From contig KV918816.1 in the NCBI GenBank assembly GCA_002049455.2, positions 62,001 through 126,000 of the forward strand: DNA of 64,000 nt, written 5' to 3'. The notes beneath the pieces are model-generated. The model did no database searches, was not told where the DNA came from, and worked only from the letters and a program-made list of their open reading frames with translations. The position numbers were made by a program, and so were the translations under genes. This DNA is from Porphyra umbilicalis. Lineage: Eukaryota > Rhodophyta > Bangiophyceae > Bangiales > Bangiaceae. This document shows positions 1 to 64,000 of the stretch, in pieces; within the stretch, counting starts at the first letter, position 1, and each line of letters starts with the position of its first letter.

Positions 1-24
1 TTGGGGTTTTGCGCGCGCGCCGTC

Positions 25-47
25 ACGGCGGCCGCCGCGGACGCGGA

Positions 48-78
<31 letters not shown>

Positions 79-1040
79 GCCCCCGCCCGCGCCGCCCCCG
101 CTCCCCCGCCTCCCACCCCCCCTCCTCCCGTCTGTTTACTTGTGCTGTAAGGCCGCGGTTGGAGATTTGGGCGCGCGCGGGGCCACGGCGGCCGACGCGG
201 TCACGATCGCGGCGGCGGCAGTGCCAGCGCGATCGGGCTCGTTTGGGCGCTCCCGACGGCGGGCCCGTCCCCTCTGGTCTCCACCCCCCCCCCCCCTTCC
301 GTTGCTTCTCCGGCGTTGGACGTGCAGGGCAGTGGTGGCTGTGCTGCAATTTGGGCCTGTGCCGGTCCACGGCGGCTGCCGCGTTAGCGGTCGCGGCGGC
401 GGCAGGGCCTGCGCGTTTCCGCGCTACAGCCCCTCCCCCCCTCTTTTGTGGCTCTCGCAGCATTGTACGCGCAGCGCCGCGGTGGTTTGGGTTCTTTTGG
501 CCACCGTTCCGGCTCACGGCTACCACTGTGGTCGCGGGCGCCGCGCCGGCGGTGTGAGCGTGCTCGGACGCGCCCGCACTCCTGCTCTCTTCATTCTCCT
601 TTTCCGCGTTGGTGTTGCATCGTGGCGGTGGATACGGGCGTTTGAGCGCGAGGTTTGAGCTTGTGCGGCTACACGGCGGCCGCCGCGGTCGCCGACGCGG
701 CGGCGGCGGCGGCGGCGGCGGCGCGCTCGGGCGCCCCCGCCCGGGTCGCCCCCGCTCTCCCGCCTCCCACCCCCCTTCCTCCCGTCTGTTTGCATGTGCT
801 GTAAGGCCGCGGTTGGAGATTTGGGCGCGCGCGGGGCCACGGCGGCCGACGCGGTCACGATCGCGGCGGCGGCAGTGCCAGCGCGATCGGGCTCGTTTGG
901 GCGTTCCCGACGGCGGGCCCGTCCCCTCTGGTCTCCACCCCCCCCCCCCCTTCCGTTGGTTCTCCGGCGTTGGACGTGCAGGGCAGTGGTGGCTGTGCTG
1001 CAATTTGGGCCTGTGCCGGTCCACGGCGGCCGCCGCGGTC
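25..1040. repeat. Direct repeat, period about 654 bp, upstream of the KDZ gene
   Basis: Two copies of a segment of about 360 bp lie at 25-385 and 673-1040. They share a CGG-rich start, a pyrimidine-rich block and a long near-identical stretch (for example 151-350 against 805-1004). The second copy ends about 140 bp before the first candidate start codon of the KDZ gene. No convincing ORF runs through the repeats; both strands are open only because of the CGG composition. It could be a subterminal repeat of the mobile element or a duplicated promoter region. I cannot decide which. Confidence 0.8.
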
Positions 1041-1180
1041 GCCGCGGCCGCGGTTGCGGCGGCGGCGGCACCGGCGGCGCGAATGGTCGCGCTCCTCCGC
1101 TCCACCGCCGCTTTGCCGCCCCTTCCCCGATCACGCCGTTCTCTTGTTCTCTCCTTTGATCTCCCAAGTTGCGCGTCGTC

Positions 1181-4100
1181 ATGAACCGTCAAGGACGTTG
1201 GGGCGGTCGCCGATTTTCCTCACCCATTGAATTTCCTTTTGTGGGTTCGAACCATGACGCGCGCCTCGTCCATGACCTTGCCGCCACCATGCCGCCTGCT
1301 GGAGGACTGGGTAGAGCTGTCGATGGGGAGCCGGCTGGGTTTGAGTGGTCCGTAGCGGGCGTCGCGTGGAGCGACAAGATGAGTCGACAGTCGTCGACGT
1401 TGCCGCTCTACGGCGAGCTGCCTCCCACTGCCGCAACGCCTGTTCGTCGCCGGAGAGGACCTGGTGCCCCCCCCTCCGGTTCTGGTCCACCACGGTCACG
1501 AAGTGGACGACGCGGTCGAGTCGGGGACGATGTGGCAGCCGACGGTGACGAAACTCTCTTTGAGGACATTGACGAGCTCCCGCAAGCACGTCGGGCTCGC
1601 CGAGGACGCGCTGCTCAAGTAGCTGCCGCCGGGAAAGATGCTGTTGTTGACGCGCTTGTGCCCTGCCTCCAACGAGCCAGCGGTCTGCCGGCCTCAACAA
1701 CTCTGGCGAGTCGTCGGGCCGGTGTCTCGGCCACCATCGTGAGGCACCCAACCGCCCGCTCCCGTTGCATCGTGCTCCGATCGGGGACAGGCAAGACGGA
1801 TTGCGCTGTGCTCTGGCTGTCCAGCCGCGGGGGCATTCTCTGCTCCTGTTTCCTGGGCACACAGAACGCGCTCCTCCTTTCTGCGTCGTCGCGCAACTCG
1901 GCGTGCAAGCACGTTGGCGTCATGGAGAAGGCCATGACCATTGCCGGCGTCTCCCAGACGATGCTCGTCGATCTTATGCGGCTGCCTGTCGACGCGGCCG
2001 AGATGGCGGAGCCGCAGCAGTATGGGTCGGCCTTGGTGTGGGTCGTGCTCTACCGCTCGATCTTCTCGTTGGTCACGTTTACGGCCGGCAACGTGGCGGC
2101 TTGCATCGCACCCGGGTGTCGGCGCTTCCGCGGTCGGTGCGGTCACGTGAAGATTGCGCGCCCAGCTCATCAAGCTCGCAAGGACGCCTTGCCCGAAGAG
2201 ACGGCAACCGGATTTACTCGCAAGGGGGCCAAGGTTGACAACGCGCCGGCCGAGCCGCGCCCATTTATTGACAACGAGCACGAGGACGTCGGCATTGAGA
2301 AGCTGCGCGGTGACACCGGCCGCGCCAAGAGCGACGCAAAGGAGGCCAAGTTGTCCAAGAGGATGGCGCGCAACATGCTGCCGTGCGCCGGGGAGATTGA
2401 CCAAGGTGATGTGTGGATGCGGACCGCCGATTGGCGCGCCGTGTACCTGCGACGGGCGCGCGGCGCGGAGCAGAGCAAGGCGGAGAACCTCAAGAAGATC
2501 ATGGATATTTTCCAGGCTTGTGCAAGCATCGGGCACGTGGTCGACTCAAGCCGTCCTTTGTTCGAGTCGTGCTGTGGATCATGTGGGTGTCGCTGGGACG
2601 GTCATGCTTTGACAAAGGAGCCCGGGCTCCTCTACACGCATCATCCGACTGCACCCGCTATCAAGGTAAGTGTGCGCTGTGGCGGGCGACTGTGAACTCA
2701 CTTTGCGTCCGCACGGGTGCTTCTCTCTTTTCTTGGAACACGACCGGTGGCTCGTGGTCATTGCCGGTTGCTAACTCAACAGTGTCTTGCGGCATTTTAC
2801 CATCCGTGTTCTTTTTCCGTTGGCTCTCTCTCTAGGTTGTCGTGGCTTCCTGGACGTGCACAGGACCGACCTGCGGGCGGACGGTTGAGTTTGACGGCAG
2901 CGGCGAAGCGCTTTTCAACATGCGGCGCCGGAACAGGCGCCGCCAGTGGCTCATCTTCACTCGCGGGGTCATTGACAAACTCGTCTCGTTCATCATCACC
3001 GCTCGCACGACGTACACGGCGGCGACGCGCCACTTGTGCGCGGACGTGACCGCGTTCGGGCTTCGCCGGCAAGACGTGGTCAAGCTTGGTACGGCCGCGC
3101 TGCGGGTATTCCTCATCCCGGCCGAGACGGGGCGTTGTCCAATTTGCGGTCCCAGCCCAAAGTTTGTGGTGATCGATGCCCAAGCCCTCGGATGCACGGA
3201 CCCTGAGGACGCCTGCCCGCAGCGGCTCGACATGGACTGCCCCGTGCTCGACGTGCCCACCGCCAAGCTTTGCATCCTCACTCAACCATCATTGCGAGCT
3301 GCCGTTTACAAGGTTTTGAGATCAGCGGCGCCTTTGACCCAACCTCAAGCCCAACAACTGCGTACTTGGCACGCCTCCATGCTGACGGTCGGGCGACGAT
3401 CAGTCGAGCGCGCGGCCGCCATCCTTTTCTTTCGCTTTTTCCCTCTGGGAAGCGAGCAAGCAGCGTCGGGCGGCGACACCGGCGGCGCCGGGGACAAGAA
3501 GCCCGCCGAGGACAAAGTGGCCTCCAATGCCAAGGCGGCCGCGGAGGAGATGGGTGCCGTCGAGTACACGCAGCGCGGCCGCAGGAAGAAGAGACCTCGC
3601 GTCGACACGAGCCTCGAGGCTGCGCTCCGGGAGGACGAGGACGGCAACCTCATTCTTGGTGGCGACGGCAAGCCGGTCAAGAAGCCGGCAGAGACGTGGC
3701 GGGACCGCACGGGCTTGTGCTCGCCAGACTTCACCAAGATCCCCCGGGACGACGATGGTGGTTGGATCTGCGTGATCCCTTTCTTGCAGGCGATGCTGGC
3801 CGAGTCGGTGTCCGGCATGTTCCAAGGGCACAACGAGAAGGCCCTCAAGCTCTTGGCCGACAAGCTCCGCCTGGAGGGCGCCGACGAGTGGCCCATGGCG
3901 TCGGCCGCGGCGGACGGGGTTGGATTCGTCGCCAGCTTCCTGGGTTTTTTTTCCCAGGAGCTTGAGCACGACACGGCCTTCCGCGTCGCGCTCGGGGAGA
4001 TGATCGGCGCTGCGGTGCAGGTCGAGGCGGAAGCGGACAAGGCGTTTGAGTTGGCGGCATCCAGCTCCGGGACGCTGGCCAAGGGCTGGCGCAACGCCGA

Positions 4101-6186
4101 GTACTCCAAACGGTGGAAGGGCACCCCGACGCCCGCCGATTACAAGCGGTGGAGGGCCGAGCAAGCCGTGGCCGCCGACTTTGACGAGGATGACCCCTTG
4201 GTGTCATTTGAGTTTTTCGCGAGCCTGCCGCGCGTGCGTGCAGGTATTGCCGACTCGGAGGCCGCCAAGCGCCGTGTGCAGTACCGCGGCCAGGCACGCC
4301 ACGCCGCGGACCGGGAGGGCGACGGGGACGCCTGCAACAAGGCGTTCTCTGTGACCTTTGGACTGACGCAGGGGGTTTTCAACGTTGTCTGTCCACACGT
4401 GATCACTCTTGGGTTCCGTTGTCTGTTTCGTGCCGAGAGCGTGGGGGAGGCGCTGTCGATTGTGCTCGAGCGCTTCTCCCAACTTCCTAAGGTGATTTTC
4501 TACGACGTCGCGTGCAAGCTGGACAAGAATGCGATGCGACGGGTGCGGCCGCTGCTGCGCGCGCACCAGGTGCGGTGCATTTTGGACAGACCACACTCCA
4601 TCACGCACAGCTGCTCCCCGGTGTACATGCCGGACGACAGCCTCGGTTCGACGGCCGGCGTGGCCACGCAGGCCGCAGAGGTGTCGCACTCCATCTCCGT
4701 GGGCAACCGGACGAGTTTGGCGTACATGAGCCCCGCAACCTACATGATCCACCGCATGGCTCAAGTGGCTTTTATGAACACCCGCAAGCTCCAGCGCCTC
4801 CTGAGCGACAAGCCCAATGCGGAGAACGACCACATCCCCCTGGCGCCCTTCTACCACGACAGGCTGGTGCACGATTGCGAGCGTGGCCCGTCGTGTTCTT
4901 GCCAACGCGGCCATGAAGTTCCTGTCAACACGTCGGCCGCGGCGGAGGTGCCCGCTCCGTCGACATTGCAGCAGCCGGCGTCTGTTAGCGGTGCGACCAT
5001 CGAGGCCGGGGACATTGAGTTGGCGCACAAGGATCCCGCACCGGCAGAGGACCCGCCCCTTATGTTGGTGGGTGGGCTCCACGACATCGGCAACGGGGAC
5101 GCGCTCTCCGTCGGCTCGAATCAAGACAAGGACTGGATGTCAGACGGGGCTTCCGCGCACTCGGATGATGATGACGACGGCGCCGACGGGGATGACGGCG
5201 CACGTGCGGCCACTTTGCCAACAGGCCAGGTGGTCTCCATTGACGAACAGGCCATGGACGGTGAGGAGGCCAAGGACGCGGACGGCGAGGGGGCCAAGGA
5301 CGAGGACGGCGAGGAGGCCAAGGACGCGGACGGCGACACGTTGACCATTGATCACTCCGAGTTGGTCGAGCGGTTGGACTTTGAGTTGGTGCCATTCACT
5401 GCCCACTGCCCGCCGCCGCTCACCCAGGCCGAGATGCTTTTTGTGTCGGCCATCACGACGGGCCACCCGCCGGGCGCTATTGTGCGGCATCGCAACAAGG
5501 CGCGAATCGATGTGGCTGTCGCCGACGTGCTGCTGTTGGGAGGCGACTCCTGGCTTAACGACCAAGTACTCAACTCGGTGATTGCGTTGCTCAACTTTGA
5601 GGACGAGAGGGCCGCCTCCTCTTTGCTGGGCTCGTTTGCCTCGGAGGGGGCGGGGGGTGAACCGCGGCGGCGGCCACGGACGAGGACCATGAACACATAC
5701 TTCTTCACGCGGCTCCACTCGCGCTTGATCGGCTACGTCTACCAGAACGTGTCGTCCTGGGGGCGCGTCTACGGCGTCGACTTGAACGTCGTCGACGTGA
5801 TCCTCATTCCTGTCCACGTCCACCGCACGCACTGGGCGCTGCTTAAGATCGACGTTGAGCACCGCCTGTTTGTTTATTTTGATTCGCTGCCCGGCGGCGT
5901 CGTCGACGAGCCGATCGACGTTGCCCGTCGGTGGCTCTATGACGAGCTGTGCGCCCAGTTGGGCGTGGACATTGCGGACAAGTGGGGAGTGTTCTCTTGG
6001 CCGGTTGGGCATAATGACGAAGACCCGGAGCAGGAGGATGGCGGCAGCTGCGGCGTCTTCGTGCTCGCGGCAGCGCATTGTTACGCGGCCGGCCTTCCGC
6101 TCACGTTCTCTCAAGCGGACATCCCGGCTCTGCGCTGCCGCCGTGCCATTGCTTTGTTTTTTGACGACCTAGGTGGGTCTTCTTGA
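1181..6186 (+). CDS. KDZ-type transposase with SWIM zinc finger and Ulp1-like protease domain (two exons)
   Basis: Exons 1181-2665 and 2836-6186 give about 1611 aa. An ATG at 1289 with a stronger context (GCCACCATG) is an alternative start. Seen in order: a SWIM-type motif C221-x-C223, C242-x-H244; a CPIC cysteine cluster near residue 596; a KDZ-like core with YDVACK (D1052), D1079 in a DRPHS motif and E1110 in an ATQAAE motif, which I take as the catalytic acids of the RNase H-like fold; an acidic repeat-rich linker; and a C-terminal Ulp1/SENP-like cysteine protease with WLND at 1401, H1494, D1511, Q1561 and C1567. The 17-residue H-D and 6-residue Q-C spacings match yeast Ulp1 (H514, D531, Q574, C580). 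KDZ proteins are known to carry cysteine clusters and Ulp1 domains; the family assignment is by eye. No internal stop is seen, so the gene looks intact. It is probably the mobility gene of a large DNA transposon whose ends I could not find. Confidence 0.75.
2666..2835 (+). other. Intron of the KDZ gene (170 bp, GT-AG)
   Basis: The donor reads AAG/GTAAGTG and the acceptor follows a pyrimidine-rich run (CTCTCTCTCTAG/GTTG). Splicing joins the two long ORFs in phase 0 between residues 495 and 496. Without splicing, the exon 1 frame stops at 2695. Confidence 0.8.
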
Positions 6187-8485
6187 TGGTGGGAGTTAGC
6201 TCGTTGGCTTCTGTTACACGTTTCTCCGCTCTGTTTTTTTATCACTTGAATCGTGCTCGCTCCCAGAAGCTATCGCAGGCGGCAGCACCCCAGTCACCGC
6301 GGTAGCCCTGGAATGTAAATGAAGAACTCAGTGAGACAGCACGTATGCCTGTTGTGGCGTTGACTACGGCACCATTGTATGATGTGCTTGCGGGGACCGC
6401 CACAGCGGCGCAACTGCCGTGCCCAAAGGTGATGGCGGCTGTTGCTTTCAGACTGATGCCCGCAGCATTGGTCGCAGGCCTGCAGTCGCCAACCAGCTCT
6501 CGCTCGGATACACGTCCTGACACAGACCCGCTATCCCTGGTAGAAGACTCCGTCTCGGCCGTGCCAGCCACGGCCACGCGGGGACTGCATGCGCCGGCCC
6601 CCAGTCACCTGAATTCAGGTTCCCGACGATGGGGACCGACACTCATGCGACGGACCGGCGGCCTGGAAACCAGGCCGCACGGCGAGCAGGGAGGGAGGCG
6701 CTGGTGGGGATGGCTGCTCGTGGGCATGCGCATTGCAGGCTGTCCCAAGCGCATGCTGCCGCCCAAGGCGGATGCATCGGTGGCTCGGCCGTGCCGGGGG
6801 TGCGGAGTGCGTGCTGGAACAGTCTATGGCAGCGGGCATGTCCCCCACCACAGCCACCAGCTAGTGCTCATCCAGTAGCTGGAAGATTGAAAGTGACGGC
6901 GGTGCTGCCGAGGTGCCCGCCCCACGGTCAGCAACCAGTCAACTCCAAACCAACCTGGACAACCTCGCCGACCGCCGAGGGACAGTGCAATGGAGTGGGG
7001 GAGATGGACGTCAGGCGAGACCATGTTTGAGCAGAGCATGCTGGGTCGGAGACAGCGGTCCATGTGAGTTGAGTCGGAGGTAGCGGCGTCAACTAGTACA
7101 TATGTGGTAGCAGACCTGCTTACCCATTGAACTGGATGGTACTATATCAGAAGCTGTCTAGTGCCAGAGAGCCGCTCTGGCCAGCTGGAGACATACTGCT
7201 GACAGAACTGAAACGGAGTGCCAACCAACACACCATACCACCCTGGGGTGCTTGTCATCCGGCGATGGGCGCGCCTAGGTTCATCAGACACAGCGATGGA
7301 TGCCCTCGATAGTGGACCAGTACAGTTATGCAGGGTCACTTTTAGGCCACCGTGGCCACTGCTGCCCACAACAAAAGCGAAGAACGGCAGGAGACCGAGG
7401 CGCCTACGCAGGTCGTCCAACGCAGCACCACTGGAGTTGAACTTCGACGGAATAGTCCAGCACCTACTAGCCAGTGGTTGTGTGCGCCGTCGTCATGGCC
7501 TGAGATGTGTACACGGGGGAAGATGGAGGCAGCCCCCCGTAGCTGACCCCTTCCACTGCTGCTAACCCTAGCTCTCAACCCTAGGTCCCAATACTTGCAG
7601 TGCTTGCATCCAAAACCGGGAATGTGGCTACCACGGTCGGGGGGGCGGTTTGATTGGTGGATCACACGAATCTGCCGGAGAGAAGAAGAAGCGGATGGCA
7701 GCCTGCTCTACAGAATTCCTGGCTGTTAACTTCAATGGATCGTCTGTCTAAATATCTGACGACGACCCTTCGGAGCCCCCGAATCGCTCGATCTCCCTCT
7801 ATCTCATGGCCAGAGCCGTTCGGGCGATCCGCGAAATCTAGCAAGTACAGTATAGTAGCCCCCACCGCAAACCTGTCTAGCGTTGCCATTGCGTCGGACT
7901 GAGCCTCTCTTGCGGTCCGCCCCCCCCCCCCTGATGGGTCATCGGAGGTGGGGTTTCCCACCGATGAAGGCGCCCGCCCTTTTTCCTCGTTGCCGTTGGG
8001 GTCCGGCCCGCCTTGGCGCCATCTTTTTCTCGCCGCTTACCGCTTCGTTACGCTTCCGACCAGGGCGGAACGGCTCGTCGACCGCTCTTTTCTTGCCGGC
8101 GGCATGTGCCGAACGGCATGTCGCGTTGCTGTCCTGCGGACAAGCGTGCAGCTGCTGCGCCACCACGCTGGCCGACGAACGGGTGTGAGGCCTCCACCGC
8201 GAGACGTTGGCTGCGTTGGCCACCTCTTGGTGCGTGGCCATCTCCTCCGCGGCATCCCCCCGCTCCCGCGCCTCCCCCCTATATCCCGCACCTTCCGCCC
8301 CACCCCCGCACCTTGTGCCCCACCCCCGCACCTTGCCCACATTTGCTGCAACACGTCCCCCCTGGTCGATGCGCGCTCCCTTTGCTCCGCGCACCCGGAG
8401 TTGTCGAGTGGTCGCGCGGGAGGGACATTGCCGGGCACCTACGCCTGCTGTCGGCGTCACCACGCGTCTTCCAACGGAGGTGGTC
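6187..8485. other. Intergenic stretch without a recognisable gene
   Basis: About 2.3 kb between the KDZ stop and the helicase start. 6240-7600 has lower GC and mixed composition, and the longest ORF (6345-6878) has no recognisable domain. A run of C lies at 7921-7931. 8190-8480 is pyrimidine-rich and probably the 5-prime region of the helicase gene. I found no paired terminal repeats here. Confidence 0.6.
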
Positions 8486-11374
8486 ATGACTGTCATCGGG
8501 GTCATTTCGCGGGCGTCTTCAGTTCTCTTTTCCGCAGCCGACGAGGCTGCTTTTGCTCGCCGGCTCCACTTTTTGGGCGTGGACGACGCTATGGTGACCC
8601 GCCCTTTTGCCACGTCGGCGGCGGCCATGTGCTGGCTCACGGATCCCCTCACGAACGACGTTGTCGTCAACTGCTGTAGCACCGAGCTCTTGCGTCCGTC
8701 GTTGGGGTCGCCGCCGGCCGGCTGGTTGGCTGTGGTCACTGGCGGGTCTCGCTGCTGTTTTGATGTCGGCCGCGGCGGCATGTCGGCCGTCTTGCAGTTG
8801 CTGAGCGGCACGGCCTCCTCGCTGACGATTGTGCGCAAGTTCAACCACATCCACGACGCGCACGGGTGGGTCAACAGCGTGGCTGCCAGTGACCTGTTTG
8901 AGGTGCTTCTTGCGGTTTTTCCAGCTGCGGACGACGGTGGGCACGTTGCACCCCCCGGCGTGCCGCGGCTTTGTGCTCCCCCTCCGGTGTTTCGTCCTCG
9001 TGCGCCGCTTGGGCTCACCGGCGCGTGCTCGGTGTCTTCCCAGACGGTGCATCTCGCCACTCCCGGCTTTGCGCCACCCGCTGGTGTGGTGTCTGTCGTG
9101 CCTCGGGGGGTGCCGGCGCAGCCGTCTACGGACTCGGAGGTCGTTCTGCTTTCTCCTGTGCTCTCGGTGGACAAGGACACGGCCTCGTCTCTAAGCGTGG
9201 CCGACTCGGACGAGGTGGTGGACCTGACCGCTCACTACATCTTCGACGACTTGCTGCTGGCGGCTAGCGGCTGTGACACGCCCGACAGCCGCGCGCCGCG
9301 GGCACACGGGGCTGCTCCCTCGCTCTTACGTGGGATGCGGGCGCCTCCCGCCACGGCGACCACCGCCCCTCGGCAACAATCGATGACGAGCAAGTCGGGC
9401 GCCGCCGCCGCCGCCCCAACGACGAGCCGTCCGGCTGCTCCCCGAGTCGGGTCCGCCGCTGCCCATCCGGGCGGGGTCCTACCGGGCTTGAGGATGTCAA
9501 GAAAGCGCGCCAACGTCTCAGATCCTGCATCGCTCGCCCAGAAGCGGTATAAGGCCATGATCAACGGCGGCTTCCTTGGCGGTTCGGCGGGCACTTCCGC
9601 CTCACCGATGGGATCCCCTCCATCGACCTACTCTGCGCCTTGGGTGCGCGGACTTGGAGCTGCCGCTCGCCGTCCAGCAGAAGCAAGTGCCGCAGGGCTT
9701 GGCGGGCAGCCGTCCGACTCAGTATGGTCGGGCCAGGGCAGTCGTCGCCGCGCCGTTTCTGGCGGCTCGTCGGGCCGTGCCGACCCTTCTACGTCGTCCA
9801 GGGCACTGACGGGGACGGCATCACCTGCCGTTGTGACCAGCACGGCCGGGCCCGGCAGCGCACTGATGCAAGCGCCGATGCCGGAGGTCTCCGTCGAGGC
9901 GCCGGCGGTCGATGGCTTGAGCAGCCGCGCCGAACTCGGCAAGGAAGCACCTAAGGTGCGCGCCGGTCCCCTTGGCCTCCTGGCGCGCGTCGACAACTGG
10001 GAGGAGGTCTTTCTCCGCCTGCACGCGAGGAACAAGAGTACCTTCATCACGGGGGGACCTGGGGTCGGCAAGTCCACGTTCCTTCGGCGGTTCTCTGCGC
10101 TCCTGCGGCTGCATTGGCGGGCGCAGGAGGAGGTCATCGTCGTTGGTCCAACGGGAAGCTCGGCCAAGACCTGCGAGGGGCAAACCTACCACTCCTTTTT
10201 CGGTTTCGGCCATCAGTACATGCCTGGACACTCCAACGCCGCCGCCGAGGCGGCGCACCTGCTGCAGCAGAAGCGGTGGGGTCCGATTGCCCGCCGACTG
10301 TCGCTTTTTCGGGTTCTCCTGCTGGATGAGATCTCCATGGTGCCAGCGGCGACACTGGACACGATGCGCGAGTTGCTGCTGCAGTGCCAGCCGGCGAATG
10401 CGCCGCAGTGCGTCTTCTACGCCTTTGGCGACTTCTTGCAGCTGCGGCCACCGTATGGCGGACTGGCCTTCACCTCTTCCTGCTGGCGGGAACTCTTTGG
10501 CTACAAGATGCTCGAGCTCACCTGGGTGCGCCGGCAAACGGAGCAGGATTACATCGCGGCCATTCAAGATGCAAGGTTTGGGCTTTGCTCCGCGCGGTTT
10601 GCGCGGCTCATGCACGAGCGCTGCGTGTCGGGCGCTGCCTACGCCGAGATTGAGACGAGCGTGCTGCACCTCGTGCCGCGCCACAAGGACGTCACGGCTC
10701 ACAACACCAAGTGCTTGTCCCGTCTGGCGGGCAGCAATCGACCGGCCGACTTCCTGTGCGAGGACTCGCTCGAGGTCGACACCGACCGCGACCCGTCCCT
10801 GCGCGCGCCGGACCTGCGGCGGATTACAGCGGAGACGCGTGCGGCGGCATTGATGGAGTGCGTGGCGCCTCGCCGTGTGCAACATTGTCTTCACGCGCGG
10901 GTCATGTTCACGTCGAACTGCAAGATGTCGCTTGGGCTCTTCCACGGCAGTATCGGCCGCATCGTGGCCTACCTTCCCAACGGTTATCCCGTTTGCCGTT
11001 TTGAGAATCACTTCATGCCCGAAGGGGTCTCACGGGGGACGGACGGGCTCCGTGACGCTGGGGTTGGCTGGACTGAGGTGGAGTGCGCGCCTGTGAAGTT
11101 CAAGTCGCGGGTGCTGTCTGTGACTGGCGCTCTTGCTGTCCGTTTGCAAGTTCCTTTTGTACTGGGCTGGGCTATAACGGTGCACCGCTCCCAGAGCCTG
11201 ACGCTTTCGGAGGCGGTCCTGGACTTGTGCGAGGCGTTTGAGGATGGCATGGTCCACACGGCCGTGAGCCGGGTCGCCGATAAGCACCGCATGTATGTCA
11301 AGACCTTTTCACCTACTCGCATGTTGGCGGACGTGGCTGCCGTGCGTTATTATATGGAGTGCCCTCGGTTGTAA
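8486..11374 (+). CDS. PIF1-family DNA helicase
   Basis: 962 aa from the ATG at 8486. An in-frame ATG at 8366 is possible, and the frame stays open to 8207 without another ATG. The first 430 residues are low complexity (A, P, S rich). The C-terminal half has the PIF1/RecD-type SF1 motifs: Walker A GGPGVGKST at 523-531, motif Ia with VVGPTGSSAKT, Walker B LLLDEIS (D614), motif III GDFLQLRPP, a W-x-R-R-Q-x-E-x-D motif, an ArVMfTsN-like segment, and a C-terminal GWAITVHRSQSLTLSEA followed by AVSR. All the catalytic motifs are present, so the enzyme looks functional as a 5-prime to 3-prime ATP-driven helicase. Such genes occur both as host genes and as cargo of Helitrons and other large eukaryotic mobile elements. 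No Helitron Rep motif is visible in this window. It is tail to tail with the next gene, with 18 bp between stop codons. Confidence 0.85.
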   Translation: MTVIGVISRASSVLFSAADEAAFARRLHFLGVDDAMVTRPFATSAAAMCWLTDPLTNDVVVNCCSTELLRPSLGSPPAGWLAVVTGGSRCCFDVGRGGMSAVLQLLSGTASSLTIVRKFNHIHDAHGWVNSVAASDLFEVLLAVFPAADDGGHVAPPGVPRLCAPPPVFRPRAPLGLTGACSVSSQTVHLATPGFAPPAGVVSVVPRGVPAQPSTDSEVVLLSPVLSVDKDTASSLSVADSDEVVDLTAHYIFDDLLLAASGCDTPDSRAPRAHGAAPSLLRGMRAPPATATTAPRQQSMTSKSGAAAAAPTTSRPAAPRVGSAAAHPGGVLPGLRMSRKRANVSDPASLAQKRYKAMINGGFLGGSAGTSASPMGSPPSTYSAPWVRGLGAAARRPAEASAAGLGGQPSDSVWSGQGSRRRAVSGGSSGRADPSTSSRALTGTASPAVVTSTAGPGSALMQAPMPEVSVEAPAVDGLSSRAELGKEAPKVRAGPLGLLARVDNWEEVFLRLHARNKSTFITGGPGVGKSTFLRRFSALLRLHWRAQEEVIVVGPTGSSAKTCEGQTYHSFFGFGHQYMPGHSNAAAEAAHLLQQKRWGPIARRLSLFRVLLLDEISMVPAATLDTMRELLLQCQPANAPQCVFYAFGDFLQLRPPYGGLAFTSSCWRELFGYKMLELTWVRRQTEQDYIAAIQDARFGLCSARFARLMHERCVSGAAYAEIETSVLHLVPRHKDVTAHNTKCLSRLAGSNRPADFLCEDSLEVDTDRDPSLRAPDLRRITAETRAAALMECVAPRRVQHCLHARVMFTSNCKMSLGLFHGSIGRIVAYLPNGYPVCRFENHFMPEGVSRGTDGLRDAGVGWTEVECAPVKFKSRVLSVTGALAVRLQVPFVLGWAITVHRSQSLTLSEAVLDLCEAFEDGMVHTAVSRVADKHRMYVKTFSPTRMLADVAAVRYYMECPRL

Positions 11375-11392
11375 CAATAGTCAGTTATTTTA

Positions 11393-13944
11393 CTAGCCTT
11401 TGCTTTGCCACAGCTCACCAAGGCCCACATCTCCACTGCCGCCGATGGCACATGCACCATCGCTGTGTACCGCAGCAACAACTGGTACAGAGCCTTCATC
11501 CGCTATAGGCACCGTGGTCTCCGTTGCAAGGGTCTCGGCGGACGCCCCGTCGCCATCACCCGAGCCAGCCGGCAACACTGTATCCCCGTCGCCCGTAGTG
11601 CCGACTGCCATCAACGCGCTTGCCTCAGTCGCATGCCCAACACGTCCACCACCGCCATCCCCATTGCTTGCATCCGATGCGTTCGAAAGACCATTCATCA
11701 ATCCATCACATGCAGTCCCCATCCCCGGCACCAGCACGCTGTCGCCACTCGCCCTAGGTGTGCCGCCGCCAAGCCCACAATCAACCGCAGGTCCTCCTCC
11801 GCCACGTTCTCCGCCAGCCTCCCGTGCTCCACCTCCAGATCCCGCGCAACGCACCTTGCCACTAGTTGCAAGGGCCCGGCCACCACGGCCGCCACGAGCG
11901 GTAGCGGCAGCTCTGCGCTTCGTGGGAGGTGACGGGCTCCGACCAGGTGTCGCGGTCTTGCGCTTGCCCGCCCCCTGCAGGGCACTGGCGTTGCTTGGGG
12001 AGGAGGTAGAGTTGCCCGGCGCGGAACTGCTTGGTCCCTCGTCGGGTGCTCGGCCGCCGGCGCGCGGCAGCGGTGGTCGTCCGGATGCGCGTCGAGCAGC
12101 AATGCGCGCCGCCCTGTTCTGTGCGACTTCTCCAGTCCGCTCCTTGTCAAGCAGCTCGTCCATCTTCTCAAAGAGCTCGTTTGGAAACTGCGCCACAGGC
12201 CGGCGAGCTCCAGTACATCACTTGGAGGTCGAGGATTCACGGTGACAGGGCTTGAGGAAGACAATGGAGGCGCATTGGGGGTTGTGGGCAGAGCGTCGAG
12301 TGCAGCGCTGACAGTGGCGCCAGTGGTGGAGGCGGCAAAGTAGTGGTAGGTGGCAGTTGCCAGCGGCGCGGCACGCGGTGCATTCGGGCGCCCCCCGCTG
12401 GCCAGGTTGCCCAGGATTGGACCGAAGTTCTCGTCCTTGCTCGCGACCAGCAGCATCATTGCGGCTGTCACCGGCAGCCGCAACTTGGTGCTTGCAGAGT
12501 ACCGACCGACCGTCTCGTGCGATGACAAGGCATTCTTGGGGAAGTAACGGTGCGACCGGGTGGACAGCTTTTTCAACATATCATTTACACCGCTCATGTC
12601 CACGCGCACCCTCCATCGGGACGAGCGACAAGCCCTTGTCGCGTTGTCCTTGGCAGCGAAGGTCCCGTCGGGAGGCATGCCTGCAGGAGCATCTACAGGG
12701 GCGTTCCACACAGGCCACCACTGTGCCATCAAATCGAACACGTCCCCCCACTCCGTACGCTTACGACGATCACCGACATTGGACCGTCGGCAGGCCTTCC
12801 ACACTCTTGCCGTCGTAATCAAGCTGTCATTGAGCAGCGACCGCATCACCTCCGTCGCGTCCTCAACCTCCTTGATGGACTGCATGGCGGCGAGCACAAA
12901 GCCGACCGCGCTTGGCAGCGGGATGACCGTTGGTTGATTCTCAAAGTTTGTCATCGGGTTGGCACCGACCCCTTGGGAATCGGAGGCAGCCCCGTCGCCA
13001 GCCGACTGGCCAGGCTCCTCCTCCTCATCACCAGAACCCAGTGATGGTTCGCCAGCCACTGGATCTTGTCCGACCGACGCACCAGAGGTAGGATGGCCGC
13101 TGCCTTGTCCTTGAGCTGCCTCAAACGCTCGTTCAGCACCCGACGTGACGGACGTTGGAGGTGTACCGCCGGTTGCCAAAGGCGGGGGTGGCCGCGTCCG
13201 GTCAATGATGACTAATCCGCCGGGAGCCACCGCGGGGCCGCCGTCGCTTCTCATCGCCTTGTAGGGGTTACCGGCCGGTGGCACGACGCCCGCGCTTGGG
13301 GGACCACCATCGGTGGCACCTCGGATGACGGAACCGCCAGTGCAGGGCACCTCGTCGGTCGCGCCGACTAACGACGCAGTGCCAGGATGTGGATCTTGCG
13401 CGCCAGGGCGACTCGTATCCAAAGGTGCAAGCGATGCAACCTCGGGCATAGCAGCTACACCACGCTGCCCGACATCTCGGCGAGTCACCTCCACGCCACC
13501 GAGGGGCACATGCTCCCCGCCGGGAGTACTATTGGTCCGCGGCGCAGTCCGACCGGTGGAGCGACTTTGGAGGAGGAGGGCGTTGTCCTCAGTCAAGGCG
13601 TTGAGCTGCAAATTCCGGTAGGCGTACGACAGCCCAACGTTTACAACACGCTGGGCGTGGAGGTCCTTGTCCGTGAAGAACCCCAGCCGGTGCACGACCC
13701 GGATCCAGCGGTGGCGTGGCGCCTCGGTGGGGTTGGCCGACGTAATGTTGCGGCTCACGGCGGAGTGCAGCGACGCGCCGTGAGGAGCGAGATGCATGTC
13801 CAGCTTCGTCGCGGCCTCGTAGAAGAGACGCAACAGCGTGGAGAGATACGACACCTTCACAGCGTCGGTGATGCCGAGGACATCAAAAAACTCCACGTAC
13901 TCGTTGTAGTCCTCCCGCCCCGGCGCGGCACTCCCACTTGGCAT
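11393..13944 (-). CDS. Unrecognised large protein, probably two exons
   Basis: I do not recognise this protein. The ATG at 13944 (complement) opens a frame starting MPSGSAAPGRED. It has a structured-looking N-terminus of about 110 residues (aromatic and leucine rich, around YVEFFDVLGITD and WIRVVHRLGFF), a long low-complexity G/P/T region, a second structured block near 12480-12980, then a basic, Ala/Arg/Ser-rich tail. The frame changes near 12200. A 53-bp GT-AG intron at 12188-12240 would join the frames in phase 0 (about 832 aa total); a 29-bp intron at 12188-12216 also fits, and a simple frameshift is the alternative. The downstream frame starts FPNELFEKMDELLDKER and looks coding. Its stop lies 18 bp from the helicase stop on the other strand. 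The compact convergent arrangement suggests the two genes belong to one unit. Confidence 0.5.
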
Positions 13945-15203
13945 GATCACAGACCTAAACAACCAACAAAGCGTCGCAATGGAAAACGATAAAAGCAGTA
14001 GGAGAAGGGTGTACACGAATCGTCAATACATACGCCACTCCGATCGACACCGCCCAATATCACAAACGGCAAACTACCACGGCGCACGCAAGCGCGACCA
14101 TTGCGCAGTCGAAATGCACTCAGGAACCGCTGGAATGGGCGGGGAAGAGCTCGGGGACGCACCGTGTTGCGAGCCAAAGGAAGGAACTGAACGTCGTACA
14201 CGGCGACGCAAAGAGGCAGCATGGGTACCGACGTCACGCATGGTGGGGACGGGGGGGGGGGGCGCGTGCGAGCGCACCCGGGGCACGTGGTGCGCACGGG
14301 GCCGGTGGGGGGGGGCGACGCGCGCGAACGGGACAGTAGCCGGTGCACGCCCCTGGTGGGGGGTCGATCTCGTGGCTGGTCGCCGTCGCTGGCGATGATT
14401 GAAGCGTCGCGAGGAGTGGCCAGAGTGGAGCATGAGGAGAGCAAATCGTCAAAATCGCCGCATGAGAAGATTGTGGGTGGAAAACAACCGGCACCCCCCA
14501 ATCCCCCCCAAAAGTGCGCGCGGAGCGCGCGCACCCCCCCCCCCCCCCCAGCGTGCGAGATTGGTTTCACGGTGGTTTCACGGCAAATTTGTCGTGAAAG
14601 CTATTACGCTCGATTCCTAACTCACATTTCCGTGTGTAGGCTAGGCTGGTGCCCCCGAGGCCACCAGCTGACTGCCCCGCTACGCGGGGTGGCCCTACAG
14701 GAATAAGAACAGAAGTAAAGGTACAGGCACCAAGACGCAAGCAAGTGGGCCGCCCACCGCCGCGGTGCTGGCGCGCCTTGTGGGTCCGGGAGCGAGCAGG
14801 GCGTTGGCTGCCCGCGGCCACCAGTCCATAAGCGTGCGACACGTGCGCGCCACCGCCCAGAGAGCGGCGCCACGTGGGCCGTCTTGTCGTGTGCGTCTTG
14901 TGCGAGGAAGATGGGCGCTATTACCACTCGGGGTGATGCAGCCTCGAGCAGATGGGAGGGTGGGTGGGAAGCGCGAGGAGAAGGACGCTGCCGGCCCGGT
15001 TGGGCCGGCCGTGGCCTGGCCCCGTCTCGGTCTTGACCGGCGGCGGGTCGCGCCGCCCTCCCCCGCGCCGGTGCTCGCCGCAGGGCGCCGGCGCCCACAC
15101 TAGCGCAGAGAGAGAGAGCGGGAGAGGGGGGGAGGCGGGCACCGCTGCCCGGCGGGCGAGTGGAAGCTGGCGGTCGAATTGCGGCGGGCGTGCGTCACGC
15201 CGC

Positions 15204-15242
<39 letters not shown>

Positions 15243-15610
15243 ACAGCGGCACCGAGGTGGAGAGGCCAACGCAGCAACCATGGCCGGTCGGCCGCCGCTA
15301 CAAGCGGACGTGGCAGTCGGGGGGAGGGGCGTGGCTCCCGTCACCCGGCCACGACCGACGGTGCGCGGGGGGTGCCCCACGCACGGGCGGGCACCCGCCA
15401 CGGTGGAGGCGCCAACGGCGCCGCCGCGCCGCGGCGGGGGGAAGACCAACGACCACAGGCGCCGCGGAGGGGCTCCCGCCCAGCGGCTGGGCCGCACGCC
15501 GCCCGCGCGGCCAGCCGGCAATAAAAACACAGGACCGGTTACAGGAAGAATACAATTCGAGGCACAACAAGAGGGCACCAGGGTATTCCGGACATCGAGA
15601 GCGAGCCACC
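13945..15610. other. Intergenic region with hairpins, homopolymer runs and a (GCC)n microsatellite
   Basis: No gene recognised. Visible structure: G and C homopolymer runs at about 14250-14330 and 14536-14550; two adjacent short hairpins at 14645-14668 (GCTGGTG / CCACCAGC arms) and near 14677-14692 (CCCCGC / GCGGGG arms); and a (GCC)n run of about 12 units at 15208-15243. Long ORFs here exist on both strands and reflect GC content. Confidence 0.6.
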
Positions 15611-16185
15611 TGTTGATTCAGGGGAGCCAAATAATTTGGCTGTCCCCACAATCGGGGATCCGGGCGATCGCTCTCGTGATGGGGGCAAGGGGGTGACGTG
15701 GGGCGCGGTGACGGAAGCAGAGTAGGCGGCGGTGGAGGCACGGGGGAGCCGCCACCGTGACGACACACGGGGGAGCCGCCACCGTGGCGACACGCGGGGG
15801 AGCCGCCACCGTGGCGACACGTGGGGGAGCCGCCACCGTGCCGACACGCGGGGAGCCGACACCGGGGCAGAGCGGGCGTGTCGGGGGGAAGGGCCGGAGC
15901 GGGCGCAACGCGCCGGTGCACCCTAAGGGGCGTGAGGTGGGGGACGATGGGGGAAGGCTCGCCGGTGTGCGGCGGGTGCCGGGACTGGGAAGAATGCACA
16001 TGGAGGGGCAGTGAGCCCCGGGAGGGAAGAGTTGCACAGGACTGGCGACCGGTGGGTACAAGACGGGGGCCGCGGTGGGCCGGGAGAGGGCGGACGAGTA
16101 AACCAAGGACTTTACCCTTATAGCTGACCACTGTGAGTGACTGCCGGGGGAGACGACGTCTTCCTCCCGCAGGTGTTCTTCCACA
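15611..16185 (+). repeat. Candidate 5-prime LTR of copia element B, containing a 27-bp minisatellite
   Basis: The right end is well placed: it ends in CCACA and is followed at once by GGTTATGGGCACAGG, which matches the sequence directly after the family A LTRs (GGTTATGGGC). It is therefore the B-element primer-binding region. The left end (TGTTGATTCAGGGG at 15611) is inferred only from the TG...CA convention. About 4.5 copies of a 27-bp unit (GGGGGAGCCGCCACCGTG core) lie at 15739-15865. No second B LTR was found in the window. Confidence 0.45.
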
Positions 16186-16592
16186 GGTTATGGGCACAGG
16201 TCGCTTTTCTCTCTTTTGGCTTGCTACTGCCCCGGGGGTGCCTGGGAGCGCGCCGGGTGCGACCATTGTGTCTCCCCACGTACCTGGGGCACAGCTGATG
16301 GAGCCGGCCAGTGTCGACTTGGCGACAGAGGGCACACCGTCGCCGCCGGGTGACCCGGGCTGCACTGACGTCGGCCCGGTGGTCCACACCATTTTCTATT
16401 CCGACGGGGGGGTGCTCGAGTGGATTGACTAGAGCGTGGCGCCCAGGGGGGAGGAGGGGGTTGACACCCCTGGACGTGCGATACAACGCGGACGGCGTGG
16501 TGGTGGCGGTGACTGAGCAAGGAGTACGGCGACGGCGGCAGGACGCAAGCGACGGGGCGAGCGGCAACAACGAACGACGAAGACAACAACGG
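16186..16592 (+). mobile_element. Copia element B, internal 5-prime segment (left of the A1 insertion)
   Basis: This is the primer-binding region and 5-prime leader of element B. The putative primer-binding site (TGGGCACAGG, starting 16191) has the expected TGG start. The segment is cut at 16592 by the A1 element and resumes at 21559 after removal of one copy of the AACGG target duplication. A leader of about 460 bp would have separated the primer-binding site from the gag ATG at 21614. Confidence 0.55.
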
Positions 16593-17011
16593 TGTTGGAC
16601 TGTGATGCTCGTCGCCGACTCCACTGGCGGTTCGCGGATGGATGATGGTCGGTGACCCTTATGGTACCCCACATGGTACATTCGCAGGACGTGGTCAAGT
16701 TGCACACATTTGTGTTGGGTCATCTTGGGGCGTTACTTTTGGCATGTTTTTGGATTTGATCTTCGCTTTGCTCTAGTGGCTTTTGATTTGGTGAGTGATC
16801 CGATTTGGTGCGAGGGCGTGGGCGTCGGTGTGGGCGCGAGAGGGGGGAGCACTTGGGCCGGTGGGGACTATTTGAGAGGTGCTCTCGGTTGGGAGAGGCA
16901 GGCGAACCTCAGGACAACCAACAAAGCACGTTCGCACACACACACACAAGCTCAAGCCACTCAACCACTTCACCGTGGTCCCCCAACCCCTATCCCCACT
17001 GCGATTCGACA
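16593..17011 (+). repeat. Copia-A1 5-prime LTR
   Basis: 419 bp, starting TGTTGGACTGTGATG and ending ATTCGACA. It contains a short CA microsatellite near 16936-16948. It differs from the 3-prime LTR at about five positions: one in the segment near 16653, two near 16680-16686, one near 16918 and one at the second-last codon-sized block (TTCGACA against TTCAACA). Confidence 0.95.
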
Positions 17012-17029
17012 GGTTATGGGCCCAGAGCC
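17012..17029 (+). promoter_or_regulatory. Copia-A1 primer-binding region
   Basis: GGTTATGGGCCCAGAGCC directly follows the LTR. A TGG-starting site (TGGGCCCAGAGCC, 17017-17029) is what a tRNA 3-prime end would pair with. The CAGAGCC core resembles the initiator-Met-tRNA type sites of plant copia elements. The same sequence follows the A2 LTR at 24859. Confidence 0.6.
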
Positions 17030-17172
17030 GGGGCTGTGACAAGAGCAAGGTGTGCCAGCTGGTGTCGCGGCGATCGCGGCAAGTGCGAAGAAGACGAGGT
17101 CAAGGTGGTTCAAGGACGTGACGGTCAAGGCGCACGGCTCGGCAAGGTCGGGCGCTACGACAAGAAGACATC

Positions 17173-20100
17173 ATGGACGGAGGCGCTGCCGGCATGGGCG
17201 GCATCAAGATCGACAAGTTGACGGAGACGAACTTCCACGAGTGGCGTCAGCGCATTAAGATGGTCCTCGCGCTGCGCGACCTGGACGATATGCTTGACGA
17301 AGACGGCAAGCCGACGGACGCGGATGCCCGCGAGTTGGCGGTGTGGAAGCGTCGAGACACGAAGGCGAGCGCCATCATCGGGCTCACCCTTGGATCTGAG
17401 CAGCTCGAGCACGTGGCGGGCTGCAAGACGACGGCGGAAATGTGGTCGACGCTGCAAGGTGTCTTCCAGCGCAAGAGTTTGATGAACAAGATGAAGGCAC
17501 GACGCGAGTTCTACACCGTCGAAATGACCGTCGGCGAGGGCATGCTGGGCTACATCAACCGCGTGCGCAACCTCGGCGAGAACCTCAAGGCCATGGGCGG
17601 CGAGGTGACGGAGATGGACGTCGCCATGAGCGTCCTGAACGGGCTGACGTCCAAGTACGAGAGCCTGCTGGTGGCTCTCGACGCCAAGGGCGAGGACGAG
17701 CTGAGCCTTGACTTTGTCAAGAGCCGCTTGCTCCAGGAGGAGCGGAGGCAGGCGGACAAGTCACCGGCGACGAAGCGCATTGGCGACATGGCACTCGTCG
17801 GCGCCAACTATCGAGGTCAAGGCCGCCGTGGTGACCTCTCCAAGATCGAGTGTTACTACTGCCATAAGTTTGGGCATATCTCTCACGATTGCCCAGAGCT
17901 CAAGGCCAAGAAGCAGAGACAGGACAAGGTGGCCGCGATTGCGGCTGACGATGGTAGCGACAGCGACGACGCCATCTGTCTGGTGGGCAATGCGGCTGAC
18001 ACCAATGACATCTCCAAGTCGTGGCTTGTCGATTCTGCGGCGTCTGCACACATGTGCTGGATGCGCGGGTGCTTCGACGACTACCAGACGACCACGGGAC
18101 GCAGCGTCACCATGGGTGACAAGGGGTCCGTAGCCACGGCGGGCGTCGGAACCGTCGTGCTCAATGTCATCGTTCACGGCAAGACGCGCAAGATCAAGTT
18201 GGAGAAGGTACTCCATGTTCCTACTATGGGCTTCAACCTCATGTCGGTCGGCATGATGGAGGAACGTGGTGCGGAAGTGTCATTCAAGGGCGGTAAGACG
18301 ATCATCAAGATTAGCGACAAGGTCGCTGCGTGCGGCACGCGGAAGAGTGGGCTCTACCACCTGGACATGGCCCCACTGTCGGATATTGCTGCGGTGGCCT
18401 CCCTTCAGCTTTGGCATGAGCGCCTTGGGCACGTCAACGTGGCTGGCGTTAAGCGGATGATCAAGAACAAGGACATCAATGGACTCAAGTGCTCGTCCAT
18501 GGCGGTCAAGGACGTCTGCGAGCCGTGCGTGTATGGGAAGGCAGCTATGACGCCTATGCCTAGTGCAAGAGGAGGTCGAGTCAGCAAGCGCCTGCAGCTC
18601 GTGCACTCGGACCTGGGCGGGCCAATGTCGGAGCCGTCGCGTGGCGGTGCGCTCTACTTTGGCACCTTCACTGACGACTTCTCCCGCTGGACAGACGTGG
18701 TCTTCCTGCAGAAGAAGAGCGATCTGCTCTCGGAGTACAAGAAGTGGCTGACGAAGGCCCAGCTGCACACGGGAACCAAGATCAAGATCCTTCGCTCCGA
18801 TAATGGCGGCGAGTATGTGTCGAATGCATTCAAGGCTCTTCACGATGAGAACGGCACGACGCACCAGACCACGGTGCCCGACACGCCGCAGCAGAACGGA
18901 GTTGCTGAGCGGCTCAACCGAGTTCTCGTGGAGATGGCTCGCACCATGATGCGACACAAGGACGTCGATCAAGATCTTTGGGCGGATGCCATCAAGACGG
19001 CGGTCTACATCAAGAACCGCGTCACCAGCCGGGCGCTTCCCGTTGGCAAGACGCCTTTTGAGCTGTGGACCGGAAATAAGCCCGACGTAAGCCACATGCG
19101 GGTGTTTGGGTCGACATGCTGGGTGGTGCTGCACAAGAGTCACATCGACGGCAAGTTTGGCGACAAGGCGGCGAAGGGCGTCTTCTTAGGCTATCCCGAC
19201 GGCAGCAAGGCGTACAAGGTCATCCTCGACGACGGCAAGGTCGTCAAGGCACGAAGCGTCGTGTTCGCCGAGACGAACGTAAGCGAGGTGGCAGAAGTTG
19301 CAGAGGAGTTTCCTGGAGACGAAAACGTCGGAGTCGAGACGGGTTTGCGCTCTGCAAGCGACGGCGAAGACGTGGATGCTGACAATGACGACAAGGATGA
19401 CAAGCAAGACGATGGATCTGACAAGTCCGCGGACGACAATCAAGGTTGTGGCGGCTCTCAAGACACGCTGCGTCGGAGCGGCAGAGCGCGGCGTCCCCCT
19501 GTCGAGTACTGGCGCCCGGTGAGCCTGGTTGCTCACGAGGCGCCCACGACGTACGTGCAAGCCGTTCAAGGGCAGGAATCGGCTAAGTCGAAGATTGCCA
19601 TGGACGAGGAGATGGAGGCCATCCGCAAGAACAAGACTTGGCGCTTGACGGATCGCCCGGCCAGTCGACGCGTGCTGAAGGGCAAATGGGTTTACAAGGT
19701 CAAGAACGAGGTTGACAAGGACGGGAACAACACGACGCGTCACAAGGCGCGCCTGTGCTTCATGGGAAACCGGCAGATCAAGGGGCTCGACTTCAACGAG
19801 ACGTTCGCGCCGGTGGCCAAGTTCACTACCATCCGATGCATCCTGGCGATGACGGCGGCGAACGGGTGGGAGCTACATCAGATGGACGTCAAGACGGCAT
19901 TCCTCAACGGTGACCTTGACGAGGAGGTCTACATGGAGCAGCCAGACGGCTATGTCGATCCGACGTATCCTGACAAAGTTTGTCGTCTCCTCCAAGCGCT
20001 GTATGGGCTGAAGCAAGCTCCCAAGATGTGGTACGCCAAGCTCGACGACTTCCTCAAGTCGCAGGGGTTTGACAACATTGACCCGGATGCATGCCTCTAC

Positions 20101-21099
20101 CTCCTCATGAATGACGGCGAAATCATCATCGTCCTGGTGTACGTCGACAATCTCCTGTTGGTGGCATCAAGCCTGGCGGCGATCTACAAGATTAAGGACG
20201 CTCTGCACAAGCGTTTTGAGATGAAGGACCTGGGCGAGGCGAAGGTCATCCTCGGGCTAGAGATTAGGCGTGACAAGGCGTTGGGCACCCTCAAGCTGTC
20301 GCAGGGCAAGTACGCAACGCAAGAGCTGGAGAAGTTCGGGATGGCGGAGTGCAACCCGATCGGAACGCCGTTGGAGGTGGGCCTGCAGCTGGTCAAGGCC
20401 GACGAGAGCGACGACGCGCTGCCCTACCGCGAAGCCGTCGGCAGTCTAATGTACCTGATGGTCGGGACACGTCCTGACCTCGCCTTCGCTATCGGGAAGC
20501 TGAGTCGGTTTGTCTCGTGCTACGGCAAGGAGCATTGGGCCGCGATCAAGCGCGTTCTACGGTACGTCAAGGGTTCGATGGACAAGGGGCTGGTCTTCGA
20601 CAAGAACTCTTCCTGTGTTCTACAAGGCTTTAGTGATGCCGACTGGGCGGGTGACCACGAGACGCGACGTTCTACGACGGGCTTCACCTTCATCTTTGGC
20701 GGAGCAGTCGTCAGCTGGGGTTCTAAGTTGCAGAAGACGGTGGCGCTGTCGACGATGGAAGCCGAGTACATGGCTCTATGTGAGGCCAGCAAGGAAGCTG
20801 TTTGGCTCAACAAGCTCGTGCAAAGCGTGGCAACTCAAGGGCTGCGGACAGCGATCTGGGGCGGGCTGGTCAACATCAAGGTCGACAACAGCGGGTGCAT
20901 TGACTTCTCCAAGAACCCCGTCGAGCACAAGCGCACGAAGCACATCGACATTCGCTACCACTTTGTGCGCGAGGCCATCACGACGGACAAGGTGACACTG
21001 GAGCATTGTGCAACGGACGACATGGTGGCGGACCCAATGACGAAGGAGCTCGGCAAGACCAAGCACGACAAGCATGTCGAGGCCATGGGGCTTCGCTGA
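17173..21099 (+). CDS. Copia-A1 Gag-Pol polyprotein with altered reverse transcriptase YVDD box (YVDN)
   Basis: 1308 aa in one frame, with the domain order of Ty1/copia. Gag; CCHC zinc knuckle at 227-240 (CYYCHKFGHISHDC); aspartic protease with VDSAASAH (D287); GAG-pre-integrase LWHERLGHV near 413; integrase D480, D543, E579 (D-D-35-E); reverse transcriptase with MDVKTAFLNGD (D905) and the catalytic box; RNase H with SDADWAGD and LSTMEAEY. The reverse transcriptase box reads YVDN (N993, codon AAT at 20149-20151) where A2 has YVDD. The second aspartate binds catalytic metal, so this copy is probably dead for reverse transcription although the ORF is complete. The change is G to A at a CpG, as expected from decay of methylated cytosine. 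The RNA could still be mobilised in trans by an active relative. Confidence 0.95.
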   Translation: MDGGAAGMGGIKIDKLTETNFHEWRQRIKMVLALRDLDDMLDEDGKPTDADARELAVWKRRDTKASAIIGLTLGSEQLEHVAGCKTTAEMWSTLQGVFQRKSLMNKMKARREFYTVEMTVGEGMLGYINRVRNLGENLKAMGGEVTEMDVAMSVLNGLTSKYESLLVALDAKGEDELSLDFVKSRLLQEERRQADKSPATKRIGDMALVGANYRGQGRRGDLSKIECYYCHKFGHISHDCPELKAKKQRQDKVAAIAADDGSDSDDAICLVGNAADTNDISKSWLVDSAASAHMCWMRGCFDDYQTTTGRSVTMGDKGSVATAGVGTVVLNVIVHGKTRKIKLEKVLHVPTMGFNLMSVGMMEERGAEVSFKGGKTIIKISDKVAACGTRKSGLYHLDMAPLSDIAAVASLQLWHERLGHVNVAGVKRMIKNKDINGLKCSSMAVKDVCEPCVYGKAAMTPMPSARGGRVSKRLQLVHSDLGGPMSEPSRGGALYFGTFTDDFSRWTDVVFLQKKSDLLSEYKKWLTKAQLHTGTKIKILRSDNGGEYVSNAFKALHDENGTTHQTTVPDTPQQNGVAERLNRVLVEMARTMMRHKDVDQDLWADAIKTAVYIKNRVTSRALPVGKTPFELWTGNKPDVSHMRVFGSTCWVVLHKSHIDGKFGDKAAKGVFLGYPDGSKAYKVILDDGKVVKARSVVFAETNVSEVAEVAEEFPGDENVGVETGLRSASDGEDVDADNDDKDDKQDDGSDKSADDNQGCGGSQDTLRRSGRARRPPVEYWRPVSLVAHEAPTTYVQAVQGQESAKSKIAMDEEMEAIRKNKTWRLTDRPASRRVLKGKWVYKVKNEVDKDGNNTTRHKARLCFMGNRQIKGLDFNETFAPVAKFTTIRCILAMTAANGWELHQMDVKTAFLNGDLDEEVYMEQPDGYVDPTYPDKVCRLLQALYGLKQAPKMWYAKLDDFLKSQGFDNIDPDACLYLLMNDGEIIIVLVYVDNLLLVASSLAAIYKIKDALHKRFEMKDLGEAKVILGLEIRRDKALGTLKLSQGKYATQELEKFGMAECNPIGTPLEVGLQLVKADESDDALPYREAVGSLMYLMVGTRPDLAFAIGKLSRFVSCYGKEHWAAIKRVLRYVKGSMDKGLVFDKNSSCVLQGFSDADWAGDHETRRSTTGFTFIFGGAVVSWGSKLQKTVALSTMEAEYMALCEASKEAVWLNKLVQSVATQGLRTAIWGGLVNIKVDNSGCIDFSKNPVEHKRTKHIDIRYHFVREAITTDKVTLEHCATDDMVADPMTKELGKTKHDKHVEAMGLR

Positions 21100-21121
21100 A
21101 AACAAGAACCGCCGCGGCAAC

Positions 21122-21134
21122 AAGCAAGGAGGAG
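21122..21134 (+). promoter_or_regulatory. Copia-A1 polypurine tract
   Basis: AAGCAAGGAGGAG lies directly before the 3-prime LTR, in the position that primes plus-strand DNA synthesis. The identical tract precedes the A2 3-prime LTR (28969-28981). Confidence 0.8.
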
Positions 21135-21553
21135 TGTTGGACTGTGATGCTCGTCGCCGACTCCACTGGCGGTTCGCGGATGGATGATGGTCGGTGACTC
21201 TTATGGTACCCCACATGGTACATTTGCAAGACGTGGTCAAGTTGCACACATTTGTGTTGGGTCATCTTGGGGCGTTACTTTTGGCATGTTTTTGGATTTG
21301 ATCTTCGCTTTGCTCTAGTGGCTTTTGATTTGGTGAGTGATCCGATTTGGTGCGAGGGCGTGGGCGTCGGTGTGGGCGCGAGAGGGGGGAGCACTTGGGC
21401 CGGTGGGGACTATTTGAGAGGTGCTCTCGGTTGGGAGAGGCAGGCGAACCTCAGGACAACCGACAAAGCACGTTCGCACACACACACACAAGCTCAAGCC
21501 ACTCAACCACTTCACCGTGGTCCCCCAACCCCTATCCCCACTGCGATTCAACA
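21135..21553 (+). repeat. Copia-A1 3-prime LTR
   Basis: 419 bp, TGTTGGACTG...TTCAACA. It is followed by the AACGG target duplication and then the resumed sequence of element B. Confidence 0.95.
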
Positions 21554-21613
21554 AACGGACGGTGGCGACGGCGGCGGAGGTGACTCGACTCGGGGCTAGC
21601 CCTGACGTCCAAG

Positions 21614-23260
21614 ATGGAGCCCACATACGTGATGGCTAAGCTGGGCATTGACAACCACATGACGTGGTTTGCCAACATTGAGTATGCAGCAAAGATGCGG
21701 GGGTGTTGGGAGGCCATCCAGGAGGCGGTGGCCATGGACGTCGAGGTCGAGCTCACGACCCCAGGCGGACTTCCCCCCAAGGCGTTCTTGACCGCCACGC
21801 TCACCTCGGCACAAGCAACGGCAGAGCAGCGGGTGGCCGCCGGGCTGCAGCTGCGCGCCTTGGACTGGAAAAAGATGGACGCCATGGCTCTGGGGCTCAT
21901 GCAACAGAACGTCTCGGACATGTACTACCCGGCATTCCGCATGCACCAGACCGCGCACGCGCTGTGGCAGCACCTGCAGCTGACGTACCGGTCGCAAGGG
22001 CTGGCGCGCACGGCGGACATCCGCAAGAAGATGACCAACTTAAGGATGATGCCCACGGAGGCCATCCCTGTGTACATCAGCAGGGGGTCTGCCCTGCTCA
22101 ATGAGCTGCTCAACCTCGGGCACACGGCAAACGAGGTGGACTTGGTCGCGGCGGTCTTGGCCGGCCTATCTCGAGCCTACAGCGGCATTGTGGGCACCTT
22201 GACGATGCTGCGGATTACCTCATTGGCAGAGGTGACCGAGCACCTCATGGCCGCCGAGGTTACGCACAAGCGTGACGACGCCAACGAGATGGAGGAGGCC
22301 CGCGCCCTCGCCGCAGTAGGGGCGGCACGCCTTGCACCACCCCTCGGCCCGGGCCCTGCGCCGTACGGTGGGGACAACGCGCAGCACGCGCCCATGTCGG
22401 ACCGTTACAACCCTCTGCCGGTTCGATCGGCAGGACCTCGCCGCCCGGTTGCTTCGGACGCATTCCCGGTGTGCTATGGGTGTAACCAGATTTGCCACAT
22501 TCGCCTGTTCTGCCCCAACATTCAAGGCCCTCCGGGGGGCTGCTTCCGGCCAACAGCGACGGCGGCGGCCCAGACGGGTATGGTACGTATGCCGCATGCG
22601 GCACATGCCGCAGCTCCGGCCGCGCCCCCGACAGGCAACCGCCCGTCGCGTGGGCCGGGGGGTAGCGGCCTGGCCATGACGGCAACGTGTGCGTCCGCGA
22701 CCGCGACTGGCGCGCAGCGCCCTGTCGACACCTCCGATTGGGTGATCTACAGCGGCGCCTCTCACCACATGGTGGGGAGCGAGACCAACTTGACGGATTG
22801 CGCTGAGATCGACCCGATGACCATCAAGACGGCGATGGGGGAGGAGGTGGTGGTGACGCGCGGCGGGACGGCTACCATGGACCTGCACACGACAGACGGC
22901 CTGCAGGTCGTGACCCTGCACGACGTGCTGGTCGTGCCCGGCCTTTCCCTATCCCTGTTCTCAATCCGCGCCATGATGGTACGCGGGTACGACGCCCTGT
23001 TTTCCGGCGGCGGGGTGGCGATTCAGTCGGGGGCATCGGTGGTCTTTCGGGGGTGCCCCCGCGGCAACGTCTTTGTGCTACCGCTGGCCAAAAGCCAACT
23101 CAACTGCAACGAGGGCCTGGCTGGCGCCGCCGTGTCGGCGCCGGTTTGGCACCAGCGGCTGTCACACGCCGGCGCGGACGCCGTATGGCGGANCAGTTGT
23201 GTTGGAGGGGGCGCAGCTACGGCTGGTGAGACGCGTCCAGACCCGCCGACCCGGGTAAAG
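21614..23260 (+). pseudogene. Copia element B gag-protease-integrase fragment (decayed)
   Basis: A second copia family, clearly divergent from A. The ORF starts MEPTYVMAKLGIDNH. It has a UBN2-like Gag region (about residues 1-230) and a CCHC knuckle CYGCNQICHIRLFC with a Cys in place of the usual Gly. A protease-like region reads WVIYSGASHHM, where functional copia proteases have an aspartate just before SGA; here it is Tyr. A GAG-pre-integrase start, APVWHQRLSHAGADAV, runs up to an ambiguous base (n) at 23193. Just after it, another frame continues with VVLEGAQLRLV, which suits the same domain, so a frameshift sits at or near the n. Integrase, RT and RNase H and the 3-prime LTR are missing. 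The copy is non-functional and truncated on the right. Confidence 0.8.
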
Positions 23261-24059
23261 GACACTTGAGACTGAGACCGACCAGGTTCTGACCTTCATC
23301 CACGCTTCTGGTCCCGCCCGTCCCGTGTGAGTCTTGCGCCCACTTGTCTGCCGACATGAACGGCCCCGAAGGTGCCCCTCGGTCCTCCTCCGCAGTGTAC
23401 GCTCGTCCCCCCTTCTCCGACCTGTCTGGCGGGGAAGCTTCGGCCTTCAATGCGCTGCCACCTTCTCTTGGCCCACATTCGGGTGCCGGAGCGCCTCTAG
23501 GTGGGCCGCCCCACCTTACCGGCGGTGGTGTCGCCGGCCCGGCATCTATGCTGCCTTTGTACGGTCCCTCTGGCGGATCTATCAGGGCTGTCTTGTGGCA
23601 GCCGGCCAGCCAACACCTGCACGGTGGCCATGGGTTCCTTCCCGGCACTCCTCCTTTGCAAGAGCCGGCGGCGGGCAGCCAGTCGGGGGTGTCTCAGAGG
23701 CCGCATCTGTCTTTTTCTCTTCCGCCACCCGTGCTTCAAGACGGCAATGGCACGGGCGTTGGTGAGGGGCCTTCGCTGCAGCCGATGATGATGAACATGC
23801 TCCCTTCCGGTCTGGCTCATCCACAGCCCCGGGTCGTCCATGCCATGCAACTTGGGGCTCCCCCGTCGGGCCACGCTCCGGAGCCGCCTTTTGCCATGGA
23901 TCCCCCTATGTCGGCCCCTCCCGCCACCGTTATTGAGCAGCCACCACCGCTTGGCGACATGCCGGAAGGAGGTCTGCCGCTGGGGCGGTCTCGATCGGCC
24001 GCCTCCCTCGCGGATAATGACGATTTCACGGACTTCGCGGCCGATGTGGCTGCCTTGGC

Positions 24060-24440
24060 TGTTGGACTGTGATGCTCGTCGCCGACTCCACCGGCGGTTG
24101 GCGGTTGGACGATGGTCGGTGACCCTTATGGTACCCCACATGGTACATTTGCAAGACGTGGTCAAGTTGCACACATTTGTGTTGGGTCATCTTGGGGCGT
24201 TACTTTTGGCATGTTTTGGATTTGATCTTCGCTTTGCTCTAGTGGCTTTTGATTTGGTGAGTGATTCGATTTGGTGCGAGGGCGTGAGCGTCGGTGTGGG
24301 CGCGAGAGGGGGGAGCACTTGGGCCGGTGGGGACTATTTGAGAGGTGCTCTCGGTTGGGAGAGGCGGGCGAACCTTAGGACAACCAACAAAGCACGTTCG
24401 CACACACACACACAAGCTCAAGCCACTCAACCACTTCACC
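24060..24440 (+). repeat. Solo LTR of the copia-A family, left part
   Basis: This is the first 381 bp of a family A LTR. It is interrupted by A2 and resumes at 29405-29441 (37 bp), giving 418 bp in total. The reassembled LTR is flanked by a perfect 5-bp target duplication TTGGC (24055-24059 and 29442-29446). It is therefore a genuine solo LTR left by LTR-LTR recombination. It is more diverged than the A1 and A2 LTRs, for instance in the first 50 bp. Confidence 0.9.
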
Positions 24441-24858
24441 TGTTGGACTGTGATGCTCGTCGCCGACTCCACTGGCGGTTCGCGGATGGATGATGGTCGC
24501 TGACCCTTATGGTACCCCACATGGTACATTTTCAAGACGTGGTCAAGTTGCACACATTTGTGTTGGGTCATCTTGGGGCGTTACTTTTGGCATGTTTTGG
24601 ATTTGATCTTCGCTTTGCTCTAGTGGCTTTTGATTTGGTGAGTGATTCGATTTGGTGCGAGGGCGTGGGCGTCGGTGTGGGCGCGAGAGGGGGGAGCACT
24701 TGGGCCGGTGGGGACTATTTGAGAGGTGCTCTCGGTTGGGAGAGGCGGGCGAACCTTAGGACAACCAACAAAGCACGTTCGCACACACACACACAAGCTC
24801 AAGCCACTCAACCACTTCACCGTGGTCCCCCAACCCCTATCCCCACTACGATTCAACA
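24441..24858 (+). repeat. Copia-A2 5-prime LTR
   Basis: 418 bp, one T shorter than the A1 LTRs in a T run (near 24594). It is followed by the same GGTTATGGGCCCAGAGCC primer-binding region at 24859-24876. Confidence 0.95.
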
Positions 24859-25019
24859 GGTTATGGGCCCAGAGCCGGGGCTGTGACAAGAGCAAGGTGT
24901 GCCAGCTGGTGTCGCGGCGGTCGCGGCAAGTGCGAAGAAGACGAGGTCAAGGTGGTTCAAGGACGTGACGGTCAAGACGCACGGCTCGGCAAGGTCGGGC
25001 GCTACGACAAGAAGACATC

Positions 25020-28000
25020 ATGGACGGAGGCGCTGCCGGCATGGGCGGCATCAAGATCGACAAGTTGACGGAGACGAACTTCCACGAGTGGCGTCAGCGC
25101 ATTAAGATGGTCCTCGCGCTGCGCTACCTGGACGATATGCTTGACGAAGACGGCAAGCCGACGGACGCGGATGCCCGCGAGTTGGCGGTGTGGAAGCGTC
25201 GAGACACGAAGGCGAGCGCCATCATCGGGCTCACCCTTGGATCTGAGCAGCTCGAGCACGTGGCGGGCTGCAAGATGACGGCGGAAATGTGGTCGACGCT
25301 GCAAGGTGTCTTCCAGCGCAAGAGTTTGATGAACAAGATGAAGGCGCGACGCGAGTTCTACACCGTCGAAATGACCGTCGGCGAGGGCATGCTGGGCTAC
25401 ATCAACCGCGTGCGCAACCTCGGCGAGAACCTCAAGGCCATGGGCGGCGAGGTGACGGAGATGGACGTTGCCATGAGCGTCCTGAACGGGCTGACGTCCA
25501 AGTACGAGAACCTGCTGGTGGCTCTCGACGCCAAGGGCAAGGACGAGCTGAGCCTCGACTTTGTCAAGAGCCGCTTGCTTCAGGAGGAGCGGCGGCAGGC
25601 GGACAAGTCACCGGCGACGAAGCGCATTGGGGACATGGCACTCGTCGGCGCCAACTATCGAGGTCAAGGCCGCCGTGGTGACCTCTCCAAGATCGAGTGC
25701 TACTACTGCCATGCGTTTGGGCACATCTCTCGCGATTGCCCAGAGCTCAAGGCCAAGAAGCAGAGACAGGACAAGGTGGCCGCGATTGCGGCTGACGATG
25801 GTAGCGACAGCGACGACGCCATCTGTCTGGTGGGCAATGCCGCCGACAACGATGACATCTCCAAGTCGTGGCTTGTCGATTCTGCGGCGTCTGCACACAT
25901 GTGCTGGATGCGCGGGTGCTTCGACGACTACCAGACGACCACGGGACGCAGCGTCACCATGGGTGACAAGGGGTCCGTAGCCACGGCGGGCGTCGGAACC
26001 GTCGTGCTCAATGTCATCGTTCACGGCAAGACGCGTAACATCAAGTTGGAGAAGGTACTCCATGTTCCTACCATGGGCTTCAACCTCATGTCGGTCGGCA
26101 TGATGGAGGAACGAGGTGCGGAAGTGTCATTCAAGGGCGGTAAGACGATCATCAAGATTAGCGACAAGGTCGCTGCGTGCGGCACGCGGAAGAGTGGGCT
26201 CTACCACCTGGACATGGCCCCACTGTCGGATATTGCTGCGGTGGCCTCTCTTCAGCTCTGGCATGAGCGCCTTGGGCACGTCAACGTGGCTGGCGTTAAG
26301 CGGATGATCAAGAACAAGGACATCGATGGACTCAAGTGCTCTTCCATGGCGGTCAAGGACGTCTGTGAGCCGTGCGTGTATGGAAAGGCGGCTATGACGC
26401 CTATGCCTAGTGCAGGAGGAGGTCGAGTCAGCAAGCGCCTGCAGCTCGTGCACTCGGACCTGGGCGGGCCAATGTCGGAGCCGTCCCGTGGCGGTGCGCT
26501 CTACTTTGGCACCTTCACTGACGACTTCTCCCGCTGGACAGACGTGGTCTTCCTGCAGAAGAAGAGCGATCTGCTCTCGGAGTACAAGAAGTGGCTGACG
26601 AAGGCCCAGCTGCACACGGGAACCAAGATGAAGATCCTACGCTCCGATAATGGCGGCGAGTATGTGTCGAATGCATTCAAGGCTCTTCACGATGAGAACG
26701 GCACGACGCACCAGACCACGGTGCCCGACACGACGCAGCAGAACGGAGTTGCTGAGCGGCTCAACCGAGTTCTCGTGGAGATGGCTCGCACCATGATGCG
26801 ACACAAGGACGTCGATCAGGATCTTTGGGCGGAAGCCATCAAGACGGCGGTCTACATCAAGAACCGCGTCACGAGCAGGGCGCTTCCTGTTGGCAAGACG
26901 CCTTTTGAGCTGTGGACCGGGAATAAGCCCGACGTAAGCCACATGCGGGTGTTTGGGTCGACATGCTGGGTCGTGCTGCACAAGAGTCACATCGACGGCA
27001 AGTTTGGCGACCAGGCGGCGAAGGGCGTCTTCTTAGGCTATCCCGACGGCAGCAAGGCGTACAAGGTCATCCTCGACGACGGCAAGGTCGTCAAGGCACG
27101 AAGCGTCGTGTTCGCCGAGACGAACGTAAGCGAGGTGGCAGAAGTTGCAGAGGAGCTTCCCGGAGACGAAAACGTCGGAGTCGAGACGGGTTTGCGCTCT
27201 GAAAGCGACGGCGGAGACGTGGATGCTGACAATGACGACAAGGATGACAAGCAAGACGATGGATCTGACAAGTCCGTGGATGACAATCAAGGTTGTGGCG
27301 GCTCTCAAGACACGCTGCGTCGGAGCGGCAGAGCGCGGCGACCCCCTGTCGAGTACTGGCGCCCGGTGAGCCTGGTTGCTCACGAGGCGCCCACGACGTA
27401 CGTGCAAGCCGTTCAAGGGCAGGAATCGGCTAAGTGGCAGATTGCCATGGACGAGGAGATGGAGGCCATCCGCAAGAACAAGACTTGGCGCTTGACGGAT
27501 CGCCCGGCCAGTCGACGCGTGCTGAAGGGCAAGTGGGTTTACAAGGTCAAGAACGAGGTTGACAAGAACGGGAACAACACGACGCGTCACAAGGCGCGTC
27601 TGTGCTTCATGGGGAACCGGCAGATCAAGGGGCTCGACTTCAACGAGACGTTCGCGCCGGTGGCCAAGTTTACCACCATTCGATGCATCCTGGCGATGAC
27701 GGCGGCGAACGGGTGGGAGCTACATCAGATGGACGTCAAGACGGCATTCCTCAACGGCGACCTTGACGAGGAGGTCTACATGGAGCAGCCAGACGGCTAT
27801 GTCGATCCGACGTATCCTGACAAAGTGTGTCGTCTCCTCCAAGCGCTGTATGGGCTGAAGCAAGCTCCCAAGATGTGGTACGCCAAGCTCGACGACTTCC
27901 TCAAGTCGCAGGGGTTTGACAACATTGACCCGGATGCATGCCTTTACCTCCTCATGGATGACGGCGAAATCATCATCGTCCTGGTGTACGTCGACGATCT

Positions 28001-28946
28001 CCTGTTGGTGGCATCAAGCCTGGCGGCGATCTACAAGATTAAGGACGCTCTGCACAAGCGTTTTGAGATGAAGGACCTGGGCGAGGCGAAGGTCATCCTC
28101 GGGCTAGAGATTAGGCGTGACAAGGCGTTGGGCACCCTCAAGCTGTCGCAGGGCAAGTACGCGGCGCAAGTGCTGGAGAAGTTCGGGATGGCGGAGTGCA
28201 ACCCGATCGGAACGCCGCTGGAGGTGGGCCTGCAGCTGGTCAAGGCCGACGAGAGCGACGACGTGCTGCCCTACCGCGAAGCCGTCGGCAGTCTGATGTA
28301 CCTGATGGTCGGGACACGTCCTGACCTCGCCTTCGCTATCGGGAAGCTGAGTCGGTTTGTTTCGTGCTACGGCAAGGAGCATTGGGCGGCGATCAAGCGC
28401 GTTCTACGGTACGTCAAGGGTTCGATGGACGAGGGGCTGGTCTTCGACAAGAACTCCTCCTGTGTTCTACAAGGCTTTAGTGATGCCGACTGGGCGGGTG
28501 ACCACGAGACGCGACGCTCTACGACGGGCTTCACCTTCATATTTGGCGGGGCAGCCGTCAGCTGGGGTTCTAAGTTGCAGAAGACGGTGGCGCTGTCGAC
28601 GATGGAAGCCGAGTACATGGCTCTATGTGAGGCCAGCAAGGAAGCTGTTTGGCTCAACACGCTCGTGCAAAGCGTGGCAACCCAAGGGCTGCGGACAGCG
28701 ATCTGGGGCGGGCCGATAAACATCAAGGTCGACAACAGCGGGTGCATTGACTTCTCCAAGAACCCCGTCGAGCACAAGCGCACTAAGCACATCGACATTC
28801 GCAACCACTTTGTGCGCGAGGCCATCACGACGGACAAGGTGACACTGGAGCATTGTGCAACGGACGACATGGTGGCGGACCCGATGACGAAGGAGCTCGG
28901 CAAGACCAAGCACGACAAGCATGTCGAGGCCATGGGGCTTTGCTGA
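25020..28946 (+). CDS. Copia-A2 Gag-Pol polyprotein, catalytic motifs intact
   Basis: 1308 aa, same length and register as A1. Knuckle CYYCHAFGHISRDC; protease VDSAASAH; integrase D-D-35-E triad with an altered loop (TTQQNG where A1 has TPQQNG); reverse transcriptase box YVDD intact (codons at 27990-27998); RNase H SDADWAGD and EAEYMAL present. There is no stop or frameshift. Gag and Pol share one frame with no visible frameshift site, so the Gag to Pol ratio must be set by another route, such as splicing or protein turnover, as for plant copia elements. The leader between LTR and ATG is 161 bp, the same as in A1. Confidence 0.95.
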   Translation: MDGGAAGMGGIKIDKLTETNFHEWRQRIKMVLALRYLDDMLDEDGKPTDADARELAVWKRRDTKASAIIGLTLGSEQLEHVAGCKMTAEMWSTLQGVFQRKSLMNKMKARREFYTVEMTVGEGMLGYINRVRNLGENLKAMGGEVTEMDVAMSVLNGLTSKYENLLVALDAKGKDELSLDFVKSRLLQEERRQADKSPATKRIGDMALVGANYRGQGRRGDLSKIECYYCHAFGHISRDCPELKAKKQRQDKVAAIAADDGSDSDDAICLVGNAADNDDISKSWLVDSAASAHMCWMRGCFDDYQTTTGRSVTMGDKGSVATAGVGTVVLNVIVHGKTRNIKLEKVLHVPTMGFNLMSVGMMEERGAEVSFKGGKTIIKISDKVAACGTRKSGLYHLDMAPLSDIAAVASLQLWHERLGHVNVAGVKRMIKNKDIDGLKCSSMAVKDVCEPCVYGKAAMTPMPSAGGGRVSKRLQLVHSDLGGPMSEPSRGGALYFGTFTDDFSRWTDVVFLQKKSDLLSEYKKWLTKAQLHTGTKMKILRSDNGGEYVSNAFKALHDENGTTHQTTVPDTTQQNGVAERLNRVLVEMARTMMRHKDVDQDLWAEAIKTAVYIKNRVTSRALPVGKTPFELWTGNKPDVSHMRVFGSTCWVVLHKSHIDGKFGDQAAKGVFLGYPDGSKAYKVILDDGKVVKARSVVFAETNVSEVAEVAEELPGDENVGVETGLRSESDGGDVDADNDDKDDKQDDGSDKSVDDNQGCGGSQDTLRRSGRARRPPVEYWRPVSLVAHEAPTTYVQAVQGQESAKWQIAMDEEMEAIRKNKTWRLTDRPASRRVLKGKWVYKVKNEVDKNGNNTTRHKARLCFMGNRQIKGLDFNETFAPVAKFTTIRCILAMTAANGWELHQMDVKTAFLNGDLDEEVYMEQPDGYVDPTYPDKVCRLLQALYGLKQAPKMWYAKLDDFLKSQGFDNIDPDACLYLLMDDGEIIIVLVYVDDLLLVASSLAAIYKIKDALHKRFEMKDLGEAKVILGLEIRRDKALGTLKLSQGKYAAQVLEKFGMAECNPIGTPLEVGLQLVKADESDDVLPYREAVGSLMYLMVGTRPDLAFAIGKLSRFVSCYGKEHWAAIKRVLRYVKGSMDEGLVFDKNSSCVLQGFSDADWAGDHETRRSTTGFTFIFGGAAVSWGSKLQKTVALSTMEAEYMALCEASKEAVWLNTLVQSVATQGLRTAIWGGPINIKVDNSGCIDFSKNPVEHKRTKHIDIRNHFVREAITTDKVTLEHCATDDMVADPMTKELGKTKHDKHVEAMGLC

Positions 28947-28981
28947 ATACAAGAACCGCCGCGGCAACAAGCAAGGAGGAG

Positions 28982-29399
28982 TGTTGGACTGTGATGCTCG
29001 TCGCCGACTTTACTGGCGGTTCGCGGATGGATGATGGTCGCTGACCCTTATGGTACCCCACATGGTACATTTGCAAGATGTGGTCAAGTTGCACACATTT
29101 GTGTTGGGTCATCTTGGGGCGTTACTTTTGGCATGTTTTGGATTTGATCTTCGCTTTGCTCTAGTGGCTTTTGATTTGGTAAGTGATTCGATTTGGTGCG
29201 AGGGCGTAGGCGTCGGTGTGGGCGCGAGAGGGGGGAGCACTTGGGCCGGTGGGGACTATTTGAGAGGTGCTCTCGGTTGGGAGAGGCGGGCGAACCTTAG
29301 GACAACCAACAAAGCACGTTCGCACACACACACACAAGCTCAAGCCACTCAACCACTTCACCGTGGTCCCCCAACCCCTATCCCCACTGCGATTCAACA
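28982..29399 (+). repeat. Copia-A2 3-prime LTR
   Basis: 418 bp, directly after the AAGCAAGGAGGAG polypurine tract. It is followed by the TCACC duplication and the last 37 bp of the host solo LTR. The sequence from 29400 looks like a 41-bp duplicated LTR end, but it is the remainder of the older LTR. Confidence 0.95.
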
Positions 29400-29404
29400 T
29401 CACC

Positions 29405-29441
29405 GTGGTCCCCCAATCCCTATCCCCACTGCGATTCAACA
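29405..29441 (+). repeat. Solo LTR of the copia-A family, right part
   Basis: 37 bp completing the LTR that begins at 24060. It is followed by TTGGC (29442-29446), the second copy of its own target duplication. Confidence 0.9.
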
Positions 29442-29446
29442 TTGGC

Positions 29447-31620
29447 AGCGTCTGGGAGTGGCCGCCGCCGCCGACTGCCGCCCAGCCCTGCTTTTCGACG
29501 TGTGTCTCCGACATTGCGTGCGGGTCACGGGCCTTCCTTCTGCGATGGGAGCGCTGGCGCTGGTGCAGGAGATGGCCACGAGGACGACGTTGCCGGCGGG
29601 CACTCTGGTGTCGGTCTCGGCCGTGGCCGTGGAGCCGTCGCTGGCGGTCGCGGCGGTGGTGCTGGGGCGGCTTCAGTCGGTCGCGGCAGAGGCCGTGGAG
29701 GCTCTGCTACCGCTAGCGCTCGGGGAGGCGTTCGCGGTGGTGGTGGTCGCTGCAGAGCCGTCCGCGGTGGCATGAGCGGCAGCCAAAATGACCCGGGTAG
29801 CCTGGTGGCTACTGTGGGGAACGACGAGCACGGCGCCGAGTCACGGGCTGCCGCCGGCGGGCGCTGGGCGCGGTCGCGGTCGTGGTCGCCGTGGAGCGGC
29901 GGCGACCGGCGCCGTGTCCCACCCGCGTACGGTTGCAGGCACGGATGCCTCCGTGCTCGCGAGGGTGATGGAGGCCGAGCCGAATGGGGCGCACACGACG
30001 CAGGACCGCCTATTGCACGCCTTGGTTTTGGACATGAAGGCGATGCGCGCAGATGGCGCGGCGTATCGGGCCAACACGGCGAGCGTCAAGGTCAACAGCG
30101 AGTTGGCTGTGGGCAAAGTCGACGAGTGCTTGCAGGCCCTCATGGACATGCATCGCGTGCACGCCTCTGTCGTGCTGCGCCTTTTGGCGCTCGAGGAGGC
30201 GATGGCGGCGGTGGTCTCAAACTCGGCTAGTGGCTCGTCAGTGACGGCACCAGCTAGTTCGGCGGCCTCTCCTCGGGTGGGCCGACCGGTGTGGGCCTTG
30301 CGCCAACAGGTATGTTGCTCGCTCTCTCTCATTTTCTTTCCTCCGACATATTCTGGGATCGCCGCGGCAGGTGCCGTCATTGGGAACTGGCTTGGAGACT
30401 GAAGCCTGCACGTGTGCATGTGGTTGTTCCTACTGCTGTGGTATGTCAGTTCCGTCTCTCTCCCTTTTCCGTGTCTCCCACCGTCGCAGAAAGAGGTGCG
30501 CCGCCGGTACTCTGGGACGGTGATTTGCGCGACGACGCCTAAGGATGGCAACCCGGACGCCGACGACGTTTACTGGATGTCTGTGCTGGTCATCCATGAG
30601 CACCCCGGCATCACCGCGATGGAGAAGGCGGTTGAGTTTGGGAACACACCCATCTGGCTCAAGGGCCGCTTGTGCGCCTCCAACCCGACAAAAGCCGACT
30701 TGCGGGTCGTGTTGTTCGAGTACCTGCGGCGGCCGGTGGCGGCCTGGCACTTTGAGTCGAAGGCCATCATCAGCAAGATCTTCATCAACCGTATCTGCGT
30801 GTTGCTCAACTGTGGCGCCCAGGTGCGGGACGGTCTCAACGAAGGCCAGTGGGTCATGGAGAGTTACGACGCGCAGGGGCTGCTGTACAACGACAAGCTC
30901 TTCAGGAACAACAAGTGCAAGGACGCGTGTTTGATGGCACTGCACGGTTGGCTTGAGTGGGGACTTTACCTCGACAAGTTCTACACATTTCCCACGGAGG
31001 TGAACGGGGAGGGGACGTACAAGGTGTACATGCATATGTACGCGTTTGTCATGACCAATGTGCGTTCCAATTGTGTGTCTTGTCTGGTGAGGCGTGTTGA
31101 GCGGCGGGCTCGACATTATCTTGGGGTCTCTTGTGGTTTCCTGTCGCTCACTGTCGATTTTGTGGCCGCTCTCTTGCTATTGCATGGAATTTTCCTTCGT
31201 GGCTGCGTTTCACAGGTGTACCTGACGCTGCGGCGCATCGCCAAGCATAAGCCCTTCACCGCGTCGGCAGACAACGTGGATGGCGGCTTCCGCAAAGTGC
31301 ACGCTTGTGTGGCGATCCTAATGGACCGCTATCTCCCTCGCACCGGCGAGGCCGAAGAAGGCCTTCAGCTCTTGGACGGGACGGACCCGAACCGTGGCAT
31401 CACCTCCGGCCTGTCCGAGTCGGACCTGACCGAGACGATGGAGCAGATTGACACTGCGCGGCTGACCCCGGTGGCCGATCAGGGGGGCGACGAGGGGAGT
31501 GGGGGGGGTCATGCGGAAGGTGGCGACGGTGGTTGGGCTGACCAGGATGAGGATGGGTTGCTGCTTCCAACGTGGGACCTTGAGGAAGAGAAGCACGACG
31601 AAGACGGCGATCAGCAGTGA
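29447..31620 (+). CDS. Right part of the interrupted gene: RG-rich region, unknown globular domain, acidic tail
   Basis: These are the exons right of the insertions: 29447-29796, 29939-30309, 30490-31059 and 31216-31620. An ATG at 29772 (MSGSQNDPG) lies in frame just before the first remaining intron, so a shortened protein of about 457 aa without the N-terminus and RG repeats could be made. The 3-prime LTR of A2 and the solo LTR remnant lie directly upstream in the same orientation and could supply a promoter. The introns of 180 and 156 bp are multiples of three and lie in frame. Only the first has in-frame stops, so retention of the second would insert 52 residues. No domain recognised. Confidence 0.55.
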
Positions 31621-33360
31621 GTACTGCGCATGATGCCGTCGGTTGATGGTTGCTCGCCTCTCATGATGTTGCCTCTGCCCTGCTGCTGCTGTTGTATCTG
31701 ATCCGCGACGCCCGCCTGCCAGCTCGGCTCTTTTTCTGGTTTGCTTTTTTATTTGTTCCTGCTGTCTCGGGAGCACTGTTCTTGTGTTTGCATTCTTCCC
31801 TCGTGCTGATCGGACCATAGAGACAGCAACAGGGTATATTTCTGTTCTCTCTCGCACTGTATGTCTTGGGGCGCCTGCTCCGATTTTTGCCGCAGGCGAT
31901 TGTGCAGCTGCCGGCGGCTGTTGTCTGTTCAACCATTGTGGCAACCGGTCGTGGGCGGTGGCGGCCGGCTAGTGCCGTGCGGGCGATCGTACGTTGCTTG
32001 TCGTACGCATTAGTACGGCACCTAAACCAAACTAGATGGTAACCAAAGACCCCTAGCTGGGCAAAAGTAGTGTACACTAGCAATAGAAACAAATAGAAAG
32101 CACTTGACTAGCGGTTTTAAGTTGATGGTACGTTACCATAGGCTGTAGCGTCTAAGTCTTGATTCCGTGGGAAATACAACTGACGCAAGCGAACAGGGCC
32201 CGGTGGCAGTGCCGCGAGGGCCGCCAAGGACCGCCGCTCACATACCTCGGGATGGCGCATACCGGGGCAAAGAGCAAGGGCCTCTGCTCCCATGACACTC
32301 GTGACCTGTTCCTGTTGCTGCCTGCCTCCCCCCTCCACATCATTGATTGCGCCCGTTTTTAATACTTTCAGAGGGGGGGTAGGCGCCCATCAGTATCCGA
32401 TTGACCCGTCTATCAGTCTGCGTTGATCGGCCCGTTGGATCGCCCATTGGATGCCCTGATTATTAGGTGGGCACAAGTCTCTGATGATGGATACACACGG
32501 GCGGGCGCCCCCCCCCCCCCCCCCCCCTCCCCCCCAAGTGACCGCCCGCCGCGGCGCCACGCGCCGCCCTGGTATTGGCGGCGACGTCGCCGGCGGGAGG
32601 GTGCCTCGCGCCCGTCGCAGTCATCAGCCACAGCGGCGGGTGTGGCCGACAGCGGCCGCGTCGCCCCCGTCCGCCCCGACTCGCAGTGATCGCAACGGCG
32701 GTCACGACCTGCTGTGGTGCGCGCGTCCGTGCCGAGCGCGCGCCCGCCACGAGTGGAGACACTCCCGCACGGCGCGGAGTCACGGTCAGTGCAGCCACAT
32801 GGCGGCGCGACGCGGCCGTGGCTGGCCGCCACGCCCCGCCCTGCGCACCCTGTCTGTGTGTCACCCAACGCCAACCCGCGCGTGCGGCGGCGGCCGCGGA
32901 GGCCATCTCCCTGATCGTGACTCCACCGTCCCCATGTCATGTTTTGCTTGTCTGCCCCCGGTGACTAGTTCACATCTGGCCATCAAGAAACCCATCTCTG
33001 CTACTCCCCCTCTTTCACCGTAGGCGGTGCCCCACGGGGCCCCCTGCAAAGCTCCACACAGTACTCCGAGGCGGCGCTTTCCCACGCATCGCCGCCGCAG
33101 CTCACAAGGCGTTCCACGATTACCGCCGAGTGGTTGCGTCCGTACGGCGCGCGACGGACGCCGCCGGTCCGGTCGCTTCGAAGCAAACAAACAAGTGTGA
33201 CCTTTGAGATTTCTACAGGGAAATTGTAATGGGTTTTGTGAACACGTGTCAATTCCATAAGTACACAAAAAACACGCGGAAATCAAACTGAAGCCAGCCC
33301 TAGGTAATCAAAGAAAAAAAATCGTCCCATAGCATGGTGACCTGGCCTATTTTTGCACCG
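31621..33360. other. Gene-poor stretch with a small palindrome and a poly-C run
   Basis: 3-prime flank of the interrupted gene followed by mixed sequence. An imperfect palindrome at about 31971-32034 pairs GTGCCGT and CGTACG with CGTACG and ACGGCAC. A run of about 23 C lies at 32510-32528 and just beyond, starting a GC-rich block (32500-32960) with open frames on both strands and no recognisable domain. 33200-33350 is A/T-richer. No gene supported. Confidence 0.55.
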
Positions 33361-33364
33361 TCAC

Positions 33365-33861
33365 ACCCAAGTTTTTGTGCTCGACCGAGCCACCAATGCC
33401 CGGTTGGCCAAACGGAGCCACGTTTAGCCACGTTTGGAGTTTTGGACGGTTGGCTCCATTGCTGGACACGCCCTTAGAGCGTCCCCACCAATGGAGCCAA
33501 AAGCCAAAGCCAAACGTCACGAGTGCCCAACGTGTGGCCCTGTCACTGGCTCTCCGAACGTCGATCCAAAACAAAGAAGGTCACGTCTCAATCTTGGGCT
33601 CCCCTGGATGCTCACTATGGGTGGGCCTCTTTTGTGGCCGACAGATCATTCACGATTGCCCGACAAAGAATCTCGGTGGATGGCCCATCGCCATATCACT
33701 GTTTGTATGCCACTGGTCACGCTTTCCATTGGCGTAGGTTGGCTCAAAATGGAACCAGGGGATGGTCAAACGGTTGGGGGCGCATCCAAACAGGTTTGTT
33801 TGGAGTGGCGCGCCTCCAAACGGGCCCGTTTGGACTGGCCCTGCCGTTGAAGATCCAAAAC
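33365..33861. repeat. S-family repeat, copy 1 (MITE-like)
   Basis: It shares with copy 2 the left block (AGCCACCAATGCCCG...GGCTCCATTG-like), an internal AATGGAGCC block, the phrase CACGTCTCAATCTTGGGCT, and the right end GTTGAAGATCCAAAACTA. The two internal blocks form an inverted pair (GGCTCCATTG / CAATGGAGCC). Ends are approximate. Confidence 0.5.
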
Positions 33862-33944
33862 TAGAGCAATCGCGTGTCATGGACACGAGGTCGATTAGCC
33901 GACTAGAATATGTGAGGATGGTCTCTTTTGGAACCGTCACACCC

Positions 33945-34407
33945 TAGTTTTGGATCGCATCCCAGCCACCAATGCCCGTTTGGCAAAACCGTGCCACGTT
34001 TAGGCGTTTGGGTGTTTGGATCCATTGGTGGAGACGCTCTTAGGGCATGTCCAGCAATGGAGCCAACCGCCCAACCCAACGGTTACGTGTGGGCATCGTG
34101 TGGCCCTGCTGCTGGCTCTCCAACCGCCGGGCCAAAACTAGGTACATCACGTCTCAATCTTGGGCTGCTACAGGCGCACCCAGACGGTGGGCCTCTTTTG
34201 TGGCGGCCCAAGCATCCGCCGAGGACCCACCATGAATCTGTTCCGATCACAGAGTATGTCGGGACTGTGTGATCGCCACGCGTCAGCCATCCTATTGGCG
34301 TTAGATGGCCACGTTCGGAACCATGTTTTGGCGGAGCGCTTTGGAGCGCCGCCAAACGGGCCTGTTTGGACCTCGGTGCCGTTTCGCTGCCGTTGAAGAT
34401 CCAAAAC
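33945..34407. repeat. S-family repeat, copy 2 (MITE-like)
   Basis: It begins CTAGTTTTGGATC and ends GATCCAAAACTA, a terminal inverted repeat of 12-13 bp. Internal blocks match copy 1. A left-end fragment of the same family lies at about 35196-35315. The transposon superfamily is unknown. Confidence 0.55.
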
Positions 34408-34473
34408 TAAGCAATCGCGCGGGCCCCACACGAGACCGAATAGAAGACTATAGTTCCAGGCACGTACGTGCAA

Positions 34474-35167
34474 TACCCTGGCCTTCGGGGCGGTAGCGCG
34501 CTCGGCGACGCATCGACACCGGGCACGCCGGCCGTCTCCATAGCCGCGAGCGCGCACGGGGGCACGTCCAGCCACCTTGCCGTGGCGGGGGGCGCGTGAG
34601 GCGGGGAAAGGGGTTCCGCCGCCGCCACCGCAGCGGCGGGTGCCCGCCGGCGTCGCGCGACGCCCACAGGAGGGGCAGTCACTCCGTCGCGCAGCGCACC
34701 TGCGCATGGCGGGCACGGCGGCCGACACGGCGCACGCGCGGGCGGGTGGGTTCGACCGCACGCGACGGGGCGCCTCTAACAGCGCCGCTCGATGGCTTCA
34801 GAAACCGCGGACGAGCCGCCGCAACAAAAGCCGGCGCGCAGGCACGGTCACCCGCGGGTCATCGTGGGCGTGTTTAGCCCCGGAAGTCACTGCGCGCGGT
34901 TGCCGCGCGGAACTCGGGGCGGTGGGGGGGGGTAGGGGGGCAGGCGCCGTCCGGGGCCTGTGACCCTTGTGGCAGGACAGTCCTTCTCAGCCGCGTAACT
35001 ATATTCGCTTTTAGCGTCATCGCGACTCTTCCAACGCTGACAAGCCCTCAGATCCCTGAGGATACGAATGCAGACTGCCACCTCTGAAACAGAGAGCAAG
35101 TCCCGTGATCTAAGTATATGTGTGCATCACTACACTTTGAGAGCACCCTGTCCTAAAGGCCAGGGAA
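34474..35167 (+). repeat. R-family dispersed element, copy R1 (complete)
   Basis: About 0.7 kb. The left end reads CAATACCCTGGCCTTCGGGG and the right end CCTGTCCTAAAGGCCAGGGA. The ends are imperfect inverted repeats of each other (CCCTGGCCTTYAGG). A conserved internal palindrome CCCTCAGATCCCTGAGG lies at about 35045-35061. The middle is CG-rich without a recognisable ORF product. Other copies are R2-R5 in this window. Confidence 0.75.
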
Positions 35168-35841
35168 TATGTGAGGAAGGGCTATTTTTGGACCGTTCCA
35201 CCCGAGTTTTCGAGCTCGACCCAGCCACCAATGCCCGGTTGGCCAAACGGAGCCACGTTTGGCCGCGTTTGGAGTTTTGGACGGTTGGCTCCATTGCTGG
35301 ACACTCCCTTAAGAGCATTGCCAACAACTCAGGCTATCGCTATCGGCTATTCCATTCTAGATCCAAGTCCGCGTCCTTAGACAGCCACATGTACGTCAGC
35401 GGTTGGCTGCTGTGCTATCATGAGCCTAAGTACCCGCAGGTTTCCTTACACCAGGCCTTGTCTGGGCCCGATCAAGACGATATTTTCTGCCAGGACTTGA
35501 TTCACTGCAGCGGCAGATGACAACTGTGGTGAGCAGCCGTATCAACCATAACGAAGGCGCAGAGAACGCTCGTCGGCAGACGGACAAAGAAACAGGTCAA
35601 AATGTGCAGCACTTGATGACGACCACGCCTAGAAGGACGTCACTGTAGGACCATTGCCATGCACGACAGCTCTTGCGGACGTTCCCACCACCTCTGCCCA
35701 GAAGAAACTGGTAGTCAATCTTGCAGACGTGGCGCACACGTTGCAACCACGTGCTAATATTTGCTGCGAAACGGGTCGTTGATCCATCACACGGGCCAAT
35801 CAGAGGCCCCCGTGAGATAGCCTCGGCTATCCTAAAAGCTA
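35168..35841. other. Interval with an S-family fragment and otherwise no recognised feature
   Basis: 35196-35315 repeats the left end of the S family. 35320-35840 has ordinary composition, no long ORF and no repeat that I recognise elsewhere in the window. Confidence 0.5.
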
Positions 35842-36071
35842 TGGTGCGTGTCCCAAAAATGAGACATGCAAGTTTTCTGAAGGACTGACACATCACTGCA
35901 CGGGGGCAGGCGGCGTGGGGTACGAGAAAATTCTCGACTGGCCTCCATGGAAAGAGCCTCTCCCGACGCGTTCTTGGCTGACAACTCCTTAATACCCGCC
36001 TGTGGGCCCTGTTCTGTGGACCTCTCAGATAGCCCCGATCTTGGAGCCAGTCTTTTTCAGGTTCTTGGGGT
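35842..36071. repeat. M-family MITE, left-end fragment (M0)
   Basis: 230 bp identical in order to the left 230 bp of M1. It starts TGGTGCGTGTCCC after a TA. It stops at GGGGT directly before the TA that begins M1. That point corresponds exactly to an internal TA in the intact sequence (GGGGT-TA-AAGG). Confidence 0.85.
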
Positions 36072-36073
36072 TA

Positions 36074-36711
36074 TGGTGCGTGTCCCAAAAATGAGACATG
36101 CGCGTTTTCTGAAGGACTGACACATCACTGCACGGGGGCAGGCGGCGTGGGGTACGAGAAAATTCTCGACTGGCCTCCATGGGAACAGCCGCTCCCGACG
36201 CGTGCTTGGCTGACAACTCCTTAATACCCGCCTGTGGGCCCTGTTCTGTGGACCTCTCAGATAGCCACGATCTTGGAGCCAGTCTTTTTCAGGTTCTTGG
36301 GGTTAAAGGTTTGCAACGCCAAAGCTCATGTGCTATCTGGAGCTTCGATGAGGGGTGTCCCAAATCGTGTTTTCCTCACAGGGGGCTACATGGGGGTCTT
36401 TTTCACGTTTTTATTGGTAAGGTGGTGCCCTTTTCTTCGTGCACAAATTGTCAGGACATGCCTGCTTTAGTATCTGTGCATTTGATTGGGCCGCGTGATC
36501 GTCACCTGTCGAAGTTGCAATGAATGACACTTTCCCCCATGACATGTCAGGATGTCATGATGATGTGCCGCCTCTGCTAACACTGTCAGGGGCTTTTCTG
36601 GAAGCAGAGTGGGACCGAGTGGGTCACATTACATTATCGGACCGTTGCAGAAGGCCAGTGGGCCGAGAAAAAAAGAAAAACTGCCATGTCTCATTTTTGG
36701 GACACGCTCCA
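36074..36711. mobile_element. M-family MITE, full copy M1 (TA target duplication)
   Basis: 638 bp with terminal inverted repeats of about 26 bp (TGGTGCGTGTCCCAAAAATG at the left; the right end has one mismatch). It is flanked by TA at 36072-36073 and 36712-36713. No transposase ORF. TA duplication and end structure suggest mobilisation by a Tc1/mariner-type transposase, which is inference. Confidence 0.85.
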
Positions 36712-37071
36712 TATTCCGACTCGAAATAGAAAAGCGATAGCCGCACAGCTATTCTTGGTCAGCGGAAGCCAGAATCAAGTAGGTAGTTCGATTTGCATGG
36801 CCCGAACAAAAAAAGGGCTTCTTCGTCTAAAAAGTGGTGTTATATCGGACTTCAGGTGCTTCATGGGACACGTTGTGCAACGTGGCTTGAATATGGGGAT
36901 AGCATCTCATTGTTAACAATGCACTAAGGCGTGGGGGGGGGGCCGCCCCGCCGCCTCTACTCTGTACCGAGCCCGGACCCCGCCACACGAACTCCTCCCG
37001 CTTGTCCGGGTCCCTCGTCCCCCCCCCGCCATCCCCCCCCGCCACACGCCCCCCCCCCCTGCCACTGGGTC
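36712..37071. other. 5-prime flank of the cupin-like gene
   Basis: A/T-richer at 36715-36930, then C/G runs up to the ATG at 37072. No other feature seen. Confidence 0.4.
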
Positions 37072-38046
37072 ATGGCGCCACCAGCCGGCCCCGCCCGCCC
37101 CTACGTCCCGTGGCACCAAGAGCCGACGCACACCACCCTCGCGTCGAGCCGCGGCTTGACCGTGCTCCTCGGCACGCTCCCCCGCGGCGCCTCCACGGCC
37201 TTCCACGCGCACGCCCTCCCCACCATCTATGCCGTCCTAACCGCCGCGACGGCGGTGGACGTACGGCTGGTGGGGCCCGACTTGGCGACCGTGGCGCCGC
37301 CGGCGGCCGTCACCCTCACCCCGGGCGCGGCGGTGGTGTACGACGAGGCGCCCGCCAGCGGGCCGCCCATGGTCCACGCGGTCACCCACACGGGGGGGGC
37401 GCCGCTCGGCTTTCTCGGCGTGGAAGTGGGGGGGCTCCCGTCTGCCGACGGTAGTGGTAGCGGTGGGGGGAAGGCGCCCCCCGGCGAGCAAGCGACGGCG
37501 ACGGCGGCGACGGCGGCGGCGGCCACGGCCGCTGCCGCCGCCGCCCTCGTGGCCCGTGGGGGCACGCTCACCACCCCCCTTCCGCCGTGGGCGACGGTTG
37601 TGGCCACCCGCCCGTGGGTGGTCGTCCACCGCCTGGCGGTGCCCGCGGGCGGCGGCGCCGTCTCCACCGCCGCCGCCGCCGCCGCCGCCGTCCGCGCGCG
37701 GGTGCTCCTCGTCGTCACCGCCGCCGCCGGGGCGGTGGTTGAGGTGCCGCCGTCTGGCGGCGGCGGCGACGGCGGCGACCGCGGTGTGGCGGGGGAGGGG
37801 GGCGGGGGGATCCTCACACCCCTCCGCAATTGGGCGTACGTGGTTGCCCACGGGGGGGGGGGGGGGATGTGGCGCTTTTTGCCTGGAGGGGGGGGGGGGG
37901 GGACGCCCCGGGGGGGGGGACGCCTCCAAGGGGGTTGGGGGGGAGGGGGGCGCCGCCCTCGGGGGGGGGGCGCCGCCGACGGCGAGCGCAGGGGCGGGGG
38001 GGCGCCCCTCGTGCTGGCGCTGCTCGTTGAAATCCTATCTGTTTGA
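37072..38046 (+). CDS. Cupin-like protein, possibly two cupin halves
   Basis: 324 aa from the ATG at 37072. The N-terminal 130 residues look like a small cupin beta-barrel: GTLPRGASTAFHAHALPTIYAVL provides a His-x-His pair in the usual position of the metal-binding motif (shown here in pieces: FHAHALP, then TIYAVL). A second barrel-like segment follows an Ala-rich linker (VVATRPWVVVHRLAVPAGGGAV, quoted in part as WVVVHRLAVPAG). The C-terminal third is low complexity with long G runs in the DNA (for example 37854-37866), where assembly length errors would shift the frame, so the stop at 38046 is doubtful. It could be a host enzyme or a metal- or sugar-binding protein; the substrate cannot be read from sequence. 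It is not clearly part of any element. Confidence 0.5.
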   Translation: MAPPAGPARPYVPWHQEPTHTTLASSRGLTVLLGTLPRGASTAFHAHALPTIYAVLTAATAVDVRLVGPDLATVAPPAAVTLTPGAAVVYDEAPASGPPMVHAVTHTGGAPLGFLGVEVGGLPSADGSGSGGGKAPPGEQATATAATAAAATAAAAAALVARGGTLTTPLPPWATVVATRPWVVVHRLAVPAGGGAVSTAAAAAAAVRARVLLVVTAAAGAVVEVPPSGGGGDGGDRGVAGEGGGGILTPLRNWAYVVAHGGGGGMWRFLPGGGGGGTPRGGGRLQGGWGGGGRRPRGGGAADGERRGGGAPLVLALLVEILSV

Positions 38047-38095
38047 CCTCTGTTTTCGGGGGGGGGGGGGGGGGCGGGCCGCCGCTTGGCACCTC

Positions 38096-40480
38096 CCCCT
38101 CCCCTTGCGAGGTAGTATTTGGCATTCTGAGGTAGTATTTGACATTCTCGATCACGTACCGTTTTTTGGTGCGTGAGGGGGGTGGGGGGAGGCGGCCTGT
38201 GCGCGCGCCACGTGGGGGGATTCAGGGGGCGCGTGGGTGGTGGTTTGGTGGGGGGGCTAGCACTTTTTGAATTCTGTCGATTTTGTGCTACGATGCGACC
38301 TCGTGCATTTTTGTACTTGCAATGAAGCTCGTGACCAGACATGACCGCCCCGACACCTGTGTCTGGCATCACGGTGATCCAGATGGGTGTTGGGCTGTCC
38401 TCTCACTCAGCGGGGGGGATCTGCACTGTCACTGGACGTGCACGAACTGCCGCCCCCGCCCTCGCCGCCGCCGCCACCGCCGCCCCCGCACCCGCTGCCG
38501 CCGCCGTCGCCGCCCCCGCCCCCGCCTCTACGCTCGCCGCCGCCCCCTCCGCCGCCGCCGCCCCCGCGGCTGCCGCCCCCGCCACTGGCCGCGGCTCCCG
38601 CCACTGGCGCCTCCTCCGCCCCTGGCCGCCTCCCCCGCCCCTGGCCGCTTCCCCCGCCCCTGGCCGCCTCCCCCGCCCCTGGCCGCCGCCCTCTCCGCTG
38701 GCCCCCGCCCCCCCTCGGGCCGCCACGCCCGCTGCTGCCGCAGCCCCCGCCGCCGCCGCTGCTGCCGCCCCTGAACGCGGCCCCCGCCACTGGCACCGCC
38801 GCCGCCGCTGCCCGCTGCCCCCCCTGCTGCCGCCGCCCCCGCCGCCGCCATCGCCGCCACCCATGGCCGCGGCCCCCACCCCCGCCGCGACTCCCGCCCC
38901 TGGTTGCAGCCCCCGCCGCCGCCGCCGCCCCCGCCCCCGCTTCTGCACTCGCCGCCGCCCCCGCCGCCGCCGCCGCCCCCGCGGCCGCAGCCCCCGCCGC
39001 CGCCACCGCCGCCGCCCCTGGACGCGGCCCCCGCCACTGGCGCCGCCGCCGCCGCTAGCCGCTATCCCGCCTGCTGCCGCTGCCCCCGCCACCGCCGCCA
39101 CCCCCGCCCCTTGCCGCGGCCCCCGCCACCGCCGCCGCCCCCGCCCCTGGCTGCAGCCCCCGCCTCCGCCGCCGCCCCAGCCCCTGGCCGCGGCTCCCGC
39201 CGCTGGCGCCGCTCCCGCCCCTGGCCGCCTCCCCTCAGGCTCATTGGAGTGGCGTGGGTATTGGGCTGGTGAAAAAGGTGTCGCCGTGGGTGGTGGAGGA
39301 GGTGGGGTACGGGGTGAGGGGGGAGGATTGGTACTGAGGCGCAGGTGGAGCATGGTACAGGGTGGGGGGGCAGCGAGGTTTGGGTATGGTCCGAGGTAGC
39401 AAACTGGGTGGGGGTGGAGTCGGGGTACTGACTGGGCGTGTTTCTGGCGACCAGGGCGTACAGCCGAGCGGGCGCGGGGAGGTGAATGCGGCGTGTGCTC
39501 AAGAGAAACATCTTGGGACAGACCCTCCCTGTCGCCACATCCTGACCACTGTATTCCCTGGCCTTTAGGACAGGGTGCTCTCAAAGTGTAGTGATGCACA
39601 CATATACTTAGATCAAGGGACTTGCTCTCCGTTTCAGAGGTGGCAGTCTACATTCGTGTCCTCAGGGATCTGAGGGCGTGTCAGTGTTGGAAGGGTCGCG
39701 ATGACGCTAAAAGCGAATGGAGTTACGTGGCTGAGAAGGACTGTCCTGCCATAGGGGTCACTGGGCCCGGACGGCGCCTGCCCCCGTGCCCCCTCTACCG
39801 CCCCGAGTTGCGCGCGCGGTGACCGCGCGCAGCGACTTGCGGGGCTTGACGCGCCCACCATGACCCGTGGGTGATCGTGTCTGCGCGCCGTCTTCTATTG
39901 CGGCGGCGCGTCGGCGGTTGTTGACGCCATCTAGCGGCGCGGTTACAGGCGCCTCGTCGCGCGGCGATCAGTCCCACCCGCCCGCCCGTGCGCCGCGTCG
40001 GCCGCCCTGCCCGCCGTGCGCAGATGCGCTGCGCGGCGGAGTGACGGCCTCGCCCGTGGGCGCCGCGCGACGCCGGCGGGCCGCCGCCGCTGCGGTGGCG
40101 GAGGCGGCACCCCTTTCCCCGCCCGACGCCCCCCCCACCACGGCAACGTGGCTGTACGTGCCCCCGTGCGCGCTCGCGGCCATAGAGCCGGCCGGCGTGC
40201 CCGGTGTCAATGCGTCGCCGAGCGCGCCACGGCCCTGAAGGCCAGGGTATTGTACGCACGTGCCTGGAATTACTGTTTTCTGAAATTTGGCCGACTCGGA
40301 CAGGAACAGGACTGGGCCCAAACGTGATCTGATTGGTGCACGTCATTTTTCTGTTGCGCCCATTGGCCGAGGCAGCTGTTTCTGCCGTGTTGTTCTTGTT
40401 TGCATCGGCTAAAATTCAGCGAACAGCGAAATTCGGTAAGATCGCTGACACTGCATGGTCCAGTTGATTACACGTCTGTC
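38096..40480 (+). repeat. Inverted segmental duplication, left arm (with R2 insertion)
   Basis: It matches 47136-48827 in inverted orientation. Shared content: the end TGCGAGGTAGTATTTG, the block around CACGTACCGTTTTTTGGTGCG, a long CCG-rich tract (38430-39240), and a unique-looking flank to CACGTCTG at 40478. The left arm has a short local duplication near 38098-38135 and the R2 element at about 39555-40266, which is absent from the right arm. CCG tract lengths differ in detail. No gene is supported inside; long ORFs on all frames of the CCG tract are compositional. Confidence 0.85.
39553..40266 (-). mobile_element. R-family element, copy R2, with empty site preserved elsewhere
   Basis: Complete R element in the orientation opposite to R1. 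The left end is TTCCCTGGCCTTTAGGACAG and the right end GTGCCTGGAATT. The right arm of the inverted duplication (complement of 47333-47350) reads straight through CCACTGTATTACTGTTTTC with no element, so R2 is a real insertion. The target duplication is ATT or AT; shared bases at the ends prevent a firm choice. Confidence 0.8.
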
Positions 40481-42778
40481 TGATGACACTGCACAATCCA
40501 GTGGAATCGTTGGTTGCACTTCCCTATCTGCCTACAGCGGCTCTCGTTGTGCTTTCACAAAAAAAAATACCATTGCACATCACAAACAAGGTTATGTGTG
40601 CTTCCTGACCAGCTGCGAAAAGAAAAGGTGCTGCTGGGTGCACTTGCTTCACTCGTTCCTTCACTGCACTTGCTTCACTCGTTCCTTCACTTGTGCAGTC
40701 CTGCTCACAGTGGAGGTACGTCGAGCACTTCTGGAACAAACACCAGCAAAACACAACTTTCTTGGAGAGGATCCTTGTTGGGTCTTTGAGGGGCGCTGGT
40801 TACGGCATGGTGGGTCTTTTTGTGCACAAACACTTCTTTCATACCGTTTCTGCCCTCCAAAGGTATTAGTCACCAGTACCCGACACCACCTCCCCAGCCT
40901 GCCATACCCTTCCATACCCCAGACGTTTTAGCGCACTGCCACCGGCATGTACCAGCCCCTCAGTAGAGCCCAAAAGACGGGACTACTACCATCACAGGAA
41001 GCCTAGAGGACGTCCTCTGCCACGTACTTTCCCCAGACCTGCCCAGCTATGGGCACGAGCTGCCTACAGAGGTCCCAAGCTATCAAAGTACTCTGAGCCA
41101 CTTCGGAAGTTGTGTACACCCCCTGCAAGGAATGTATCCATGGTATGCCTGCCCCCCACCGACGTGTATACGGCAACTTAACGATTGCTCCTTCCGGCTA
41201 CGGAAGGCAACAAAGTCATGTGGCGGTCAACAACACACTTTACAAGGTGCGTATACACATGGAGTAGCACAGAGACTGTGCGGGCTCCATAGAAGTCCCC
41301 AGGGAAAAGTACAACACGACATTATACCCCCCCAACTGACCACACCAGACCAGCCCAGTACCCCGACGGCACCTACGCCCGTCCGCCCGAGCCAGGGGGA
41401 AGTGGTAGGGACAAAAGGCACCCACCGGTGGCGCGAGCCGCCGCCGGGGCGGCGACAACGAACAGCTGCAGCAGCCGCCGCGCGGACGGCGGCAGCCGGC
41501 GGCGGCGGCGGCCGGTGGTGGCGGCGGCGGCAGGCGGCGGCGGCAGAAGGCTGCGGCAGCAGAGGTGGTGGCCGGGGGCCGAGGCGGCGGCACGCAAGGG
41601 CGGCGGCGGCAGGGGGCGGGGGCGGCGGCGGCAGGGGGCGGCGGCAGGGAGCAGCAGCGGCGGCGGTGGCGGCAGGAGGCCGCGGCGGTGGCACGCAGGG
41701 GAGGCCGCGGCACGGGGCGGCGGCGGCGGTGGCGGCGGCAGAGGGCGGCGGCGGTAGAAGGCAATGGCGGCGACGGCAGCGGCGGCAGGCGGCCGTGGCG
41801 GTGGCGGCAGCGGAGGCGGCGGCGGCGGCGGTGGCAGGGGCGGCGGTGGTGGCAGGGGCGGCGGGGGCGGCGAGACGGCGTGGGCGGGGGCGGCGGAGGC
41901 GGGGGCGGCGGCGGCGGGGGTAGGGGCGGCGGCGACGGGGGCGGAAGCGGGGGCGGGGGCGAGGGCGGCGGCAGCGGGGGTGGGGGCGACGGCGGCGGGG
42001 GCGGGGGCGGGGGCGGCGGCGGCGGCGGCGGGGGCGGGGGCGACGGCGGGGGCGGCGGGGGCGGGGGCGGGGGCGGCGGTGGCGGGCGGCGGGAGGGGAT
42101 GCAGGGGCGGGGGCAGGGGCGGCGGGGGCGTGGGCGCGGGCGGCGGTGACGGGCGGCGGCGGGAGCGGCAGGGGCTAGCCGGAGAGAGGGCGGCAGGGGA
42201 GGCGGCGGTGGCCGGGGCGGGGGCGACGGCGGGGGCGGCGGGGGCGGGGTCGGGGGCGGCGGGGGCGGGCGGCTGGGGCGGCGGCGGGGGCGGCGGGGGC
42301 GGGGGCAGGGGCGGCGGGGGCGGGGGCGGGGGAGGGGGTGCGGGCAGGGGCGGCGGGGGCGGGGGCGGGGGCGGCGCGGGCGGGGGTGGTGGCGGTGGCG
42401 GCGGGTGGGGGCGAGGGCGGCGCGGGCGGGGGCGGCGGCGACAGCGGTGGCGTGGTCGTCGTGCCCGTCATGATGGTCACGGTTTACACCCCCAGGCGAG
42501 GCCTATTGGTGGGTAGCAGTGTAGGGGGGGGGCAGTCATGGAATTTGGTCACACCCGGTCACGCCCACGGAGCGGTGATTACTCATACACGCGTGCATCA
42601 GAGGACGGTAGGTAAGTATCGAACTGGGCACGTGGCACTGTTGGGTGTCGTGGCAGGTCCCGCCGCCGGACCGAGGAGCGGGCCCGGGCGCGGCCGGGCG
42701 CGGCCCGGTGGCTGGGCGCGGAGAGCTGAGAGCGCATCTCCGCACCAAAAAACGGTACGAGATCGAGACATCCAGATA
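40481..42778. other. Low-complexity region with a GGC-rich tract
   Basis: 40481-41420 is unremarkable. It has a two-copy 26-bp repeat (TTGCTTCACTCGTTCCTTCA core) near 40648-40695 and no supported gene. 41430-42460 is an almost pure GGC/GGGGGC tract on the plus strand, with open frames in all phases that I regard as non-coding. 42745-42780 contains a diverged relative of the end of the inverted duplication (CACCAAAAAACGGTACG). Confidence 0.6.
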
Positions 42779-42942
42779 CTATTGCAGTCTCCCTAATTTT
42801 GGCCGATCCCGACAAGAACAACTGTGCAGAACAGATGCACGTCAGCCATCCATCCGGCCGGATACAACCTCTCCACCAATCAGAAGTTGTGCGGACTGTA
42901 GGTTGTTCTTGACCGGAACGGCCAGAATTGGGAAGACTGCAA
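42779..42942. repeat. T-family foldback element
   Basis: About 165 bp whose two ends are imperfect inverted copies over some 45 bp (left around CCCTAATTTTGGCCGATCCC; right complement around CCCAATTCTGGCCGTTCCGG, both then CAAGAACAAC). It abuts the M2 MITE. A related foldback lies in both arms of the inverted duplication (47205-47340 and the corresponding left-arm sequence after 40266). Confidence 0.6.
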
Positions 42943-42944
42943 TA

Positions 42945-43572
42945 TGGTGCGTGTCCCAAAAATGAGACATGCGCGTTTTCTGAAGGACTGACACATCACT
43001 GCACGGGGGCAGGCGGCGTGGGGTACGAGAAAATTCTCGGCTGGCCTCCATGGAAAGAGCCTCTCCCGACGCGTGATTGGCTGACAACTCCTTAATACCC
43101 GCCTGTGGGCCCTGTTCTGTGGACCTCTCAGATAGCCACGATCTTGGAGCCAGTCTTTTTCAGGTTCTTGGGGTTAAAGGTTTGCAACGCCAAAGCTCAT
43201 GTGCTAACTGGAGCTTCGATGAGGGGTGTCCCAAATCGTGTTTTCCTCACAGGGGGCTACATGGGGGTCTTTTTCACGTTTTTATTGGTAAGGTGGTGCC
43301 CTTTTCTTCGTGCACAAATTGTCAGGACATGCCTGCTTTAGTATTTGTGCATTTGATTGGGCCGCGTGATCGTCACCTGTCGAAGTTGCAATGAATGACA
43401 CTTTCCCCCATGACACGTCAGGATGTGCCGCCTCTGCTAACACTGTCAGGGGCTGTTCTGGAAGCACAGTGGGACCGAGTGGGTCACATTACATTATCGG
43501 ACCGTTGCAGAAGGCCAGTGGGCCGAGAAAAAAAGAAAAAACCGCGATGTCTCATTTTTGGGACACGCACCA
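42945..43572. mobile_element. M-family MITE, full copy M2 (TA target duplication)
   Basis: 628 bp with a perfect 26-bp terminal inverted repeat and TA at 42943-42944 and 43573-43574. It is almost collinear with M1 apart from a small deletion (GATGATGTGCC region) and point changes. Its right TA is one base from the left TA of element N. Confidence 0.9.
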
Positions 43573-43577
43573 TAGTA

Positions 43578-44572
43578 CAGTCTATATCCGGTTATATACG
43601 CTCCAGTTATATATCAGGGTGATATATAACTGGGAGATTCTCGATCGACATTCTCTACTCGATCAGTAGCCAAACTCGATCGTCATCTGGCATACAGTCG
43701 GCAAAAAGCCCAATCCGGAGGAATTGAATTACGATGATCAAGGGGTTACGAACCTGCGCCCCAATGGGCCCCACCCCAGTCGTGGACCCCATCGTCGTGG
43801 GCCCCACCGTCGTCAGCGCGACCACCGTCGTCACGGATGACGAGGGTGTGCTGGCTGCGACAGCCGACGAGATTTTGTTTGAAAAGCGGGCGGGGGGCTC
43901 CGACGCGCACGGTGCACGGAGTGAGGGCCTGCAGAACAGCCGGGTCTGTGACTGTGAGGGGACCGCGGAGCGGCGGGATGAGCTGTCGGATAGCGGGGAC
44001 TCTGACGATGACGGGAGTGAGGACCTGCCGCAAAGCGGGGTCTCTGAGAGTGATGGGAGTGAGGGTGACATGGACCTCGAAGAAGGATGAGTATTCCCTT
44101 GCATCGCAAAAGTTGTCGTCGGTCCCAAGACCACAAACGTCTCATTGCGATATGAAGTAATCACGACCATTTCTGTTGCTATTTGTTCACGCTGATACAT
44201 ATCGTGGGAGGAGAGGGGGCAGGTCTGGACGCGGGCTGGGGGGTGGGGGGGTAAGAGGGCCACGTCCCTGGCTAAGTCGAAGGCTGCCTGAGCGAGTCTG
44301 CCTTGTCTTGGCGTTGGATCCGGTCAGAAGAGCACACGAGGTCGCAGTCTCACGTGTAATCAAATCCGTAATTGAAGCATTCCCGACGCGATCGACCGTG
44401 GACCCCCAGCCAGTTTGTGACAGAGAACCTCGCGTTCGGGCTTGATTCGAGGCCCGATCTGGGTCTCGGCAGGGACGATGCACGACGTCCCAGCACGGTG
44501 CGCCACAAGAATGCATCGCTGGAGCAGGGGCTACAATGTGCGCAAGGGTGATATATAACCGGATATTGACTG
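43578..44572. mobile_element. N-family mariner-like element, non-autonomous
   Basis: 995 bp. The left end is CAGTCTATATCCGGTTATAT and the complement of the right end CAGTCAATATCCGGTTATAT (19 of 20 identical). It is flanked by TA at 43576-43577 and 44573-44574. CAGT ends plus TA target fit the Tc1/mariner-pogo superfamily. It holds one small ORF but no full transposase. Confidence 0.8.
43734..44090 (+). CDS. Small acidic ORF inside element N
   Basis: 118 aa, ATG at 43734. The first half is Pro/Val/Thr-rich; the second is strongly acidic (DSGDSDDDGSEDL and GSEGDMDLEEG). Acidic C-termini occur in pogo/Tigger-type transposases, so this may be the remaining tail of a transposase whose DNA-binding and DDE parts were deleted. 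No catalytic residue is identifiable, so this is a weak inference. Confidence 0.35.
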   Translation: MIKGLRTCAPMGPTPVVDPIVVGPTVVSATTVVTDDEGVLAATADEILFEKRAGGSDAHGARSEGLQNSRVCDCEGTAERRDELSDSGDSDDDGSEDLPQSGVSESDGSEGDMDLEEG

Positions 44573-44574
44573 TA

Positions 44575-47135
44575 GGGATCCATTCGCGTTCTCAACGCTC
44601 AGGCAGCCACGTTGCATGAAATTGATGGCCCTGGTCTGTTTGATGGTCACCCTCTAGGCCATGTGATTGGATGACCCCATCTGTACGCCCAATCACGCGT
44701 ATCCACGTTTCAACATTCGATGGCCTACGATCGCTCTGGTCCAGAAGGATTACACATGCGAGCGATTACAGCTTCCTTCAAAAGCGTTTACAGATGCCTT
44801 CCTGGAACCCCCACTGTATTCCACACAAGAGCCCCGAAATGGTCAGCAGCGCGCATCTTTGCGGCCATATCAGCACCGCGTCTCTGCCCTCTTCCGTCGT
44901 CTCGCCATCTCGCCCCTCTGTCGGGCCCTTCACAGCACCCCTCCATCGTCGTCACCGCACCACCGTGCTCTCTCTTGGACGCGCTCGCCACATCCGCCCC
45001 TTTCTTTGCCCCCGCGCGCCGCATCCACCCATTTCTTTCCCCCCCCCCCTTCCCCCCCTCCGCACACCATGCACTTTGCGCTGCACTCAGGTACGTTTTT
45101 TCTTCAATGTGTTCCTCGTCCTTCCCCGTCCCCCCCCGAGCCCCAGCCGGGGTGTTTACTCTTCTGTTCTTCTTTTCTTGAGGCATCTGATCGCCTCTGC
45201 TGTCGACCTCCCCCTGCGTGTGGCGGCGCGCCGGGTGCTGCGCTGGTCTGCCTTGCTGACCATTTCTTTGTGCTGAGAATCATACGACAAAGATGAAGAT
45301 ATCAAATGGGGACCGACAATGGGGACGCTTTAACTGGAGAAGACAAAGGGACACAACAACAACTGGGAAAGAGGAAAGGGACCCAACGACGTCGTGGTCA
45401 GAAGAGTGAAGGAGCAGAACGAAAGGCCTCATTACAGTGCTGAAGCACGGAATTCTATGGCAGCATCGAAAAGAGACGCTCCCCCAATGTACAACCCTTA
45501 TGCTGAATATTGCATCACATGATGAGTCAATTGCTCTGTCAGTCATCCCAACAATATTTGTAGAATAGGTGAAGCACTCGCTCGTGTGACGGGAAACAAA
45601 TTTGGCGCCTTAGGATAGAATCCTTCTTGTTTGAGCAAACGTTTTTTTGGAGTTGGACACACCGTTCGACTCAGCTCATCGAGATCTGTCCTGTGAGGCT
45701 ATCTCCATGTCAATCTAATCGAATGTCAAGAACTGGTAGATGCGCACTGGTGACTACTGACTTTTTCCCAAACTGTGTGTCTGTGTTCTCACGAAAAGTG
45801 GAAGCTTCGCTACCTGGTCCCTGCCCTGGGGGACCAACTTGTTGCTGATAAATCTATAACGAGTAGACGCGAAAGAACTTTTTGAGATAGCCATGCAAAG
45901 CTCCTGTGAGATGGCCTCAGCATGATTCGGAGGATCATGTGCACAACAGTTCCGTGGATCAGCAAAAATCCTACATTTCAGATTGCCTGATTCTCGAGTG
46001 ACCTCTGTGATTCGGCAGTTCATCACCACAGTTCTGGACTCGTTCAACGGATCATAGGCTGGACTGACTCTGGGATCGTTCCAGAAGCAGTGTCATCCTG
46101 ACCCACAGATCATCTCGGGGACTGTCATTCGAAAAAAATGTGAGGACTTGTTCAACTGATAGTCTGACTTCCTCTTCCGCAAACAAAATGTCTGCCTATT
46201 CCGTCAACAGTGTGAACAAAAACCTTTTGACACTCTCTCCGTTCAGACCAATGCCCATCGCGGAATCTGATCCATCACTCATGAGCTGGAGTTTCCGGTG
46301 CGAGTGCTTCTGATACGTATTGAACCGGGGGATTGCGAGTTCGGGACGTGCTGTTTTAGGACGATAGGGGACGCGATTGCCACTGAGCTGAGAACGAATT
46401 TACTGCGCGTGAAGGAGACCCAACCATTCATGAATCGGGACTGGGTGCGTCCGGGACTTCACGGTATTCTCGATGTGCGAGCCGACGCATGTTTACCCAG
46501 TTCCCATCCCCTCTGCGCCGGGAAACAGCGTGTCGGTCGCACGACTACCAAGTCACATTGAGGCTCCCTCTGCACACGTTTCGTGGCCCAGGAGCGACGC
46601 CCCATGGGCAGGTCTTGCTCTCTGATCGGTTTCGGCAGACCCTCACGACGTCACTCGAAGTAGTCCAGGCTATCATCCACGATCGAGTCCTTCAGGCAGG
46701 AATCTAGATCAATCTTGCGCACTCGTTCACTCAATCTATGACGACGATCCCCAGGATGATTGTACTCCGACGCCAGGACAGTCCTGAGCACGATCCTCAG
46801 GATGATCTTACTCCCACTTCAGGACAGTTCTCAGCACGATACGCAGAACGATCAGAACCAGCGAATCGGAATGATCCTTCATGAGCATGGGGCAGCAACT
46901 TCGCCGGACAATTGCCGAATCTTCAGGTGCTGGTGTGAGGATGACTCCCACTGAATATCGGTGCAGATGGTCTTCGAGCACTTCTGAACTCCACTGCGGG
47001 CTCTGTCTCCAAGATCAACAAAAAGTGGGCATAATTTGATCGCATGATCAATGTGCGACAATTCTGCGAACCGTCGGTGGGCGTGTTCGAATCTGGCAGT
47101 TCTCAGTTTTAAGGAATCGGGGACAAAACGCTGTG
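44575..47135. other. Lower-GC island without recognisable genes
   Basis: 2.5 kb with base composition markedly closer to 50 percent GC than its surroundings, especially 45270-47130. ORFs are short and without domains. Imperfect short repeats of CAGGATGAT / CAGAACGAT type occur at 46750-46870. It may be a decayed mobile element or a genuine isochore-like change. No gene is supported. Confidence 0.5.
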
Positions 47136-48827
47136 CAGACGTGTGATCAACTGGACCATGCAGTGTCAGCGATCTTTACGAATATTGCTGTTCGCTGAAT
47201 TTTAGCAGATGCGAACAAGAACAACATCGGCAGAAACAGCCGCCTCGGCCAATGGGCGCAACAGAAAAATGACGTGCACCAATCAGATCACGTTTCGGTC
47301 CAGTGCTGTTCCTGTCCAAGTGGGCCAAATTTCAGAAAACAGTAATACAGTGGTCAGGATGTGGCGACAGGGAGGGTCTGTCCCAAGATGTTTCTCTTGA
47401 GCACACGCCGCATTCACCTCCCCGCGCCCGCTCGGCTATACGCCCCGATCGCCAGAAACACGCCCAGTCAGTACCCCGATTCCACCCCCATCCAGTTTGC
47501 TACCTCGGACCATACCCAAACCTCGCTGCCCTCCCACCCTGTACCATGCTCCACCTGCGCCTCAGTACCAATCCTCCCCCCTCACCCCGTACCCCATCTC
47601 CTCCACCACCCACGGCGACACCTTTTTCACCAGCCCAATACCCACGCCACTCCAATGAGCCTGAGGGGAGGCGGCCAGGGGCGGGAGCGGCGCCAGCGGC
47701 GGGAGCCGCGGCCAGGGGCTGGGGCGGCGGCGGCGGCGGGGTCTGCAGCCAGGGACGGGGGCGGCGGCGGTGGCGGGGGTCGCGGCCAAGAGCGGGGGTG
47801 GCGGCGGTGGCGGGGGCAGCGGCAGCAGGCGAGGTAGTGGCCAGCGGCGGCGGCGGCGCCAGTGGCGGGGGCCGCGTCCAGGGGCGGGGGCGGTAACGGC
47901 GGCGAAGGCTGCGGCCGCGGGGGCGGGGGCGGCGGCGGGGGCGGCGGCGAGTGCAGGGGCGGGGGCGGGGGCGGTGGCGGCGGCGGGGGCTGCAGCCAGG
48001 GGCGGGAGCTGCGGCGGGGGTGGGGGCTGCGGCCATGGGCGGCGGCGACGGCGGCGGCGGGGGCGTCGGCAGCAGGGGGGGCAGCGGGCAGCGGTGGCGG
48101 CGGTGCCAGTGGCGGGGGCCGAGTTCAGGGGCGGCAGCAGCGGCGGCGGCAAGGGCTGCGGCAGCACCGGGCGTGGCGGCCCGAGGGGGGTGCGGGGGCC
48201 AGCGGAGGGGGCGGCGGCCAGGGGCGGGGGAGGCGGCCAGGGGCGGGGGAGGCGGCCAGGGGCGGGGGAGGCGGCCAGGGGCGGGGGAGGCGGCCAGGGG
48301 CGGAGGAGGCGCCAGTGGCGGGAGCCGCGGCCAGTGGCGGGGGCGGTAGCGGCGGCGGGGGCGGCAGCCGCGGGGGCGGCGGCGGCGGAGGGGGCGGCGG
48401 CGAGTGTAGAGGCGGGGGCGGGGGCGGCGACGGCGGCGGCAGCGGGTGCGGGGGCGGCGGTGGCGGCGGCGGCGAGGGCGGGGGCGGCAGTTCGTGCACG
48501 CCCAGTGACAGTGCAGATCCCCCCCGCTGAGTGAGGAGGACAGCCCAACACCCATCTGGATCACCGTGATGCCAGACACAGGTGTCGGGGCGGTCATGTC
48601 AGGTCACGAGCTTCATGGCAAGTACAAAAATGCACGAGGTCGCATCGTGGCACAAAATCGACAGAATTCAAAAAGAGCTAGCCCCCCCACCAAACCACCA
48701 CCCACGCGCCCCCTGAATCCCCCCACGTGGCGTGCGCACAGGCCGCCCCCCCCCGCCCACCTCACGCACCAAAAAACCGTACGTGATCGAGAATGTCAAA
48801 TACTACCTCGCATAGACGGAGACTGGC
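47136..48827 (-). repeat. Inverted segmental duplication, right arm (empty site for R2)
   Basis: Inverted partner of 38096-40480. It contains a GGC tract at 47660-48500 and a foldback (T-related) at 47205-47340. The uninterrupted sequence near 47333-47350 is the empty target of R2. Confidence 0.85.
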
Positions 48828-49526
48828 GGTCGGGCGACGGTTTCCGGTGGGGGCCAGTGCCTATGGTGAAGAAGAGGAGTTCTGTCTATGCGTACTTCGG
48901 CATCGAGTACAAGGACCCACGGGGAGTGATGGTCGTGTTATATAGATAAGCACGCTCTCGGACCTAACGCGGTTGAACGCCAATGGTGCACGCCAGAGGG
49001 AGGCGCCGAGAAGCGACCGGGGGGTGCGGGGGAGGCGCCGAGAGGCAAGGCTGGGAGCGGGGGAGGCGCCGAAGAGCAAGGCGGGGAGCGGGGGTGACTC
49101 AGAAGAGCAAGGCAGGGTGCTGGGGACCCGAAGAAAGGAACGACCGGGACCAGTGTTGCTGGACATGCACGAATGGGTGGACGATTACGCGTACCGTCGA
49201 TAACTATGAGAGCAACAGCCAAAGACAAGTGCCTGCAGAGTCACCTCCATCCACCTGTTTTCCGCTGCGTGCAAGCCTCGCTGGCGGCAGGTGAAAAAAT
49301 CGATTTGAAATCGATCATCGGTTGTGACTGAAGCCCAATTTATCGATTTAGCCCAGCCAACCGATTGCCCACCCCTACCGGGGTCGCTCGTCCGCGCGGC
49401 CGCCACGCCCCCACGCCGGCCGCTCCACAGGCCGTCGTCGGACAGACGCGCGTCTTCTGGCTTTTTCATGTGAACCTGCCGTTCCATTGGCGATTACCTC
49501 ATCATGCCAGGGGCTCGCTTCACCTC
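48828..49526. other. Interval with a possible BED-finger fragment
   Basis: 48851-48949 encodes a short frame with KKRSSVYAYFGIEYKD ending in a stop. The S-x-V-x-x-Y-F pattern resembles the start of BED zinc fingers of hAT transposases, but the Cys and His residues are not present. 48960-49180 has short GGGGGAGGCGCCGA-type repeats. Nothing else recognised. Confidence 0.3.
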
Positions 49527-49646
49527 ATTCCCTGGCCTTTAGGACAGGGTGCTCTCAAAGTGTAGTGATGCACACATATACTTAGATCACGGGACTTGCT
49601 CTCCGTTTCAGAGGTGGCAGTCTGCATTCGAGTCCTCAGGGCAATC
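49527..49646 (-). repeat. R-family fragment, copy R3
   Basis: Only the terminal 120 bp of R, from the TTCCCTGGCC end to CCTCAGG, i.e. up to the internal palindrome. It is followed by GCAATCCCAACAACGTCGGC, which also abuts copy R4 at the same palindrome. Confidence 0.8.
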
Positions 49647-51252
49647 CCAACAACGTCGGCCCCATCTCATATTCGTTACACGTTGTGCCACGAAGCAGAA
49701 ACGTGTCTCTTTATTAAGGAAATGGGGCCACCGGGCTTTTCTGTCAACGCGATCGACCCCATTCTGGTCTTCAATGGTCATGATGGAATCCTGGAAGTAC
49801 GAATCAACTCCGAAGCGCAGAAATGGGGCGGGCGCTGGACCTGCCCCATTCGTGAAGCGAAATGGGGCTGGTCCGGTGCCGGCCCCAATGTGTTCTGCGT
49901 TCTCATTGGTAGAGTCAAACTAAATGTATATCGACGTATATCGGTTTAGGGCGCAACGTGTGTTGGAAGGATCTTGATCAGTTTTGAAAAATAATGGCGC
50001 GGTTGTCCACTTTATTACGATGATGACCGCCCTCGGCATTCGAGAGCGGACCAACAGTTTTAGTCGATTGCAGCTGGGTGACGGAGCAGTCGGTTGGTGT
50101 CGCGTGATCGGATTCTATCGCGGGGTGCAGCGCGTGCCGCGTCGGATGGGATCGGACATGTCCCTCAGAAAAGCGTACAGTGAGGCTCTCGCTCGCCTCG
50201 TGACCCCCGATCTGGCCTCTGGAGTGCCTGTTGGTGGCGGGACGATGGATGGTTCAGGTGGTGCCATCACCTCCCTGTGGTCGCTTGGGTACGGCAGGGC
50301 GGCCAACACTGTTGCAGAGCCTCAGAGGGTGGGGGGGGAGGGGGGCTGAGCGAGATCGTGTGGGCGGCCGGGCCCCACACGCACACAGATATTTGCAGGT
50401 GGCGGGCCGCCCGACACTGCTTCAGAGCCTCTGGAGGGGGGGGGGGGGGTCGGACTGGATCGAGCGTTGCTCCCGGCCCGACACGCACACAGCGATTTGC
50501 AGGCTATAGGCGGTCCGCCACCGCACACAGAACGGTTTCAGAGGAGGGGGGGGGGGTGGGCGGCGGCCTCGGTCGTCTCCCGGCGCCCGCCCGCCGCATT
50601 TGGGGGGGGCTGGTGGGCCGCCACCGCCCACCGCGCCCCCGCACAGGGGGTGCGGCGGTCGATCCAGGACCAGGCGGTACCTGGTTGGCTGCCTCCCAGT
50701 GTTTGCGGGGCAGGTGGTGGTCCACCACTGCGCACAGTGCCTATTGAGAGGGGGGGGGACTCGGTCCGTCGCTGTGGCCTGCGCCAGGCGTCGCCCGACC
50801 GTTCACTGCCCGACCCATCGACGTCGTGCCCATCACTGTGACGCGCGCCGCCATCACCCCCATCGTCCCCGGCCATCACACCCATCGTTACCCCCGCTCT
50901 ATTCTATCGCCCTGTTCCTCCTCCACGACGTACCCGCTGCGGCGGCACCTGCCCTGTCCTCGGTTTGAGGCGCACGATCCGCGCACGCAACCCAACTTGT
51001 GTGCTACCCCTCTATTTTTTTTCATCCCCAGCCTCCTGTTCTGAGCTCCACTACGACCTGCGCGCATTGGTCCGTCCCCCCCCCCCTGCGCTGCCGACCC
51101 GTGATTGAGTTGCATTGGCGCCCACGACACGTTTGGCCGAGTCCGGCGCCACCGACCGCGGCGGCTGCCGCCAATCGCTTCCGCGGGCGTTTCCACTCGT
51201 CCCCCACCTCCTGCGCTGACCACCCGCCCTAGGGACCCTCTGCTGAGCACTC
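49647..51252. other. Interval upstream of the Harbinger nuclease with a tandem repeat of about 105 bp
   Basis: 49647-50280 is unremarkable. 50300-50560 holds two to three imperfect copies of a unit of 104-108 bp (landmarks: ACTG..TCAGAGCCTC, poly-G, then CACGCACACAG..ATTTGCAGG). 50750-51250 is the likely promoter and leader of the nuclease gene. No terminal inverted repeat matching the far side of the gene pair was found. Confidence 0.5.
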
Positions 51253-52794
51253 ATGGACGCTGGCGAGGCGGGGCTGTCGAGCACTGCATCTTTGCTCGCA
51301 GACGACGATGGTGGCGTCGTTTGTGCCGCTGTGCGCGCCCACATGGGCGTGCTGTTCCTGCTTCGACGACGGTCGCGCTCCGGCCGTGCCAACCGCCGTC
51401 GTCGCTACCGTGGCTCCGTTGCTGGGCGTCGGCCAAACAAGCGGCGCGACTTTGCCGCTGGGCTCTTCAACATCCAGCGCGACTACTTTGGGGTCAACGC
51501 GGAGGCTCCCATCTACGACGACCGTGACTTTGAGACGCGGTTTCGCGTGCCGCGCAGTGTGTTTCGACGCGTCTACCAGGCAGTGAAGGACGAGCCGTTC
51601 TTCCAGCAGCGGATCAACGCGACGGGTCGCCTGCAGGCCCACCCTCTTCAGAAGGTCGTTGCCGCCTTCCGCGTCATCGCGTACGGCGAGGCGGCCGACC
51701 GTGCGGACGAGTACGTGCGCCTCTCTCGTTCTACTGTGGCGCAAGCGACAAAGCTACTGCTGGAGTTTATTGTGCAGCGGTGGGGACCAACCTACCTGCG
51801 CCGTCCGAACAATTTGGAGCTGAAGAAGATGATGGAGAGCAATGCGGAGCGTGGCTTTCCTGGATGCATGGGCTCGCTGGACTGCACGCACTGGGAGTGG
51901 CATCAGTGCCCGACGGGCATGGCGGGCGCGTATCAGAGCCGAAAGGGCTCGCGCGGTGTTGTCGTCGAGGCCGTCTGCGATGAGGACCTGTGGATTTGGC
52001 ACCTGTTTGTCGGTGCCCCCGGGAGCTTGAACGACATCAACGTTATGAACCAATCGCCCCTCTACCTCGACGTCACCGCCGGCCGGTGGCCGCCGCGGGA
52101 TGTGACCTTTTCCATCAACGGGACAACTCGCACGCTACCATACTACCTTGTCGATGGTATCTACCCTCGTTATGCCTTCCTAGTGTCGCCCCACCCCATG
52201 CCATTGACTGACGAGGCAAAGACCTTCAACCGTCTGCAGGAGGCGATTCGCAAGGATGTTGAGCGGCTGTTTGGCGTCCTGACTAAGCGGTTTCACATTG
52301 CCTTGCACCCAGGGCGGTGCCGTTCCGTGAAGCAGCTGATTATGACCTACAAGGCGGTGTGCATTCTACACAACATGTGTGTAGAGGCCCGTCGTGGCAC
52401 GTTTTTGAGCCGCCGCAGACATGCACGAGGGAACAACGGGGGTGGGAGTGCGGGTGGTGAGGGTGAGGGTCCTGCAGGTGAGGCTGCCGCTGCAGCGGGG
52501 GGTCATGGTGCCCAAGATGGTGGGTCAGGCGATGGCGGCGCTGCTGCCGCCGGGGGAGCTGCACCTGGCGGCGGCATCGGCAACGGCGGCGGCCTCCCGG
52601 CCGCCGCTGACGCTGTCGCTGACCCGCCCCCGGCACTGAACGCTGTGGAGCAACCCCCCGCGGGCGGCATGGTTGCTGTCTTTGATGCATGGGGTGAGAC
52701 TCGCAATCCCGCCGAGCACGAGCAGCTCCGTGCCGACCTGACGGCGCACGTATGGAACGACCGCGGCGAGTTGCTGTCCCCGTATGTTGTGTAG
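51253..52794 (+). CDS. PIF/Harbinger DDE nuclease (HARBI1-like transposase)
   Basis: 513 aa, no internal stop. An Arg-rich N-terminus is followed by an HTH-like region (FRVPRSVFRRVYQAV and VVAAFRVIAYGEAADRADEY, the latter quoted in part as RVIAYGEAADRADEY). The DDE catalytic domain (DDE_Tnp_4 type) follows: GSLDCTHWEW (D210), YLVDGIYP (D301), KDVERLFGVL (E337), with 35 residues between the last two acids. LHNMCVE closes the domain, and the C-terminal tail is Gly/Ala-rich. Length and motif order match plant and animal Harbinger nucleases. The catalytic residues look intact. The gene points at the Myb-like partner downstream, and both are needed for transposition in known PIF/Harbinger elements. 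Confidence 0.9.
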   Translation: MDAGEAGLSSTASLLADDDGGVVCAAVRAHMGVLFLLRRRSRSGRANRRRRYRGSVAGRRPNKRRDFAAGLFNIQRDYFGVNAEAPIYDDRDFETRFRVPRSVFRRVYQAVKDEPFFQQRINATGRLQAHPLQKVVAAFRVIAYGEAADRADEYVRLSRSTVAQATKLLLEFIVQRWGPTYLRRPNNLELKKMMESNAERGFPGCMGSLDCTHWEWHQCPTGMAGAYQSRKGSRGVVVEAVCDEDLWIWHLFVGAPGSLNDINVMNQSPLYLDVTAGRWPPRDVTFSINGTTRTLPYYLVDGIYPRYAFLVSPHPMPLTDEAKTFNRLQEAIRKDVERLFGVLTKRFHIALHPGRCRSVKQLIMTYKAVCILHNMCVEARRGTFLSRRRHARGNNGGGSAGGEGEGPAGEAAAAAGGHGAQDGGSGDGGAAAAGGAAPGGGIGNGGGLPAAADAVADPPPALNAVEQPPAGGMVAVFDAWGETRNPAEHEQLRADLTAHVWNDRGELLSPYVV

Positions 52795-52808
52795 AGACGC
52801 AAGGTTAC

Positions 52809-52856
52809 ACAAAGGTTTTTTTTTCCCCGCTGGGCAGGGTTTTTTTTTCCTTAACA
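52809..52856 (+). repeat. 48-bp inverted repeat, left copy
   Basis: It begins 15 bp after the nuclease stop: ACAAAGG, T9, CCCCGCTGGGCAGGG, T9, CCTTAACA. It pairs with 54406-54453 (45 of 48 positions). Each copy lies in the 3-prime flank of one of the two convergent genes, in the same sense relative to that gene. Confidence 0.9.
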
Positions 52857-53046
52857 TCGTTGTCCATAGTGTGTACCATCAGGTCCGCTCTAGTTGAGAT
52901 CCCCACCACCTCAGCTGGCGCTTTTGCGGGGTTCCCTGCCTCTCCGCCGTCCCTTCCCCCAGCCCGCCCACCCCTGCGCCCCCACCTCCTTCCAATGGCA
53001 CGGCTCGCGGCCTCCACCTCCCCATCGATCCGCCCGCGCCCACCCC

Positions 53047-54400
53047 CTCGCAGGGCGGCGCCCGCCGCGAATGCGGCGGCTGCGACGGCGGCGGCGGAGG
53101 TGGCGGCGGCGGTCGGCGGGGGCGGCGGTTGGTGGGGGTGGCGGCCGGCGGCGGAGGCGGCGGCGGTCGGCGGGGGCGGCGGCTGGCGGCAGGGGGGGCG
53201 GCGGTCGGCGGGGGCGGCAGTCGGCGGGGGCGGCGGTCGGCGGTGGGGGGAGCGGCCGGCGGCTGTGGCGTCGGTCGGCGTTGGGGGCGGCGGCAGACGG
53301 CGGGGGCGGCCGTCGGCGGGGGCGGCGGTTGGTGGGGGTGGCGGCCGGCGGCGGAGGCGGCGGCGGTCGGCGGGGGCGGCGGCTAGCGGCGGAGTTGGCG
53401 GCCGACAGCTGGGGAGGCGGCTGGCGGTGGGGGCGGCGGTCGGCGGCGGGGGGGGCGTCTGTCGGCGGTCGGCGGTGGGGGCGGCGGCCGGCGCCTGGGG
53501 CGGTGGCGGTCGGCGGGGGCGGCGGTCGGCGGCGGGGTGGGCGGCCGGCGGCAGAGTTGGCGGCCGACGGCGGGGGGGGCGGCCGGCGGTGGGGGCGGCG
53601 GTCGGCGGCGGGGGGGGCGTCTGACGGCGGTCGGCGGTGGGGGCGGCGGCCGGCGGCTGGGGCGGTGGCGGTCGGCGGCGGAGGCGGCGGCGGTCGGCGG
53701 GGGCGGCGGTTGGTGGGGGTGGCGGCCGGCGGCGGAGGCGGCGGCGGTCGGCGGGGGCGGCGGCTGGCGGCAGGGGGGGCGGCGGTCGGCGGGGGCGGCA
53801 GTCGGCGGGGGCGGCGGTCGGCGGTGGGGGGGCGGCCGGCGGTTGTGGCGTCGGTCGGCGTTGGGGGCGGCGGCAGACGGCGGGGGCGGCCGTCGGCGGG
53901 GGCGGTGGTTGGTGGGGGTGGCGGCCGGCGGCGGATGCGGCGGCGGTCGGCGGGGGCGGCGGCTGGCGGCGGAGTTGGCGGCCGACAGCTGGGGGGGCGG
54001 CCGGCGGTGGGGGCGGCGGTCGGCGGCGGGGGGGGCGTCTGACGGCGGTCGGCGGTGGGGGCGGCGGCCGACGGCGGGGGGGGCGGCCGGCGGTGGGGGC
54101 GGCCGTCGGCGGCGGGGGGCGCGGCCGGCGGCGGAGTCGGCGGCCGGCGGCTGTGGCGGCGGTCGGCGGTGGCGTCGGCGGCGGGGGCGGCGGCTGGCGG
54201 CAGGGGGGGCGGCGGTCGGCGGGGGCGGCAGTCGGCGGGGGCGGCGGTCGGCGGTGGGGGGGGCGGCCGGCGGCTGTGGCGTCGGTCGGCGTTGGGGGCG
54301 GCGGCAGACGGCGGGGGCGGCGGTCGGCGGGGGCGGCGGTCAGTGGCGGGGGGGGCGACCGGTGGCGGGGGGGGCGGCCGGCGGCAGGGACCGGGGAAAT
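53047..54400. repeat. CGG minisatellite between the Harbinger genes
   Basis: About 1.35 kb of imperfect repeats built on GGCGGTCGGCGG and related units, with higher-order blocks (for example the GGGGCGTCTG-containing block appearing near 53450, 53610 and 54030). It is open in several frames on both strands for compositional reasons. I do not call a protein. Confidence 0.85.
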
Positions 54401-54405
54401 GCACT

Positions 54406-54453
54406 TGTAAAGGAAAAAAAAACCCTGCCCAACGGGGAAAAAAAAATCTTTGT
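54406..54453 (-). repeat. 48-bp inverted repeat, right copy
   Basis: Reverse complement of 52809-52856 with three mismatches. It lies 58 bp beyond the Myb-like gene stop (54512). With the left copy it brackets the minisatellite. Confidence 0.9.
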
Positions 54454-54511
54454 CATACTCAACATGCAAACACATCATGTCCCACACACAGGCAACAAAC
54501 TACAGGTATCT

Positions 54512-55708
54512 CTACTCGGAGTCATCGTCGTCATCTGTCGACTCGTTCTCTTCGTCCAGGAGGCCAGTCGTGGCCGGGGTGCGCGCGACCTGAGCCACGG
54601 CTGCCTGCCGCTTGGTCTCCATCGAGCGGCGGCCGGCGGCAGTCTTTTGTTGCTGGCGCACGCGCGCCACCGCGGACTTGGCCGCCGACGCCGCCGCCAG
54701 AGCAGATGCAGATGTCCCATCCGCACCCAACGGCGCCGCCAGCGCTCCTGGCGCCGGCGGCGCCCGCGCTCCGGCGGCAGGGCCAGCAGCAGTCCGCGGA
54801 GTCTCCGTCGTGCCGCCAACACCCAGACCAGCAACGCCGTTCCCCACACCACCGATAGAGTCGTCAGTCCCCTCACTCCCCCCCAAATCAATAGTAGAAG
54901 AGCTCGCCAAACCTGCACGCTCAAGCATCTTCTGCGTAATGGCCAAGCGGTATCGAGCCGCTTCAGGGGTGTGCCGCATCAGTGGAGAGTCAAAAAAGCA
55001 AAGGGCAGTGCGCTCATTTTGCGCGTCCGTCAGCTTGCGGAGGGCCTCAGTACTGTCCTTGACTTGAGCGTCCATCTGGATGTCGTCTTGCCGCTGCGTC
55101 TTGGCAGCTTTGATGCCAAGAGGGCGACCCTGGAAGCCGCCGTTGCGTCGGCTGCGGCTGCTGCCGCTGCCACTCGCGTCGTCGTCCGACGACGAGTCGC
55201 CAAAAATGTCGTTTGTAGGGGCGTCGCCGCCGTTGGCGGCGCCGCTGAACTTGTCACTCTGCCGCAATACGCGCCAACACGCCACCCACTTGCAGTGTGC
55301 GACCTTGGCCTTGCCTTTGCGAGTTTTGTCGTTGCGCTTGTCTTGGTCTCGGTCGGCACGGATGGCGTCGTACACGTCCAGCGAGCAGTAGCGCGCCACA
55401 GCGCCGCTAATGATATCCTCCTCAGACAGGTTGCCAGTGGTCGGCATGGCCTTAACAGCGAGGTAGTGCGACGTGAAGGTGCTCACCCCCGTTCGGATGC
55501 GCTTGAACTGCTTCTCCAGCGCGCTTGGTAGCCGGTCCACTCTCATCGGCCCCTTCTTAAGAACTTTCTCAGCCCACAGCTGGTGAATAGTCCCCCACAG
55601 GTTCTCCTTGGTGCGGGCAGTCGCCCTCACCGGGTCACTCGTCACCTCCAGGTAGGCCTCACAGAGTGGCACACGGTCGGCGTCCGTCCATCCCAGAGCA
55701 GACCCCAT
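54512..55708 (-). CDS. Myb/trihelix-like DNA-binding protein, PIF/Harbinger partner
   Basis: 398 aa from the first in-frame ATG (55708, complement); the frame is open to 55990 without another ATG, so an upstream exon is possible. The N-terminus MGSALGWTDADRVPLCEAYL with W7 and W38 (ENLWGTIHQLW) fits a SANT/trihelix domain with a KQFKRIRTGV-like third helix. A mid region CKWVACWRVLR and an acidic DSSSDDDASGS segment follow. A C-terminal part rich in A/Q/R resembles the coiled region of Harbinger Myb-like proteins. In rice and fish such proteins bring the nuclease to the element ends and the nucleus; that is family knowledge. Its convergent position next to the nuclease supports the call. Confidence 0.8.
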   Translation of the reverse strand: MGSALGWTDADRVPLCEAYLEVTSDPVRATARTKENLWGTIHQLWAEKVLKKGPMRVDRLPSALEKQFKRIRTGVSTFTSHYLAVKAMPTTGNLSEEDIISGAVARYCSLDVYDAIRADRDQDKRNDKTRKGKAKVAHCKWVACWRVLRQSDKFSGAANGGDAPTNDIFGDSSSDDDASGSGSSRSRRNGGFQGRPLGIKAAKTQRQDDIQMDAQVKDSTEALRKLTDAQNERTALCFFDSPLMRHTPEAARYRLAITQKMLERAGLASSSTIDLGGSEGTDDSIGGVGNGVAGLGVGGTTETPRTAAGPAAGARAPPAPGALAAPLGADGTSASALAAASAAKSAVARVRQQQKTAAGRRSMETKRQAAVAQVARTPATTGLLDEENESTDDDDDSE

Positions 55709-55839
55709 CTTGTTGGGTAGCGCGTAGGTTACAGCCGGTACGGAGGCGGAGGGTGTGCAGGAAACAGCTGGGGAGGGCGCGGGGGCACAGGGACTAGCTC
55801 GTACGTCGGGTCGAGAGAGGGTTGAGTCCCCTGCACCAT

Positions 55840-56690
55840 TTACACTGGACGGCTCGTTGGCTCGGATGGCGTCGGCTGCCGCAACGGCTGCGACGGCGCG
55901 TGCCACCAAGTCCACGGCGCGGACGTGCTCCGTGCGGGCGTCCGCGTCAGCACCCACTGGAAGTCCTGCGTGCCTGCCGGACCTCCGCACTGGTCGACCC
56001 GCCAGGGCGAGCGCGCGTCAGGCGAGCGCCACAGAGTCGCCGGTGGTGCACACTCCCAGACGGGGGGTTGGTCGTCGCCCCACGCCTCGTAGGGGGGTGC
56101 CCACCGCCAGCCGGGAGGAGGGCCCGGGGGGTGGCGCGGCAGGTCCCACGGCCGGTCCCAGTCGCCGCCCCTTGGCGAGCCCCAGTCGGCCGTTGGCGGG
56201 CCAGGCGGTGGGCCACACGGCTGTCGCGGCAAATTGCGCGGGCGGTAGTCGTCGGTGCCGCCCCTGAAATGGGGCGGATGTCTTGGCGGGCTTGGGGGAG
56301 AGCCCGGCGGCAGAGGCCGCGGCAGGCGAGGAGGGCTGCACGAGCGGTACCCGCGACCGCGAGAAGGTGGATGCTGCGGAAAGCGCGGCCGGCCGGCGGG
56401 GCGACCAGCCGACAGGCGCCCAGCGCTTGGACCACAGTGGTTGGGGGCGAATGGCGGGCCCCTTGTAGGACAGGGAGGGGCGCCAAAGGGCACCCGCGGG
56501 GGGCTCGGCGGTCGCCCGCCGTCGTTGTTGCCACCGCCGCGCGGATGCACACGCACAGGGCCTGGAGGGCCGCCGTCAAAACCGGGGCCGTCCCAATCGC
56601 CGCGGTGTCGCACTTGCCGCCGTTGTTGGTCACAGTCGTCGCGGTCTCCATGTCAACGGCCGCGTCCGACAGGGGAGTACGGCCGCTTAA
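55840..56690 (-). CDS. Possible Pro/Gly/Trp-rich coding exon upstream of the Myb-like gene
   Basis: One minus-strand frame reads as Pro/Gly/Arg-rich protein with recurring Trp/Asp (GGDWDRPWDLPRHPPGPPP, WRWAPPYEAWGDDQPP). That looks more protein-like than the other frames, but it lacks an ATG and overlaps the open extension of the Myb frame. It could be a 5-prime exon of the Myb-like gene or a separate gene, or a compositional accident. Confidence 0.25.
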
Positions 56691-58668
56691 ATGGTCGGGG
56701 CCGCCCGCCCTCAGCCGGACGACAAAAGCCGGGGGGCGGGCGATGACCACCCGGCGCCGCGCGCGGCATGGGAGGAGGAGGGGGGGGAGGCGGGGGGGGG
56801 GCATGTCGGCGTGCTCGCAGGCGTTCTCGCAGGGACTAGGAGGGGGAGGCGGGCACAGGGTACCGTTACGATTGCGCTGCGTGCGCCGCCGCCGTGAGTC
56901 GTTGACGCCCTTCCCGCGCGTCATGCTCGGGAGCGGAGGCGTCGTCAAAAGCAGGGGAGACGGTGTGCGCGGGCTAAAGACGCCGTGGGAGTGGGGTACG
57001 GAGGCGGGCGCCGCGGCGCCGCCGGCGGGTTGCGCGCACACAAACGGCACGCGGAGGAGCCGCGCGCGGGAGACACCACAGGGCCCCCACACTGCGTGCC
57101 TGCGACGGTGGGAGACCGTTGGCTGCCCGCCCGCGCCCGCGTCCGTCCACAAAGAGCGAAAAAGAGTCGCGGTTGACCCGCCGACGGCACACCACCGCAT
57201 GCTCTCTATGCGTGCCTGGGTCGGAGGGCGCAGCCTGCGCCCCACCTGAGGTGGCCCGCAAGAGGCCAAAAGAGGTCGGGCGTCGGACTCGTGCGAGGGG
57301 ACAACGCGACAGGTCCCATCCCCCCAAACCCACGCGCGGGAACAACGCGACAGGTCCCCCCAATCGCTGTCTCGCGTGGAAGGCGACCGCCTGTCGGTCC
57401 CCTCGGACTGCTCACGCCGGGAGGCGTGTCTCGGCGGACCCACGTGTGCGTGGCGAGCGCGCGTGTCGAGGCACGCTCTGGCCCGCTCGCGCCACAAAAA
57501 AGGCGGCACTCGCCGGACCCGCGCAGGGAAACTGGTCGAGGTCCTCCAATGCGCTGCCTGGGGAAGCGGGGTGCACCCGCGCAGGCACCCCCGATCCCAC
57601 AATGCCTGTTAATTGGACCGCACACGATGCGCGGACTGACGACAGCGCAGTGGCTGCCATCATCGCTGTACGCCCACGCAACGTAATCAGTCGACATACG
57701 TGTGTGTGAGGCCCTAATCGCGATCACGCGACGGGATAACGTAACCACTCATTTCTGCGCAACGCTCTCGAATCTCCCACCCAGTGTCACAACTGGCCGC
57801 CACATCGTCCGTTTGAGACAAGCGGCGTCCAATCACGTCCACAGGAGGACTGAGGGCGGAGCCCAGCCCGACCAGATTGCCACAAGATCGAGACAGAACA
57901 TTTTGAAAATACCTGGATTGCGCGAATGACACTTCGAGGCCGGGGCACGGCTTAGAAATTTTGCATTGACAGCCAATCAAAGAGCACCTCTTCCGTCCGC
58001 TGACTGGAGAGCCTGACCCGAGAGCGTCGCAGCGCAATCGATTCTAAAAGCTTGCACTCCCAAGAGATGGTCCATGGGTGTTGCGAGCTATTTGGGAGGA
58101 CCACTCTGCGGTGCGGACAGTGCCGTGGTCCTCTCGGGCAGGTGATTGTCCACCAGACTGGCCCAGATCGCTGGTGTGGCGCCTCGTGCAACGCAGGTCC
58201 TCGCCTGTGTCAGGCGTTGACATCGAATATTCTTGCGCGTGGTGCCGTGGCACTGCCAGGTGTCGTCGCATTCACCCCATGTTGTTGCGTCTTGAGCCTG
58301 ATTCCTGTCGGTTTGGGCTTCATTCGGATACTGTGCATCAATTCTTTGTCGCGTGGCATGCCCGAGCCCATTTTCGAATGAATCTAGTGACTATCTATGC
58401 ACGATCTGCCATCGGTTTTGGACACATCAGCCAGCGTCGTTCGGCTAGTCCCCTGCAATACGAGGCGAGGTCAGATTGGGGCCTCGTCGGACCCACCAAT
58501 GTAGACCCTATCGTTCAATCGGCCAGAGGGCATTCGATGGTCCATGTAGCAAAGTCCATCGCGTCGTTTGGGATATGGGGCCCCCGGGATGGTCTTTCCA
58601 TTCAGGGACCCACACGTTGCACCTCCAGATGGGGTTAAATGGAAGATGGGGCCGACGTTGCTGGGATT
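56691..58668. other. Interval without a recognised gene
   Basis: 56700-57600 is GC-rich. A short direct repeat GGGACAACGCGACAGGTCCC-like occurs near 57297 and 57339. 57700-58660 is a lower-GC block like 45.3-47.1 kb, with short ORFs and no domain. The last 26 bp before 58669 match the sequence next to R3. Confidence 0.5.
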
Positions 58669-59168
58669 GCCCTCAGGGATCTGAGGGCGTGTCGACGTTG
58701 GAAGGGTCGCGATGACGCTAAAAGCGAATGGAGTTACGTGGCTGAGAAGGACTGTCCTGCCACAAGGGTCACAGGGCCCGGACGGTGCCTGCCCCCCTAC
58801 CACCCCCGAGTTGGGCGCGGCGACCGCGCGCAGCGACTACGGGGGTTGAACGCGCCCGCGATGACCCGCGGGTGATCGTGCCTGCGCGCCGGCTTCTGTT
58901 GCGGCGGCCCGTCGGCCTGCCATCTAGCGGCGCGATTAGAGGTGTGCTGCGCGGCGGAGTGAAGGCCCCTCCCGTCGGCGTCGCGCGACACCGGCGAGCC
59001 GCCGCCGCTGCGGTGCCGGCGGCGGCACCCTTTTCCCCGCCCCACGCTTCCCCCGCCACGGCAACGTGGCTGTACGTGCTCCCGTGCGCGCTCGCGGCTA
59101 TGGAGTCGGCCGGCGTGCCCGGTGTCGATGCGTCGCCAAGCGCGCCACCGCCCTGAAGGCAAGGATAT
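58669..59168 (-). repeat. R-family element, copy R4 (truncated at the internal palindrome)
   Basis: It contains the part of R from the internal palindrome (CCTCAGGGATCTGAGG) to the CCCTGAAGGC end. The missing part is the one retained in R3. It is in inverted orientation to R5, 145 bp away. Confidence 0.8.
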
Positions 59169-59313
59169 TGCACGCACGTGCCTGGAATTGGTGGACGAGT
59201 GTACTGACATGGTCCAGGTGGAAATATAAAATGAGTTTCGGTTGGGCTTGACGTGGCAATCAGCACCCAATCAACAAACGCTTCGACAACGACTATTCCA
59301 GGCACGTGCGTGC

Positions 59314-60925
59314 AATACCCTGGCCTTCAGGGCTGTGGCGCGCTCGGCGACGTATCGATACCGGGCACGCCGGCCGGCTCCATGGCCGCGAGCACGCACG
59401 GGGGCACGTGCAGCCACGTGGCCGTAGCGGGGGGGGCATGGGGCGGGGAAAGGGGTGGCGCCGCCGCCACCGCAGCGGCGGCGGCCCGCTGGCGTGGCGC
59501 AACGCCCACGGGCGAGGCCGTCACCCCGCCACGCAGCGCACCTGTGCGCGGCGGGCAGGGCGGCCGACTCGGCTGGCGGGCGGGCGGGTGGGATCGACCG
59601 CCGCGCGACGGGGCGCCTGTAACCGCACCGGTAGATGGCGTCAGCAACCGCCGACCCGCCGCGGCAACAGAAGCCGGCGCGCAGGCACGATCACCCGCGG
59701 GGCATCTGGGCGCTTTGATCCCCGGAAGTCGCTGCGCGCGGTCGCCGTGCGCAACTCCGGGCGGTGGGGGGGGGCAGGGGGGCAGGCGCCGTCCGGGCTC
59801 CGTGACCCCTGTGGCAGGACAGTCCTTCTCAGCCACGTAACTCCATTCGCTTTTAGCGTCATCGCGACCCTTCCAACTAGGGTTGTGCAACACGCCCGGG
59901 GCGTGCTAAATTGCACGCCTGGGGCGTGCAATTTCACGTGTTTTGGGCGTGTCACGCCCTGCACGCCCAGAATTTTAGGGGCGTGATTGGGGCGTGCTTG
60001 ATAAAAAGAGTACATCATTTCAAATGCGCTCTTGGGGCGCCAGTCCACCGAATATTTTTCGGTGCAGTTCCGTGCCACCTTCGTTACTTTTTCAGGGCGC
60101 GGTGTCTTCCTGCTCCGCCGAGCGTCCACAAACAAGGTGCTCGACGCTATGAGGAGTTGGAACCATTTTTCCGTCGTGCGCCCACAAACAAGGTGCTCGA
60201 CGCCATGATGCGCGGACGCCATCTGTGCGGAATGGCACAGCAACGGCCACCTGCTGTCATCAGCCAGGGAGGACGCAGAGGGGCTCCTTGACACGGGCGC
60301 CAATGAGGACGTTGAATGCAACGCATCGCGCGCCGGCAACGGCCAGGCCGACGGCAGTGATGGAGGTCGTCCCGGCGACGAGGACGCCCCCGCGGCCACG
60401 ACCGAGAATGATTTGATGACCATCTGCTTTGGCTTTGTGCGCGGTGAGATGGGTGGGACAGCGGGCGGTGGGGCGGCCGGTGGAGGCTAGGCGAGCCGAC
60501 GTCCCGTGATGCTGCAAAGCATCTTTGACGCAGAGTGGCAGAGGCCAAGAGAGTGTATCGCATGCAGCTGTTTCCTTCATGTTCTCTGGCATTTTTGTGG
60601 TCCTTTGAACCATCCAAATTGCAAGAATATTGGGTACTTTGAATCGCTTATCAAGTAAGTGCCAAAACATGGGGGCTACATTAGGGGCGTGAAGAGGGGC
60701 GTGCCAATGTTGGGGGCGTGCAGAAGGGCGTGATTAGGCGTGCATCGCCCACCCCGCCACCCAAAAAGGGGCGTGATGCACAACCCTACTTCCAACGTCC
60801 CTCAGATCCCTGAGGACTCGAATGAAGACTGCCACCTCTGAAACGGAGAGCAAGTCCCGTGATCTAAGTATATGTGTGCATCACTACACTTTGAGAGCAC
60901 CCTGTCCTAAAGGCCAGGGAATCTG
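59314..60925 (+). repeat. R-family element, copy R5, interrupted by a hAT element
   Basis: R sequence at 59314-59877 and 60797-60925, about 693 bp in total as in R1. The right part ends CCTAAAGGCCAGGGA. R1, R2 and R4 show the uninterrupted form of the target (CTTCCAAC followed directly by the palindrome side). Confidence 0.9.
59878..60788. mobile_element. Non-autonomous hAT element
   Basis: 911 bp. Ends TAGGGTTGTGCAACACGCCC and (complement) TAGGGTTGTGCATCACGCCC differ at one position. A perfect 8-bp target duplication CTTCCAAC lies at 59870-59877 and 60789-60796. Both are hallmarks of hAT. Both subterminal regions carry many GGGGCGTG motifs in either orientation, as expected for transposase binding sites. 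Inside is a 56-bp tandem duplication (ACAAACAAGGTGCTCGACGC core at about 60128 and 60184). No transposase is present. Confidence 0.95.
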
Positions 60926-61479
60926 ATCTCACGATGAAACAAAGCGGCTCTGGGAGACGCATTCGGCAACATTTTTGATAGCAGTTTTACATTCCTGCTC
61001 GTCAGAGTCCACCCTCCCAATCCGACACCACCGCCAAAGCTACCGGTACGGCATTAATAGAGCTCTTAGATACCATGGAGCGACCTCTCCTATCCTTGAG
61101 GACTTCAAAAAGAACGTCAGAGAGCATGTGCGAAGACGCAGCGGCCTGTACGGTGTCTCTGAGAGGTCTCCCAAGTGCGAAAGAGAGGTGGCCGTAGCGG
61201 GAAATTAAGTAGGGGTCTTTGGGGTCCTGTTCGAGTCCTCGACATTGCCCCCTTGCGAGCTGGCGCTGCGCTGTGTCTCGGCCGACAACAGTCTCATTTG
61301 CTGCTCAATGCACTGGCGGACGAGATGGAGATATGCCGTTCATGTCGTCACACTCATGTCGTCACGCTCATGAGTCGAAAAAAAAAGAAAGCATCGAAGC
61401 CAGTTACATCCACGTGAGGCAAGCAAAAAATAATGCAGAAACCAATACCCGCCAACGACGCAGGTCCTCGCCTAGACCT
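60926..61479. other. 3-prime flank of the phosphate symporter gene
   Basis: No gene recognised. Ordinary composition, with a short A run at 61378-61386. It presumably includes the polyadenylation region of the symporter gene on the minus strand; I cannot place the site. Confidence 0.4.
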
Positions 61480-63643
61480 TCACGGTTCGACCTTCACGAT
61501 GCCCGAGCAGCGCACACCCCGGAAATTGTTGGTCGACTCGTCAAGGACAAACAGCTGCTCACCCGGGCAGTAGTTGAGGTTTTGCGGCTGGTCAAAGATG
61601 GTAGGTGCGTAGGCCGCGAAGGAAAAGATGGCCGCAGCGAGGCACCCCGTAAAGATGACGGTGAACACCCAGCCGAGTGCAATGCCAAAGAACTGCTTCC
61701 AGTTGACCGTGTTGCCCTTCAGCTCCACCACACCAACGCCAATCGTCGAGCCGACTTGGCAATGCGTCGTGGACACGGGCAGGCCAATGCGCGACGCAAT
61801 GATGACCGTCATGGCAGCGCCAACCTCAATGGCAAAGCCACGCGACGGGGTCAGCTTGGTCAGCTTCATGCCAATGGCGACAATGATGCGGTAGCCCCAC
61901 ATGGCGAGGCCAAGCACAATGCCAGCGCCGCCAAGCGCAAGAATCCACACTTCCACGGTCTGCTTGTCGGACGAGTAGCTGGCAAAGTTGCCTGGCGTGC
62001 ACTCCGAGTGGCACATCACGTTCTCGTCAAAAGTGCCGTCTTCACCGTAGAGCGGGAAAGACTGGGACACGGCCGTGGTGGGGAAGGTGACCGTTTCGGG
62101 GAAGATAGCAGTCTCCGCGCACCGGTAGAAGTCCGTGCTCGCGCCTTCGACAGGGGCTGAGCCACAGAATGACTTGCCGTCGGGCACGAGGTCGTCCTTA
62201 GCAAACCTCTCGCCGTTTCGGTCGCCACCTGAGAATGTACCACCCTCCTCAAACTCGGACGACCCGGCCTTGGAGATGCGGCCGCCCGACCGGTAGAGCT
62301 CGTAGATCGACGAGAAGGGGCCGATGGAGTTGGCCACATCATTGGCACCGTGCGCAAACGAGTCAAACGCGGCGGTGAACACCTGGAGCCACGAGAAGAG
62401 CTGCTCCGCCTTGGGGTCAAACTTCTCGGCATTGTCGTGCATGGCAATGACATCGTCGCTGAGCTCGTCGTGCATGCCTGCCGAGTCGACATTGATGCCG
62501 ACCTTGCCGAGCGCCGAGTTGACCTTGGACTCCTTGGCCTTAATCTCTGGGTTCTTCATCATCTCAACCTGACGCTCCTCCCAGCGGTCAACAAAGCGCT
62601 TGGCGGCGGGGATGACTGTCCACCACGAGATGAGGGCAACGACAAGGCCACCGCCCAGGGCAATGCCCGTCGCCTGACCAGCCGAAAACTTGTCACTGAG
62701 CTTCAGGTTGGGCGAGCCCTTGTAGATGATGAAAAAGATGGTGATGGCCACCGTGAAGGCGTAGAAGAAAGGCAGGAAGAGAAAGCCGTTGCGGTACGGG
62801 TTCGCAGAACGCAGCACCGTCGTGCGCACAATCAGAAAGATGGTGACACCAAAGATACCCGACAGCACCGGGGACAAGACCCATGAGATGATGACACCGA
62901 CCATGCCCTTGAGCCTCTTGAGGCCCGAGCCGCTGGACAGCCAGATGACAGCATCAGCCCCGCGGAAGGCCAGGCCGACGCCGACCAGCGAGCCGATGAT
63001 CGAGTGGGTGGTCGACACGGGGAGGCCAAAGTAGGTCGCCACCACGAGCCACACCGTCGAGGCGGCAAGAGCAGAGAGGAACCCAAGCATCAGCAGCTCT
63101 GGGCCATTAAAAGCACCCTGTCGGGCGGGGTCAAACAGGTCGACGTCGATAATCTTTTTGCGGACTGTGCGAGGGCGGAAAAACAAACGCACGTATCAAG
63201 GAGAGCGAGGTAAGGCAAGGACGTCAGCAACTGCACCAGGAAGAACGAGAAGGACGAAAAACACGAGCCACCGCCCAATCCCCAGCTCGCCTGATCCACT
63301 CGAAGCTCTACCCTACTACGCTCCCACCACACCACACACCCCGCTCAAGCCACCGAAACATACCCGTATCCGTAACCTGGGAGCCGAGGAGGACGGCGCC
63401 ACCAAACTCGCAAAACGCGGCAATGATGCACGCCCACTTCAGCGTCAGGGACCCAGCACCGACCGACGTGGCAAAGGCGTTGGCCACATCATTGGCGCCG
63501 ATACCCCACGCCATGGTGAAGGCGAGGATGCCGCCCAAGACGACCATCCACTTGTTGGACAGCACCGACTGGACGGTCAACGGCTCGCCGAGCGAGCCGA
63601 GCACAGCCTGGGCCGGCGGCCACTCAGCCCCCGCGAAGCTCAT
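61480..63643 (-). CDS. Sodium/phosphate symporter, PiT (PHO4/SLC20) family
   Basis: Exon 1 is 63643-63364 and exon 2 63164-61480 (complement). The 199-bp GT-AG intron (63363-63165) splits codon Val94 in phase 1, giving [15 protein letters not shown], as in the family. About 654 aa. The start ATG has the context CCCACCATG. Both inverted PHO4 signatures are present: [18 protein letters not shown] near the N-terminus and [16 protein letters not shown] in the C-terminal half, with many hydrophobic membrane segments and a hydrophilic central loop (about residues 330-400). PiT proteins import inorganic phosphate with Na+ or H+ across the plasma membrane. Related sequences in marine algae and fungi use Na+. 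No defect was seen. This looks like a normal single-copy host gene and is unrelated to the mobile elements around it. Confidence 0.95.
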
Positions 63644-64000
63644 GGTGGGAGCCCTCTGGGGTCACAGACCCGCAGGCAAGGGGTGCAAAGGCGTCGAAGG
63701 AGGGGGGGGGGGAGGCGGCGGCTACAGCGGTCTAACAGCAGTGGTGGTGGGGCCGTCTGGTCTTACAACCGAAACCAACAGATGCCAATGTGGTGGGCAG
63801 CCGCGGCGACCCCTGTTAAGAGGCAAGGTCGCGGCCTCGCGCAGGCCCGCCGTCGAGGACCGGCCGGCCCGCCAGCCGCTACGCACGAGCGCGCTGGCAC
63901 GGGTGAGGCGGGGGGGGGGGCACGCGGGGGACCCCTGCCGCACGGCTCTCGCAGCGCCCGCCCGACGTCCTCGGTTGCGCGTCGCGGCACGGCAGGCCAC
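63644..64000. other. Upstream region of the symporter gene
   Basis: GC-rich promoter-side DNA with a G run at 63701-63711 and another at 63911-63920. No second gene is supported before the window ends. Confidence 0.4.

Follow-up and report, generated by a model that had tools for sequence, protein, structure and literature searches.

A gene broken by nested retrotransposons in the red alga Porphyra umbilicalis is probably (we put the chance at roughly three in four) the accessory, or second, gene of a Plavaka-like DNA transposon with terminal inverted repeats (TIRs), the copy having later been interrupted by the retrotransposons. The gene lies at positions 23356-31620 of a 64,000-nt stretch of contig KV918816.1 (hereafter the window). 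The first-pass annotation had described it as an unknown gene, belonging either to the host or to a mobile element hit by others. The gene is real, and it belongs to a large family, without an existing name, members of which are carried by Plavaka-type cut-and-paste DNA transposons. The mobile-element proposal is borne out by relatives on recent TIR elements with target duplications, by the linkage of the family to Plavaka transposases, and by a TIR-type end behind the gene; the host-gene proposal finds no support. The features of the gene and its surroundings are collected in Table 1.

Table 1. Features of the gene, the retrotransposon nest, and the right end of the putative element in the window
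Feature	Position	Strand	Basis or remark
Single N	23193	.	junction of a truncated copia element (21584-23193) with the 5' side of the gene
Exon 1, 5' part: disordered, Pro/Gly-rich	23356-24059	+	open frame
Target duplication TTGGC	24055-24059 (first copy), 29442-29446 (second copy)	+	letters checked
Solo copia LTR	24060-24440 (5' part) plus 29405-29441	+	flanked by the TTGGC copies
Copia element A2 inside the solo LTR	24441-29399; LTRs 24441-24858 and 28982-29399	+	TCACC duplication
Exon 1, 3' part: RG repeats followed by a helical segment resembling a coiled coil	29447-30309	+	homology to C58/C300 and C89
Reading frame shifts by one base; start of the intron (29797-29938) of the first-pass annotation	29797-29866	+	frames; C58/C300 uninterrupted
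Intron 1, GT..AG, 180 nt	30310-30489	+	splice letters; corresponding exon start in C58 preceded by AG
Exon 2, core domain, 190 aa	30490-31059	+	relatives; predicted fold
Intron 2, GT..AG, 156 nt	31060-31215	+	intron at the same place in C58
Exon 3: GLQLLDG stretch, acidic tail, stop codon	31216-31620	+	homology
Right terminal segment of DNA transposon	32202-32488	+	91% to C14:219075-219360, ending at the same base
Right terminal inverted repeat	32466-32488	-	21 of 23 letters as at the C58/C300 right ends; outermost AT may be target duplication

The window gene is best read as three exons separated by two introns, compared with the four exons of the earlier reading. Exon 1 is split by the nest. 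One copia element would have entered the exon and been reduced to a solo LTR, and a second, A2, would then have entered that LTR. A duplication of TCACC (24436-24440 and 29400-29404) flanks A2 within the solo LTR; the LTRs of A2 are 97.9% identical to each other, and the solo LTR is 97.1-98.2% like them. With these two insertions, the window copy is dead. The rejoining of exon 1 across the nest, proposed in the first-pass annotation, is confirmed by a relative on C58 whose exon 1 is a single open frame (L007:7938-9590) aligning across the insertion point of the window. C58 reads RSRSAASL...ALAASGSGRRRRLP without interruption, whereas in the window the insert separates one half of this stretch from the other; both the TTGGC and the TCACC duplications were likewise confirmed. 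At its end, the 5' part of exon 1 matches exon 1 of C58 at 56% over 34 columns, and C58 continues unbroken there. The 5' edge of the gene is uncertain: the sole non-ACGT letter of the window falls where the truncated copia element adjoins this side. The 5' flank at 23195-23420 was considered as an LTR and rejected, being single-copy in the genome, and a mini-exon at about 30371-30440 was rejected because it breaks the frame.

The first-pass annotation had also proposed three introns and a product of exactly 800 codons. The sum stands, in that the exon lengths of the four-exon reading add up to exactly 2400 nt (a matter of arithmetic only), but the first of the three introns (29797-29938) is contradicted by C58 and C300, in both of which the corresponding stretch stays open in the same frame and has no intron. 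Between 29864 and 29938 the window differs from another relative, C89, at 6 positions, 4 of which are synonymous third-position differences in the downstream frame (alignment counted by eye). Because C58 and C300 are open here and the differences from C89 are mostly synonymous, the frame switch that falls between about 29797 and 29866 is most plausibly either a one-base frame change peculiar to the window copy or an assembly error. A real intron at this place, and with it a four-exon structure of the window copy, is very unlikely, even though the GT and AG letters are present and removal of the stretch keeps the frame to exactly 800 codons.

Mismatches between the window and C89 in exon 2 number 12, 6, and 36 at the first, second, and third codon positions (190 sites each), with no gaps, an overall identity of 90.5%, and a dN/dS of 0.14; for the pair L027/L029, dN/dS is 0.064. 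Judging by these codon-position counts and ratios, the protein has been under purifying selection, and a protein-coding signal is present in this exon, which the first-pass annotation had also drawn. The intron stretches are 73.5-84.5% identical between the window and C89 (limits set 1-2 bases off), and the middle of intron 1 is 85.5% identical. The window/C58 ratios are less telling (0.68 for exon 2, with dS 0.63, and 0.28 for the last exon, with dS 1.65), and C58 and C300 have too few differences in the last two exons for selection to be judged. The fold of the core domain was predicted with a pLDDT of 85.3 and a pTM of 0.77; fold searches returned no match.

Relatives were sought in the 83.8-Mb genome of P. 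umbilicalis itself. At the DNA level, 30490-31620 had matches at four places, the window included; at the protein level, exon 2 had matches at five, namely the window, C89, C58, C300, and the distant C149 (E 0.0098). The C89 copy is 90% identical to the window, contains one internal stop, and covers only window positions 29864-31156. C58 and C300 are 53% identical to the window in exon 2; between themselves they reach 99.4% identity over 6.5 kb, and they are perhaps two haplotypes of one locus; their shared blocks (L007-L010, L062) are 93-99% identical over more than 11 kb with insertions between them, as in haplotypes or a recent duplication. Together with the window copy (on C56), C58, C300, and C89 make up a close subfamily of four. 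Searches for more distant members gave 33 matches with seed L015 (E up to 10), 74 with L028, and 66 with L041 (both E up to 0.1). Merging of overlapping or abutting rows by hand left about 91 loci on 79 contigs with relatives of the ~190-aa core domain, the weakest of which may be chance matches. The gene, which could be assigned to no family at first, thus has homologues elsewhere in the genome, among them C58 as a copy intact across the insert. Stop codons occur in 11 of the 74 matches to seed L028, and dead copies are therefore common. One architecture is repeated in the listed frames, with a disordered N-terminus, a helical stretch, the core domain, GLQLxDG, and an acidic tail. Taken pair by pair, members of the window subfamily resemble those of the Plavaka-linked subfamilies weakly (C149 at E=0.0098; the window at E=0.028 from seed L015). 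Three things tie the window subfamily to the rest: the domain (also in an iterated profile), the tail exon, and the intron plan around the domain, which was judged by eye to be common to both. Exon 3 of the window is 47% identical to C58; with the tail exon of the mobile element on C82 it has 34% identity in 61 aa.

That element was delimited from three copies of a distant family member, on C6, C82, and C290, which are 99.3-99.4% identical over 6.6-6.7 kb (9.9 kb around each compared). Their identity stops at one sharp common right end and, on the other side, reaches the edge of the compared DNA. A pattern made from the common end (up to 1 mismatch) has 12 matches in the genome and none for the reversed control; the matches include the opposite end on C82, giving an element of 10,476 bp with inverted termini (CGTCGC..GCGACG). 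All four copies in which both ends could be read have equal 2-bp flanks (C82 AT, C6 CT, C290 AC, and C17 AT); a target duplication of 2-3 bp is a criterion for Plavaka. The C17 copy (L054, C17:280647-281889) is a short relative of 1,243 bp, bounded by the termini of the gene-bearing elements and probably non-autonomous. In the C82 element the family gene lies on one strand and a divergently oriented transposase on the other, the latter matching Plavaka (PF18759) with E=7.5e-9 and 35.7 bits (cut-off 26.3). A subterminal motif is found 10 times in the 700 end nucleotides of the element versus once in the 9,776 interior nucleotides.

The association with Plavaka extends beyond this element. Against at least 123 Plavaka matches genome-wide (E up to 0.1), 15 of the 91 family loci have a divergent match 4.9-8.2 kb upstream, where 0.6 would be expected; these 15 amount to about 12 independent loci, as C6, C82, and C290 all carry copies of a single element and the loci on C72 and C333 resemble each other. 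The same geometry is seen in 15 of the 18 pairs of a family locus and a Plavaka match within 15 kb. The linked loci include the C149 type and none of the close subfamily, and no Plavaka match was found within 15 kb of the window gene, C58, C300, or C89. A divergent upstream Plavaka match is absent from 76 of the 91 loci. Transposase_21 (PF02992, tnp2-type), with 150 matches in the genome, was found in divergent geometry within 9 kb at 0 of the 91 loci. A Transposase_21 gene lying 13.7 kb upstream of C300 was rejected as a partner; it most likely belongs to a separate element, frames of that length (946 aa) occurring at many places.

The window retains what appears to be the right end of its own element. 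The block common to C58 and C300 ends sharply at ...GGGCACATGTTTCTGATGAT, and the corresponding terminal repeat of the window stands 0.87 kb behind the stop codon, the DNA between having no alignment to C58 or C300. A similar segment on C14 diverges from the window at the same right end; C14:219075-219360 and C14:251985-252043 are pieces of the 3' region of the window element that keep their order but lie 33 kb apart, which would fit a copy broken up by other insertions. A right-terminus pattern (up to 3 mismatches) has 12 genome matches and 0 in the control, including pairs that bound short elements of 1,466 bp on C367 (L058, C367:44503-45968) and 4,112 bp on C384 (L059, C384:34039-38150), which share the termini of the gene-bearing elements and are probably non-autonomous relatives. 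The termini read as AT-CATCAG..CTGATG-AT, the window having CTGATG (+AT) at its right end; C367 and C384 have both CATCA..TGATG ends with AT/AT flanks, the AT possibly being part of the repeat. No left end was found in the window (up to 6 mismatches), nor were the left ends of C58 and C300, the C300 stretch being covered up to 86.5 kb, and no enrichment of 7-mers was seen at the right end of the window. Because the truncated copia element and the unresolved base at 23193 adjoin the 5' side of the gene, the left half of the window element may have been lost or displaced. The proposed link of the window to Plavaka-type elements rests on homology and on the right terminus, and its element would once have carried a Plavaka transposase.

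Other frames of the window were also inspected. The 774-codon open frame at 11701-14022 (-) was rejected as the missing transposase, since it matches no protein of the C82 element and no Pfam family. A 1116-codon frame at 2836-6186 (+) contains a Ulp1-type protease domain (PF02902, E 9.8e-22) and matches KDZ transposase at 24.6 bits, just under the cut-off of 26.6; the 1061-codon frame at 8189-11374 (+), with PIF1-like helicase matches (PF05970, E 1.2e-7; AAA_30, E 3.1e-9), may lie in the same large element. A Harbinger-like transposase frame (Plant_tran, PF04827, E 4.9e-62) is found at 51247-52794 (+). Positions 38129-39555 and 47344-48809 form a long inverted repeat whose arms reach 854 nt (95%) and are packed with GC-rich minisatellite of about 18- and 37-nt period. 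The GC content of the window is near 54-75% per 2 kb. Among the PDB matches listed for a light-harvesting protein of this genome (60 of 359), antenna proteins of red algae and cryptophytes score best, which, taken with the GC content, points to a red alga.

In the En/Spm (CACTA) elements, TNPA binds terminal and subterminal repeats and brings the ends and the transposase together. The family resembles En/Spm, with its TNPA and TNPD, in pairing a transposase with a separate non-enzymatic multi-exon protein and in the repeated subterminal motifs of the C82 element, which are not evident at the right end of the window. In contrast, the ends are CATCAG.. (window, C58, C300, and C367) or CGTCGC.. 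(C82 type) rather than CACTA, the family gene is unlinked to Transposase_21, and the window exons have no Pfam match to a TNPA-type family. The likeness to Plavaka lies in the transposase of the C82-type relatives and in the 2-bp target duplications of relatives. According to PMC12730594, Plavaka is placed in the CMCT group, the motifs C(2)C and H(3-4)H separate catalytic residues of its transposase, and PlavakaB has 5'-CATCA..TGATG-3' termini, as do the C367 and C384 elements and, at the right end, those of the window, C58, and C300. The same source describes TET/JBP as a second gene that fungal Plavaka elements can carry (PMC12730594); the algal elements are alike in having a second gene, but Pfam gave no dioxygenase match here. 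The algal elements differ from Plavaka in that their second gene comes from a family without a name and that the C82-type ends have another sequence. No description of such an accessory gene was found in the literature on Plavaka, also in combination with red algae, or on Pyropia DNA transposons and EnSpm, in a search lying mostly outside subscription journals.

The relatives suggest an element bounded by inverted termini in which the transposase and the accessory gene lie divergently on opposite strands. The accessory gene has two introns, and its protein would consist of a disordered part, RG/Pro-rich and containing a coiled coil, followed by the ~190-aa core, the GLQLxDG stretch, and the acidic tail. 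We infer that the protein binds DNA and has a role in transposition: it would bind the terminal or subterminal repeats of the element and, through its coiled coil and acidic tail, would most likely draw the transposase and the two ends into one complex in the manner of TNPA. Its function may be that of a TNPA-like binder of transposon ends or that of an anti-silencing cargo protein, VANC of the Arabidopsis VANDAL elements being an example of an anti-silencing transposon gene. A cargo gene with an anti-silencing or regulatory job outside the transposition machinery seems rather unlikely. The TET/JBP genes carried by several transposon lineages, Plavaka included, provide a precedent (PMC12730594), a chromatin factor might equally have RG repeats and an acidic tail, and Pfam recognised no enzyme domain in the window exons; however, subfamilies that differ widely from one another all include genes next to Plavaka-type transposases, a pattern more in keeping with an integral function than with occasional cargo. 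A lineage-specific family of host nucleic-acid-binding proteins, with some of its genes captured by transposons or lying next to them, would account for the multi-exon genes, the purifying selection, the many open frames, and the majority of loci with no detected transposase, but it is highly improbable given recent mobile copies with TIRs and target duplications at their borders, one fixed geometry with Plavaka at 15 of 91 loci, and a TIR-type end that the window gene has in common with C58 and C300 though the DNA between is unaligned.

Read as an accessory gene of a Plavaka-like element, an orphan that would be annotated as belonging to the host becomes instead the second gene of a transposon family counting some 90 loci in one genome. 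Tentatively, these proteins may form an undescribed DNA-binding family (a coiled coil, an acidic tail, and a core perhaps built of two winged-helix-like units) that works as an integral partner of Plavaka transposons of a divergent algal branch and diversifies with the termini of each element. Such elements can be sought in related algae with the gene as a marker, and the subfamilies, each with its own termini, offer a natural series in which to test the co-evolution of accessory proteins and terminal repeats.
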